Below, piece after piece: positions 1 through 64,000 of a DNA stretch of 64,000 bases. This DNA is from Corallium rubrum (lineage: Eukaryota; Cnidaria; Anthozoa; Scleralcyonacea; Coralliidae), in the NCBI GenBank assembly GCA_964035015.1, contig OZ035998.1, positions 38,324,059-38,388,058 of the forward strand. Reading direction: 5' to 3'. Position 1 is the stretch's first letter. Every line of letters begins with the position of its first letter. The position numbers were made by a program, and so were the translations under genes. The notes beneath the pieces were generated by a model. The model saw only the letters and a list, made by a program, of their open reading frames with translations. It made no database searches and was not told where the DNA came from.

Positions 1-645
1 TTTGTTTATTGTTGACGTAGATTGCTATAAATTAAGCAAAACACTGCCCAACGGCTGATCATTAACTCTGGTGAATGGCTTTAATTGCCAACCAAAACTT
101 TAAAAATATTTCTGTACTGAATGTATTCTTCTTTTCTGTTAGTTTAAAGCAGTAATTTTCTCAGAAAAGCTCCCTCTTGGCTTTCGCCAACTTTGTCACT
201 TCAGCCGCCATCTTGGTTTTGCCCGGTTGAGCTGCCATTTCGGAGCTCCACAGTGGGGACATTATCGAAACTGTGATCCTGTTGTGAGTCCGCAATCTAG
301 AACTCTTTTATCTACGGGATAGATTCATGACAAATGTATCCTTATACGTCCGAGAATTATTGCTTTTACCAATATCACAACGTTCATATTTAGACATTGT
401 TGTCCATGAAAATATTTATAAACATAAATTTACCGCATTGTGTCTCCACACTAAGCAATCACCTTTTTAATGAGCTTAGTACCCTGGATAGACCACAGTG
501 CATTGCGAATTCAAGATGGCGCCGCTATTGGTGAAAAGGTCCATTGTAAAGCACGCGGGAAAAGAAAGTGGGTATATAAGTACTTCGTGTTTAATCATAG
601 ATAATGGAAGGGGAACTGGATAGGAAACTTCAAACGAGGTTAAAG

Positions 646-851
646 AACCGGAAACGTTGTTTGCACAACTTGCTATGGTAATTACACACTTAAAAGCAGC
701 TAATGCACCTATTGCTGAAATTAGACAAAATTTAATATCACTTAAGTTCAGCAGTGTCTGATTTTAGCCATGTGGGATCACCCGTTAGGTGCATTGCCCG
801 CTTATAAGCGTATAATTACCATAGCAAGTTGTGCAAACATCGTTTCCGGTT
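646..851. repeat. Foldback (inverted-repeat) element
   Basis: The left arm starts AACCGGAAACGTTGTTTGCA and is matched by its reverse complement ending at 851. The arms are about 40 bp with few mismatches. No coding potential is visible, so it reads as a MITE-like element. Bases 1-645 upstream show no gene or clear repeat. Confidence 0.6.
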
Positions 852-865
852 TCGTATGGTTTAAT

Positions 866-1020
866 AGGTCCACATAATAGTGTGCGTAATACTGCATACA
901 TATACACCAGTGATTATAAGATATGTATCAAGTCGTTTGTGGTTGTTTCTAATTGTGCTAACTCCATCACTATCTCACTAATCCTAACCGCGAATGTATT
1001 CCAAACAATTATGTGGACCT
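866..1020. repeat. Short inverted-repeat element
   Basis: The ends AGGTCCACATAAT and ATTATGTGGACCT are reverse complements. It abuts the preceding foldback and may be a remnant of the same insertion cluster. Bases 1021-1480 hold AT-rich sequence with no gene seen. Confidence 0.4.
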
Positions 1021-1480
1021 TACATGAAGTAGCTCTGAGAAAATCCAAGAGAATCTGCAGGCGCTCATCACTCTAAAATTTAGAAATTAGAATACCTGGA
1101 ATCCCAATAAAATAGCTAGATACCAAGGTGGGTTGTCGTCGATACTGTAGCTGAGAGCTAATGCATCTTCTGTTTTCTCATTTATTTCCTGATCTTGATT
1201 TGCGTCCTTGTGTTAAACAAAAATATGGGATTAATAAATTTTTCAATAGATGAAAAAATATTTTCGGGTAACATAAAGATTTTTTATGACTAATTATTAG
1301 AATCTAAATATGTATTCGTGATATAACTTCTACATAATTTTAGTAGTGAAAACAGGACAGGGCCGCGCAATGTCTGAAATGTCGTCGTCAAGTAATTAAA
1401 CAGAAAATTACTTTAGTATAGTACGTGTTTTCAGCTTGAAGTTGGTAAAGTTTCGTTTGTTTTTGCTGTCATAAGTATAC

Positions 1481-2004
1481 AGCCGTTGTGTGAGCCCGCG
1501 TTCCTTCGCCCTCCACACACCGGCTGGATTACCCTGCGAGTCAGAGCCCCTTTCCGACCTACGCAGGCTTCGGGGAAAGTGGGCCCTGCCAACAAACTCG
1601 ATATTTCTTTCTGAACATGCGTGAACGGTTGCCAATTAGATACTATTTTGGGCCCAGGTTCTGACGCGTTACTTGCTATTTTTCTGCTAACGTGTGTTCA
1701 TAAACTAGAACTTGTTTGACCAGTTTAAAACTGATTGACTCGCCCCAAACTTGGGGCGAAGATCGAGTTTGTTGGCAGAGCCCATTTCCCCCCGAAGCCT
1801 GCGTAAGTTGGAAAGGGGCTCTGACTCGCAGGGTACGGCTGGATCAATGGTCGACACAATTTGTCCATGACGTCACACGCGCCTTTTTAGTTCATTAGTA
1901 TTCATGCGAATCTCCTTCATAATGGCGCGACATTTTAGGCATTAGCCATCAACATGAGCCGAAGGATTTTTGGGGGCGAAGGAACGCGGGCTCACATAAC
2001 GGCT
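1481..2004. repeat. Long foldback element
   Basis: Left-arm AGCCGTTGTGTGAGCCCGCG is matched inverted by the right-arm end. The arms also share an inverted GACTCGCAGGGTA / TACCCTGCGAGTC block and an inverted GCAGGCTTCGGGG-type block. Total span is about 520 bp with partly decayed arms. Short open frames across it are by-products of the palindrome. Confidence 0.65.
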
Positions 2005-2356
2005 GGAATCGAGCCTAAAGTATACTATATATACTATATAGTGTCTAGAAAACTCTGAGTTTTATTAGACGGGTGGCTTGAACCCACAATTCATTTCAAC
2101 CTTTCGAAATACTAGCTGAATAGCTAAAATCATAAAAGAAACGTACATGATTAATATGAGTTATTTTATAAAATTAATAGAAAACATTTACCCAGTTTGT
2201 ATCAAGTTATAAAAGTTTGAGAAACTTGAAACAGCTGTAGAAATGCTTGTCTTTTGAGCTCGTGTTCCTATACTCTTATTTCTCGTCCTCGCCGCAAACT
2301 TCACTTGTACTTATATTATAAACCATTATACATCTTATTTTAACCAAAATCTTGTT

Positions 2357-2454
2357 TTAACCTTTTCTGTCCGAATCTGTCTTTAGTATTTTATTCTGGC
2401 TAACGCCAGACGATTTATTCACCTCTGGGAAAGCCCTCGGAGAGGAATGAGTTA
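2357..2454 (-). repeat. ~100-bp dispersed repeat, copy 1
   Basis: This is an inverted copy of the unit also found at 58554-58653, 58676-58764 and 62367-62465. It contains the shared core CTGGCTAACGCCAGACGATT. Bases 2455-3190 show nothing else recognisable. Confidence 0.6.
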
Positions 2455-3190
2455 TCTTTTTGCCTACTGTGTTGCTCGCTTTCGAACGAAGAAGACTTCT
2501 ATGTATTTATACTCTGCAGTGTCTAACGCCAAACGATTTTCCATTTTTCCTTGTCAAGTTGAGCCCTTGGTCGATGAAGGAGTTAAAGAAACACTTTGAC
2601 TAACCTCGACAAAACGTAGGTTTTTTGCATTGTTTTGCATGCATTTGAAAATTGAAAAGATGGCCGGTACTGGTACTTAATATTCGGTCCTGCAAACCAG
2701 TACTGACCTTATTCATTTCAGTCGCCCTCGCAGTTGTCATTTTAAAGTATGAATTTGTCGGCTCATTAAACCATGATTAAACCCAATTGTTTATATTAAC
2801 TGTCTGTATTTTTGTTCGTCTGTAGTTTTTATTGAAAAAACAAAAGTGCAAAATACTGAACATATTTACATTGACTGAGATGTTGTACACATCAAATCTT
2901 ACAAACACAACACTTTATAAAGGTAAGCAAGTATATAATTTTTTTAATTCTTTGTATTTTGTAATAATTAGTTTTAGTCGTAGTGATGTTTTTGAAAAGT
3001 TCGCCGAGTGAGGAAAGTTAACTCAAATATAATCTGTAAACAGAAATTAAAACACAAAGGGTCGTTTCAGCGTAGATCAGAATGTTTATACAAGTTCAGT
3101 TCCAAATTACAGTAAGATGTTGTCTACTTGTTTTGAAATTTACTGACCAAGACTGCATGGTCACCACGACTCACTGTTAACACGAAAATT

Positions 3191-3590
3191 AAGGCCCTGT
3201 TACACGGTGCAATTTTTCATGCAACAATGTCTGGCAACGCCGTTGCGAGAACAGGTGCATGAACCATTGCACCATGTAACATGCTGTGCAATGGTCAAAG
3301 TCGTTGCGAGACAAGTTGCAACAATCGTTGCACAAAGTATAAAATCAGGTTCTACTTTCTGCAACGATTGCAGCAATTTGTTTTGGTGTTGCACCGTGTA
3401 ACACCCCTTCAGCAACTTGTCTCGCAATATTTTATTATGATTTGGTACTCAATCGAGCCTCTCCCCAGTCTACCCGCTTTTATCGAAATGACAAATCCAA
3501 ATCATTGGAAAATTACATAAACGCGTTGCAGCGTGTAACACCCCCTGTCTTGCGACTGCTCATTGCGAGACAAGTTGCATGAAAAATTAC
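3191..3590. repeat. MITE with ACACGGTGCAATT-type ends
   Basis: It begins AAGGCCCTGTTACACGGTGC and ends near an inverted copy of the internal motif TTGCATGAAAAATT. Internally it has many GTTGCGAGACAAGTTGCA-like repeats in both orientations, which create spurious overlapping frames. It resembles the element at 27338-27614, so a related family is likely. Confidence 0.55.
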
Positions 3591-3647
3591 AAATGATTTT
3601 GTTTCACCATTCACCGATCCACTTCATTCACTTTGGTGGCTAATTGT

Positions 3648-3989
3648 TAAAGGTGCTGTCCAGTCCGTTCTGCGCATGTACGTAACTGATGTTTACATCT
3701 TCATTTACAAAAAACTGATACCTTATTCAAGATTGTAAGCGCTAGCTTTTCTTGCTTCCTGTTCATTATTTGTACCCAAAACGGTTTACACTAAGGCCAC
3801 GTCCACATACATACGTTTTCCTAGCGTTTTCATATTGTTTCAGGTTATGAGACCATTGTTTTCTGCTCCCCTGAGGACCGAGAACAATATAAGAACGCTA
3901 TGAAAACGCATCACTGACCTATATATATGAAACGCATACGTGTGGATGTGGCCTTAGCTGAGTAAGAACGGACTGGACAGCTCTTTTAA
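3648..3989. repeat. Terminal-inverted-repeat element hosting a second MITE
   Basis: The ends AAAGGTGCTGTCCAGTCCGT and the reverse complement (GAACGGACTGGACAGCTCTTT) bracket the segment. A separate element with its own inverted ends sits inside at 3792-3957. Confidence 0.6.
3792..3957. repeat. Nested MITE
   Basis: The ends TAAGGCCACGTCCACA and TGTGGATGTGGCCTTA form terminal inverted repeats. The interior pairs as well (AACAATAT, GCGTTTTCAT). It lies wholly within the 3648-3989 element. Confidence 0.65.
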
Positions 3990-4178
3990 ATAGACGATAG
4001 AAAAACGGAAATGTTCTAGATTTCATGAATAAAGATCCGTTAATCCTTTAATCGTTGTTATCGCGCGCTGAAGTCGCCGGAAAAATCCTTTGGAAATAGG
4101 CGATAGCAATCTAAATCGCTGCATGAATGTGATATATGAAGATCTTTATCTTGAAATTAGCCGTTTTGTCTTTGATTG

Positions 4179-4375
4179 CAATCTCGTTCCCAAGCAGAGC
4201 CTACGTTCCCCACCCGGGAAACGAGAGACTCTGGGATAATCCGTTTCACATCGATATTTCATTGGCTGATGAACACAGTGAACTCTATATAACTCTCCGG
4301 ATAACAAGAATCCTGTGATGGCGTGAACGGATTATCCCAGAGCCTCTCGTTTCCCGCCCGCTGGGTACGAGATTG
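4179..4375. repeat. MITE family with CAATCTCGTTCCC ends, copy 1
   Basis: It starts CAATCTCGTTCCC and ends GAGATTG, with inverted interior blocks (GAAACGAGAGACTCTGGGATA versus TATCCCAGAGCCTCTCGTTTC). A close second copy is at 43560-43778. Bases 4376-5701 hold no recognisable gene; a 65-codon open frame at 4820-5017 was not recognised. Confidence 0.7.
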
Positions 4376-5701
4376 CTTTGATTGTTCAAAAGTTGGGTTA
4401 TTTGCATGGCTGTGAGGCACAAATTAATTCTGTATTATATTTAAATGTATTTTAATGTTCGGCGATTTCTTTATTGCCTTTTGACTTTAAGTTTAACTGT
4501 TTAAGACTAATTAACAGTATATGCATGCAAACAATTCTCGTTATGTTTAAACATATTAAGGACATTAAGATCTGGCATTTTCACTATAATCCAGGATTAA
4601 GTTAATCCTTTGTGTGTATGTATGACCGGCTAAAAGTTCCTTTAATTTCACCGAAAAAGCAAAAACAAAACAAGATCATAGAATAGCCGCAACACCATCC
4701 TAATTTTTCACATATACAATTCAGCCAACATGGAGCACATTCTCCCTCAGTCCATCAGGTTTGGTACTAATGGTATACTCAGTATAATGAACGCGACACG
4801 TATATAAATTGAATGTGGTTTGATTAGGCCAAAAAACGTATCTGGGTTTCTGTTTCCCCGACCCTACCTAGTTTTTGGCCAGCAAAATGCCGACCCTATA
4901 GGCTATAATCTTATACTAGCAATTATTATCACAAGGGGAATGCTGCCTGGCTACGAATCCCTACGATTATTATTAAATACCAAAAGGAAGATGGTTGATA
5001 TTGGAGCAAATTCGTAAAATAATCCATGGGCTCATATGACTGTGGTGTTGGATGAAGGAGAACACGATCATAATTTTGCAAGGTATGAGTATGTTTCGAA
5101 TATCAAGTATAATAGTCAAGTCAGCCGTACGTGACTTTATTTAATTATGAAATTTATGTTGCTTTTTAACCGCCGTCGTCGTCTTAGCATATGACCTAAT
5201 TTATAGGTCAGTTTTAAATCAAAAGAACTACTTGACTGTGTGAATAAATAGTGCTGAAAGGAACTGAAATAGAACATCAAAACGTTGTTCGTGTGTTTCG
5301 TGATCATAACGAAGACTTGATAAATTAATTATAGTCTTCAAGAAGACGCTTTCGTGGGTTAGCTAAGACTATAACAATATTTTTATTAACGATGGGCTTA
5401 CAAAATAAATAATAGACTAATTAGTGTAAAACTGAAGTAAAACTAATGTAACGTAACTTTGCCTTTGAGGGGAAAGTTACGCGGTTAGTTGATAATTCTG
5501 TAGCCCGCTCCATGTAATCGTTTCGTAAACTCCGCCAGGTTAACCAGGCCAGCTCGGTTCATGTAATCACCTCCTTAATATTTTAGGACTAAAAATTATT
5601 AATCTCTCTCTTTTTGTTTTGAAGACGTCGTCGTTGAGGTCAGTCGTCGTGGTCTTGAGGTTTTTCTGCCAATTGATATGCTGTGGATCTTGTCCGTTTT
5701 G

Positions 5702-6096
5702 TTAGGCCAAACGCTTTCAACATCATTCAACATTGTTGAACGATGTTGAATAATGTTGAAAGCACGAGTGGCCAAATGAATTCAACATCGTTCAACATTC
5801 ACAAAAGCTGGAATCGACAATATCCCGCATGGCGCATGTCTCTGTTCAACAAAGTTGAATGAAATGTGGCCAAATGCGTTCAACATGCACCTTTCAACAT
5901 TTTGAGAACAATAGAAATGTTGAACGCGTGTTGAACGAAAATTTGAACATGTTCAAATTTCGTTCAACATCATTCAACACCATTCAACAACGTTCAACAT
6001 CATTCAACAGAGGTGGCCAAACGCTTTCAACATGTTGAATTCAACAATGTTGAACGATGTTGAATGAAATGTTGAAAGCGTTTGGACAGGCCTTTA
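5702..6096. repeat. CAACATxGTTCAAC-rich element, copy 1
   Basis: The ends read TTAGGCCAAACGCTTTCAAC and an inverted GAAAGCGTTTGGACAGGCCTTTA. The interior is built almost entirely of short inverted and direct copies of TTCAACATCGTTCAACATTG-like sequence. It belongs to the same family as the element at 48739-49460. Bases 6097-6576 show nothing further. Confidence 0.65.
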
Positions 6097-6609
6097 ATGA
6101 GTTACATTCTATATATGTTCGCCTTGGTCTGTGTGATTTGTTTATTACTGTTAAATACTTAATAGTAAAAGATCAGCATATTTTCTCTTCGTATTTGTTC
6201 TTGGGGGTGACTCCGGAATGAATAATTTTAAATGCCTTTTCGACTTAAAATCGCTTTTACCTCGTCTCGCGCCTCAAACGTTTCTTACCTCCATGGTGTT
6301 TGGTCCGTCTTCTTCGCTGCACTTCAAACCAGTTGTTATAGCTGGGTACTATAGAAATATACTAAACTAAAATTGTCGTCACCAGGAATTTATGCGGCTT
6401 CAGTGGGCGGAATATATTACTCCTTGCTATAGCTTTTAAATACTGATATTATTGTCATTTCCGTTTTGGAGCCGACATTCAATTCAATTCTTGATTTCGT
6501 TCACAAAAGATTATTCTGATTTATTCTCTGGGAGGTGCTTTTAACTTTAGTGCTGCGTAGGTAGTATTTTTCCGGCTTGTTATACACGCGTAAAAATCTC
6601 GTAAGTTGT

Positions 6610-7486
6610 TACAGCATAGCAGATAAGCCTCTGTATCATGCTAAACCATCAGGTGCTGATGGTGAACAAGGCTATCAAACTTACAGAATGTTTGACAAAG
6701 TTGTTAAGCTCACTGTCAATCAACGAGTACAGGGTATGAGCTCTGAACAAGTCAACTTTAGAGATTTATTATTGCGACTTCGCAAAGCTGAGTGAGTTGA
6801 TGACTGGAAGTTACTTTTGACTCGTCAACCATCAAACATCACAAATTTGTGTAAATTCGAAGATTCTATTAGACTCTTCTACAGCAATGAACAAGTTTGC
6901 TTTCAAAGATAAAAACAATGACTGTTCCAGTAGCCCCATTGCAGAGGCCAACACTTGACCTTAAATTCATGGTTAACATAACTCTGGCACCTTTTGCTAA
7001 AAATACCACAGGTTGTAATGTCATCTGGACAAATTTTCTTGGCAGCCGCTGATGAATGCCGAGCATTGATATGAGCAACTGGATGCTCAAGTTTAGTCAG
7101 TTGTTCATGGTTGTAATTTGCAACAATTTGAGAACTACAGAGGTCCTTTATTTGATGACACACAACCATCATGTGTCCCAATATGTCCTATCACTGTCTC
7201 CTTGCAGGCAGAACAAGGACTCCATGAGAGACAACAATTACCTCTTAGACTTGCTTGGGCTGTAACAATACACAAGATCCAAGGTTCCACACTGCCAAAG
7301 GCTTGGATTGATATTGGTAAATCTGAGAGAACTGCTGGAGTCTCTTATGTTGCAATCAGTAGAGCGAAAACCCTGTCATCTTGTGTCATTGAACCCATGA
7401 CTTATGAAAGATTGACAAGCTTAAAATCATCAGCAAGTTTGCAGTTCAGGCTTGAAGAAGAAAACAGGCTAGATCGTTTGGCATAG
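6610..7486 (+). pseudogene. PIF1-like helicase remnant (Helitron-type), internally inverted
   Basis: Plus-strand translation of 6610-6900 gives GADGEQGYQTYRMFDKVVKL and, after one in-frame TGA near 6793, VDDWKLLLTRQPSNITNL. Bases 7118-7486 encode the C-terminal PIF1 region, with VTIHKIQGSTLPKAWIDIG and SYVAISRAKTLSSCVI. The residues normally between them (NYNHEQLTKLEHPVAHINARH, then PVVFLAKGARVMLTMNL and SSVGLCNGATGTVI) are found only on the minus strand of about 6895-7117. PIF1-type helicases unwind DNA and are a standard part of Helitron transposons. The stop, inversion and frame breaks make this copy non-functional. Whether it belonged to a Helitron or a separate helicase family cannot be decided here. 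Confidence 0.85.
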
Positions 7487-7507
7487 GTAATATGCAGTGT
7501 ATTATTG

Positions 7508-7870
7508 AGTGAAATCCATTTTTTCTTATAGTTTTTATAATTCCGATGAGCACAGTCACAGTATAATTCAAAACACAATGTCTAGGAGCAACAAATACCA
7601 AAAAGTCTTCTGTATGCATGAAACTTGGATGTTTGGCAAGGTGAAGAATGGTAAGTGCAACTATTTCTTTCAAAGTAAATTATTATAGCCCCACGTCCTA
7701 CCCATTATACTTTATCCATCTTTTAAGTTCGCCTTCTGTCCGTTTTTAAATTATACATACTAACAAATCCATTTTTTTCTTATAGATTTTTACAATTCGA
7801 ATTCTGATGAACACAGTATAATTCAGAGCAAAATGTCTGGCTACAACAAGTATACCAAACAATCTGTCTC
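7508..7870 (+). repeat. Imperfect direct repeat downstream of helicase remnant
   Basis: About 100 bp around 7517-7620 recurs with changes at 7766-7865. Both have AATCCATTTTTTTCTTATAG-like sequence followed by ATGTCT and then AACAAATACCAAAA / AACAAGTATACCAAA. Each looks like an intron acceptor followed by a short start. No product is recognised. Bases 7871-8800 hold no other supported feature. Confidence 0.4.
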
Positions 7871-8805
7871 AGCACAGTCAACAAAAATGGACTATCAATT
7901 CCTTCTACAAGCCAACTAAAAGGACTGTATGTTCTTTGGTGAATTGACGAACCATACTTGATGCAGCATCATCTCATCAACCTTTAGAACTATTTATGCT
8001 ACCACATCTGATTTAATGGAGTACTACATCTAACTTGACGAAATAGTCTACAGTGGTTTCTACAAAGGATTTGTGGATAAACCGTATATGCAATGAAGTG
8101 AATGAACTGTTAATGGAATAGTCTATAAGAAGTTGCTTACACCTCAACTTTGTCTAAATGCAGTGATTTATGGAAAGTGGAAGCATTATCTGTGTATCAT
8201 GGATAGCCATAACATTTGGAGGGAAAACTATGCTAATTTCAATGATATATTCCCGAATGACAATTACAATACTGTCCCGACGCAGTGACGTCAGGCACAT
8301 TCCAAACTCGTGCCCAGACTCATGGTATAAACGGCTTGTCATTTCCCCTCCTCGGCAACAGATCTCGTGTATAAATCTCGTGTAAATCGTATCGTATCCA
8401 TCATGAATCGCGAGGTAAACGAAGCTATGCGTTAGAAAGAACGGGACAATCTAGTTTAGTGTTAAAGAGAGAAGTCCAGGGGCGGATTTAGCATACATCA
8501 GACCAGTCACGCGACTGACGTAAAAAATCACAAGAATAATTGCGCAATCAGACAATATTTTAATCTCAAGAGTTCTTCGGAGAGATTGAGTTTCAAATTC
8601 GCTTTTATCTTAGTTTGCGAGTCAAGCAAACACCGAGCAGAGATGACCGGTGGTCAGCGTTCGCTTTGAAAGTTTTGCTGGATCTGCACCATGGCAACCA
8701 CTTTTTTGCTGGATTTGCCTCAAACCTGATTGGCTCTCGCGTTGATTTCAAGGGTTTTGCTGGATCTGCACCATGGCACAGGTCGACCTCACATCCAAAA
8801 TTGAG

Positions 8806-9175
8806 GATTATCCTTAATTGTCAACTCGCCTAAAATTAAGGATAATCCTTAATTTTAAATGAAAACTCTCCCCCATACCCCTAACCACAACCCCCCGGAA
8901 ACCCTAAACCTAACCACAACCCCCCGGAAACCCTAAACCTAACCACAACCCCCCGGTAGCCCTAAGCCTAATCACAACCCTCCGGAAAAAAGTCCCACGT
9001 CTCAGACCCCGACCACAACGCCCCTCTAGGATTTTTAGCTTTATGTGTTCAAGTTTAACATCCCGCTTGTGGGACAGATAAATTAAGGCCATGTCTTAAT
9101 TTGAGCCCTATTTTAAAATTAAGGCCATGTCTTAATTCTAGCCCTATTTCACAATTAAGATATACGCTTAATTTT
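8806..9175. repeat. TTAAG-bounded repeat cluster with ~30-bp tandem units
   Basis: TAAGGATAATCCTTAATT occurs twice near 8806-8860. It is followed by about four tandem units like CCTAACCACAACCCCCCGGA plus AACCCTAAA (8882-8990), then by inverted AATTAAGGCCATGTCTTAAT copies to about 9175. The C-rich units are superficially telomere-like but the period is about 30 bp, not 6. Confidence 0.6.
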
Positions 9176-9337
9176 GGTAATTTAGGGATTTGGCTCTGGG
9201 AACGAGATTGTGCCGCAGTAAGACGACTGACTCAATGATTTATCGTTTGCTAACTACAAAATCATAATGTATGTTAATGCACAATACTGTGATTGTGTAT
9301 GTGTGTGTGTATGTATGTATGTAATGTAGTACGAAAA

Positions 9338-9899
9338 CGTGAAGCTGTATACTGTTTAGATTATTAAGACAACAAGAATCCTACCGTTTATAACTTTAAA
9401 ATGATTTGACCACTGAGTGACCACAACCACTGCAATTCAGATCGAGTTTTGTTTACCATACGGCGTTTGGTTTCTTCAAGTTCTCTGGTTTTGCTTCAAG
9501 ATATATTAAACCGACTGTTTGTATCCTTTTCTTCGTTGTTCTCTTTTATTATTTAAGTAAAACAGGCTCTATTTCGTTAAACGAAAGCAAAAAACTGACA
9601 GATTTTATAATATTACCAGGGTTAAGTCACGTTGGCCTGAAAAACAGAGAAAAATCTTCTCGACATTTCGAGCGAAGGCCCTTCCTCAGGAGAAATTATA
9701 GGGGCCTTCGCTCGAAACGTCGAGAAGATTTTTCTCTGTTTTTCAGGCCAACGTGACTTAACCCTGGTAATATTTGGATTTCAACCGTGGCCGACGCTGT
9801 CCTAGAAGCTTTTAAGATTTTATAATAATTTTCTTCGTCGCTAGTCACCAGTGTCCAACTATTCTTACCGCATGACACCGTACTAAACATATATATATA
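9338..9899. repeat. Duplicated flank, copy 1
   Basis: From ACGAAAACGTGAAGC through GTCACCAGTGTCCAACTATTC and a TA-rich end, this matches 10700-11035 in the same order. Copy 1 is interrupted by the foldback at 9609-9774, which is absent from copy 2. Confidence 0.6.
9609..9774. mobile_element. Palindromic insertion with hammerhead-like core
   Basis: The arms are near-perfect reverse complements, starting AATATTACCAGGGTTAAGTC. Near the centre each arm holds the motif GAAGGGCCTTCGCTCGAAA, preceded on the minus strand by CTGAGGA. CTGANGA, a short stem, then GAAA is the layout of the hammerhead ribozymes carried by Penelope-like retroelements. It appears to have inserted into duplicated-flank copy 1. 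Confidence 0.5.
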
Positions 9900-9900
9900 T

Positions 9901-10084
9901 ATACAAACAAACAAACAAACAAACAAACAAACAAACAAACAAACAAACAAACAAACAAACAAACAAACAAACAAACAAACAAACAAACAAACAAACAAAC
10001 AAACAAACAAACAAACAAACAAACAAACAAACAAACAAACAAACAAACAAACAAACAAGCAAACAAACAAACAAACAAATAAAT
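9901..10084. repeat. (CAAA)n microsatellite
   Basis: About 45 tandem CAAA units with two interruptions near the right end. The long Phe-Val-Cys-Leu open frames on the minus strand are artefacts of the tetranucleotide repeat. Bases 10085-10700 show no supported gene. Confidence 0.95.
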
Positions 10085-10699
10085 AAACTAGAAATACATG
10101 AATGCAACAACCCCTCGCCCACTTTTATCAAATGCTTTTTTGAAACCAACCCACCCACCCACCTACCCTGATTAAAATAAGCACATCTGATATACAGCCA
10201 ATAAAAAAACAAACAGATATAAAAACAAATGATAATCCTCAAGATAATTCTATAATTTATGAATAAGATGACTAAACTGATTTAACATTTCAAAGCAAAA
10301 CCTAGATTTCATTATTAAATTCTGGTTGTATACAAAATATTTTTTAGGAGGTTTCAAAAGGGATTATGCTTTCCTTTTGAAACCTAAAAAATGGCTTCCC
10401 TATGCATACATGTTTTGCAAAGGCAGAATTAAATGTCAACAGCTCAAAAATTACATTTATAATAGAGTCCGGGATAAAAACAATTCGGTAGAATCGGATT
10501 GTAGAAAGAAGTATTAAACAGACAACGTTTCAGTCGAAAATTTGGAAATACAGCCAAAAAAATTGCCAAAGCCCACGAGTATTTAATAAAAGGTGATTGC
10601 AATGCAATAAAAACATCACGTCTACATAAGCTTATAAAGGTAGTGTTTTAAGTTAGCTTTAGTTAAGCTGATTTATGGTTTGGACGAGCAAAGGGAAAG

Positions 10700-11029
10700 C
10701 ACGAAAACGTGAAGCACTATATTGTTTAGGTTAAGCGAAAACTTGAAAACAACAAGAATCCTACCGTTAACTTTTGACCACGGAGTCACTGTAATTCAGA
10801 TCGAGATTTTGTTTACCATACGTCGTTTGGTTTCTTCAAGTTCTCTGGTTTCTCTTCAAGATATATTAAACAGGTTGTTTGTATCCTTCTTTTCTTCGTG
10901 CTCCATTTCGTTTAATAAATAAACGAAAGCAAAATACTATCTTATTTCATCTTATTTGCTGAAAGTTTATAGTTTTCTTCATCGCTAGTCACCAGTGCCC
11001 AACAATTCTTACCGCGCGACACCGTACCA

Positions 11030-11035
<6 letters not shown>
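10700..11035. repeat. Duplicated flank, copy 2
   Basis: A second copy of the 9338-9899 sequence, lacking the palindromic insertion. It ends in a TA microsatellite and lies immediately upstream of esterase copy A, so it may include that gene's promoter region. Confidence 0.55.

Positions 11036-11111
<76 letters not shown>
11033..11111. repeat. (TA)n microsatellite
   Basis: Uninterrupted TA dinucleotides. Similar tracts occur at 14108-14172, 14319-14340, 18499-18534 and 22613-22658. Confidence 0.95.
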
Positions 11112-11119
<8 letters not shown>

Positions 11120-11400
11120 CCCAGATTTCGTCTCCCTCGCTTTTTCTACACGCGTGTAAAATGGACTCCACGCGTGTCGAGATTAGCAATGCGCGAGGAC
11201 ATAAACTTGGAGTTCTAGTTGGAGTTCTGGTCGGCAAGTATGAAATCCCTTACTATTTTCGTTGGTCTAGTTGCTATTTTTGTCGGCATAATCGTGTACA
11301 AAGTTTATTTACCGCTTAATCCAAAGTTCATGGAAGACACAGTATCACCAGCATTATTCAAGCTTATCGATCTCTTGGGTTCCGTTTGTGGAAAGCTCGG

Positions 11401-11403
11401 AAT
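11401..11403. other. Left target-site duplication (AAT)
   Basis: AAT directly precedes the GGG transposon terminus. The same AAT follows the right terminus at 23458-23460, and the paralog has AAT only once at this place. Confidence 0.9.
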
Positions 11404-11445
11404 GGGCTATTACATTTAATATGCGCACCCCCCCTGTCGAGGACC
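11404..11445 (+). repeat. Left terminal inverted repeat (42 bp)
   Basis: The sequence is identical over 42 positions to the reverse complement of 23416-23457, including the run of seven C. Similarity stops abruptly after GAGGACC. Confidence 0.95.
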
Positions 11446-11464
11446 ATTGTATGTCACTATTTTT

Positions 11465-11700
11465 ACCCCTTTGGAATTTTTGAAAATTGCTGCTCCCCCT
11501 TTGGAAATTCTGTCTAACACCCCCTTTGGAAAAGTGTTTATCCCCCTCTGGAAATCCACTCTTTTGACTTTTACCCACCTTGGAAAAACAGGTCTTCGAC
11601 CATCTCTCGTACATGCAATTTAAGGGGGAGTGTGTGAGCAGGTGAGAAGCTAGTTGTTGACCAACCCCTTTGGAAATGCAAAACACCCCCTTTGGAAATG
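11465..11700 (+). repeat. Left subterminal repeats
   Basis: About seven copies of a CCCC(T/C)(T/C)TGGAAA(T/A)-like motif occur between 11465 and 11700, all reading the same way on the + strand. Such motifs are common binding sites for transposases in large DNA transposons; that role is inferred here. Confidence 0.75.
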
Positions 11701-12696
11701 TGAAAATTAGTGTCCTAATATACAGTTAAAAAGGCCCTAAATCATGCATGGTTGAAATCCACGTGTACCGAGCCCGTACTGAGTGCATGGCTAAACTGTT
11801 GTGGATGTCCTGCCACTGGCCGTACTTGTTATGTGTAATGTTGTGCATGTTGTAAATGGTCATATTTGTATTAGTTGTAAATGTGGCGGAACTTAATAAA
11901 TAAATATGAATACTTTTGTGGGAAAGACAGACTAGATAGTCCACTTTGACCAGTTTCTAATTACAATAAATAAATTAATGTTAAAAATGATGGGATTTCA
12001 CTTTTCCATCATTAAATATACCATATGCTGGTTGTCATATTTGGGTCTTATCAAATATATCTTTTATTTCGGCAAAAAGAGCCGACGGCAACTATGTTGT
12101 CATGGCAACAGTGGTATAAATAGAAGTATGTTAAAAAATATTAAATGTTTGGAATAATTATTGGTCATTCTTCGTTGTCAAAAACTAGGCTTTCCTTTTG
12201 GTATTTCAGAACGAAATACCGGTCTGACGCAAGAATAATATCATACAAAAGTTAACCAGTTGGCTAGATTCCAGAAACTTTACTTTAGTGTTTATTATAA
12301 TTATTTAGACTGGTTAGATCACAAGAAAAAAACATCTTCATTTTTCTTCTTTTTTTCGTCATAATCACATTAATTAATAAGATGTATCATATGTATCAAT
12401 GTTATGAATTTCTAAGAGGGCTTTTTGAGGTCGGGACGCTTAGAAGTTGCACTAACCGTGACTGTCTGTAAATGCCCGTTATGCCATTGTAGTTTTTCCT
12501 TGTAGACAGAAACTCAAAGTATTAAAAATTAATTATAAGCGACCTGCACTATGAGGTCACATGATCCCAATCCTCTAAAAATAGTACAATTGCCATGCAA
12601 AATGAAAATTACAGATTCAGTCATTCGAATGAAATGTTCAAACAAAAATGTCAACTGGTTCAATTAATATACAAGTAACAAAATAGCTTCATTCTT

Positions 12697-13737
12697 CTAG
12701 TTTCTAAGACTTTTCCGCATTGAATCTTGAGCTTTTTTCATCTGCGAATAGAGATAGGATTTTCTATTCTGAAGACATTTTATTGAGTCGTGGCCGTAGG
12801 TTTTTTCACTTTTCTTTCTAGAAATTTCTTCTTCGACAGTAAAAATTTCTGTTTCAAGATTCTTTATTCTTGCCATATTTTTTCCCAACGTTTTTTTCTT
12901 CAATGACTTAGATGGCCCCGCATCTTCTCCTGAACTTACAATGGTTTCAAACTCATTTTCAAGAATAGCAACTTTTTCTTTACGCCAATTTTGGTTAATC
13001 TTCATAGCAATTTCCTCCCGAGATAACTTAGAACACGAAAGCTTTTTTGCTTCTTTATTCCAAAATTCTCGCCGGGCTTTTTCATATCCGTGGGCACTTT
13101 CTACTTCACTAAGGTCATAGATTTTAATTCCCTTCGCTTCCCATGGTTTGGGCGAGCGCAAAAAAGAATTGATTGTTGGCTTTACGTGTTTTGGAGTTTG
13201 ATACTGCTCTTGTTCCTGGAGACGTTCGTGTGGACCTTCTTCACTTTCACATTGATCACGCTCAGGATTTTCAAGTTCAGGGTCAGTACTAAAAGAGCTC
13301 GTGGATGGACCTTCCTCGTCACTGTCTATTTCTGTTACGTCTTGTTCAAAACGGCCCGCTTTCACTGCCACTGGCTCACAAGCATTTGAAATATTTCCAG
13401 CTTCAGGCTGATAGTTTCTCTTTCTTGGACTTTGTTCCTCACACACTGCAACTGGTTCATTCGGTATAAAGGTGTTCTTTTCAAAACCGATAATCTGCAC
13501 TCTAAATATTTTTCTGCAATCGCCCGTATTGCTTTCTTGCGTCGCCACTGCTTCAAGAGATAATGTGTTTTCCTGAGGGGTAGATACTCGAACACCGCCA
13601 AAAATAAATTGATAATTTGATAAATTAAATCCATCCCGTGTCAACTGCGTACGTAATTCCCACAGCTTCTTACTTTCAATAAAGTGAGGGAGAATGAACG
13701 CAAAGTTTTTTCCTTCAAATACTTTGATTACAGACAT
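12697..13737 (-). CDS. Transposon protein P1, 346 aa, DNA-binding/coiled-coil-like
   Basis: The first ATG of the open frame is at 13737; six codons upstream are open but begin with GTG. Residues 1-70 (MSVIKVFEGKNFAFILP...) contain FELRTQL-like and QFIFGGVRVSTPQE segments that match protein P2 in order. An acidic, Ser-rich linker follows (DSDEEGPSTSS). Next is a conserved-looking block with EFWNKEAKKL and INQNWRKEK, which may be a small helical DNA-binding domain. The C-terminal 80 residues are Lys/Glu-rich and helical, probably coiled coil. A TTATATA box lies about 35 bp upstream of the ATG. No known family was recognised. It is probably an accessory protein of the 12-kb transposon. Confidence 0.8.
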   Translation of the reverse strand: MSVIKVFEGKNFAFILPHFIESKKLWELRTQLTRDGFNLSNYQFIFGGVRVSTPQENTLSLEAVATQESNTGDCRKIFRVQIIGFEKNTFIPNEPVAVCEEQSPRKRNYQPEAGNISNACEPVAVKAGRFEQDVTEIDSDEEGPSTSSFSTDPELENPERDQCESEEGPHERLQEQEQYQTPKHVKPTINSFLRSPKPWEAKGIKIYDLSEVESAHGYEKARREFWNKEAKKLSCSKLSREEIAMKINQNWRKEKVAILENEFETIVSSGEDAGPSKSLKKKTLGKNMARIKNLETEIFTVEEEISRKKSEKTYGHDSIKCLQNRKSYLYSQMKKAQDSMRKSLRN

Positions 13738-13768
13738 CGTGTTGGGGCAACTCACAACATTACTACGG

Positions 13769-13829
13769 TATATAAGCTGATGTAAACACGCCTTACGTAA
13801 GACTATAATTAGAAGGTCGCGTTACCGCT
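13769..13829 (-). promoter_or_regulatory. Upstream region of P1: TATA box and shared 11-mer
   Basis: On the minus strand, AGCGGTAACGC (13819-13829) lies 82 bp upstream of the P1 ATG and is followed by TTATATA (about 13769-13777). The same 11-mer lies 80 bp upstream of the P2 ATG in the same orientation. This suggests a common promoter element. Confidence 0.5.
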
Positions 13830-14105
13830 TATAATGCCATGCATATACCGCTATTTTTAGCGATTGCATAGAAGAAATGCATATAAAGACTCATTAAACA
13901 TGGTTTCTTTTTTCCTTCATAAATTACTAATGAGTAATTCTTAAACGACATTGTACCACTAGTCTACATAAATACAAAGTTGAAAGTTTTGTTGTAATCG
14001 TTAGTTTGATCGGCTTCGTCCACCGGCATCCGGCTCTCCGCGTTTTTAGTTTACTTATCGAGATATATAGTCAGATAAGTTATTTTTGTTATAGCCATGG
14101 CATCA

Positions 14106-14172
<67 letters not shown>

Positions 14173-14175
<3 letters not shown>

Positions 14176-14280
14176 GATAAAGGTTGTTCTCCGAGTTTGG
14201 TAGAGTCGGACTAGTAAACCGAAGGTTGCGGTTTCGAATCCGGCATGGCTTCGTTCACTCGGAGAACAACCTTTATCATT
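14173..14280 (+). repeat. tRNA-Thr(AGT)-like foldback insertion
   Basis: A perfect 24-bp inverted repeat (14173-14196 and 14257-14280) encloses a tRNA-like core. The A-box-like TTGGTAGAGTCGG and B-box-like GGTTTCGAATCC are at tRNA spacing. The anticodon-arm equivalent is TCGGA-CTAGTAA-ACCGA, giving anticodon AGT. The acceptor part is not a normal tRNA, so this is probably a tRNA-derived SINE or foldback element, not a functional tRNA gene. It sits inside a (TA)n tract. Confidence 0.6.
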
Positions 14281-14944
14281 ATTAATTACCCGAGTGTAAA
14301 TTTCCACATTGACATCGCATATATATATATATATATATATGAATGAAACATGAATATGATTTGGTTGTCCAACGATTTCTTCTATAGTCGAAGGATCCAA
14401 TATAGGATTCAATAGTCTGTCATTCGTAAATAAATTTAGTTCGCATTTTTATACTGTACTAAAGAGGATTTAATAACATTCAGAAGCACAAACAGTTTTA
14501 ATTTCTGGTTGGCCTTATTCACTGTGGGGGGGGACAGAAAAAAAATCCATGCAAGCAAATTAAGAAGAAAAAAATATATGTACGACACGAATGTTACATA
14601 AGAAAATATATGCAAATTAAGAAAAGAATTACATGCACAGCTGACCACCGAAAGAAAAATTGCGTGCATGACTAAAAAGTCCCCCCCCCCCATCACTTTT
14701 CTAATGGTCCGTCCCTAAGCAAACTGTGTAGGTTTCAAGCTGTCACGACATTGCTTTCGCCCCGCCCCGCGGAATTCTCCGACATAGAAGAGGCAACGAT
14801 TATAATAAACAAGCCCTGCATGTGAAGATACCAAATAAAGAACAAACGTTCTCAGTTTCTACTGTATTTTATTATACTATCGTGAAAACTAAACATTAGC
14901 CAGAGGCGATCTGAATCAGGTAATGCATGAATGTAGTTTTAAGA

Positions 14945-15175
14945 TTAGGGTATTCCATCTACTTCAGTTAATGAGATACAGTGTTTAAGAAGGTAATTAC
15001 TCTCCTGTAATTGAGCTATGGGACAACCAAAAAGAGTGAATGTAAAATCTTCGCGAACCAATCCGCTCAGCTGTTCAAGGATTTGAGTCCGTACTTCAGC
15101 CAGGTTTCTTTCTAGGTCGTAATCGACCAAAAATGCAAGCGTGCATTTGCTTTCGTCGTCTCGGATGAGAATCAT
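14945..15175 (-). CDS. Transposon protein P2, 76 aa, P1-like N-terminal domain
   Basis: The frame starts at the ATG at 15175; seven upstream open codons lack an ATG. The protein begins MILIRDDESKCTLAFLVDYD and has AEVRTQI and DFTFTLFGCPIAQLQES. P1 has the same layout: MSVIKV..., LWELRTQL and NYQFIFGGVRVSTPQE. It stops after one domain, so it may be a truncated paralog or a deliberate single-domain form. The AGCGGTAACGC 11-mer lies 80 bp upstream, matching P1. It is divergent from the OTU-like gene across about 185 bp. Confidence 0.65.
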   Translation of the reverse strand: MILIRDDESKCTLAFLVDYDLERNLAEVRTQILEQLSGLVREDFTFTLFGCPIAQLQESNYLLKHCISLTEVDGIP

Positions 15176-15254
15176 ATCAAGGTTAAGGACCAACAAGTAA
15201 GCAGAACAGTCAGGCAGGTATCTCTAAATACTGACATGACGTTGGCGAGGCTGG

Positions 15255-15286
15255 GCGTTACCGCTAAACAAACAAACTTATAAATA
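15255..15286. promoter_or_regulatory. Divergent promoter between P2 and the OTU-like gene
   Basis: TATAAATA at 15279-15286 lies 75 bp upstream of the OTU-like ATG. The 11-mer shared with P1 lies at 15255-15265 (minus orientation, serving P2). Confidence 0.5.
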
Positions 15287-15360
15287 CCGTTTATCTATTT
15301 AGGGACAGAATAATATTAACCCACTTTGTCGTCGTTCTCATCATTTCACAGCAAGTAAAG

Positions 15361-16231
15361 ATGTCTTTCAAAAAATTTAGGGAAGGAGATACGATTGCGG
15401 ATTTAAATTACTTGGCGAGTATCTTAGAGAGTGGAAACGTGCCGAGTGTTACCAGAACGGTATGTACGGAGATGAAAAAGAAATACTCTTTACCAAAAGC
15501 ATTGAAGGAAAATAAACCCAACTTTACACGTTTGCCAAACGATCAAGTCGCTCAAAGTTTACTGCCAGACGATGTTCCATATGCTTTAACCGCAAAACAG
15601 TCGAGGGGAGACGGAAGTTGTTTTTTTACTTCCATTTCATTAAGTCTGGTAGGGAGTGGTTATCTTAGTTCAATTCTGCGTATTCGAATAGCAATTGAAC
15701 TTTTTGAAAATGCGGAGTGGTACAGCGATGCGCAGCGAATTGATGACGTCATTGGCGAAGGGTCGATTTCAATGAACAAAGCATCCCTATTTGTCATGAT
15801 TACATCGTGCGAAAATATGAATCTGGGAACAGACAGAAGAAGCATCATTAAAAACGTTGCCGTAAAAACGTGTAACACATGTCAGTGGGCTTCACTTATC
15901 CATGTCATGGCTGCCGCTTCTGTTTTACAAAGACCAGTTTTCAGCGTCTACCCTAATAAATGCGGAACAGCGGGAATACGCTCTCTTGTATCACGCCGAA
16001 ATTAGACCGAGGACCGACCATGAAAGCATTTTCAACTACCAAAATCCGATTTTTGTCATGTGGACGAGATTATCCGTATCTACACAAAGCAAGTGGTTTC
16101 AACCGAATCATTTTGTTCCATTGTTTCCACAAACAGAGTTTCAGAAAGTTCACTATGATGCAGAGTTTCCTCCACTTTCGCAAACACTTGGCAAAGATCA
16201 GCACAAGAGGTATACAGTCGTTGGCATCTAA
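15361..16231 (+). pseudogene. OTU-like cysteine protease (vertnin-type), frameshifted
   Basis: The frame from ATG 15361 encodes DDVPYALTAKQSRGDGSCFF. GDGSC supplies the Asp84/Cys87 typical of OTU deubiquitinating-type proteases. After FSVYP near 15957 the reading frame shifts by one. The continuing frame reads NAEQREYALLYHAEIRPR and then WFQPNHFVPLFP, which supplies the catalytic His region (16109-16111). Vertnin-like proteins have the same order of motifs. The shift could be a real one-base indel or an assembly error; a 25-bp intron is too short to be likely. The last residues and stop come from a foldback element inserted at 16213. OTU and other cysteine proteases are known cargo of eukaryotic DNA transposons. 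Confidence 0.8.
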
Positions 16232-16460
16232 GCGTGTACGCCGCCCGTCAAAACATGTTTTATGTCATAGTCAAAGTTAAATGTTTACCTTGAAACATAT
16301 TAGGTTTTCATTCGAAAACCAATACATTGTCACATGAATGTGCCCTTAGCCAATCACGTCTCGCCAATCCCACGGTGTTGATTTCAAAACGGTCAACTTT
16401 GGCTTAAATTTAGAACATGTTTTGACGGGCGGTGTACACGCTTAGGTGCCAACGACTGTA
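16213..16460. repeat. Foldback element at the 3' end of the OTU-like gene
   Basis: The arms TACAGTCGTTGGCATCTAAG and the inverted CTTAGGTGCCAACGACTGTA continue through a shared CGCCCGTCAAAACATGTTTT. The arms are about 50 bp. It supplies the stop codon of the OTU-like frame. Bases 16461-17560 contain no recognised gene. Confidence 0.75.
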
Positions 16461-17561
16461 GTTTCCGTGATTTATGATTTCGTTTTTAGTTTCTTATTTC
16501 TTATTTCTTATTTCTTTACTTTAGAGAGAGGAGGATTTGAGTATTTCCCGTCAGTCCTTTCGCGGCTTTTCCAAATATCTTTACAAATTGTTTTTCCATA
16601 AAGCTAGGCGGTAAACAAGATTTCTGAATAGGGTTAGGATTTTTGTTCTGGTTAAGGTATGGAGAAGATTGCTTAAGTCTTGAGAGTCACTGAAACTTGA
16701 TGACAAGTTTGGAAAAAGACAAATTTGACGATATATTTTGGAAAAGCCGCAAAAGGACTGGACGGGTCCTTTTGAGTCATCCCTTTCAACTTCGACCATG
16801 GAAAACGGTCTTTGTTGTACTAATGTACATGTACTTTACAACACGAAACAAACGAAACGTTTTTGAAATGGTACTCCGCAAACGAGTATAATCGTAATTA
16901 ACCTTTTTGCCCAGCTTGGTCGAGTCAAGAAACCGTCATAAATAATAAAAATTAAAAATTACTATACACTATAGTCTATAGCGAGTTTCCGATTTATTCT
17001 TTTAGAAAAGATTTTTATTCTCAAAATATTTTGTGTTGGATCTAAACAGATTATTAAATCAACCACATCGCTTAATGTGTATACTGTGGCAGGTTTTGAA
17101 TTGGCATGCATGGCTATAAATAATTGCCTTCAGCGATTGGAGGCAAGTTATCCAATTTAAGTTATCTAAACCGTGTAGGTTTCATAGCTCAACATGTATA
17201 GCGGCGCACCAGAATCCCAAAGGCGAAGTTCAAATATACTAATAAAGTAAACAAATTTTTCGCGACAAAATTTGTTTTTATCAGGCTTTTTTCGACATTA
17301 ACAATCACAAGTACTGTTTATTCATGTACAGTTCATATTCAGTAAAACAATGAGATTTCGTGTATTGCCAGAACTGATAAATTACACAATTAGCACCATA
17401 AGCAAGCCAGCCCCAGCTATGGGAGCTAGCCCTTCTCATGTAAACACGAATGAAAATCATCTCGCCAAAGCGCGCTGGTTCACTTCTAACACCCCCTATT
17501 ATCGACGGATTCTTCATGCCCATTAAAAAGCAATGTTGTTGACAAATATGAGACACATGAG

Positions 17562-17941
17562 CAGTGGCGTAGCCAAGGGCGGGCCAGGCCGGGCAGCCCG
17601 GCCAATCCGCGTCAATGACATCATTATTCTACTAATCTCCAACGCTAGTCCGTGGCCAGGCCACACGTTTGTGATTTGTGTACTCGTGACTAAAGAATCT
17701 ATGCACAATAAATACATAATCAAACTGACTAAAATGTTTGCCGCAATCCTCCAAAAAAATAATGTAAATATTTAATTTTCGTATTTTATAATATTCAGAA
17801 TTCTACAAATTATTTCCCTAAAATGCAGGAAATGGCATTTCAAAACCCCTAAATTTGAAAAATTTTCCGCGATGTGCTACCCCCTTCTTTAGAAATGTCA
17901 CTTCGTGCCCGTCCAATTGGTCAACCCTGGCTACGCCACTG
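17562..17941. mobile_element. Non-autonomous hAT-type element
   Basis: The ends CAGTGGCGTAGCCA and TGGCTACGCCACTG are terminal inverted repeats. CACATGAG flanks both sides (17554-17561 and 17942-17949), a perfect 8-bp target duplication. An 8-bp duplication with CAGTGG-type ends is characteristic of hAT elements. It is nested inside the 12-kb transposon. Related sequence (CAGGAAATGxCATTTC) recurs near 25145, 25540, 31770 and 56585. Confidence 0.88.
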
Positions 17942-18096
17942 CACATGAGGGCAAACAATCAGTTTAGATCCAAAAAATGCAAGCTATTTTAAGAATAATA
18001 ATTTATAAGAAGAATCGTTTTGAAGTGAACGAGTTAGAAACTAGCTATATAGTAATTTTTTAACACTATTTCTTGACTTAGACCAAGCTATAGGCT

Positions 18097-18240
18097 ACAG
18101 TGCCGGATTTAGGACAGGGCAGACTGGGCAGTCGCCCAGGGCCCCCACAAAATAATGTTTAAGGGGGGCCTCCACAAAAATGTCTTGAAAGTTGAAAAAA
18201 TAGGTCTTGAAATGAAAAAAATCTTGAGAGAAATTCGATT
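18097..18240 (+). repeat. Fragment of an AGTGCCGGATTTAG-ended element
   Basis: CAGTGCCGGATTTAGGACAG followed by a CCCAGGGCCCCCAC stretch resembles the end of another hAT-like family. No second end was found. Confidence 0.3.
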
Positions 18241-18493
18241 CGATTTGACAGCTTCTATTGCTTTATTACACTTTAAAACACGAAACGAGTAGCAGTGAAT
18301 GTTTTTGATATGGGATCAAAAACTTGCAACAATAAGTCTGCAAAGTCAATCCTGCAAAAAAAATTTTTGTTCAAGCTCCGCTCATGTTTGGCTTATTTTT
18401 ATACTCGACTTTTCTTCAACAAAAATTGATTTCATTATACATGTATAATGTATTAATATCTCGCAACGCATTGCGACACAAATCGACGATATA

Positions 18494-18539
<46 letters not shown>

Positions 18540-18567
18540 ATATATATACACGTTTATAAGATATAAT

Positions 18568-21500
18568 ATGAGTAACTATTTCCATTTCAGGCCGACTAAG
18601 GCAAACCAATCGCCTAAAAAGAAATTCAAACGAATCATTCAAGAAAAGGATCGCATGGATGCACCTCGAAACACGAAATCGATCAATACCCCAAAACAGG
18701 AACCGTTTCAACCATCTGTATCGTCATTGCCGTTTCCCACCTTATCAAATAATTGGTACAAGCGTCAAGCGCTAAAAGCTGACAAAGACATTAAAAACGT
18801 AGATCCCAAGCCCCAGGTGAAAGCAACTACTTTCGATGAAAAAGTCAGTTCGTCTGCTCTTCCATTCCCAAATATGTCGGGAAAATGGTACGCAAAACAG
18901 CCAAATCGCCAAAATAATGACAAAAAAGACAAAGAAAAGAAATCAAGTTTGCCGTTTCAACAACTTTCAAGAAATTGGTATAAAAAAAGGGGAAAGCTTT
19001 TTGCTAAAAATCGATCGAGGAAAGAAGAAAAAAAGCCAAGAGATGAAGGGAAGTCCTTAGAGGAAAGTGTTCTTAATCTCGAGACAAAGCTAAAAGATAA
19101 AAAAATGTCGGATAGGACACGAAACGAATATGTAGCAATTCTGGAAACCGGAAAATACTTAATTAATAATGGACCCTTGGTAGCTGCTCAAGAAATAAGT
19201 AAAGTTTATCGGGCAAGTAAGCAAAGTTCATTAAGTTCTGCGAAAAGACGGCTTCGCTCTTCTGAACTTCTCCGAAAGCTGAAGAAATATTTCAACGTCG
19301 TTGAGATTGACATTTGTGGAACAGCGTACATTGTGGAGAATAAGTATCCAAACATTAATGAACTGGCAACAACACTGGAATCCAACTTAAAATCGACTGC
19401 AAGGAAGAATATGAATGACCATATTAAAAACAAAATTGGTTCGCACTTTAAATCAGCTCTTACATTTTCAGACACAAAGAAGGACAGAGACATAATCAAG
19501 GCTCTTTTCACAAAAGCAACTAGCGTGCGATTTGTCGCAAATCTAATGGATGTAAAAAACAAAAGTGCCATTATGTCTTGTCGAGATGAATTTGAAGAAA
19601 AACTGTCCCAGTTCGAAGAACTTTGCAAAACTTCCGAAGTCGTACGTAACGACATGACTTGCGAGCAGCAACGACGACTAATCAAGAGAATCATAAATAA
19701 AAGAAAGCAGAATTTGATGCAACTTCCTTACGACAACAGAGGAAGAAAATTAAAAGCGGAAGTATTTCCTCAATTGGGAGCTTCCCTAGAAAAGATTTTC
19801 CAAGAAGGGGGGAAAGAAGAGATCGGAGGCTTGGAATGCCATCCTAGGCTTACAACAGATGTCCGATATCGAAGTAAGGATAATAACTTCTTCATGAGAC
19901 AAGCTCGAGAAACTCTATTGAGCGTGGCTCCACCAAACTTTTCAATCGCATTATCAACGTGTTACAACTATACCGAGTCGTACAAAGACGGCACATATGC
20001 GGCGAAGCGTCATCACAGTGGAGCAGAAATCAACGCCAAAATTTCCCTGAAGCCACCTCCAAGAATTGGAACTCAAAAAGAAGTGATAAACTTGCACTGG
20101 AGTACAAAAAATGTAAACCTACTTTTGGAAGATGCTGAAGGCGGAAGCAGCGACCAAGTGATAGACTCACGAGACGCCAAGAGCATGATTTGTGGAGATA
20201 TCCCACCTGTGCAACTACCTGGGAAAAGCTGGAAACCCATCATATATCCTGACCACACTTTTGAACAAGGTCGTAACAACGCTGTTTACCCCAAAACCCA
20301 TTTACTCATGGATGCCACAAAGTTTCAGTCATCTCCAGGGCAGGATAGTGACGGTTCCGCGGACAAAGTTGAAGATAGGATCGTCACAAGAACTGGGAAG
20401 ACGGTTATGCTTGTGAACATTGCTTTCTTTGAACCAGAAACAACTTTCCGTGGTATGAATGAAATATTTCACATGCTAGCTCTGCCAGAACTGGACAGCA
20501 TTTTCCGTAATCCAACCAGTGAAAGACTGAAAAGCGTTTTTAGTTTCATTGTTGATAATGGTCATTCAGAAGATCCTGATAGCCCTCTTACACAAATGTG
20601 CATGGTTCGAATCTTGCGAATGCTCTCCCTTTATAAAATATCCCAAAGGTCGTTTGCTGAATACCACAGCAAAAGAAACTTTGCGGAAAGACCGCACGCG
20701 GCTGCAAACGAAGTACTATCCAGGCATGGTTCGTTCGACAGTAGTCGTATCCACAAAAACGCAGTTGCAGGCAGCAGTGAACACCGAGAGAACATGGAAG
20801 CAATGGCTGAAAATGTAAAGCAATGTTTGCGCCAAGCAAAATTCGGCGGTCATTTTATTAAAGCATTGAGGGGAGTAACGGAGAAAGAACAAATGTTCAA
20901 CGATGAGGATAAACTTAAGCAGTTTTTAGCGTTAAGCGAAGAGCGTAAAAGCGAATGCACATGGACTTACAAGCCTGTACAAAATTTTTGTTTAGAAACA
21001 CTTATCTGTGCTTGGGGAATACCGAATAGCTTTGAAGGGTCGTATGCACAAGACTATGACATTATTACAAATGCGACTGGGCCACGGACATGGAAAGACA
21101 AATACAGTACTACAATTTTTAGCAAAGAGAAAGTAGCCAAGGATGGGGTACTAAATGTCGAACAACCAGTGCCAGATTACGTTCGCTGGTTTCGGTCAAG
21201 TGGAGAACTCCATTACCTGTCATTCGAAAAAACAGTTGCCATCATATCACAGTCCAAAGAAATCGTCCTCCGTCCTGGAGAGTTTCTTCCAACAAGACTG
21301 TTAGAACTGTTATTTCAACTAAGCAGTGATCCTCCTGAAAGTGTTCTGGCCAATTTAGCATTTTTGTGTTGGGTTCCAGTCAACGACGTTAAGATGCATT
21401 TCAAAGAGCAAAGGGAGAAAATGGAAAAAGAATATGAAAACGACCTTGAAAGAGAACGCTGGAAACAACATCATCTTTATGGGAAACGAGTGAAAGATCT

Positions 21501-22335
21501 GCAAGATATGTGTATCGAGAACGATATTCACTACAGAGGTCTACAAAAACACGAACTTGTTAGTCAGTTATCGGCAAAAACAGACAAAGATCCTCCGTCA
21601 GATTACAAGCCCATCTACAATGGAAACATACAATCAATATCAGAAGACATTATCACCATTAAAAAGTTTCCTGTCACCCTTCTCAAGTTCATCCTCAAAT
21701 CCCATGGCATTACTTTTAAGGGATCCAAAGATCAATTAGTACTGCGCGTTTTTCTTTTGCGTCATCGCCGACATCATTTTGCCTTTAAATCCCAAATCGA
21801 TGAAGTACAAACCACAATTGAACACGTAACGCAAATCATGTATGCAGAAATTGAGCACGACATTGTTAACACAAACATCATAGATATAAGACGACAACGA
21901 AAGTACGGCACGGCTGAACTGACGAAGGACAAATCAAAGCTTGCAATTCCAAGTCAAATACAAGATCTACCGGACATACCAACCACCGCATTTTGTGATT
22001 TGATGGAGTACGTGAACACCCTTGGTAACACTGACAGAACTGACGTTCCTCACCCAGGAATAGATGAAAAACTACAACCAACGACTGATACAGACTCGAT
22101 TTTCTCGTTCTTTGAAATTGGACAACGGATAAAAGTTAGATGGACCGCAGACGACATTGGTGATACTGGATGGAGAGCAGGCTGGTACATTGCTGAAGTT
22201 CAAGGATCAGATGTAGAATCAGACAAAATAAATGTAGTATATACATCAGAACCAAATTGTGTGTGCGATGTTGAAGTAACACCTAGTTTTATTGAAGGAA
22301 AATTACGATTGTGGAAAAAAAGTGCGAAAAAATAA
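18568..22335 (+). CDS. DDE transposase-like protein with SAP and Tudor/SH3-like parts
   Basis: An open frame of 1255 codons from ATG 18568. Residues 50-141 contain three copies of a motif like LPFPTLSNNWYKR (52-66, 96-110, 127-141). The core has LLMDATKFQ (Asp582), FIVDNGHSEDP (Asp663) and NFAERPHAAANEVLSRHG (Glu707). D-x80-D-x43-E is a normal RNase-H/DDE transposase spacing. Residues 971-1003 (KDLQDMCIENDIHYRGLQKH) form a SAP-type DNA-binding motif, and 1034-1067 a second, weaker one. Residues 1182-1250 (GQRIKVRWT, GWYIAEVQG) look like an SH3/Tudor-type barrel. It probably cuts and joins the 12-kb element. A splice-acceptor-like TTCCATTTCAG lies just after the ATG, so an upstream exon is possible. 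The superfamily was not identified. Confidence 0.88.
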   Translation: MSNYFHFRPTKANQSPKKKFKRIIQEKDRMDAPRNTKSINTPKQEPFQPSVSSLPFPTLSNNWYKRQALKADKDIKNVDPKPQVKATTFDEKVSSSALPFPNMSGKWYAKQPNRQNNDKKDKEKKSSLPFQQLSRNWYKKRGKLFAKNRSRKEEKKPRDEGKSLEESVLNLETKLKDKKMSDRTRNEYVAILETGKYLINNGPLVAAQEISKVYRASKQSSLSSAKRRLRSSELLRKLKKYFNVVEIDICGTAYIVENKYPNINELATTLESNLKSTARKNMNDHIKNKIGSHFKSALTFSDTKKDRDIIKALFTKATSVRFVANLMDVKNKSAIMSCRDEFEEKLSQFEELCKTSEVVRNDMTCEQQRRLIKRIINKRKQNLMQLPYDNRGRKLKAEVFPQLGASLEKIFQEGGKEEIGGLECHPRLTTDVRYRSKDNNFFMRQARETLLSVAPPNFSIALSTCYNYTESYKDGTYAAKRHHSGAEINAKISLKPPPRIGTQKEVINLHWSTKNVNLLLEDAEGGSSDQVIDSRDAKSMICGDIPPVQLPGKSWKPIIYPDHTFEQGRNNAVYPKTHLLMDATKFQSSPGQDSDGSADKVEDRIVTRTGKTVMLVNIAFFEPETTFRGMNEIFHMLALPELDSIFRNPTSERLKSVFSFIVDNGHSEDPDSPLTQMCMVRILRMLSLYKISQRSFAEYHSKRNFAERPHAAANEVLSRHGSFDSSRIHKNAVAGSSEHRENMEAMAENVKQCLRQAKFGGHFIKALRGVTEKEQMFNDEDKLKQFLALSEERKSECTWTYKPVQNFCLETLICAWGIPNSFEGSYAQDYDIITNATGPRTWKDKYSTTIFSKEKVAKDGVLNVEQPVPDYVRWFRSSGELHYLSFEKTVAIISQSKEIVLRPGEFLPTRLLELLFQLSSDPPESVLANLAFLCWVPVNDVKMHFKEQREKMEKEYENDLERERWKQHHLYGKRVKDLQDMCIENDIHYRGLQKHELVSQLSAKTDKDPPSDYKPIYNGNIQSISEDIITIKKFPVTLLKFILKSHGITFKGSKDQLVLRVFLLRHRRHHFAFKSQIDEVQTTIEHVTQIMYAEIEHDIVNTNIIDIRRQRKYGTAELTKDKSKLAIPSQIQDLPDIPTTAFCDLMEYVNTLGNTDRTDVPHPGIDEKLQPTTDTDSIFSFFEIGQRIKVRWTADDIGDTGWRAGWYIAEVQGSDVESDKINVVYTSEPNCVCDVEVTPSFIEGKLRLWKKSAKK

Positions 22336-22605
22336 GATTTATAGTAAACAACCTTCAGAACAATAGTTTAATGTAATAATTATAATTTACATAATGCAAC
22401 AACATTGCAGACTTAATCCAATCTGTATTGAACTGGCATGTAGTTTTAGCTTCAACTGTTTGCTGTATAGATCTTAAACCTTGCACAGCATGTCGTTACT
22501 CAATACATGTATCAGGCTTCTAAATTTAAATAACTAGTTGGTTTATATTCGCTTTAACTGTACTTGACTAATCATATATTATATAATATATACTGTATGT
22601 ATATG

Positions 22606-22663
<58 letters not shown>

Positions 22664-23029
22664 GCCAAGGAAATACATGTAGTAATGTGTGTTTATATGG
22701 TGTATATATGGGGTGCTTACATTTAACCAACAACAACTGAACTTCTATTTTTAATAACAATCTTTGTAACAAAAGCAACACAACAGAACTATTAAGTTTA
22801 ACATTTTAGTTTTTTTCAGGTAAATTAAAGGCATGGATGTTCATTGTTGTTTACGTATAAATATATTTGTTCTTGTGTTCTCTTTGCTCTATATCACGTT
22901 AACTTTTATCACGTTGTATTAGTTGGCCTGGAAACGTGAGGGGTATTGTATATTCAAAAATTTGAAAGATGGCGTTTTAGATTTTGAACACTTAGAAAAA
23001 ATAGAAAAGGCAAACCTGTATTTGTGCTT

Positions 23030-23415
23030 TTACCCTCTTGGAAAAGCGGGGAAACCATGCAACACCCCCTTTGTGGAGAAAAAGGGTAAAACACAAAAAT
23101 CCCCCCTCCACTTCCTATAAAATAATTATACGCCTTTTTAATTTCAAATGTGTTTTCAATAGAAACACTGGAACATCCCCTCTGGAAATACCTTTTCTAC
23201 CTTTTCACCCTTCTGGAAATACCTTAGCACCCCTCTGGAAATATGGAAATATGTTATAAATCCCTCTAGGAAAAGCAAGGAAAAGACTGGCAACACTGGC
23301 TGTCACCCCTCTGGAAATCTGTTTCTACCTTACAGCCCCCTAAATAACTTTGGAATAGGTAATGATGGAGGCCCGTCTGGAAAATGGTCAGTGTAGAACC
23401 CCTCTGGAAAACGGA
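23030..23415 (+). repeat. Right subterminal repeats
   Basis: At least eight CCCCTCTGGAAAT-like motifs lie between about 23030 and 23415. All are in the same + orientation as the left set, although the terminal repeats are inverted. Confidence 0.7.
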
Positions 23416-23457
23416 GGTCCTCGACAGGGGGGGTGCGCATATTAAATGTAATAGCCC
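23416..23457 (-). repeat. Right terminal inverted repeat (42 bp)
   Basis: Exact reverse complement of 11404-11445. It ends ...TAATAGCCC and is followed by the AAT duplication and the resumed esterase frame. Confidence 0.95.
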
Positions 23458-24919
23458 AATTGCACCAAGATACTGGATTACGCGTGTTATCATTAGATCG
23501 ATGGACGGGTCAGAGAAGGGGCATTTTGATGGCGAAGGAGATGTTGAAGATACGACGATTTCTGGAGTTCCTGTGAGAATATATCGGTCAAAGACTGGTC
23601 TTACTCAAAACAATGCCCGACCTTGTTTGATCTATTTTCATGGCGGTGGTTTCATATTTTTTAGCGCGAGATCACAGATTTTTGACAAGATGTTGTCGAA
23701 ATTTTCGGCAGCCACTGGGTCCGTGGTTATCTCGGTTGATTACGGACTGGCCCCCGAACATATGTACCCAGCCCAATTTCAAGAGTGCTATTCCGTTGTT
23801 TCAACCGTGATTGCGGAGTTTACGAAATTTGGAATTATTAAAAACAAGATTGTTATTGGTGGGGATTACGCCGGGGGACTTCTGTCTGCTGCGATTTCGC
23901 TCGAGTTTGCCAAAGAAAAGAGAGAAAAGGATATTGCTGCACAGATATTAATAAGCCCCTGGCTGCAAATGATTGATATGACATGTCTTCCTTCCTATCA
24001 AGAGAACTTTGTACATGGGTTAGCAAGAGAGCAATCGGCGTATTACATATCAATTGTTACCACGGGTAAACCCGATATGCAACAAGAATATCAGTCTGGA
24101 AATGTTTCAAGATACTTCAGGCAGACACCATATTGGAAGCTTTTAGAAATCCCTGAAAGTTCCAACTGCGCTCAAATTCCCTCTGAGAAGAATATTCCCG
24201 AATTTCCTCCTCAATTTGTCCAAACTACAGTAGACCAGCGTCATTCACCACTTTTGGCAGATACTGTGGAAGGAGTACCTTCAACTTTTGTGGCCGTTAT
24301 TCAGTACGATATTCTTGCAAGCGAAGGCAACCTCTTTGCTCGTCGCCTTGAGAAAGCTGGCATCTCTGTAGTTCACAAGATTTACAAAGCATATCATGGC
24401 TTTTTTTATACAACCACAACCACCCCCATGGTCACTGAAGCCATGCAGGATATTATTAATTATCTTAACTCTGTGTTTTATGAAGATTAGATTTCATTCT
24501 GTCAAAACTGCAGTGCATATACTGCACCAAAGAACGAAATATAACTGGACTAGTGTAGATAACACCATGAAACCATGGTACTGAAAACCCCAATGTCCCT
24601 CATAATTGACAATAAAATTCAGAAATTGCTTTTTAAAATTGCATTTTATGATAATTAATACAACAGACATTTGGTAGGCATTCATCAAGCTCAAGTACCC
24701 ATGTCGGGAACTTCGCCATCGCTTATCAGCAATTACACATTCACAGTATATTTTGGTTGATTTATATATAATTTACTCACAATCACGTTACACCATGTTC
24801 ACTGTATCTCTCTCTTTTCTCGGATTGCATGCATGTCTATTATCCAATTAAATCTTGACATTCTATTAATATAATTCTAAACTAATCTTAATTAACCCAA
24901 TATAACAACAACATAATGC

Positions 24920-25690
24920 ATGAGTCAATATAGCCTGCCTAGCAAGCGTTTCTTGGGGGGAGGGAGGGGGGCGAAAACTGGGAGGGAGAAGAAAAATGGG
25001 GGGAGAAGGAAACGGGGGAGCAGGTGAAAACTGGGAGAGAAGAAAAACGATCGCCATTTCCGATCGTGCCAAAACGCCTCCACCGCTTGAGTAATCTTTT
25101 TAAGATTTGTGATAGTGCAGGGGGGGGAAGGCGCAAGAAACAGTGTATGAAATCTAGAGTCCCTGAAATGACATTTCCTGCATTGGGGGAGATTTTACCG
25201 AATTCTGAAGATTATGTTATCAGGACTTTGAATAAATATCTTTGGGTTCTTCCGAGGGGCAAATCACTCCTGAAAAAGTGTACGTGATAAAAAAATCATG
25301 TGATTTTTTTCCATGATTTTTTGATTTTCTCGTGATTTTTTGATTTTTTTCATGATTTTTTTGTAATTTTTCTGAAGGTGTATGTGATTAAATCAGTGAT
25401 TTTCCCCTCGTGGCAAATAACTCCTGAAAAAGTGTACGTGATAAAAAAATCATGTGATTTTTTTCCATGATTTTGATTTGAATGAGATTCTGAATCGGAG
25501 TGTGAGTAATTAGATTCTTCTCAAAAGTGCCCTCAAAGTGCAGGAAATGCCATTTCAGAGACCCTAGATTCAAACATTTTCCGTGGTGGCATGTCCCCGA
25601 AACGCACCCCCCTAGAAATGCGGTCACTAAATCGGAAAGGGCCCCCAAAGTAATCAATCCCACGGGCCCCCAGATGCCTAGTTGCGCCAC
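24920..25690. repeat. Decayed repeat cluster with duplicated AT-rich units
   Basis: It contains G-rich tracts and GAGTCCCTGAAATGACATTT related to the hAT-type family. A block of about 58 bp (CACTCCTGAAAAAGTGTACG...) is duplicated at 25265-25322 and 25407-25472. It ends near GTTGCGCCACTG. Bases 25691-26037 show no supported gene. Confidence 0.45.
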
Positions 25691-26042
25691 TGATTAAACG
25701 GAGGAAAAGATTATTTTTTACTATTTCTTAGCAAATTTTAGGGGGTTAGGGTTATTCCTTAAGGTGAGTTTTGTACCACATGTACAATCTGCATTTTGTA
25801 CCACATGTACAGTCTACATTTTATACCAGTCTGCAGAATATTCTGACCCATTGACGAATTATTCTTATACTTGTTCATTATTGTTATGTTTGCTGCAACG
25901 TCAACCTTCCTGTAGTCGTCGATTAAGAGATTTGTTTATCAAAAGGTTTATTTAAATAAAACAATAGTTTTGCATGCGCAGATCTCCAGTTGTAAGCTTG
26001 GGTTCCCTGTTTTACGTGAATTCATAAGCCTGACCTGATGCA

Positions 26043-26058
26043 TTTGAAATTTTGGCGG
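26043..26058 (+). promoter_or_regulatory. Candidate CHR/E2F-like sites at the Spc25 start
   Basis: TTTGAA (26043-26048) and TTTGGCGG (26051-26058) lie 31-46 bp upstream of the chosen ATG. CHR (TTTGAA) and E2F/CDE-like sites mark G2/M genes in animals, which fits a kinetochore gene. The motifs are short, so chance is possible. Confidence 0.3.
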
Positions 26059-26088
26059 TATCAACAAATATTCAACAGCCACGACAAT

Positions 26089-26242
26089 ATGGAGCAAGAA
26101 TATCTGCAAGAACTTGAAACACTTAAATCTAATTTGTGTAAAACTGAGTACAAATTTCTGAATGAATGGACTGGTGAAAATTTGAAAAGGCTATTGAATA
26201 CGAAGAAACAGCAAGCCTCGGATAGTGTCACACACGGACAAG
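26089..26242 (+). CDS. Spc25 exon 1
   Basis: Starts MEQEYLQELETLKSNLCKTE and ends at the donor G|GTAAAC (phase 1). Confidence 0.85.
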
Positions 26243-29200
26243 GTAAACGAATATGTTTGGACTTTTGAACGACAATTTTTCGTAAACTTTTAGTCAAATA
26301 CCAAGTCCTTTGTTAAAAACTTCAATCAGATACCATGGTTTTTGTTAAATGTAGAAAATGTAAAAAGTCTTCAGGACAGCATTGAACATGACCGTGATAA
26401 ACTGACAAAGTTTGATCAAGGTAAGGCCTGAGTCCACTTCGAGTAAAACAAACCTTCAAATTTGCACTTTACGTGTAAAGAATGTAATAGCTGGATTATG
26501 AGGTAGAGAATTTTAATAAGTAATGATTGTTTTTGGGTATTGGTTATTCTGTAAATTAAACGACTTGTTAATAAAAGGTTCACCTACACTGCAAAGCTAC
26601 TTTTCCTCTGATAAATTTAATAGCCATGAAGGACTCTGCTCAAAACATGATCAGTATTTAGTTATCAGAACTAATCTGGGCAGTTTACAACCTTTTAAAA
26701 TTTAAATATAGCCCAGCCTATAATATTGATAATCAATATTATAATATAATGTTGATAATCGATATTCAGCAATAACAATCGGTATAAATTACATGTAAAT
26801 TATTGATTGATTTTGATAAACAGTTGATGAAGGAGATTTCTGTGATTATTTAAGAAATAGAAAACATTTTCCATGTTTCTATAGAGTTATAGAAACACGA
26901 GTGGAGGTTTGGGAGAATGAGAAATTACAGTGGGAACACAAGCCTGGAGGGCGAGTGTTTCCACACTATTTCGAGTTCTCCCAAACTTCCACAATTGTTT
27001 CTATATAACTCTATAGGAACACGGGGAAAATGTTTTCTACTTCCTTTATAAAATAACCCATCAAAATAGATTAAACGTTAAAAGTAATCCAAATAAAAAG
27101 TGTAAATTCTCATTACCCACAACGGATGGCGTATTGGATGGTGTTTGATGGCGTAGTTGATGGCGTATGATGGTGTATAATGGTGTTTCTGTTCAAATTT
27201 TAATTAGAATGATGGCGTATTGGATGGCGTAATCTATCCATGTTCTCTATAGAGTTATAGAAACACAGCTTTTAACCAATCACCACTTGCGTTTTAAAAA
27301 TGTTATTTTATAATACATGTAATTGCTATTGATTATCAAGGCCATGTCACACGAGGTAATTTTCCTTGCAACTTGCAATGCAATGGCATTGTATTGCAAG
27401 TTGCAAGAAAGATTTCCTCGTGTGACACCCCATGTTTGCAACTAATGAAAATTGTGTTGCGAGTCACAGAGAAAGTAGAAGTAGCTTCTACTTTTTGCAA
27501 TTCTACGAGACAAGTTGCAGCATGTGACACCCCCAGTCTGCAACGTGCAATATATTTTTTCGACAAAAATTGTGTTGCAAGTTGCAAGGAAATTGCCTCA
27601 TGTGACATGGCCTTCAATAGCAATCAAACTACTTCAATCACATTCTAATGCATTTAGTATTGATTATTACTCATAAAACTTTATAAAATACTGTGATTTT
27701 CGGTTGAGCTTAGAAACCAGAAGTGATCATTGAACACAATTTGACATGTTCCCATGGGAAATTTGAATATTTGAGCATTTTGACCAATAGCATTAAGGCA
27801 TTGCCCAAACTTTTAAATTTGTCCTTGACAACATCATAAGTTGCTTCTGGTAACCAATATATGTCACTGTTTCAGTGTTTAAACTTTTCAATAAAACTTT
27901 CCCAATCTAAGCTAATAACTGAAAATCACAGTAACATTTTAAAACTGCACATGGTGATTGGTTAAAAGCCATGTTCTATTTAAGAAATAGAAAACATTTT
28001 CTGTGTTTCCATAGAGTTATAGGAACACGAGTGGAAGTTTGGGAGAATGAGAAATTGTAGTGGGAACACGAGCGCGCAGGGTGAGTGTTTCCACGCTATT
28101 TCAAGTTCTCCCAAACTTCCATAAGTGTTTCTATAACTGTATGGGAACACGGAAAAAATGTTTTCTATTTCCTTTATAAAATAACCTGTCAAAAATAGGT
28201 ATAGAACATAAAAATAATCACTGCATCAAAGCATAAATTCTCCTTACTCTTCATAATGACGTATGATGGTGTACTGGATGGCGTATCCTACACCGTAATG
28301 ATGGTGTATTGAATGGTGTGGGCCTTGCTGTGTTTCCATAAAGTTATAGAAACATGGCTTTCAACCATCGCTGCGCTTGTTTTCAAAATGTTATGTTATA
28401 AAACTCTATGGAAAACATTATGATTAATTGTTTTACAGAAACATGCCAATTGGTTTGATAATGACTTTGAAATAGAGTCAAAATATTACCTCTCATTTTG
28501 TCTTATCTTGTTTTTTAACTCGAATATCAAGTCACAAGATGATGATTTTCAGATTATGTTTTAAACACTGTAACAAACTATTTAGTAATGACTAATGATT
28601 GAACTCATGGGCAAAAAATAAAGCTGTCTGAAAACTAGCTGAGTAGCTGCCTGTGCAGCTGTAACTTTTTAGGGCACTGTGAAACTTTGTATTGACTCTT
28701 TACAGTACTATTTTGCAGCATTGATTTCACTAAAAATTATCTACAGTATAATTAAAATCATGTCTAACCGGGCTTAACTTTTGGTGAGAGGCAGTGCACT
28801 AACAGCACACGACACCTGTGTGTGCTTTTAAGTTGTATTTTTCAGCCTTGAACAGCAATACATGTCAAAATTGCCTGAAATTCCTAGCAGAAAGTGTCCG
28901 AATTTTCCTTTTTCGAATATTTTGGGAGCGCAATTGCCCCCTACCTGTCCCCCCACCTGATACACCTATGTGACCAATCACAGTGTACAGTACACGTAAG
29001 ACACAACTTCAAAATTATTATAAGTACATACAGTAACATACACACTGGTCTGATCCTATTTACGAGAAATATTTTTAGTGAGTAGTGGTGACAAAGAAAT
29101 GTAAACGTGATGGGTGGAGTTGTGAGACTTTTTCAGTGTGCACAAATTTTTCTTTGTTGTCAATTGCTTGTGCAGGATTTTTTTTTGTGTAATCCTTTGC

Positions 29201-32200
29201 ATGAATCTTTTTTGAATTAGTGCTGCACTCAGTTGCCAAGGGAAGGCACTGCACGAATTTATTTTTAAAATTTTTCAGTTTTGTGTACAAAATTTCCCCC
29301 CACTCAAATTCATGAATTTTTTTGGTCGCCCCCCCCCCCCCCTCCCATAACTTTACTAATGGTCTCCCTTATATATTATTGTTAGGGGTTGACAACTAAC
29401 CCCTCAACAGAAAACGAACTTAACTTATATGTGAAACCGACTTAACTCTATACTTAAATTCAATCACGGCCGTAATTTCGTCAGTTCGTGTCAAATGTCG
29501 GATCTATAGCCATCGACCTAAAGATCCGGTGTCGGAACTATAACCACGGCGTTTCATTTAATACCTTGACCTCTTCACTTGCCCATGTTCCCTGCGAGTG
29601 CGAGCAGACGTTCGAAACGAGTGAAAGCACCGAATTGACAGAAATATAGGTGCCATTTGATTTAAGCATGAAGTGCCTTACTATTTTCGTTGGTCTAGTT
29701 GCTATTCTTGTCGGCATAATCGTGTACAAAGTTTATTTACCGCTTTCTCCCAAGTTATCAGAAGACTCATTAGTATCACCAGTATTATTCAACCTTGGCG
29801 AACTCTTTGCTTACGTTGGCGGAAAGCTCGGAATTGCACCAAGATACTGGATTATGCGTCTTATCGTTAGATCGATGGACGGGTCGGAGAAGGGGCATTT
29901 TGATGGCGAAGGAGACGTTGAAGATACGACGATTTCTGGAGTTCCTGTGAGAATATATCGGCCAAGGACTGGTCTAACTCAAAACAATGTCCGACCTTGT
30001 TTGATCTATTTTCATGGCGGTGGTTTGACACTGTTTAGCGCGAGATCAAAGATTTTTGACAAGATGTTGTCCAAATTTTCGGCAGCCACTGGGTCCGTGG
30101 TTATCTCGGTTGATTACAGACTGGCCCCCGAACATATGTTCCCAGCACAATTTCAAGATTGCTATTCCGTTGTTTTAACCGTGATTGCGGAGTCTGCGAA
30201 ATTTGGAATTTTTAAAAACAAGATTGTTATTGGTGGGGATAGCGCCGGGGGACTTCTGTCTGCTGCGATTTCGCTCGAGTTTGCCAAAGAAAAGAGAGAG
30301 AAGGATATTGCTGCACAGATACTAATAAACCCCTGGCTGCAAATTATTGATTTGACATGTCTTCCTTCCTATCAAGAGAATGCACAGGGATTCATGATAT
30401 CAAGAGAGCAAACAGCTTATTATTCAGCAATTGCTACCACGGGTAAACCCGATATGCAACAAGAATATCTGTCTGGAAATGTTTCAAGATACTTCAGGCA
30501 GACACCATATTGGAAGATTTTAGAAATCCCTGAAAGTTCCAACTGCGCTCAAATTCCCTCTGAGAAGAATTTTCCTGAATTTCCTCCTCAATTTGTCCAA
30601 ACTACAGTAGACCAGCGTCTTTCACCACTTTTGGCAGATACTGTGGAAGGAGTACCTCCGACTTTTGTGGCAATTTCTCAATACGATCTTCTTGCAAGCG
30701 AAGGCAGCCTCTTTGCTCGTCGCCTCGAGAAAGCTGGCATCTCTGTAGTTCACAAGATTTACAAAACATATCATGGTTTTATATCTAACCTTCTCTATTC
30801 TTATACAACCACCCCCATGGTCACTGAAGCCATGCAGGATATTATTAATTATCTTAACTCGGTGTTTTATGAAGGTTAGACTTCATTCTGTCAATAAAGG
30901 GGATATTAAAGGCTGTGAAAAAAATTATCAAGACTGCAGTATGATATTTTAGAACAACTGAACACCAAAACTGCGGTGCATATGCTGCATGTTAAGCTGG
31001 ATTTCCATTCAGTGCATTTTGTCGCGCGATCGACTTTTCTCGATCGCTTTCTTTTGAAATGTGTGTATTCAACCAAAGCTAATGAAATGCGTTCCGCTTG
31101 ACAACCCACAATTCAAAAGAAAGCGATCGCAAAAAGTCGATCGCGCGATAAAATGCACTGAATGGAAATCCACCTTAACAACGTATATTTGACATTCAAA
31201 TTTTATAATGAAATTCGAAAATTGTTTTTTAAAATTGCATTCTAATGATAATTAACGCGTCAATCAATTTGTACTGTTAACATCCCTCGGGCATACCCCC
31301 GGGCATTTGAACTTTTCGATATTTTGTGGTCAAATTTCCCACCCCCAGGCCAAAAAAAGCAGTCCAAATGCCCCCACACGTAAGGCAAATTGATGGTCAA
31401 ATGCCCCAACCCCCAGGGTCATTCTGACTGTAATTCTTTTGGAATTGTGTGTGAAAAATAAACGCACTGAATTTTGAAGTAATTTCAACATTTTAATATA
31501 ATAAAGTGTGTATTAAAATACTATACTTGATGCTATATTAAAGAAAATGTTAAAGTTGCAGTGTCATATTTATAGATAAACTTTAAATATTAAATTAATA
31601 TAAACAACAGTTCTGAGTTCTCCATGGTACTTTGTTGGCCTAATAAACGATGAATGTAAATTGTTTCATGCTGCAATTCTCAACATTTTAAATCACCTTG
31701 TAAAGAAAACACCAATATATATGAAACATTTGATTCAAAATAAAAACAGCTAAATTTTGAAATCGAGAGTCGCTGAAATGCCATTTCCTGGCTTTTGGAG
31801 GAAGATTTTGCAGACTCTAAAGGTTAAAAAACGTCATATCAAATACTCAAAACATGCAAACGTCACATAGATACTCAAAATGAATACACTCATTAGATTG
31901 AATACTCTGTATAGAGCGTTTTCATCTTACGTCACGGCGGCCATATTGGTGTACCAAAACAATGAAATGGCGGCCATATTGGTGTACGGCATGGGAATTA
32001 GCTCTTTCTTATTCAAATATTTCGTATTGTTTCACCACCCCAATGGGCCACCGATCACGTGAGTGAAAACGCTCTATACAGTTTATTTCCTGACACAATA
32101 GATCGTTTTCACTCACGTGATCGGTTGCCCCATTGGGGTGGTGAAACAATACGAAATATTTGAATAAGAAAGAGCTAATTCCCATACCGTACACCAATAT

Positions 32201-35200
32201 GGCCGCCATTTCATTGTTTTGGTACACCAATATGGCCGCCGTGACGTCAGATGAAAACGATCTATTGATATTGCATTATATTATATCATTATATGGCTAC
32301 GTCCCCGGCATATACGGAAACAACGATTAACAAGAGAGAATACTAAACCTTTCTTGTACGCGAAAGACGTAATACAACGAAACGTTAGAATAAATATTTT
32401 TTAAATGCCACTAGTAGTGTTCTCACTTTTTAAGGAAATTTCCTTAAAAAAGACCATCACTGTGGGGGGAGGGTTCAGTATTAATAGTATATATTATACA
32501 ATCTTTTCAAAAGTTCTTTGTGTCTCTCTTTGTTCCAATCCCCTCCCCCGATGAGGACATGACTATGCAAATAAGTTGTGAGAGCCCTGCCCCACTACAG
32601 TAAAAACCCGCATAAAAGAACCACTATTTTTTGACGTCAGGCTGAAATGGTTCTTATATAATGGGTACTTAGTGAGAAATCAGGCCGAGTTAGTTCTTAA
32701 CTGTATTTCTAGTCAAAAACAATTGTTCCTGGTTTGGTGTTTTAAATGATTTGTTTCCTTAATTATTCACATAAATTGAACGTTAACATCCCAATTGTAT
32801 TTCATATTGCCAAACAATAATTTAATTTACTTATATACAATGAAAGGTTGAAAATGTACCTGACATGTCTAATCATATTCAAAACAAAGTTTTGTAAGCC
32901 TTTTAAGGTTTTTTAAGAACCAGTCTCATTTGTCAGCCTGAACTGGTTCTTGTATTTTGGGTGCTTATTGCCTAAATTTCAGGCTGTTGGTTCTTAATCC
33001 ACTGGTTCTTTTATGCGGGTTTTTACTGTACTTCGTGTTTTATGCTGGGCTTTTATATTTAACAAATAGATTCCATTTTGCCGTTGTCTGTTCAGTTATA
33101 GATGCACAGATGACGTCACAGCGTGGTAAGAACAAAAAAGTGGCCCACGAGACGCAGTCGAGTGGGTCACTGATGTTCTTACCACGTTGTGACGTCTTCT
33201 GTGTATCTATAACTGAACAGACAACAAAAAAAATGGAATCTATTTGTTTTATACAATATAAATATTACACAACACTTCTTGCCGCATTTTGGGGCATGAA
33301 GAAAGAAAAAAGCAAGTCAGCTGACGTGATCCATGTGTCTGTCGTATAATAGATCATGGGCAACAACCAATGAAAACACGCATAGCAACCAGGGTATTGT
33401 ATAATCATCAATAGATTACGCTTTCCGCCTGGTCAATCTATAGCAAATATACTGGTTAGACGCTCTATTAAAACCATTGAGCCAGTAAGACTCAGATGGA
33501 AAGCTAAGATTGCAAATTCATAGTCATAAGTTGTAGTATCGTTTGCATATGAGATGTATAGTTAAAGTGATATAAGTTTTTTGGTACGTTTGCGAGTTTG
33601 GTGTAATGTAAACTCAAGTCAGACAGGGTTCGAATTTATTATCGGTTAGACGCTCTAACATTGAGCCACTCGGAGACTCCGCGATGGAAAGCTACATGCA
33701 CTATATACATTTATTATATGGCTGGGTTTGATTTCCGGTCCGTACGCAAAACGACGCACGCTGATTGGTTCCTGAGAGGTCGGGATTTTACGATATTGAC
33801 CGACCGGTCAATACGCTTTTTTCTCGGCCCTGTATGTTTTGGCGGGAAAATTTCGGAGTTGATTTGAATACAAATAAAAGAGAACTGGGTATCTTTATTC
33901 AAATATTCTGAACAATAAAATGTGTTGGAACATTACTGCAGGTTTTCTTTAAAGCTATTTATCTAAAAACACGACAAATAAAAGCCGAACTGGTGTAAAC
34001 AAGAAGGCCAAGAAGCGACACGAAAAAGTTAACAGGTAAGGTAAAGAGCATACTCCGAAGACGAAAACAACGCTCGAAGCTTAAAAATGAAATGAACCAA
34101 TAGCCATATAATAAATTCCTTATTAACCTCGTTTGCTCGGTCTGTACTGGAAAGTATTTGCCTTCGGTTTTATCGCACAAACCTCGCTCCTTCGTCGCTC
34201 GGTCTGTACGAAAACCTCAGGCAAATACTTTCCCGTACAGACCTCGCACTCGGTTAATAAGTCCTTAGTATACGTTCAACTCAAGCTTGTTTAGAATTTT
34301 TAGACGGGAGATTTATAAAAATCACTACTTTCTCCCATAAAGTGGCCACAATGAACTTTGAAGCATCTTGACTGCCAACAGAGCCAAACTGAGGTGATTT
34401 GAGAGCCTTGATATTCACTTCCCATCGGAAATGCAATATCGGGAGTATTTTGGCAGTTTCTCTATCTGTCTGGTTTGTTATCCTGTAGACATAACATTTG
34501 CTGCAAATAGATTATATTATGTTCATAACTAAACTAGCCTGCGAGCTGGTAAAGTCTTGAAAGTTGAAACCAGACATCTATAGTAGGAAAAGACAGTAAA
34601 AATGCAGGTGATATGCAAATAGTTGCGTTTAGACTTTAGGTGAAAGAATATATATACGAAACGATTTGAGGCTTTCAGTCCAAGCTGAGCACGAACACCC
34701 TCTAGCTGAATAAAATAACTAACCCTCTGAATAAAATAACTAAAGTACTAATATAATAACAAATATAATTTTTGTCTTGCGCAAAACTATTAATCAAGCG
34801 GTAATTTATTACCTGACGCTGTGCCTTTAATACGTGCAAGGCCGAGGTTTCATATTTTACAGTAAAGACCGAACGGTTGAGGTTATTAAGTAGTTCATTT
34901 TATAAAGTAACCGCATTATGAAAACGCAAGCGGTGATTGGTTAAAAGCCGTTTTTCTTTCTATTTAACAAATAGATTCCATTTTGCCGTTGTCTGTTCAG
35001 TTATAGATGCACAGATGACGTCACAACGTGGTAAGAACAAAAAAGTGGCCCACGAGACACAGTCGAGTTCTTACCACGTTGTTACGCAAAATGGAATCTA
35101 TTTGTTTTATACAATACAAAAATTTAAAATTTTGACGGATTTTTTGAAAATTGACGGATTTGGGGGCATGAAGAAAGAAAAAAGCGAGTCAGCTGACGTG

Positions 35201-38200
35201 ATCTGACGTGATCCGTGTGTCTGTCCTCTAATAGATCATGGGCAACAACCAACCTCGTACCCAGGGCCGTTTGTAGGGAACTGGGCCAAGATGGCGAATA
35301 AAACAAAATGGCGGGAACAAATGGCCCTGGTGGAGGCTAGCTCAAAATGCGCAGTATATTTCGCATTTTATTAACTAGAACTCAGTTCTTTACACAGTAA
35401 TTATACCTAATTACACCTAATTATTGCATGGTTTAAAATATAATTTCCCGTGCCGTGTGCAGGAACAACCAACAAGGTTAAAATACAATTTTTAAAAAAC
35501 AAAAACAAAATCAAACCGTCTGATTTACGCCATAAGCTCTTGACCAAACAGAGGCTGAGATAGCGTGGCCTCCACCAGGGCCATTTGTTCCCGCCATCTT
35601 GGCCCAGTTCCCTAGAAATGGCCCGGGTACGAGGTTGGGGCAACAACCAATGAAAACACGCATAGCAACAAGAGTATTGTAAAAAACTCTATGGAAAACA
35701 TGGATGGATTACGCCATCCAATACGCCATCATTCTAATTGTAATTTTTATAGGCCATCCACTGCAGGGTAATGAGAATTTACGCTTTTTATTTGGATTAA
35801 TTTTAACGTTTAATCTATTTCGACGGGTTATTTTATAAAGGAAATAGAAAACATTTTTTCCGTGTTCCTATAGAGTTATAGAAACACTTGTGGAAGTTTG
35901 GAAGAACTCGAAATAGTTCTCACTGTAATTCTCGTTCTCCCAAACTTCCACTCGTGTTTCTATAACTCTACATGGCACTTTTTATTTCAAAATCAATCTT
36001 GTATTTCTTGCTTCCTTTAAACTTCGTCAAAACACCAAACTAGCGTTACTTTCCTGCTGTTTCTTTCTCATCTGAATACTAGAATTTAATTTTTATAATG
36101 TTCATCGTCGTTTATATTTCATTTATTTTCGTCGTTTTGCGGCAGTTTCTTATTAGGATTTTTTGTTTGCTTCCAATCGTAAGGCATTAACAATTTTCAT
36201 AATGTCCGCGGGCATTACGGAGAAATCTTGCCACGTCAGCAACCAATCACAGCGCGTGATTTTACCGGAAGTAATCCGTGCCATATAATAAAATTTATTA
36301 GGGTCTGTGTTTCTAGTATTTTTTCCTGGACATCTTACGGTTCTAAACTTTTCACGACAAAATTTCAAGGAGACGGAAGCTTTCTATATTATTAGTCATA
36401 GCGTTTTCGTTTCTCGTCCAGACATGTCTGATCGGGCAGGCCAGATTTTCCAGACGGATTTACGTCAAATGAAAGTAACAGTTTTAAAAAGCTATAAAAT
36501 AAAAATTAAACTTAGAAACGCGCCGATGCAACTGCATGGATTCTTGAAATTTCTTGAATTTTTTGTATTCTTTGATCTATACTGTGACCAATCTCGTGAG
36601 CCAAAGTGAGAAAACTTTACTAACACTAAGCTAAAGATCGGCTTCATTTTACTCATCAAAGGGAGAAGCCTCAGCCAGCCTAGGCTGCGAATGGGTTGAA
36701 GTTGCTTGAGTGCGCGTGGCAGAATAACATTTTGGACTCGCTTTTTGGACATTTGCACGTGTAACCAAATCTTATTTAAGATGGTTGCCTGTGAGATTAT
36801 ATATCTTATAATGGCACCTAATCCCACCCAAAACTCTAACCTTAGTCATACAGAAACGCAGTTTACCCTTTGGCTCTATGCTGACTCACCAGCGAGTTTA
36901 CAAGGCTTCATTCGAAATGGCTAGTCAATATTTAAATAGCTGCCTTTTTTGAGCGAGCTAGGCAGCAAACTCGCCAGTCTCAGGGAGGCAGCACATTATT
37001 CTTGACGAACTCTACGTTGCCTCGTGCCCAGTCCTTTTTCCGAGCTATGTATAGATTTGTTAAATTTTACGTTTGTTTGTTTGTTTGTTTGTTTGTTTGT
37101 TTGTTTGTTTGTTTGTTTGTTTGTTTGTTTGTTTGTTTGTTTGTTTGTTTGTTTGTTTGTTTGTTTGTTTGTTTGTTTGTTTGTTTGTTTGTTTGTCAGC
37201 ACTACGTCATCCATACCTTCGACCCAGTTCGATATTCGGTCGGTGGTTTTCTTCCCATGATGTCTTTACTTTCTCGTGGAAGTATTCATCAAGGCCGTGA
37301 AGGTTTCAGTAGCCAGTACCGCAGGATATTGCTAACCAATTTAACATATTTTTTCGAGATATAGGCCCACAACTCGCAGAGAAAATAACTCCCACTAATA
37401 ATCATTTTACAGACTATCTTGATTCTTTGAATTCATATGACAGTTTTTCTCTTACACCTACATCTTCTTATGAAGTAGATTCCATGATATGTGATTTAAA
37501 CTCATCAAAAGCTTTAGGCCCTTGTGGAATTCCTGTTAGTTTGTTAAAGCTTGCAAAACCATACATAGCAACACCATTAAGTGAAATTTATAACCTTTCA
37601 TTTACATCCGGGATATTTCCTGAGGAACTAAAACTCTCAAGAGTCATTCCTCTTTACAAAAGTGAATTAATACATTTACTATCCAAACAAAATTGCTTTG
37701 TAACATATTCTTAATAATTTATTTGTATGTTTATTTTTTGTTTGTAATGAGTGTATACATGTGCTTGTTCTTTGTGAAGGGCATGCCCATGTATTCACTC
37801 CTTGTTGTTTAGCACAGTACGGGTCTGGGCTCGGTTTAACCTTGATATTTTTCTTTGAATTTTCTTACTTTTATTATCTACTGTATTTATATATTTGTCA
37901 TACTGTATTTAATTAACCATATTTTATTTTGATCTAATGGGAAGTTGACTCGAAAACTTTAGTTACTTCAACTTCCCAGCACCTTTTCTTTTTTGTATAT
38001 ACTTTATCCATGTATTATTTAAAACTCAGAGTGCAAATTAAACTCCATTTCACTCTCGAGGAAAGCAGTGCTCTTTCATGAGGTTACGCTGTTAACAGCA
38101 CAAACATCGACAATGTCTTAGACAATGTCCAAGTACAAGGGGACAACATGTACTTGAATGCTTCTAACAATGATCTCATTCCTCGTGAGGGATTTCTGTC

Positions 38201-41200
38201 GCTGAACAACTTACCAACTGTTGTCAACCTCTGATCAACACACTTGTGAACTGTCTTACAATTTCAGCGAGGAGAGTGTTTCTTGCATGGCGGGTTCTTG
38301 TGTTTTTAGGCGTATATTGGTATGGGTTCATGATCAACATTCTGATCAGACGCTACTATCTGCGTGTGTGTGTTCTGACTTATATAAATTTTGCAAAATA
38401 ATCTGATGGGCTCAATGGTACATTGCTGTAAAATTTTATTAAAGCTCGAGATTTGTCAAAACATATTAAGCACTTGGAATTGCATTGGCAGTTTTGCCAC
38501 AGCATTAGAGCCAGAGGCATGATTATTTAATATTTGTATATTATAAATTATGTACATCCTGTCAAAACCCTTGCCATATCATGTCAAGCGATAAGTTATT
38601 AATACTAACTTGTAGTTCTCAATTTTATAATTAAAAAATATAGAAGAAATGTGTACATACTCTGTCTATTGTAATTAATATTAAATTTTTGGACTTTCCA
38701 ACCTCCTTCGCAAGCAACTCTGTGAGCTCTTATGGTGAAGAGGTGAGAAAACTTGGGTTGAGTGGGCAAACTTTGGGTTGGAGTGGGCAAACATGGGTGG
38801 AGTGGGCAATCTTGGGTGGAGTGGGCAAGGGTGTGTCACATTAGCCAGAAAGTGCACAGAGTTGCCTGTGGAGTAGGCTAAAGGTTGTCCCATTTGAGGC
38901 AGCACTTCACTTGCGATAGTAACTTCTAGTCTAGGAGGTAAACTGTGTTACTGACTAAGGTTCGTAGTATAAGACCGCAAGGAAAATCAAAAGTGTACAT
39001 AGCCCGCAGGGCAGACGTTCTGCGAGTTGGGAAAAACTGGGAGGCGCTTGTTTATTTCTTATTTAATACGCTTAGCGCTACACGATATGGTTATTTTATA
39101 AATGTCTTTTTTCGTACACAATTTATCTGATTTTGGTTTTTTGCAGATAAATCTGAAGAAACATTAGTGTCCCTTGAAAGAGAACTTGGTATCCTAAGTC
39201 TTGAAACAGAGCAGTTGTCGAAAAAGAAGATTTTAAGAGAAAAACAACTTGACGATGCCAAAAAATACAATATGAAAGAAGAGAAAGGTACATATATTAA
39301 CATATAATGATAATACACTCATATAATAACTATCAAAACGCTGTGGTAGCTGACCAATAAATGCGTGCGTAAGATGTGATGCACGACTATTTTGACGGTA
39401 CCGAAAAAGATGGCGGCGGTATATTTAACCGCAATGCTTTGCGACCTCAACTCAGCTCAGCTCAAATAACTAAACATTGATCATCATGCTAAGATGGATT
39501 ATTTGAGTATTTGAGTATTTAATAAGATCCACAGTTAGCTAAAGCTAGTTTACACGCGGTCTTAGAGAAACTAATTAGCTTAAATCTAAAAGTCAATATA
39601 TTACAAAGTTTAGATTGAATAAAATGACATTGTTAAATATGAAATAAAATAAAATTATAATTAACTTAAATCATATAAACCAATGAAGCTGCTTACGAAG
39701 AGCAGATTTAAAAAGAGACTTGGAACTTATTTCCCTTGTCTCACTATTTAAAAAATTCCAGATTTCAATGGCTCTAGTTCTAAATGCTCTAGCTAAAAAT
39801 GTTTTCCTCTTGAAGTCAGGTGTTATTAAAAATTTATCATTATTACACTTTAATGAAAACCTAGTTTCATGTCCATGTAAAACTTCAAGTGGATGAAGGT
39901 GCATATGAATAGTAATTGGTTCGCCAGTATGTAAAGCTCCATGTAGAATCATTATAGTTCTTACATATATCTTTTGTCTAACCGTTAACCATCTAATCTC
40001 AGAATGAAGATCTATCCTTGATATTTCATCAACTCTATGGCCTAGAATCAATCTAGCAACTTTGTTCTGAAGTTTCTGCAAATAGTTCAGAGAATCCTGA
40101 TTTAAGGCAGATCCCCAAACAGTACAGCAATAACTGAGTTTTGACAATATAAGTGCTTCAGCTACTTGCTTTAGAACTTTAGTTGGCATATATTTACTAA
40201 ATCTATACAAAAGCCCAAGTGCTTTTGAACAGTTCTTGAGAAGAGTTTCACAATGATGCTTCCAACTTAGTGTTTCATCTATCTGTATTCCAAGGAGCTT
40301 GACGCATGCTAATTGAGTGATGCTCGTATCTTTCATTTTTAAATTTAATGGTTGTGCTGTTTTAATCCTTTGACGACTTCCAATAAGAATACATTTAGAC
40401 TTGCCAGCATTGAGAACAAGGCGATTCTTCTCAATCCATTTTTCAATGTTTACAAGGTCATGTTGTAGATTATCAGATACCAGTCTAGCACTTTTTGCTG
40501 ATTGGTAAGGAGAACTATCATCCGCATAAAGCGTAATATCTGATGTAGTTAAAACAGTTGGCAAGTCATTGATAAATAAACTAAATAGCAGCGGCCCCAG
40601 ACAGCTACCCTGTGGTACACCACAAACCATTTCTGTTGGATCCAAATAGGCAGCATTTATGCAAACAGACATAGTTCTCCCCGATAGATATGACTTGATC
40701 CAGTTGAGGGCACAATCTGAAAAGTTATAACTTTTCAACTTCAAAAGTAATAAATTATGATCAACCAAATCAAAAGCAGCACTAAAGTCCAGCAAAGCAA
40801 TTCCAGTAATCAGACCATGTTCCATGTTTTCAAGGCAATTATCTGTCAGTTGTATAAGTGCAGTTTCTGTACTATGGTTGTTTCTATAACCATGCTGATT
40901 CATTAACATTATCCTATGGTCGGAAAGATATTGACGAATTTGTTGAAATGCTGATTTTTCATGTAGTTTACTTAGAACATTCAGTAGACTAATAGTAAGC
41001 AAGAAAGCAAGTAAGCAAGAACTTCTTTCCTTCCAAAGTTGATCGTTTTAAAACCATATGTTCCCATAATTCTGCAAGAAACAATATTTACTGCACACAA
41101 AGGATTGTGGTTAAATGTACAAGTCGCCATCTTTTTCGGTACAGTCAATTAGTAGAAGGGGCCACCTGATCATTCATGAAAGTTTCCCGATACTTGCATG

Positions 41201-44200
41201 ATTTCATGTTGAGCCTGGTTTCCATAAGATCGTCTCGGTCGCCTCAATCTATCCAATCAGATTGGGATATTCGAGATATCTCTAGTCTGATTGGGTATAT
41301 TTGAGCGAGTGGGGCGATTGGAATTATCGGGGTGATCTTATGGAAACCAGGCTTAAGGTGGCTCCACACAGTTTCGTGAAAAATGGAAAATACAAGTTTG
41401 AGAGTCCAAAGTACGTGATTAAACAATTCGGAAAAAGAATAAAACTAAGTGTTATGCATAGTTAAACAGTCTGACAATCAAAAACTGTTACCAAATAAAT
41501 AGCAGCAGTTGTTGCTTGGCAACAATGACTTTTCAAAATGGCTGCCAATTACCTTTCAAACTAATTAATTCGAAAACAACTTTGGTGACCCCTAATTTGT
41601 TTTTCATTAAAATTTTTCTTGAAGTATGAGTAATCAATAGGCCGATTTTAAAAATATTCTGTAGAACGAAATTTTTTAAAAATTAACAAACATGATTTTT
41701 CCGGGAAAAAAGTTATTCGTTCTACAGAATTTTTTTAAAATCGGCCAATTGATCACTCGTACTTCAAGAAAAGTTTTAATGGAATTAAATTAATGAATGG
41801 TATTTGGCAGCCATTTTGAAACGTCATTGTTACCATAGCAACAACTGTTGCTATTTATTTGGTAACAGTTTTTGATTGTCAGACTGTTAATGCATAACAT
41901 TTAGTTTTATTCTTTTTCCAAATTGTTTAATCACGTGTTTTGGACTCTCAAACTTGTGTTTTCCATTTCTCAAGAAACTGTATGGAGCCACCTTAAGTGG
42001 CAGTGGGCTGGTGTCTTTTCCCCGAAATTTCCAGCGTAATGTTGCAGTTAGTACTAGTACTTGCTTTATTCTTACATGCAGTATTCATAAAAAAAAAGTT
42101 GTCAGGAACTTTAAAATAACAAGTTATTTTGATAGCATACATATTCAAGTCCAATAGGAAAGTCAATTTGGATCGAATACTGCCATTGGATTGCTTCGCT
42201 GCTCTGTTCAATCATTTGTTATCTCAGTTGCCAATATTTTAATCCTCCAGAGAGAAATAATCACCTATTTTCTCCTAGATGTTCATTCAATTCTCTTTAC
42301 AAGGTGGTGTGAAATATCTGCCCAAGTCATAGACTCTTTAATAAAGAGAATTGTAATCTTAAATTGTGATCACTACAGGCATTAATTTTTATGTCTGAGA
42401 GGCAATTAGACACGTTTATGGACTGGTTTATAAAGAACACTTAAGTAACAAGAGTCACGTAACATGAGTCATAGACATTATGTAACTGTTCTACCTATTG
42501 TCATTTAAAATTCAACTCATTTTTATGCAAATAGTTTGTCTATTATAAAGTCTCTAAATTCAAGATAGATTCTATTTTCTCCCACTTATAATTTCCGAAG
42601 AAAGTTCAGAATAAGCGCAACATGAGTCACACACCACTCTATTGTCCTAATTAGTGGCATTGTACAATCAAATATTCCCTCCTCACCATTCAATACCTTA
42701 GGACCTTAGGTGTCTACAGACAATAGTTGAAGTGTTAAAATAAATAAATCATTAAACTAGATCGGAATTGATCCATTGTTTTTGTTCAAAATGTAACATG
42801 AGTCACCATGGATATAGTATTTTTGTCTAAGGATTATTCATGAGCATTGCAATAAAAGGCTGCCTGCTCTTAGTTTTTGCCACTATAGACATCATGACAA
42901 GTATATTAACGTTTGTTATAAAAACAACGTGATGAGTAACATGGTAATCCTCGTAATAATAATTTTTCGAATAATCAGCGCAACGTATTTAGATACGTGC
43001 GTTAGCCTTTAGGTAGACCTTTATTTACTGTAAACGCGAGTGAAGTTTTACCTACAGTTTTATAGTTGATTTCACATTACTTTACCGCCCTGTGTTGCGA
43101 AGTTCGTTCAGAAGTCCAGAAGTTCGTTGCCAAGGTTGACAATTATGCGTAGCAGCCCAATTCTGTTTTTGTTTTTTTGTTGTGTTTTTTTTTTGGTTTT
43201 TTTTTGGTTGTTTTTTGTTGGGTTTGTTTGTTGTTTTTTGGGTTGTTTTTTTTTTTTGGGGGGGGGGGGTTTGGGGGGGGGGGCGAGGGGGGGGGCAGAG
43301 ATTTTTGCCCCCAAAAATTTATGGTAAAATATTGATTTTTAAGTCATATTTTTCAGTCTTAGCTTAACGTATGAATTTTTCTTGAACATTTCAAAGCAAT
43401 ACATGCCAATATTGCCCAAAATTCTTGGCAGAAAGTGCCCAAATTTTCCTTTTTCAAATATTTTGGGAGGGCAATTGCTACCCCCCGCCTAATACGGCTA
43501 TGTTGTCAACCTTGGCAACAAACTTCGGAACTTCCGAACGAACTTCGCATTACACGGCGCAATCTCGTTCCCAGAGCCCACGTTCCCCACCCAGGAAACG
43601 AGAAACTCTGAGATAATCCGTTTCACATCGATATTTCATTGCCTGATGAACACAGTGAACTCTATATAACTCTTCTTCCAGGTAACAAGAATCCTGTGAT
43701 GGAGTGAACGGATTATCCCAGAGCCTCTCGTTTCCCGCCCGCTGGGTAAGGGGAACGTGGGCTCTGGGAACGAGATTGCACACGGCGGAAAAGTAATGTG
43801 AAATCAACGAGTGTAAAATTTATTATATATCTCTATTGCTGAGCTTTCGACCTGTTGACTCAGGACTTCAATAGAGCAAATACCAACATCGTTTTGGCTC
43901 ACGTCATATAGGCAAAAACAACTTAACAACCAGAATCACCTAAGAACAAAATGGAGTATAGTTACGTACTTACGTTCATTCTAAAATTAATTAAGGTGGT
44001 TCGATAGGAAAAAGCTATAAACAATCATATTTCTTCCTTCCAAAACGTTTCACAGTGTAGATTCGTGCTTCGTGCTAGTTCCTTGCACGGCCCTAGTGTT
44101 ACTCTTGAGTAGTGAAGAGTATTGGACAGTCCGCGATTTTCAGGAGGGGAGAAACCTCTGTTCTAATAAGGTCAGAAATTCTAATTTGCATTAAATTTGC

Positions 44201-47200
44201 ATATTACAATGAACGTAATTTGCAATACAGATACACAAATGCTGCAAGTGTAAAATCAATTATCAGCACTGACACTAGTCATAGTTAGTGGAGGGGGAAT
44301 GGTTTGGAAACTCGGCAAAAGTCCTCGTTCCATGCTTTTGTTCAATTTGTCTAATTTCACGGTCACTGAACGTATTGTATTTTCTGTATAGTGAAGCAGT
44401 CATCCAATACCAACGTTCGGGTTTAATTAGTGTAGTCCTTCGTCGTCACGTGTTGTAAATCCTTTGTTCGTTGTGTAGTCCTTCGTCGTCACGTGTTCAT
44501 AGAATTTCCTTTCTTCAACCAATTGCCTTCCTCCAACATGAACTGTTGTGTTCATCAACATGACCATTGCATAATCTTGAAAGACAATGTAGCTTCCAAA
44601 CCACCCCCCTCCACTAACTATGCACTAGGGCTATGCAAGGAACTAGAATGATGCACAAATGTACACTGCAAAACGTTTTAGAGGGAAAAAATGATTTTTT
44701 ACAATATATTCCTATCAAGCCACCTTAAATTACATAATGGAATCAGGATTGTTGACCGAGGAGACCTAACCAAGTGCTATTCAATGGCTGACTTTCCTAT
44801 GAAATCGTCATGAAAGTTTAATTTACTTGCGTCTTGCAGCATTATTTTCTTATATTTTATTTTTGTTGCAGTTGTTATAAAGGCGAAAGAGGAAACAATG
44901 CTGAAAATGAACCAGTTTACAAAGGGTATTAAGTTTTTCCAGGACTATCTTGGGTTTACTTTCAAGAAAGTTGATGGTACGACAATTTTACTTTAAGGTT
45001 ACATCATATGATAGTTCACCAAAATACTCACCGGCGTCACAGCACGCTCAATTTTTGAGTTTTGTCTCTCAAATTTGGCATGCACAATGATAAATCACTG
45101 CAGAAGCTCAACAAAAATTCTACACCTTTAAAAACTGCAGTTGCTACCAGGTGCTTCTTAAATAATAGCGCCCTTTGCGCTATGACATATATTGGCGGTT
45201 TTGGTTTCACTCAGAAGCTTCCAAAACATCATATTTCTCTTCTCAAGTAATCAAAGCATAAAACCGTGTTCGCATTTTTTGACAGGTATTGTGTTTGCTT
45301 TGATATTATGCGGGCATGTTGACTCATCTTGACCTAGTAAAAACGATAGAAGAGATGCATATTATTGGAAAAATATTGCACTAACTCTAAAATGCGAACA
45401 CGGTTTTACTCCTTTACTGTTGTTCAACATTGTGGCAAAGTTTGGAAAGAATTGAATAAAACTGCAAGCCGCCAATATTTACTTTTGTAGAGGGAATTGG
45501 CAAAATTTTCTTTCTCTGTAAATGAGGATAAAAGATTTGCGGGGTTTTGCTCTCTTCTGTCATTCCCCCCACCCACACTTATATGCTAGGAACACTTCTT
45601 TACATCATGCCGGCGAAACGCAAATGTAAAGAAGGCTAGCGCGGTTAGCTTCGAGAAAAGATTTCTTGCTTCTTCCAGCTTTTTGTTACTTGCAGTCATT
45701 GTTTCCGTTGTCGTAAAAGAACTGGGAGCGTCGAATTGTTATGGCCATTATTGTTCCTGAGAGAACTACCAATGTCATTATCCGGTTAACACACCTTCTC
45801 TTTTTCCGATTAGAGCAAAATAGACTTGTGTTTTTCCTCTGTGCCTTTGATTTCAAAGGCATGGCGCCCGAGGGCTATAATTTCACTGTGTTGTATAAAC
45901 GGTCTTCAAAACAACAAACCGTTAACCACAACATTCCCTGATTACCGTTCACACATTTGATTTCACACAAAGTTATTCGGTAACCGCGAAGATTTCACGT
46001 GGCGCGTAGACTAATTCGATATCAATCATAATTGCAACTTTCGCGCCAAGAAATTCAGTAGTATATACATATATATATATAATATGTGGTATATATAATG
46101 TAACCTTAATATTTCATTTTAATTAATTTAATTTTTTGTTGAATTTAAGTTAATTTTATTTTATTATTTAAAGACATAAAAATGTTTTTTGATAACATTT
46201 CTGTCTGCCCTAATAGTTAATGAAGGGGTGTGGTTTGGAAATTTTATCGTCTTTCAAGATGACGTAATGGTAATGTTTTTAAAAGCATCTTAATTTTGCT
46301 AATCGAATCGTTTATAATGTTGGATTTTTTTAGATGATCACCTTCAGTTTGTTTTTAAGTACATTGACCCGAATGATCACGATGCTCCTTTTATGTTCAC
46401 GATTCAAATAGATGAAAGTGGAACGTATAACAGTGAGTTTTGTACTATATATAAATTCAGATCATTGTCTAAAATAGGGGCGTCTTGTTAACGGGTTTTT
46501 ACGGGACCCGGCTAATCCGGCTGTTTCTTTGGCCACAAAAGAAGATTTGAATCAGCAACGTTAGCATTCATTTTTTTTTTTGCATCTAAACTAAACCAAT
46601 TCTTCGCAAAGTTAGTTTATGGCTTTATGCAACTTTTAAAATCGCAGTACGGTGCTAATCAAACATGCACGTGCATGATCCTGTTCCTCTTGACGAGTAA
46701 AATGTTTTTGTTTTTTTTGTTGGTTTTTTTTGTTGTTTTTTTTAACAACTTTATTGGGTATTAGCAAAAGTAAATACTACAATTATAAGACTAAGTTATA
46801 AGATAAAGAAAATGTTAAAAGAAAATGAGGAAAATATAGTGTACCCAATAGGGAGAAGGCGCAAACGGGACACGAAGACCCATGCATGGATATATATTTT
46901 TGTGTTGCATGGATATAGGATAATGATCGAAATATAGTAAGGTTAGATATACTGCCGAAACAGAGAACGTAGGAGTCTAACGTTTCGAGCGAAGGCCCTT
47001 CGTCAGAGAGGGCCTTCGCTCGAAACGTTAGACTCCTACGTTCTCTGTTTCGGCAGTATATCTAACCTTACTATATTTCGATTTTTATTTCTACACTGCC
47101 TACGCAGCACGCTATACTTTTATTACACTATAGAATAATGAGATAGCTTTGTCCACTGATCTCTATATGACGATAAGTGGCTTTGCCCTACAACTACAAT

Positions 47201-49930
47201 GCACGTGAAAGGATTAATCAACAGTGTGTTTTTTATATTATAACTGATTTTGCTAGGTGTGAAAATACTATACCCTAATGCTCCTAATGTCAGCGATCAT
47301 CTAATTTACATATCAAACAAACTGAAATATTTTAAAAACGAAGAAAGATACAAAAAAGTTGTAAAAGATCTTCTATTACAATTTTACGAGTTCTTGCAAA
47401 TTTGGCAAACTTTGTTTTTATTGCCAGTGTCCTTTAATCCGCCATATTTACAGTCGATATTTTAAGTGCATGTGAGGGTTAAGAAACATATCAAAAAAAT
47501 AAAAAATATCTATAATCATGATTGTAGTAGATATGGTTATTGGTTAGTAGAAAGTCCGCACACGTAAAAAAGCCCAAAAATTAACGTAATTTTTTTGCGT
47601 TTCCTTCTGTGAAATTTATTAGACGTTTGCGCAGTTCAAGAGGAAACGTTTTCCTTTGTAATTCTCTTTTTTAAAAAAAGATTTTATGGGACAAATTTTG
47701 CTTAATGTTAAAAAAACCCATTAAATTTGGTGATATTTGACAAAACCATCCGAAGAACCCTACATTTCTTTTGCTGTAAAACGTTTCTCGAAGCAATTCT
47801 CACATTGATTCTCACACAGAAATTTGGGACAAGATGGTGGCGCGCGTGCGTATTAAGGACCATAATAATGGAGATTCTCAACAGTAAATGATAAGGAGAG
47901 CACACAATAATTCAAATTTTGCTTAAACGGTGGCATATTTCTTCTTTGCCCGACTCCATCTGACTTCAGCGTGGACTAAGGAACAGTTATGACTTATGAC
48001 TAAAAAACATTTGCTTACTTCGACGACAAAGTACTTCCTTAGCTCGTCTTATTTTTGCACTGAAAGCACCACTATCCATAGTGTTAGCCATAGTAATCTT
48101 TGTAAACCGGTGCTAGAAATTGGCCAAATTGACCAACAACATTACTGGCGATGCGAAGTGCCCGACTCGCGGTGCATTCGGCGTGAGTCAGTCTACTTCA
48201 AGAGCACATAAAGGTCCTCATTTGTCCCTAGCATAGTACTTCCAAAAGCGTTTGGACTTGCTTGATTTCACAGTCCTTGTGGTCGTTTACAGGTTGTTTA
48301 TATATACATACATGCACGATTTAGGAAAATTCTAAAGAACTCAATGACCTGAATAATGAGAAACACTAGAATACAATAGAATCACACGCCTTAGAAGACG
48401 CTTAGAATACATAATTATAACATAATTATATTATTAGGCGAATAGCCGCTATATACCGAGAGCGGCGGCACAAACGACCCAAATTTCTAGTGATGAAAAC
48501 ACTGCGAAGTTTGAAAAAAATTTCACCTAAGAAAACTCGAGAAATGGCAGAAAAAAGATGAAAAATAGGAAAAAATCCTTTATATTTTGGACTCGTTGGC
48601 GCAAAATTAATTGAGAGAATGTTACTAATCTTATTGAAAAGTTTCATGAATATAAGTCACAGGGGAAGGGAAGTGGACTTCCATAAGCATTTCAATCGAA
48701 CCTAGTTATGTATTATATAATAACCCTAGGGAGCCACCTTAAAGGCCTGGCCAAACCTTTCAACATTTCATTCAACATCGTTTCAACATTGGTGAATTAA
48801 ACATGTTGAAAGCGTTTGGTCACCCCCGTTGAATGATGTTGAACGTTGTTGAATGGTGTTGAATGATGTTGAACGAAATTTGAAAATTTTCGTTCTACAC
48901 GCGTTCAACATTTCTAGGTGTTGAACGCATTTGGCCACATTTCATTCAACTTTGTTGAACAGAGACATGCGCCATGCGAGATATTGTCGATTCCAGCTTT
49001 CGTGGTAGCCCACGTTCAATTAATTGTCACTCATGTATGTTGAACGATGTTGAGTTCATTTGGCCACTCGTGCTTTCAACATTATTTAACATCGTTCAAC
49101 AATGTTGAACACATTATTCAACATCGTTCAACAATGTTGAACACATTATTCAACATCGTTCAACAATGTTGAACACATTATTCAACATCGTTCAACAATG
49201 TTGAACACATATTCAACATCGTTCAACAATGTTGAACACATTATTCAACATCGTTCAACAATGTTGAACACATTATTCAACATCGTTCAACAATGTTGAA
49301 CACATTATTCAACATCGTTCAACAATGTTGAACACATTATTCAACATCGTTCAACAATGTTGAACACATTATTCAACATCGTTCAACAATGTTGAACACA
49401 TTATTCAACATCGTTCAACAATGTTGAATTCGATGTTGAATGCGTTTGGCCAGGCCTTAATCCTTTATTCACCAGGTTTCCGTGAGCTCTCCCAATTGAT
49501 GAGTAAAATCGCCTGGCGTTAGCCAGAGTAAAATTAATAAGTTGCCAAAAGGTAACTGTGGCCAGTAAAGGATTAAAAGGGTATTCTCATGAAAATTTAC
49601 AGTCTTCCCTCGAGTTCGTGGTCATTTCTTGTATATACAGTTTGATGTAACGGTCTTGTTTTCTGTCTGTTTTTTGTAATTGTGTAGTTGATTCAATTGT
49701 TTTTATACCTTCTTTATATGTATGCAGTTTGATGTAATTGTTTTCTCCTTGCCCATTTTTCGATCATCATTAACTAAAGTTAATTTTCTATTTTTCTTCC
49801 CGTAGTTAAAGACTGTTCTCCGATGATTACTCGACTCAGTGCCCTGACAGATGAACTCAATAAGACAAATGATTTATCAAAGTTTGTTATCAGCGTTCGC
49901 CATGGATTTAAAGAACTTGTAAATGTATAG
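26089..49930 (+). CDS. Kinetochore protein Spc25, six exons
   Basis: Exons 26089-26242, 26355-26420, 39147-39287, 44872-44976, 46334-46432 and 49806-49930 join in frame with GT-AG borders and a constant phase 1. The product is 229 aa, against about 224 aa in human. Spc25 pairs with Spc24 in the Ndc80 complex, which anchors kinetochores to spindle microtubules. The N-terminal two thirds is Lys/Glu-rich coiled coil (KSLQDSIEHDRDKLTKF, EQLSKKKILREKQLDDAKKY). The C-terminal globular domain is diagnostic: FFQDYLGFTFKKV, LQFVFKYIDPNDHDAPFMF, DCSPMITRL and TNDLSKFVISVRHGFKEL. An in-frame ATG at 26038 would add 17 residues. Intron 2 is 12.7 kb and contains an intact esterase gene; introns 3 and 5 are packed with transposons. 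Confidence 0.9.
26355..26420 (+). CDS. Spc25 exon 2
   Basis: Acceptor AATGTAG; encodes NVKSLQDSIEHDRDKLTKFD; donor AAG|GTAAGG. Intron 1 is only 112 bp. Confidence 0.85.
26846..27058. repeat. Palindromic MITE (AAATAGAAAACATTTT), copy 1
   Basis: The ends read TTTAAGAAATAGAAAACATT and the inverted AATGTTTTCTACTTCCTTTA. Inner arms pair through GTTTGGGAGAA / TTCTCCCAAAC. Further copies lie at 27975-28195 and 35826-35970. All three are in Spc25 intron 2. Confidence 0.75.
27338..27614. repeat. MITE with AAGGCCATGTCACA ends
   Basis: Terminal inverted repeats AAGGCCATGTCACACGAGG and the complement ending TGTGACATGGCCTT, with internal TTGCAACTTGCAA repeats. Related to 3191-3590. Confidence 0.75.
27975..28195. 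repeat. Palindromic MITE (AAATAGAAAACATTTT), copy 2
   Basis: Same arms and centre as 26846-27058, with scattered differences. Bases 28196-28850 show no supported gene. Confidence 0.75.
28850..29360. repeat. Remnants of two dispersed families
   Basis: 28850-28975 (AGAAAGTGTCCGAATTTTCC ... ACACCTATGTGAC) recurs at 43380-43505 and in part at 62505-62600. 29090-29360, ending in a C run then CTTTACTAATGGTC, resembles 14500-14720 inside the 12-kb transposon. No coding content is visible. Confidence 0.5.
29668..30879 (+). CDS. AADAC-like microsomal-type esterase, copy B (intact)
   Basis: A 403-aa single-exon frame starting MKCLTIFVGLVAILVGIIVY, a likely N-terminal membrane anchor as in arylacetamide deacetylase and neutral cholesterol ester hydrolase. 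HGGG (residues 116-119) forms the oxyanion hole. GGDSAGG supplies Ser192; the likely acid is Asp340 (QYDLLASEG) and the base His369 (YHGF). These spacings fit family members of about 400 aa. The likely reaction is hydrolysis of ester or amide bonds of lipids or xenobiotics, probably on the ER membrane. It lies in the same orientation inside Spc25 intron 2. AATAAA follows the stop by about 15 bp. Six extra open codons upstream begin with GTG, so the ATG is preferred. The lack of introns hints at a retrocopied ancestor, which is unproven. Confidence 0.92.
   Translation: MKCLTIFVGLVAILVGIIVYKVYLPLSPKLSEDSLVSPVLFNLGELFAYVGGKLGIAPRYWIMRLIVRSMDGSEKGHFDGEGDVEDTTISGVPVRIYRPRTGLTQNNVRPCLIYFHGGGLTLFSARSKIFDKMLSKFSAATGSVVISVDYRLAPEHMFPAQFQDCYSVVLTVIAESAKFGIFKNKIVIGGDSAGGLLSAAISLEFAKEKREKDIAAQILINPWLQIIDLTCLPSYQENAQGFMISREQTAYYSAIATTGKPDMQQEYLSGNVSRYFRQTPYWKILEIPESSNCAQIPSEKNFPEFPPQFVQTTVDQRLSPLLADTVEGVPPTFVAISQYDLLASEGSLFARRLEKAGISVVHKIYKTYHGFISNLLYSYTTTPMVTEAMQDIINYLNSVFYEG
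30992..31178. mobile_element. TTAA-flanked MITE in the copy B 3' flank
   Basis: TTAA lies at both ends. The arms GCTGGATTTCCATTCAGTGC and the inverted complement continue through GCGCGATCGACTTTT. Copy A's 3' flank lacks it, so it inserted after the duplication. A TTAA target suggests a piggyBac- or Kolobok-type element. Confidence 0.8.
31250..31850. other. Non-coding stretch
   Basis: AT-rich sequence. 31757-31815 (GAGAGTCGCTGAAATGCCAT) is a fragment of the family related to 17562-17941. No gene was seen. Confidence 0.4.
31912..32264. repeat. Two head-to-head MITE copies
   Basis: 31912-32076 has the ends TAGAGCGTTTTCAT and GTGAAAACGCTCTA. 32098-32264 is an inverted near-copy (GATCGTTTTCACTCACGTGA ... 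GATGAAAACGATCTA). They are separated by about 20 bp. Both contain GGCGGCCATATTGGTGTACC, and together they make a long palindrome. Confidence 0.8.
32598..33028. mobile_element. 431-bp Tc1/mariner-type non-autonomous element
   Basis: Perfect 26-bp terminal inverted repeats starting CAGTAAAAACCCGCATAAAA lie between TA dinucleotides (32596-32597 and 33029-33030). CAGT ends with a TA duplication are typical of Tigger/pogo-like mariner relatives. The interior repeats TGGTTCTT-type motifs. No transposase remains. Confidence 0.85.
33053..33250. repeat. Palindromic repeat, copy 1
   Basis: AACAAATAGATTCCATTTTG and its complement at the right end enclose ATGACGTCACAGCGTGGTAA / TTACCACGTTGTGACGTC. A second copy lies at 34963-35107, followed by the same GTCAGCTGACGTGATC tail. 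Confidence 0.75.
33625..33700 (-). repeat. tRNA-like fragment
   Basis: On the minus strand, GAGTGGCTCAATGTTAGAGC resembles a tRNA D-arm/A-box and TTCGAACCC a B-box, about 40 bp apart. The stems are poor, so this is likely a SINE or decayed tRNA pseudogene. A partial copy lies near 33450-33500. Confidence 0.4.
33709..34260. repeat. Inverted-repeat cluster with ATTATATGGCT ends
   Basis: TTATATGGCTGGGTTTGATT at 33713 and the inverted AATAGCCATATAATAAA near 34100 resemble element ends. A palindrome around 34125-34255 follows (CGGTCTGTACTGGAAAGTAT, inverted on the right). Bases 34261-34960 show no supported gene. Confidence 0.4.
34963..35107. repeat. Palindromic repeat, copy 2
   Basis: Shortened copy of 33053-33250 with the same ends and the GAACAAAAAAGTGGCCCACG core. 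Confidence 0.75.
35250..35637. repeat. Palindromic element with CAACCTCGTACCC ends
   Basis: The ends CAACCTCGTACCCAGGGCC and the inverted GGCCCGGGTACGAGGTTG, with arms sharing AACAAATGGCCCTGGTGGAGG. It interrupts a sequence continuous with the copy at 33360 (GGGCAACAACCAATGAAAAC). Confidence 0.75.
35826..35970. repeat. Palindromic MITE (AAATAGAAAACATTTT), copy 3
   Basis: Left arm and centre as in 26846-27058; the right end is truncated. Bases 35971-37060 hold no confidently recognised gene. Confidence 0.65.
37068..37196. repeat. (TTTG)n microsatellite
   Basis: About 32 TTTG units without interruption; complementary in sequence to the (CAAA)n tract at 9901. Confidence 0.95.
37321..37714 (+). 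pseudogene. Non-LTR retrotransposon RT fragment (CR1/Jockey-like)
   Basis: The frame encodes IANQFNIFFRDIGPQLAEKI, then NSSKALGPCGIPVSLLK and SFTSGIFPEELKLSRVIPLY. This is the segment just before and at the start of the reverse-transcriptase domain. After VIPLYKS the RT core is missing and a short unrelated tail ends at 37714, so an internal deletion is likely. It lies in Spc25 intron 2. Bases 37715-39146 are otherwise non-coding. Confidence 0.8.
38755..38832 (+). repeat. GTGGAGTGGGCAA tandem repeats
   Basis: About four units of 17-20 bp (TTGGGTTGGAGTGGGCAAAC-like). Short array, no coding role evident. Confidence 0.7.
39147..39287 (+). CDS. Spc25 exon 3
   Basis: Acceptor TTTTTTGCAG; encodes KSEETLVSLERELGILSLET plus more coiled coil; donor AAAG|GTACAT. 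Confidence 0.88.
39405..41140. repeat. Palindromic element split by a CR1-like insertion
   Basis: TACCGAAAAAGATGGCGGCG near 39410 and the inverted CGCCATCTTTTTCGGTAC near 41130 are arms of one element. The non-LTR fragment lies between them. Arm similarity extends about 60 bp inward (TTAACCGCAATGCTTTG and CAAAGGATTGTGGTTAA). Confidence 0.55.
39671..41002 (-). mobile_element. 5'-truncated CR1/Jockey-like non-LTR element with RT
   Basis: A 443-codon frame without an ATG at its upstream edge begins ISLLNVLSKLHEKSAFQQI. It has the RT blocks ALLDFSAAFDLVDHNLLLLK, VCGVPQGSCLGPLLF and LYADDSSPY, then the thumb and the C-terminal AFRTRAIEIWNFLNSE typical of CR1/Jockey relatives. The endonuclease domain is absent, as expected from 5' truncation during target-primed reverse transcription. 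An AT-rich tail follows on the minus strand (about 39600-39670). The frame is uninterrupted, so the insertion is fairly young. It sits antisense in Spc25 intron 3. Confidence 0.92.
41211..41354. repeat. MITE with GAGCCTGGTTTCCATAAG ends
   Basis: GAGCCTGGTTTCCATAAGAT and the inverted ATCTTATGGAAACCAGGCTT enclose about 100 bp with partly pairing arms. It abuts the TTAA element that follows. Confidence 0.75.
41353..41996. mobile_element. TTAA-flanked palindromic element, GGTGGCTCC ends
   Basis: TTAA at 41353-41356 and 41993-41996. The arms GGTGGCTCCACACAGTTTC and the complement continue inverted for nearly 300 bp, making a 640-bp palindrome. TTAA targets fit piggyBac/Kolobok-type elements; no transposase is present. 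Bases 42000-43060 hold no supported gene. Confidence 0.85.
43065..43809. repeat. Foldback element hosting another MITE
   Basis: GTTGATTTCACATTACTTTA and the inverted GTAATGTGAAATCAAC form outer arms. Arms continue with CCAAGGTTGACA / TGTCAACCTTGG and AAGTTCGTT motifs. The CAATCTCGTTCCC MITE is inserted in its right arm. Confidence 0.65.
43560..43778. repeat. MITE family with CAATCTCGTTCCC ends, copy 2
   Basis: Full copy with the ends CAATCTCGTTCCCAGAGCCC and inverted GGGCTCTGGGAACGAGATTG. The interior matches 4179-4375. Confidence 0.8.
43830..44800 (-). mobile_element. Penelope-like 3' region remnant, split by a TTAA element
   Basis: GCTGAGCTTTCGACCTGTTG (43839 on) is a decayed version of the hammerhead-like segment at 50575. 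ACAATGG/AATGGAATCAGGATTGTT and AAGTGCTATTCAATGGCTGA after 44740 match the 50700-50780 arm. The element at 43991-44728 splits the two pieces. Confidence 0.6.
43991..44728. mobile_element. TTAA-flanked palindromic element, GGTGGTTCG ends
   Basis: TTAA at 43991-43994 and 44725-44728. Ends GGTGGTTCGATAGGAA and inverted TTCCTATCAAGCCACC. The interior has repeated TAGTCCTTCGTCGTCACGTG. Related ends to 41353-41996. Confidence 0.8.
44872..44976 (+). CDS. Spc25 exon 4
   Basis: Acceptor TTGTTGCAG; encodes KAKEETMLKMNQFTKGIKFF and QDYLGFTFKKV; donor GATG|GTACGA. Confidence 0.88.
45000..46333. other. Spc25 intron 4, no other gene
   Basis: Non-coding. A loose inverted pair is visible around AAAACCGTGTTCGCATTTT (45255) and AAATGCGAACACGGTTTTA (45390). 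Nothing else is supported. Confidence 0.6.
46334..46432 (+). CDS. Spc25 exon 5
   Basis: Acceptor TTTTTTAG; encodes LQFVFKYIDPNDHDAPFMFT, the most diagnostic Spc25 segment; donor AACA|GTGAGT (phase 1). Confidence 0.9.
46928..47080. mobile_element. Palindrome with hammerhead-like core, copy 2
   Basis: Near-perfect arms (CGAAATATAGTAAGGTTAGA ... inverted). The centre holds TTTCGAGCGAAGGCCCTTCG. Read on the minus strand it gives CTGACGA, a GGGC-CUUC-GCUC hairpin, then GAAACGTT. A third copy lies at 50387-50531. Confidence 0.55.
47257..47465 (+). CDS. Candidate alternative last exon of Spc25
   Basis: Preceded by ATTTTGCTAG and in phase 1, it would join exon 5 in frame: SVKILYPNAPNVSDHLIYIS, then NKLKYFKNEERYKKVVKDLL, and a stop at 47465. 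The canonical last exon reads IKDCSPMITRLSALTDELNK. Both start with a (V/I)K turn and a Pro, then helical residues of similar length, so a diverged exon duplicate is possible. Similarity is weak. No expression evidence is available from sequence. Confidence 0.35.
47470..48738. other. Non-coding part of Spc25 intron 5
   Basis: AT-rich sequence without a recognised gene; short open frames at 47708-48211 were not recognised. GAGCCACCTTAA at 48731-48742 is an end of the TTAA family. Confidence 0.5.
48739..49460. mobile_element. TTAA-flanked element with AGGCCTGGCCAAAC ends
   Basis: TTAA (48739-48742 and 49457-49460) encloses the ends AGGCCTGGCCAAAC and inverted GTTTGGCCAGGCC. The interior is made of CAACATCGTTCAACAATGTT-like sequence and includes the tandem array at 49085-49430. 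It is the same family as 5702-6096. Confidence 0.8.
49085..49430 (+). repeat. 32-bp tandem array, 11 units
   Basis: Eleven units of TTCAACATCGTTCAACAATG + TTGAACACATTA; one unit is shorter by a base. Each unit is itself palindromic. It is regular but has no unique spacers, so it is not a CRISPR array. Confidence 0.9.
49806..49930 (+). CDS. Spc25 exon 6 (canonical last exon)
   Basis: Acceptor CTTCCCGTAG; encodes KDCSPMITRLSALTDELNKT and NDLSKFVISVRHGFKELVNV, then TAG. Confidence 0.9.
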
Positions 49931-50386
49931 AATATAGGTAATTTACGCCACATTTAAGTGTAACCCCATTTTACTATCAAGTGTCTTTTCTTGACCTATA
50001 CCAAACTTTATCTTATAAGGTGAGGACACATGAGAAGTAAAAACAACCCGTCTGTCCTCATCGAGTTCTAGCTGTATTCATCAAGTGAAAAGCTAGAATT
50101 CAAACCCCATGCACCCGTGCTGTTTTTGCTCCGTGCAAAAGTTGTTTACTTGTTTCTGAATTATATAGGATGGTCGGTATTTTAATATATAGTGTACCTT
50201 TGATCCTGTACCTTTGGTATTATAATCATATATCGGTTTGTCGGTGTCTCCTTTTTAGTAGTATACTTAAGAAATCTAATTCAATAGAGTATAGACAAGT
50301 ATACTGATAATGTTTGTCTAATGTTAGCAGTATACCGATAGTATAATAAAAGTAGCGTGCTGCGTAGGCAGTGTAGAAACAACAAT

Positions 50387-50531
50387 CGAAATATAGTAAG
50401 GTTAGATATACTGCCGAAACAGAGAACGTAGGAGTCTAACGTTTCGAGCGAAGGCCCTTCTCTCAGACGAAGGGCCTTCGCTCGAAACGTTAGACTCCTA
50501 CGTTCTCTGTTTCGGCAGTATATCTAACCTT
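50387..50531. mobile_element. Palindrome with hammerhead-like core, copy 3
   Basis: Same arms and centre as 46928-47080 (GCGAAGGCCCTTCTCTCAGA). Its outer flank AGCGTGCTGCGTAGGCAGTG is the inverted form of 47090-47115. It abuts the Penelope-like foldback. Confidence 0.55.
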
Positions 50532-50795
50532 ATATAAATAAGTTTTGTGGAAACACCACGTAAAATATTTCTTTGCTAAGCTTTCGGCCTGTTGACTCAG
50601 GCCTTCATCAGAGCAATGACAACAAGTTGTTGGCTCACGTCATTTATAAACTAAGCAACTGATCAATTAAATCACGTAAGAATACAATGGCGTATCACGT
50701 TAATTTTATTAATTAGAAAACAAAATCAAGAATGTTCTCCGAATAGGGCACACCACGTGCTATTTAATGGCTGTCCCTCCTGAGAAATAGTGCGA

Positions 50796-51053
50796 AGGAG
50801 TCTCTCAACTCGCCTGAAGGAACACAAGACATGTTGCATAAAAGCGCAACAAGAAAAGTCTGCTGTTGCCAAACACGCTTGGAAGTATGACCATCGTGTT
50901 AAGTGGGAAGAGTCATCACTCTTAGCCAGCGACAAGCAATACTTCACGCGAAGAACAAGAGAATCCATTGAGATTGCAAAACATCGCACTATTTCTCAGG
51001 AGGGACAGCCATTAAATAGCACGTGGCGTGCCTTATTCGGGGAACATTCTTGA
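50796..51053 (+). pseudogene. C-terminal GIY-YIG endonuclease fragment of a Penelope-like element
   Basis: The frame reads STRLKEHKTCCIKAQQEKSA, then VAKHAWKYDHRVKW, YFTRRTRESIEIAKHR and a tail to a TGA at 51053. The order (RLKEH, ...SAVAxHAW...HxVxW, ...R..RE..EI) is the terminal part of Penelope-type GIY-YIG domains. The RT and the GIY-YIG motif itself are missing. Confidence 0.8.
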
Positions 51054-51157
51054 TTTTGTTTTCTAATTAATAAAATTAACGTGATACGCCATTGTATTCT
51101 TACGTGATTTAATTGATCAGTTGCTTAGTTTATAAATGACGTGAGCCAACAACTTGT

Positions 51158-51210
51158 TGTCATTGCTCTGATGAAGGCCTGAGTCAACAGGCCGAAAGCT
51201 TAGCAAAGAA
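51158..51210 (+). ncRNA. Hammerhead-like ribozyme motif in the Penelope 3' region
   Basis: CTGATGA (51168-51174), a 6-bp stem GGCCTG/CAGGCC, then GAAA (51194-51197). TTGCT before and AGCAA after can pair as stem I. Stem III would be a short palindrome (AGCT), as proposed for dimeric hammerheads in retroelements. One extra A separates CTGATGA from stem II, so activity is uncertain. The mirror copy is at 50575-50617 on the minus strand. Confidence 0.5.
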
Positions 51211-51982
51211 ATATTTTACGTGGTGTTTTCACAAAACTTATTTATATTACTTTATCGCCATGAAAACGTTCAAAGAATTAAATATCTAACCTTACTATAT
51301 TTCGATACCGATAGTATAGATATTTCTGAACTGAACATCCCTGCAGTATATCAGTGAACTCCATTCTTCAGATCTAGAACTCTAACTTCAATCATTATGA
51401 CGTTTCAAAAATGAAGTAAGGATTTTCGTATATCACGTACGTCGGATTCAGCTCCCTACGCTGTCTGTTACCTTTTGACCGCGTAGGGAACAGTTTGTAG
51501 AGAGACTGGAAGCGACGTAATATAGGTTATATAGCTGACTTCGCTTTCTGCCCCGGAGTTAGCGTTCCAGTTATGAAAATTGGGTTCACAGCCTTTTGTC
51601 AGTCCTGACATTGTTTGGTAAACAACTAATATGTATAATACTGATAAATTTATTCGTGCTGTATGTACGTTTGTTCATATACTGTATCTTTAAAGGGAAA
51701 ATGATATGAAAATTAAGTTTGTCTTATTTGAAAGAACATTTAAACTTACAAATTAACGTCTTTTGCAGTTTTTCGTCTCCTCCTTCGGTTTTGAGATATT
51801 TCAAATCAATTTCTTGGCGGCGTGATGTACGCGTGCGTAATGACTTTCGGTGTAAAATATAAACTTATTATATAAACTTATATAAACTTATGTATTAATG
51901 AGATTGAGATTCTCTGATTGAACCCTCTCTGCAATGCATTCTGTGTGGATCTATGGCATCACGACCAATAATGTAACTTTAA

Positions 51983-52245
51983 CTACAATCCTGGCCAAAA
52001 TTAACTCGGACAGTCGCGTAAAAAGAACTTATGCGCATCAATTCCTAAGATTATGTTTAAAAAAACCATCCCCCCCCCCACTCCCCCCGTTCAATGTTGG
52101 TTAGAAAATGAAATGCAAAGTATGTTCAGCGCAAATTTTTATCAACAGTGAATGGGGGGAGCGGGGGGGATGATTTTTAGAAGGAAATTTAATATCAGAT
52201 GTGATTTAAGGCAAGGTGTCCAAGTGATTTTGACTAGGACTGTAG
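51983..52245. repeat. Inverted-repeat element, CTACAATCCTGGCC ends
   Basis: CTACAATCCTGGCCAAAATT and the inverted AATTT(T)GACTAGGACTGTAG-type end pair imperfectly. The centre has pairing C- and G-runs. Confidence 0.55.
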
Positions 52246-52559
52246 GTTACCTACAACGTGGTGAATGCTCCTAAATTGTCGAAAATCAGCATAAAAAAAT
52301 AAAATAAAATAGTATTCTAAAAAGTATGGGATTTCAAAAATGTCTGCCCGCAATCCGGCTGGCGACACTGGCGATATATCCACGAATGTCAAAAACGTAA
52401 ACGACTTTTGTTGGGTGAAATAGTGCTTCTCAACATGAGGTAATTATTCACCCAAATCTTCGGAAGTTCGCAAGTTCATTTCAAAGATATTTTTATGAAC
52501 CAGTCGCTGTCGCTTCTCTGTCAAGTCGGCGTGCATATACTCACGTCGGCGTGCAACTT

Positions 52560-54260
52560 CACGCAATTAAAATTGATCTAAGTTCGGCAATTACGTTTAA
52601 ATGCATTGCATTGTGGTCGGTACCATTTTCGACCACAATGCAATGCGCTAATAATATTAGATTTGAAAAAAGCCCCACTACATTATGATTTAGGTTTGCT
52701 GCTTGCTCGCTCGCTTCAGGCTCGCTCGCAGCGGCAGTAATAACGTATATAAAATTGACAGTCCTGTTTTCATCCATCCATTGTGCCACTCGGTCGAGGA
52801 CATCTTGCATTGCTCTCATTATCTCGATTGAAGAAGTACCCGTGAACTAAATTACAGTATCATCTGCGTACAAACCAATTGAACAGTTTACAAGGCAATT
52901 GGGAAGATCGTTTATGTGGAGCACAAACAGTAAAGGTCCTAGGATTGACCCCTGTGAGACGCCGAACTCCACACTGTCCGTGTGCATGGTAAGGTAATTC
53001 CGGAACCAACCTAGACTGCTTCCCCTTACACCATAGTGCTCCAGCTTGCGTAACAAGTGCTTATGATCAACAAGATCAAAAGCCTTTTTTAGGTCTATAA
53101 ACACAGCTCCAGTTATCAGTTGTTGTCCATTTTGTCAAGAACGTAGTCTACCAAGTGGACAACCGCAGTTTCGGTAGAGTGTTTCTTCCTAAAGCCCGAT
53201 TGGTATGCAGATAGAAAGCCATTTTCTGTAATAAAAGTTAAAAGTTGTACTTGGACAGCACGCTCCATAATCTTGAACACAATAGGGAGTACGGAAATCG
53301 GTCTTATAAATCTCGCTCGGATCGACAGGTTGATGAGATATGCAAGAGGTTTAGCTACTTCCGAGGCTGCGTTTTTCAGCAGTCTTGCAGGAATACCATC
53401 AAGGCCAGTATAGATATATCTTAGACTTAAGCTTTTTCAATTGCTGATGTACAAAGTTCGTAGAAACTTCCTGTATGACGAAATCTTCACTAACCCTCGA
53501 GGTCAGAATGTTATATAGGCATTGAGGTATTCGGTCCGAAGTGGGCACACCGCACACAAATTCCCAGCTATTTTTTCGAAAAAATTGTTGAACGATGTTC
53601 CTGTCGGATTATCATAGCCATTTCCATATTTGTATTGGTTTTTTTTCGGCAAAATGCTATTTAACGTTTTCCACATTTCCCTGGAATCCTGACTGCCTTC
53701 AGATAATTGCTTTGTATAATAGTTTGCCCTTTCTTTTCGCAACTTCATTGTAATGACATTTCTTAATATCTTCTGTAACTACTCCAGTGCATCTCATGGT
53801 TCGTACGAAATGCTTTTTTCTGATGGTAATCACGCTGCTTCATCAGATCTTTTATTATTTGAGATGTAATCCACGATACTGACTTTCCACGTATGCGTCA
53901 TTTCACTGTCGATGCGTGGTTATCAGCGACGGTCCCTAAACAAATCCCTAAAAATATGCCAGGCATCGTCGGAGTTTGATTCTAGTTCTAAGATGTCCCA
54001 AGGGATGTTAGCGAGATCGGACGTGAACAATTTCGGGTCATAATTTATAACAACACCTAGCTTCAATAATCTTTGGTGGTGGAGATTTTATTCTATGAAG
54101 TTTTCTAACTCCGAAGATAGCACAATGGTCAAAGAAACCGACAGTTAATATTCCGGAACAATAAAGCTCTGGTCTCGAAGTGAAAAACAAATCAATTAAA
54201 GTTTTTGAGACTTCTGTAATTCTGGTAAAATCAGAATTGTGCTTTTTTGCTCAGTCTTCA
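52560..54260 (-). pseudogene. Decayed non-LTR retrotransposon (CR1/Jockey-like)
   Basis: Minus-strand fragments appear in order. The endonuclease end (FTRITEVSKTLIDLFFTSRP) is near 54180-54240. The linker KLRKERANYYTKQLSEGSQD and SFNNFFEKIAG are at 53503-53748. RT blocks [20 protein letters not shown] and [15 protein letters not shown] with YADDTVI are at 52847-53110. Further RT remains (MRAMQDVLDRVAQWMDENR) lie at about 52750-52819. Stops and frameshifts separate them. Confidence 0.85.
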
Positions 54261-54419
54261 AACTCACTATATTCTGCTTGGGCCGACCATGGATCATCGA
54301 GAGCGATTTTTCCCAAAGATAATTTTGATTCAGGAAAACAGATGAATAAACATAAACTGCCTTAAAGCTATTTTGAAAGTAATGCGAACGGCATCGTTTG
54401 TCAAATAGGAGGGTTACAG

Positions 54420-55700
54420 GGCAGACTTACTCCAAGTCCGCCTCTTAGCACTAGTTTTTGCGGGCGGGTGGAAAGGTGGGCGAGTGGAAAAGCGGGAGCA
54501 CGATCGGAAATCGCATAGAAAATCGGCCACTTTTATGGGGCAGTTCGCAGTCCACGTGCGTGCTGGCTCAAGTGAGTTGTGGACGTGTATTGATGACGTT
54601 TACACGCAAGATATTCGTTTTACGCATGCGTAGCTAATACGGGTCAGCCCGTATTTCGCGAGCCTCGGACTTGTTTAGCCTGCGTGCAGACTTCACCCGT
54701 TTCCGTTCTCCCGGGGAACGGAATGGATGAAGTCTGGTAGATGTAGGGGTAGAAGCACTTTATCCATTGTCGTACATGCAATGGATAAAGTGGTTCTACC
54801 CCTACTAAAACGTTTTCAAGAGTCTGTTTAACTCCAACTTCCAAAGATAGCACTTGCATACTTCCCGAATTACGTCACCGGTCGAAAAATTCGATGCCCG
54901 GTGAATTTTGACGCGCTGCAGGAGGCTAAGGTTCACGTAATTGATGTTTTCGTCGAAGATAGAGTAATTCGATCAACTCGTGTTCGCAAGAAAAGCTTTG
55001 AAATGTAAAGCACATTTCGGGAACATAAAAGTATGAACTAAATACCTGAACTTATCTTGAGGTAAAAGAACTCAAACGTTTAATCGATCCTGTGGGCTCG
55101 AACAGCCGAAAGGACAGAGGTACTTCCGCCACTCTGATTACGAACCTTTTCAGCTTCAACGAAAAACACCAAGTAGAACAGAAAATCGCTGGATCGACAA
55201 GCTTGAAGGCATATTAAAAACGAAGAAAATCTTAGAGAACTCGCTATTAAAATCGTATTTTGACTTTCACTAGAAAATGTCATTCTCAAATCTTTAATAA
55301 TTCAGTGCTTTGAAATCGGAGAAAAGTACTAGTACTTTGAAATAATAAAAAAATAAAATCTTGGGACTTTGAAATAAGGCAAATTATATTACGTCTCAGA
55401 GGTATCTTCGGAGTTTTGAGTTTGAGAAGTCAGCTCAAATACTCGACGTCGGACTTTACCGAGATTACAAAGCCCTCGTGCATTAAAAAGGGCCGCCTTT
55501 TCGAAAAGCACTCGGACTTTGAAATCCCGGAAAAGAAAGAACAAATACGCCCGCGATAGTTTGGTCAGCGCAGGCAAATTAAAAATGAAAAATTCGTTAG
55601 ATTGTAGGGTCCTCCGCAGGCATCTCTTTGAAACCCAAGAGATGCCTGCGGAGGAGGCCAGTTAGATATTGTAAGATTGGAAGGTCTCAAGCTGTGATCT
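54420..55700. other. Non-coding stretch upstream of the ABCG gene
   Basis: Short inverted repeats are seen around 54690-54810 (GATAAAGTG / CACTTTATC) and 55610-55660 (CTCCGCAGGCATCTCTT and its complement). No gene was recognised. Confidence 0.5.
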
Positions 55701-55779
55701 ATCTATGAGCTGTGTCTCGTGACTCTCGTCATTATTTTATAGATTTCTATTATTGAACGTCGACTTGGGTATTAAAAGA

Positions 55780-55846
55780 ATGAATACAAGGAAGATTGAT
55801 TCAAGTTTGCAGCAACCATTGGTTGATGAAAATGGAACTACAGAAG
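55780..55846 (+). CDS. ABCG gene exon 1
   Basis: ATG at 55780; encodes [20 protein letters not shown]; donor AAG|GTAAAT. Assigned because it joins exon 2 in phase; the N-terminus is not conserved. Confidence 0.65.
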
Positions 55847-58132
55847 GTAAATATAAAATAAATATTTATATAGATCGAGTACCAATCGGTTAAAATGGTA
55901 TTATATTTGGAATTTGTGCCAACGTTTGCGTAACAAAGAACTGAATTTTCTTTGTTTCTTTATATAGGCGAAACAAGCATTATTAATCAGGCAGAGAGTG
56001 TAGAGTCTCAGAGCGATATTAATCCTGATTACGAAACTCGAGACGAAACTGTTATTACAAATTATGGATGCGTGGAGTCGTCTACCCTAACTGAAGCTGT
56101 AAATTTAGCTTGGGAGGGTATCAATGTATTTGTCGATAAAGGAAAACGTACATGTTTTGGCCGACAGGCGAGCGAAGGAGAAGTTTTTCATATCTTGAAA
56201 GATGGTAAGCTGAAGTTATCTATAATAGTATAATATGTTGATATAAAACGGCCTGGAAGTGCAATTATTAAAAGTGTGACTAATCGTCCCAAACTTCATA
56301 ATGTTTGCGTTTATATTCTCGTGAATTACAATAATATAAATCATCTTATACAGGCACTACAAACTCGAGCCGAAGGCGAGAGTCTGTATAGTGTATATCA
56401 AATCCAGGGTGGATTCCATGTTATTGTCACGCCGGAGATACGCCAAATTATTTTCAGTCACGCGCCGAAGGCAAGCTCGCAAGCGAGCGGGTCAGGTGCA
56501 GGGGGGGGGGGGGGGATTTGGCGCGAGAAACATCTGGCGGGATCCGGGGGCATGCTACCCCAGAAAATTTTGAAATCTAGAGTCCCTGAAATGACATTTC
56601 CTGCATTTTGGGGGGAGATTTTACAGAATTCTGAAGATTACAAAACGTCATATAAAATACCCAAAAGGCAACACACTTCATCTGTATAGACGTTTTAGAA
56701 TCTCTGTGTTCTTCTATTAGTTCTATATTTCTATTGTGGTTTTTGAACACGCATAAATACACACAGTATCAATCAGTAATCTATTGTTTGAGTGTTTTTT
56801 CATCACCAAATTCATTTCACGTTATGATATGTTTTGATCAAATGTGACATTAGTCTTGGACATCTAAACCTGGCCTTTTAAAAAAACGATTTCAAAACAA
56901 ACAAGACGTCCACAAGTAGCCCGAGTAATAATGTTTGCAATTACGTTTTATTGGAGCAGAAACAATTATTCTGTATTCCGCCAAACTGAAGTCTGAGACA
57001 TTACAAGTTTGCAAATTATACAGCGTACGCCAATGCCGAGGTTACGCCAGTACGCCGCCGATGACTGGAACTTCACACCGGATATCTCTGGCGTATTCTA
57101 CATGGAATCCACGCTGGTATCAAATATCTGGTGTGATTTTTTGGTCCGAAAATGCTTTTTTATTTGCTGTAAACTATTAGTGAAAATGAATACACTAGAA
57201 AACTTACGAACTTTTGCATACGTTTACAAAAAGAAAGCCACAGGCACATCGATAGAGCAAGGAAAACTGATTGGAATGTTGCCGAGCACCGACCGTGATT
57301 TAACGGTACATGTACGTCTTCGACATGATTTTCTGGACATAACATGGCTCTTGAATAATTTTTCCCACTATATTATTAACACATAATCGCGTGAGTTCTC
57401 GTAAAATTAAGGTTTAATTTCACTCGTGTTTTCAAAATCTTACAAATTACCCTTGTCGCTTCGCAACTCTGGCATTTTTGTAAAATTTTGAAAACACTCG
57501 TGAAATTAAACCTTAATTTTCCTCGGCCACATGCGATTACGTATACAAATTATAAGAACACTGTATATAGTACTATAATATTAGATTCTATAGTACATGA
57601 TGTAATAATATATAACGATATAATAATGATATAATACATTGGACACTTGGAGATACGGAATTTCTAATTAATCTATTTTGTTTTTTTATTTGATCTTGAA
57701 CACTCAAACATAAATTACATAATTTATACTTTGACACACCCATGTATTGTTCTTTATTCTGAATCTTTTTCATGAGAAAGGAATAAGATTTTTTAATGGT
57801 GAATGGTATTTGATATAATTTAATTAGATAATTTTATTTGTTGTATTCAATATTAGTTTATTAATGTATATAAAGTGGTTATTTTTTAATATTTTATTAA
57901 ATAGTGTCTGGTGAAATTGGAGCTGGGTCACTTGTTGCTTTGATGGGTTCCAGGTTTGTTTTAAAGTCTGTTTGCCATTGCTTACTTTGTGGAGAGCCCG
58001 CCAATTTCTTTGCAAAACGGTGTGCGCGCAACACCCTGAAACTCGCCTGTTGGTCCTTGTTTCTATTAGATAGTATATTACAACTTTCATTCTTCCAAAA
58101 TATCGTCTTTTGCCATCACAAATGCAAATTGT

Positions 58133-58164
<32 letters not shown>

Positions 58165-59619
58165 CAGTATTTTTAAACATGGGCCCCTCCCCCCCCCCCC
58201 TAGGAAATTCCAAAGGTTTTATTCTTAAGAAAACGAAGACTCAGGCTACGTTTACACGGTACTGGACGAATTCGAGACCGGCCTTGAATTCGTCCTATTT
58301 CGCCGTGTAAACAGGCGGTCACGAATTTGTCCGGTACCTTGTAAACGGGGCCTCAGACCGTTTACACGGTATCGGACGAGTTTTTGACCTGTCAAAAATT
58401 TGTATGGTTCCGCCTGTTTACACGGAAGAAAATGTCGCAACTGGTCTCAAATTCGTCCGGTTCCGCCTGTTTACACGGCGAAATATCTCGAATTCGTCCA
58501 GTACCGTGTAAACGTAGCCTCAGTTAAGCAAAATATACGATAACAATTTATTATTAACTCATTCCTGTCCGGGGGCTTCCCCAGAGGTGAATAAAATCGT
58601 CTGGCGTTAGCCAGAATAAAATACTAAAGACCAATTTGGACAAGAAAGAGTTAAAGAGATAGTTTATAACTCATTCCTGTCCGGGGGCTTCCCCAGAGAT
58701 GAATAAAATCGTCTGGCGTTAGCCAGAATAAAATACTAAAGACCAATTCGGACAAGAAAGAGTTCAGCTTAAGAGTACAGTAAATTATAAACTCGATCTT
58801 CATAAATTTTAAAGAACGCACACTTTGTTATTATAATTCTTTACTTTTCACATCTTCACCATCTGGTTTGAATTGTTCTATGTTGTTCATGAATAAAAAT
58901 GTGTGTTTCAAAGTTTCAGCTGAGTGTTCCACGTTTTCTAAATTGAATTCGCTTATTTGACAACACGGACATCAGTTGACTGCGAGTGGACTGGATTAAA
59001 AACGGCGTTTGTGGCCATTTGTAGCGATCATCAACACAGTGCCAAAACGTGAGGTATTTGAAGTCTGTGACTTGCCTACTCGGGCGTTATGATAAACAAC
59101 ACCGCTAAAATAAGGTACGCTAGCTTTTGGCTGACGTCCGTGTTGTCAAAAACGTTGAACAAATACATTGCTGTTTTTTCACTTTCTTGTTTTTCTTGTG
59201 GTTGTGATAATAAATCCCTCACAAATAAAAGGCACGCGCGAGCTTACAAAGGCGATTTTTTCATAGTGATACGTTCGATGGGAACGAAAACGAGACACCG
59301 CTGGGAGTCTGGGACGAGTTCCTGTCATGTCCGCCATTTTGACTAAGTCTTGCTTCGTTTCAAAGACACGTGTACACATCAGTCTTCTGGGGATTAGCAA
59401 AATCTAGCAAACTCAAAGCAAAAACAGAAATCTTAAAGCTTATGATGTTAACCTCATCTCAATGGACAGGAACTCTTTTTTTTCAAAACGTCGTGCTTTT
59501 CCTGTTCCTTCACCCCCTGGAAAAGGAGCTGCTCATGACCCCCCCTCACCCCTCGGAAATTTTAGCCTTTCAACCTCCCCTCCCCCTCGGAATTTCCAGT
59601 GACCTTCCGTGGGGGGGGG

Positions 59620-59651
<32 letters not shown>

Positions 59652-62600
59652 ACATTACGCAAATTACGCAAATTACAAAAAACTAAAAGCAAATGGCAGA
59701 CGTTGTAATCTAACTCGTGTTTTCAATTAAATCGATATCACTATGGCAATATGGCGTTAAATTACCGTATTGTCATAGTGATATCTCCCGTTGCATTTCA
59801 CGCCAAAGTCATGTATTGGAGTACCATAGAATTCGGATTTAGTAGCCCTTGGGGGCCGCTACTTTCGGGGAGCCGCTACTTTTTGGGGCCGCCGCTACTT
59901 TCGGATGGTTGAAATACGTTAGGAAGAAATATCAAAAGTCTCCGTTCATCAGTAATTATTTATTTACTACATTAGTCCTATTTTCATGTAACTTTTTCTG
60001 TGGATGATTCTGTAATTAACAGCTACCTAATGCAGAGGACGTAATGTTTTACGACAGCAGCGATGATGACCTTGACATGATTGTCGGTGGCGATTGTGCA
60101 TGGCAACTTATAGAGAGAGAACATGTTATAAATATTGAGAAATTAAAGACGAACGCGTGCTTTCATCGAACAGTAATGTCGATAATCGAAAAAACCTACA
60201 TTAGTAGCTTTAAGTTGATTGTTAAGTTTTAATACGAACATTACTTTTTTGCTGGATAAACATGTATTTGAAACATTAAAAAAATGCGCCACATTCGAAG
60301 GGGCCGCTAATTTCGGGGAGGGGGCTACTTTCGGGAAATTTTAGAAGTGTCACAAATTCAACGTTACTTTCGGAGGGCCGTTACTTTCGGAGAGCCGTTA
60401 CTTTCGGGGGTTTGTTACTTTCGGAATTCTACGGTATGTCGTTAATGATCAATATAGAGTAAAACATCTTATCTCTGATGAACGGCTTACAAAACAGTAC
60501 GTAGTATTACACTTTGCTCTTGCCCGGTCTAAATGCACCTACTAATTACCAGTGCTTATGTATTTGTAATACGCACGTCACAACATGTGAAATCACATAT
60601 GCATATGCGGCTTGTATGACCATGTCTGTATAGTTACCAGTAATTGGTTAAAATTAAGATTGGTTGTGGTGATTTCTTAGTCTTATCTCAAACAGTATAA
60701 TTACAGATGGGCAACTCTGTTGCTTTGTTATTATTATACCTTAAAAATTGTCTCAATTTTCATTGGCTGAGAGCAGTGCAGTTTTGAGGAAATCGATGAA
60801 GCACAGGAGAACCAACAACTCTATACTGAAATGAAGCTAAGGTGGTCACCTAACCCATTCGACTGGGCTTAACTTTAATGACGAGAGTCAACGCGCTAGT
60901 TAGTGCCACTCATATGCCGTAGTATAGCCGCTAAGGTTTTTTCTCATGTCAAGTATTCTACGAATTTTAGACCAGCGCTTTTATTTTATTTTTCTCTGAT
61001 CATATATAGTGGAGCTGGAAAGTCAACATTACTGAATGTGCTGTCATATCGTAACATATCTAACGTCAACGTTTCGGGGGCTGTGTTTGTGAATGGAAAG
61101 CCAGTGAGTTCTGAGATCAATAATATGTCAGCTTATGTACAGCAAGAAGACTTGTTTATAGGAACATTAACTGTTCGAGAACATCTTATGTTCCAAGTAA
61201 GTTTACTATAGTCACTTTATCGATTTACAATTCAAAATAGCAAAAAAAAAACCCGTTGCGGCTGTACGTTTTACCATGATGTTTTGCCAGCCGAAATGAG
61301 TTCTCAGGAGACTGGTAAAACATCGTTTGACATTTTTAAAGTGTCACTAAGATGAAAAATCGTCAGTCTTTTTTTTTATCTAATCATAAAGTACATTTAA
61401 AATGAGGAGGAACGTTGGTGGTTTGTAAATAACTCATCTCGTTCAAGAGATATTCATGTTTTTGAAATATGCAAATTATATGGCTGATGACGTCATTTTC
61501 TCCAAACGAGCGAAAAGAAAATCGTAAAATTAGGAATATCTCTAGAAATAAACAATAGAAAGTGCTCAAATTTTGCATGCTTATAGTATTAAATAAAATA
61601 CGTTTCACTGTGGAACTTTAGTTGTTTTCGTGGAAACTGCTGGTTCCTGGCCCCCTCCAATGATAAAATTAAATTTTCTTATTTATCAACAATCAAGTAG
61701 CGTTTACTCCAGCGAATAAATGTGACGATTAAGGCTTATGTAGGCATTGTAATTCCAACGTTTAAATCTTTCTATTTTTAAACAATTGTAACGTTTTGCC
61801 GATGTTCAGGCGGGTTGTTAACCTGAGTGTGTTGATTGCCGCCCAAGCCGGGATAGAACGGACACAACGGCTGGTTGTAAAAGGTGTACTTTACTGGACG
61901 ACAACCCAACAACTACTGCCGTATCACGACAGTGCTCACGCTATTTACACAATGACACACGTCAACTATACAATCACGGCTACAGTACATACGACTACAA
62001 ACTAAGTACAAGTCCCCCATAGCGCTGGACGCTACACAATGAAGCAAAAATGATAATTCCCTTTTTAAGGTTTAGAGTAACCTGAGAGCATGCGCTTACC
62101 ATGACAATCACAAAAGTTCCACAGAGAAGTGTATTTTATTAGATACTATAAGCATACAAAGTTTAAGCACATTCTATTGTTTATTTCCAGAGATATTCCT
62201 TATTTTACGATTTTCATTTCGCTCGTTTGGAGAAAATGACGTCATCAGCCATAAATTTGCATATTTCCTAAACGTGAATATCTCCTGAACGAGATGAGAT
62301 ATTGACAAACCACAAACGCCGTTCACCCTCATTTTAAATGTACTTTAGAGTTAAAGAGATAGTTCATAACTCATTCCTGTCCGGGGGCTTCCCCAGAGGT
62401 GAATAAAATCGTCTGGCGTTAGCCAGAATAAAATACTAAAGACCAATTCGGACAAGAAAGAATTAATCATTTCACAGTGATACTGCACGAAGTTGCCCTA
62501 CGTTTCCAGCAAAAAGTGCCCGAATAATTTTTGGGCAATTGTTCATCCCCCTGCCCCCCCCCCCCCCCCCCCCCCCCCCGCCTGCTACGCCTACGATCTT

Positions 62601-63357
62601 ATCATCTTCCTTTGAGATATAGTTTTGGAAACTATATTATTGCAAAGGATTGTGGTGAAATGGACATGCCGCCATCCTTTTTTGCTACGGTGGATTCAAC
62701 GAATACAGGTTCAGCATTGAGGGAGGGATTAAGCTTTACGTTTTAGATACGTTTGAAGATGTTAACTTCTTATTAGTCGAGGTCTTGACAGTTGAATGGT
62801 TTGAATGATGAATACGTGGAAAATTTAATACGTTTTGAACAAGCTAACCAAACTATTTGAGAAAAAAAGCTTTGCTACAAGGTAGTTGCTAGAATAATAA
62901 CAGGAGTTATCTGAGAAAGGGGAAATCTCAGACTAGGGGATACCTGATACTGCAACACCGCTCCATTTTATCGTATCGAAATAATATATTGTAATTTTCT
63001 AGTGTATTAATTTGTTTCACAACATTCTAGCCTTCTTAGTATTATGCGATGTTATGGTTGATATCCTCTTTGATGGCAGAAAATAATACATGACCTCGTT
63101 ATTATTTGAAGTCGTTTTTCGAAGACCAAATAGTACAAAAATGCAGAAACTTATGTTTTCGCCTACTTACTACAAGATCTTTTTTACGACGAGATCGCTT
63201 TCTATTTTTTAATTTTTGTTGCCTAGAATCTCATAGATAACAGATGTAGTTATACAGCGTGATTTTTACAGTGTGTCACGTTTAGGCAGTACTCAGAATG
63301 GAAAAGCATATTCCGTTAAAAGAAAGAATCAGAAGAGTCGAAAAAATTATTGCAGAG
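55780..63357 (+). CDS. ABCG-family half-transporter, 5' part (five exons)
   Basis: Exons 55780-55846, 55968-56204, 57905-57953, 61010-61196 and 63286-63357 join in frame with GT-AG borders to give the first 204 residues; the gene continues past the window. ABCG half-transporters have an N-terminal nucleotide-binding domain followed by six membrane helices, and move sterols, pigment precursors or drugs after dimerising. The join [21 protein letters not shown] leads to Walker A GSSGAGKST (116-124), split by intron 3. [20 protein letters not shown] is the Q-loop. [20 protein letters not shown] follows as in White/ABCG proteins. The first 60 residues are polar and poorly conserved. The substrate cannot be told. 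Confidence 0.88.
55968..56204 (+). CDS. ABCG gene exon 2
   Basis: Acceptor TTTATATAG; encodes the segment ending [12 protein letters not shown]...EVFHILKD; donor GATG|GTAAGC. Confidence 0.8.
56480..56690 (+). repeat. Fragment of the GAGTCCCTGAAATGACATTT family
   Basis: A G run, then CTAGAGTCCCTGAAATGACA and GAAGATTACAAAACGTCATA; the same order occurs at 25130-25215 and 31757-31840. Confidence 0.6.
57390..57535. repeat. Palindrome in ABCG intron 2
   Basis: AAATTAAGGTTTAATTTCAC and the inverted GTGAAATTAAACCTTAATTT pair, with outer CGCGTGAG / CACATGCG. Confidence 0.65.
57905..57953 (+). CDS. ABCG gene exon 3
   Basis: Acceptor TTAAATAG; encodes [15 protein letters not shown]; donor CCAG|GTTTGT in phase 2, splitting Walker A. 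Confidence 0.85.
58241..58522. repeat. MITE with GGCTACGTTTACACGGTA ends
   Basis: TCAGGCTACGTTTACACGGT and the inverted ACCGTGTAAACGTAGCCTCA. The interior repeats CGAATTCGTCC motifs in both directions. Similar ACACGGT logic to 3191-3590. Confidence 0.8.
58554..58764 (+). repeat. ~100-bp dispersed repeat, copies 2 and 3 in tandem
   Basis: Units 58554-58653 and 58676-58764 share AACTCATTCCTGTCCGGGGG ... GACCAATTCGGACAAGAAAGAG. The unit ends form inverted repeats (CTCATTCCTGTCCG / CGGACAAGAAAGAG). Confidence 0.85.
59824..60434. mobile_element. TA-flanked element with CTACTTTCGG subterminal repeats
   Basis: Ends CC(A/G)TAGAATTC(C)GA are inverted and sit between TA dinucleotides. GCCGCTACTTTCGG-like motifs repeat at both ends. 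An internal frame at 60044-60232 ([20 protein letters not shown]) has an acidic start; it may be the tail of a pogo/Tigger-type transposase, unproven. Confidence 0.65.
61010..61196 (+). CDS. ABCG gene exon 4
   Basis: Acceptor CATATATAG; encodes [26 protein letters not shown] and [18 protein letters not shown]; donor CAA|GTAAGT (phase 0). Confidence 0.92.
61386..62348. repeat. Large foldback element in ABCG intron 4
   Basis: GTACATTTAAAATGAGG and its complement at 62325-62345 open arms of about 220 bp, including ATGACGTCATTTTCTCCAAA and GCTCGTTTGGAGAAAATGAC. The 500-bp centre shows no recognised protein. Confidence 0.75.
62367..62465 (+). repeat. ~100-bp dispersed repeat, copy 4
   Basis: Matches the units at 58554-58764 and carries the same preceding GAGTTAAAGAGATAGTT, so it likely derives from a tandem pair. 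Confidence 0.8.
63286..63357 (+). CDS. ABCG gene exon 5
   Basis: Acceptor CGTTTAG; encodes [20 protein letters not shown]; donor GAG|GTATGG (phase 0). It follows LMFQ of exon 4 exactly as in ABCG proteins. Confidence 0.85.
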
Positions 63358-63546
63358 GTATGGTAAATTAGTAATTTCAAGCACATTTATAACCAGTCGT
63401 TAATAATTTCTAAATCTGAAACCATTTTATTTTTATTTTCAACTCCTTCCTTTCCTTTCTCGTCCTTTCTCCTCTTTCTATCCTTTAATTCCTTTTGTCA
63501 TTTCTCCATACTTTTCTTTCATTATTTTCTTTCTTCCCTTTTTTTT

Positions 63547-64000
<454 letters not shown>

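What the first reader, a model, noticed from the sequence alone, without database searches (positions are those of the whole stretch)
11404..23457. Complete 12-kb transposon with an unusual gene set
Exact 42-bp inverted ends, a 3-bp AAT duplication and an empty-site paralog define it to the base. It combines a DDE/SAP/Tudor-like 1255-aa protein, an OTU-like protease and two related accessory proteins. I could not match GGG termini, a 3-bp duplication and this cargo to a named superfamily. It may be a new or poorly described group.
Basis: partly seen in the sequence, partly recalled or inferred. Interest (0 to 1): 0.9.

Follow-up and report, generated by a model that had tools for sequence, protein, structure and literature searches.

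The report
Jumping gene carrying ubiquitin-cutting enzyme gene
This is a large jumping gene in a eukaryotic genome, one of a family of related elements that insert at A/T-rich 3-letter sites and carry their own helper genes, including enzymes that remove ubiquitin or SUMO tags; it could not be matched to any named group with the tools available.

Summary
The ends are confirmed to the base: 42-bp perfect inverted repeats, an AAT duplication, and a host-gene paralogue that crosses the site uninterrupted. It is a real, recently mobile transposon. Three copies elsewhere in the same 474-Mb genome measure 14.1 kb; two of them are 99.3% and 99.7% identical to the third. The window copy is NOT gene-complete: accessory B is cut off by a ~2.1-kb deletion and the OTU gene is frame-broken, while the 1255-aa protein is open. 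Copy C13 has all four genes open.

The group is broad: at least 29 transposase loci, including a family with different ends and OTU fused to the transposase. All 17 elements whose two ends I read have 3-bp duplications, 16 of them AAT/ATT. SAP and OTU domains are supported; Tudor is not. OTU lies near 18 of 29 transposase loci, an Ulp1-type protease near 4 of the other 11, and never both.

The transposase matches no Pfam transposase family. Kinship with ISAzo13/Zator fits the 3-bp duplication and D-to-E spacing but was not significant. Pangu shares the target but no detectable transposase. Repbase/Dfam could not be searched.

The parts
11401..11403 (.). left target-site duplication AAT
11404..11445 (+). 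left terminal inverted repeat, 42 bp, begins GGGCTATTAC
   Evidence: identical in copies C22, C13 and C1:89.79M
11466..11706 (+). left subterminal array of CCYYYTGGAA-type repeats, all in one orientation (6 within the left 600 bp)
   Evidence: none in the element's interior, 1 in the 51.9 kb of window outside it; family C82a has none of this motif
12697..13737 (-). accessory protein A, 346 aa from its ATG (352 aa from an upstream GTG), open
   Evidence: no Pfam family
14945..15175 (-). remnant of accessory protein B (N-terminal part only)
   Evidence: 92 stop-to-stop codons here against 348 in copies C13, C22 and C1:89.79M
14948..14954 (.). junction of a ~2.1-kb internal deletion relative to the 14.1-kb copies
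15361..16231 (+). OTU-like cysteine protease gene, frame-broken in this copy (15361-16005, then on to 16231 in another frame)
   Evidence: Pfam PF02338 E 3.7e-5; one open frame in C13 and C22, split in C1:89.79M
18568..22335 (+). putative transposase, 1255 aa, open
   Evidence: 99% identical to the C13 copy
18721..18987 (+). three copies of a short N-terminal motif of the type S[SA]LPF..[LM]S..WY.[KR] in the transposase
20164..20688 (+). proposed DDE core: D533, D663, E707 (129 residues between the first two, 43 between the last two)
   Evidence: D533 11/11, D663 12/12, E707 12/13 of the rows that cover the position; spacing; assignment by motif, not by structure
21475..21771 (+). region of two SAP domains in the transposase, placed by eye from relatives
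   Evidence: Pfam SAP E 1.7e-9 in relative L028, 2 stretches; coordinates
23023..23414 (+). right subterminal array of CCYYYTGGAA-type repeats, same orientation (6 within the right 600 bp)
23416..23457 (-). right terminal inverted repeat, 42 bp
23458..23460 (.). right target-site duplication AAT

Best explanation
An autonomous-type cut-and-paste DNA transposon, in a copy in which two of its four genes are broken. The 1255-aa protein is the transposase: it binds the terminal repeats and the subterminal CCYYYTGGAA array, cuts the DNA with a DDE (RNase H-like) site made of D533, D663 and E707, and joins the ends 3 bp apart at AAT/ATT targets. Its tandem SAP domains bind A/T-rich DNA. The OTU protease (Ulp1-type in a sister family) removes ubiquitin or SUMO from the transposase or from chromatin/repair proteins. 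The paired accessory proteins, read from the other strand, act with the complex; what they do is not known. SHOWN: the ends, the 3-bp duplications, sister copies, recurrent co-location of the gene types, SAP and OTU homology, recent mobility. INFERRED: catalysis by these three residues, the DNA-binding roles, the protease targets.
For: Exact ends and empty site. 17 of 17 elements with both ends read carry 3-bp duplications, 16 AAT/ATT and 1 ATA, over families with different terminal sequences. Near-identical copies: C13 and C1:89.79M are 99.3% and 99.7% identical to C22 over 14 kb; in the two comparisons made among the five copies of the C46 family the transposase is 100% and 99.8% identical, though whole 5.9-kb loci of the five align at 96.7-97.7%. 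Four short derivatives of 981-1606 bp with matching ends and 3-bp duplications. 18 of 21 accessory-A matches lie within 25 kb of one of 29 transposase loci; chance is about 0.003 per match, but copies are not independent. 18 of 29 loci have OTU within 25 kb (25 of 138 OTU rows), 4 others an Ulp1-type protease, none both. OTU is fused to the transposase in the C46 family and lies directly before it, one stop codon apart, in C123. Two transposase lineages at 73% aa identity show pN 0.17 against pS 0.80.
Against: No Pfam, PHROGs or PDB sequence match supports a DDE fold. E707 is conserved in 12 of 13 rows; the exception is a fragment that begins there. Between the window and C13 transposases there are 2 silent and 7 amino-acid-changing codon differences, so there is no sign of selection since those two copies separated. 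The subterminal motif is absent from family C82a and present in reversed orientation in C46, so its role is not general as written. 7 of 29 transposase loci have neither protease nearby. No activity has been shown.
Confidence: 0.82

Rival explanations
1. It is a divergent branch of the Zator superfamily (related to bacterial ISAzo13/TP36, Pfam PF07592) that acquired SAP domains, proteases and accessory genes.
For: 3-bp duplications as in Zator and ISAzo13 (PMC10045372, passages). 43 residues between the last two catalytic acids against 42 in an ISAzo13 sequence. Similar motif order by eye: D[ST][KR]..., an H[DT]F-like motif, SK.N..E. With one of two gap settings the free profile alignment placed D663 and E707 on the ISAzo13 D and E, with D533 two columns off.
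Confidence: 0.4
2. It is a new superfamily-level lineage of eukaryotic DDE transposons.
For: No Pfam transposase model matches the window protein or the 4 scanned relatives that contain the same core; several divergent lineages in one genome; the listings of four paper searches showed no description of this gene set.
Against: Repbase, Dfam and other eukaryote genomes could not be searched; Pfam lacks models for several small superfamilies (recalled). Such elements may already sit in Repbase under a known name.
Confidence: 0.35
3. It is a PHIS-type element, such as Pangu, with a much enlarged transposase.
For: Pangu duplications are 5'-ANT-3' and its TIRs usually start AG or GG (PMC4482050, passages); here 16 of 17 duplications are AAT/ATT and the window family starts GG.
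Against: No IS5 or Harbinger Pfam model matches; a single IS5 control does not align by the triad. The C46 family starts GT. None of the 16 is ACT or AGT, and one further is ATA. Autonomous Pangu candidates average ~3.5 kb in that paper; these elements are 7.4-16.6 kb.
Confidence: 0.07
4. The 1255-aa protein is cargo and the element is moved by an unrelated transposase acting in trans.
For: The large protein has no detectable transposase domain, and copies with a broken large protein exist.
Against: The only other genes found in the complete copies are the accessory proteins and a protease, none of which resembles a transposase; the large protein is conserved across families with different ends.
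Confidence: 0.06

Closest known systems
Zator superfamily / bacterial ISAzo13 (TP36, PF07592)
   Same: 3-bp duplications; 42-43 residues between the last two catalytic acids; SK.N..E around the last one
   Different: no significant sequence similarity by HMM or profile-profile; longer first-to-second D spacing (129 against 92); SAP domains, proteases and accessory genes, which I do not know from ISAzo13
Pangu (PHIS superfamily)
   Same: 16 of 17 duplications fit A-N-T; TIRs begin GG in the window family
   Different: no IS5/Harbinger transposase match; only AAT/ATT among the 16, one further ATA; element several times larger
Ginger1
   Same: carries either an OTU or an Ulp1 protease domain (PMC2836005, passages), as these families do
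   Different: Ginger1 has a Gypsy-integrase type transposase with a C-terminal protease and 4-bp duplications (PMC10045372, passages); here the protease is N-terminal or a separate gene, duplications are 3 bp, and no integrase model matches
Zisupton / KDZ
   Same: large multi-gene elements (SAP/protease association recalled only)
   Different: 8-bp duplications (PMC12730594, passages) against 3 bp here; no Pfam match (that Pfam holds a KDZ model is recalled)

Membership tests
Cut-and-paste DNA transposon with TIRs | terminal inverted repeats and fixed-length target duplications | tested here: met
   42-bp TIR; 3-bp duplication in 17 of 17 elements with both ends read
Cut-and-paste DNA transposon with TIRs | RNase H-like DDE transposase | tested here: inconclusive
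   three conserved acids; no fold evidence, structure prediction switched off
Zator / ISAzo13 | 3-bp target-site duplication | tested here: met
   feature from PMC10045372
Zator / ISAzo13 | transposase homologous to PF07592 (ISAzo13) | tested here: inconclusive
   no HMM hit; hhalign and own profile tests not significant; motif order similar by eye only
Zator | transposase groups with known Zator transposases | not testable with these tools
   no Zator sequence or Repbase on hand
PHIS / Pangu | 5'-ANT-3' duplication | tested here: inconclusive
   16 of 17 fit; one is ATA in a simple-repeat site
PHIS / Pangu | IS5/Harbinger-type DDE transposase | tested here: not met
   no such Pfam match at E<=1 in the window protein or the 4 scanned relatives that contain the core
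Ginger1 | Gypsy-integrase-like transposase | tested here: not met
   no integrase (rve) Pfam match in the same 5 proteins
Ginger1 | OTU or Ulp1 protease carried by the element | tested here: met
   OTU; Ulp1-type by way of relatives
Zisupton / KDZ | 8-bp target-site duplication | tested here: not met
   3 bp in all 17 elements read
[quoted passage not shown]
   no CxxC between D663 and E707 in the 11 rows printed; feature from PMC12730594
[quoted passage not shown]
   of the 11 rows printed 4 read DNGH, starting at the second D itself, and 7 do not; feature from PMC9587614
Academ | XPG nuclease or helicase partner (recalled; the AcademH paper was not held) | tested here: not met
   no such Pfam match in the window transposase or in accessory A, accessory B and OTU of copy C13

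The most novel reading that the evidence does not exclude
[quoted passage not shown] If so, protein-tag removal is part of the transposition cycle, and swapping OTU for Ulp1 is a repeated solution shared with unrelated Ginger1 elements.
Probability: 0.33. Interest if true: 0.72.

Novelty: new variant of a known kind. Interest (0 to 1): 0.55.

Why it matters
If the lineage is unnamed, it adds a superfamily-scale group to the 20 DDE transposon superfamilies listed for Repbase (PMC9587614, passages), and one with recently mobile, near-identical copies that can be tested. Independently of the name, the either-or use of an OTU or an Ulp1-type protease in elements with related transposases repeats what was reported for Ginger1, and makes the suggestion that the ubiquitin pathway takes part in transposition (PMC2836005, passages) directly testable by leaving the protease gene out of a working pair.

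Tried and rejected
Led nowhere: viral-contig scans with the transposase and a relative, phage and plasmid tblastn, PHROGs, PDB sequence search with the transposase (0 hits). A profile of 25 rows gave three SAP-domain chains at E 0.03-0.8 and one homeodomain-type chain at 0.05. A ubiquitin-like fold for the accessory N-terminus was considered from its pattern and found no support: not claimed. Tudor: no support. Ulp1 for the 487-codon ORF of C82a/C1b: no direct Pfam or PDB match; kept because two relatives of 26-27% identity match PF02902 (E 1.3e-4, above its cut-off, and 0.047, below it) with H, D, Q and C aligned. My first guess for the C46 family's end (TGTGTAG..) was corrected to GTGTAG.. 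with an ATT duplication. A dN/dS script failed half way and was rerun as counts.

Selection to tell: of 40 end matches of the C46 family (itself a capped list) I read both ends of 9 elements (18 matches); of 25 end matches of the first group, 16 form 8 pairs, all read, and 9 are single ends. One search scored 37 of 265 candidates, so 29 loci is a lower bound. One search was given only 25 of the 138 OTU rows; one search repeated the count with all 138 OTU rows and all 24 Ulp-like rows, and its figures are the ones used. The control set was one sequence each of IS30, IS5, IS186 and IS630.

Full report
WHAT IS THERE. The element runs from 11404 to 23457 (12,054 bp). Its first and last 42 bases are perfect inverted copies and are flanked by AAT on both sides. 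The host sequence joined across it aligns, with no gap at the site, to a paralogue at 29664-30894 (91% identity). The interrupted gene encodes an alpha/beta hydrolase (PF07859, E 2e-41): the insertion falls inside its coding sequence, so this copy of the hydrolase gene is split and the paralogue is not. Inside each end lies an array of CCYYYTGGAA-type repeats, six in the left 600 bp and six in the right, all in the same orientation, none in the interior and one in the 51.9 kb of window outside (shuffled elements held at most 2). The motif is also at the ends of the C46 family, in the other orientation (2 and 2, plus 1 inside), but absent from C82a.

THE COPY IS DAMAGED. The window lies in a 474-Mb genome. 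Three other copies with the same 97 bp at the left end measure 14,158 (C22), 14,111 (C13) and 14,131 bp (C1:89.79M); C13 and C1:89.79M are 99.3% and 99.7% identical to C22. Copy C13 has four open genes: accessory A (384 stop-to-stop codons, minus strand), accessory B (348, minus), OTU (320, plus) and transposase (1293, plus). The window copy lacks about 2.1 kb, which removes most of accessory B; its OTU frame is broken; its transposase and accessory A are open. In C22 and C1:89.79M the transposase is split between frames, and in C1:89.79M the OTU gene is too. So the four copies differ in which genes are open, and one has all four.

THE GROUP. The 1255-aa protein has 44 matches in the genome (37 of 265 candidates were scored, so this is a lower bound), which merge into 29 loci. 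Two families besides the window's were read in full. C82a and C1b (16.6 and 16.3 kb, transposase 48% identical) have ends differing from the window's by one base in the first 25 and duplications ATT and AAT. The C46 family (7,390 bp, transposase 37% identical) has different ends (GTGTAGTTCCAG...), one accessory gene on the minus strand, and one 1742-codon gene in which an OTU domain precedes the transposase. Five copies were found; the transposase is 100% and 99.8% identical in the two comparisons made, while the five 5.9-kb loci align at 96.7-97.7%. Four short derivatives without long genes were read (981-1606 bp, longest frame 78-185 codons). Of the 17 elements whose two ends I read, 17 have 3-bp duplications: 16 AAT or ATT and one ATA. 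The ATA case lies in a simple repeat with 12 identical bases on both sides, so its true length is uncertain.

GENES TRAVEL TOGETHER. Accessory A has 21 matches; 18 lie within 25 kb of one of the 29 transposase loci, against about 0.003 expected per match (copies are not independent); the three others are C217, C15 and C191. Accessories A and B are homologous to each other and to the C46 accessory protein, most clearly in a central FWN..A-type stretch and a C-terminal part. Of 138 OTU matches, 25 lie near a transposase locus, at 18 of the 29 loci; OTU is otherwise common in this genome. Of the 11 loci without OTU, four (C82a, C1b, C200, C115) have the 487-codon protein of C82a or a relative of it within 25 kb; no locus has both; seven have neither, several of them fragments. 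Two distant relatives of that protein match the Ulp1 protease family (PF02902, E 1.3e-4, above its cut-off, and 0.047, below), and the His, Asp, Gln and Cys positions align; the protein itself has no direct match. So the families appear to carry either a ubiquitin-type or a SUMO-type protease, as reported for Ginger1 (PMC2836005, passages read).

THE TRANSPOSASE. No transposase model of Pfam matches the window protein or the four scanned relatives that contain the same core, at E up to 1. SAP is found in relatives, in two stretches in C82a at E 1.7e-9. Across lineages pN is 0.17-0.44 against pS of 0.80-0.86, which is saturated, so it has been under selection as a protein. Three acids fit a DDE site: D533 in DS[KR]DAK, D663 in VDNG, E707 in SKRN[FP][VA]ER, present in 11/11, 12/12 and 12/13 of the rows that cover them, with 129 and 43 residues between. 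This is assignment by motif, as structure prediction was off.

HOW IT PROBABLY WORKS. Shown: it moves as a unit with fixed ends, makes 3-bp duplications mostly at AWT, has moved recently, and its gene types recur together. Inferred: DDE cut-and-paste by the 1255-aa protein; SAP domains hold A/T-rich DNA; the protease edits ubiquitin or SUMO on the transposase or on host repair or chromatin proteins; the accessory proteins are partners of the complex.

VERDICT. A real transposon of a diverse, recently mobile lineage with a distinctive gene set; class unresolved between a divergent Zator and a new superfamily; the copy in the window is not gene-complete.

Noticed in passing
11219-11403 and 23461-24490: The insertion splits the coding sequence of an alpha/beta hydrolase gene (PF07859); a 91% identical uninterrupted paralogue lies at 29650-30879.
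   Followed up: partly
16213-16286 and 16387-16460: A 74-bp imperfect inverted repeat (84%) with 100 bp between its arms at the 3' end of the OTU gene; 47-50-bp inverted matches lie at the same place in copies C13, C22 and C1:89.79M. Origin unknown.
   Followed up: no
18721-18987: Three copies of a short motif (SSLPFPTLSNNWYKR and two like it) in the transposase N-terminus; similar motifs occur in relatives. It looks like a repeated binding motif.
   Followed up: partly
9696-10242: Long tandem repeat that reads FVCLFVCL... on the minus strand.
   Followed up: no
39671-41002: 443-aa minus-strand frame that looks like a non-LTR retrotransposon reverse transcriptase (recognised by eye).
   Followed up: no
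L144/L145 (G000:C1:73197558-73224149): A 26.6-kb element with the same ends, flanked by 12 identical bases (ATAGTATATATA) rather than only 3; a simple-repeat target or a longer duplication.
   Followed up: no
L051 (G000:C1:71700400-71702700): Search rows report an open frame of about 3000 codons around a transposase match with 2 stops inside it, with OTU upstream; not read.
   Followed up: no
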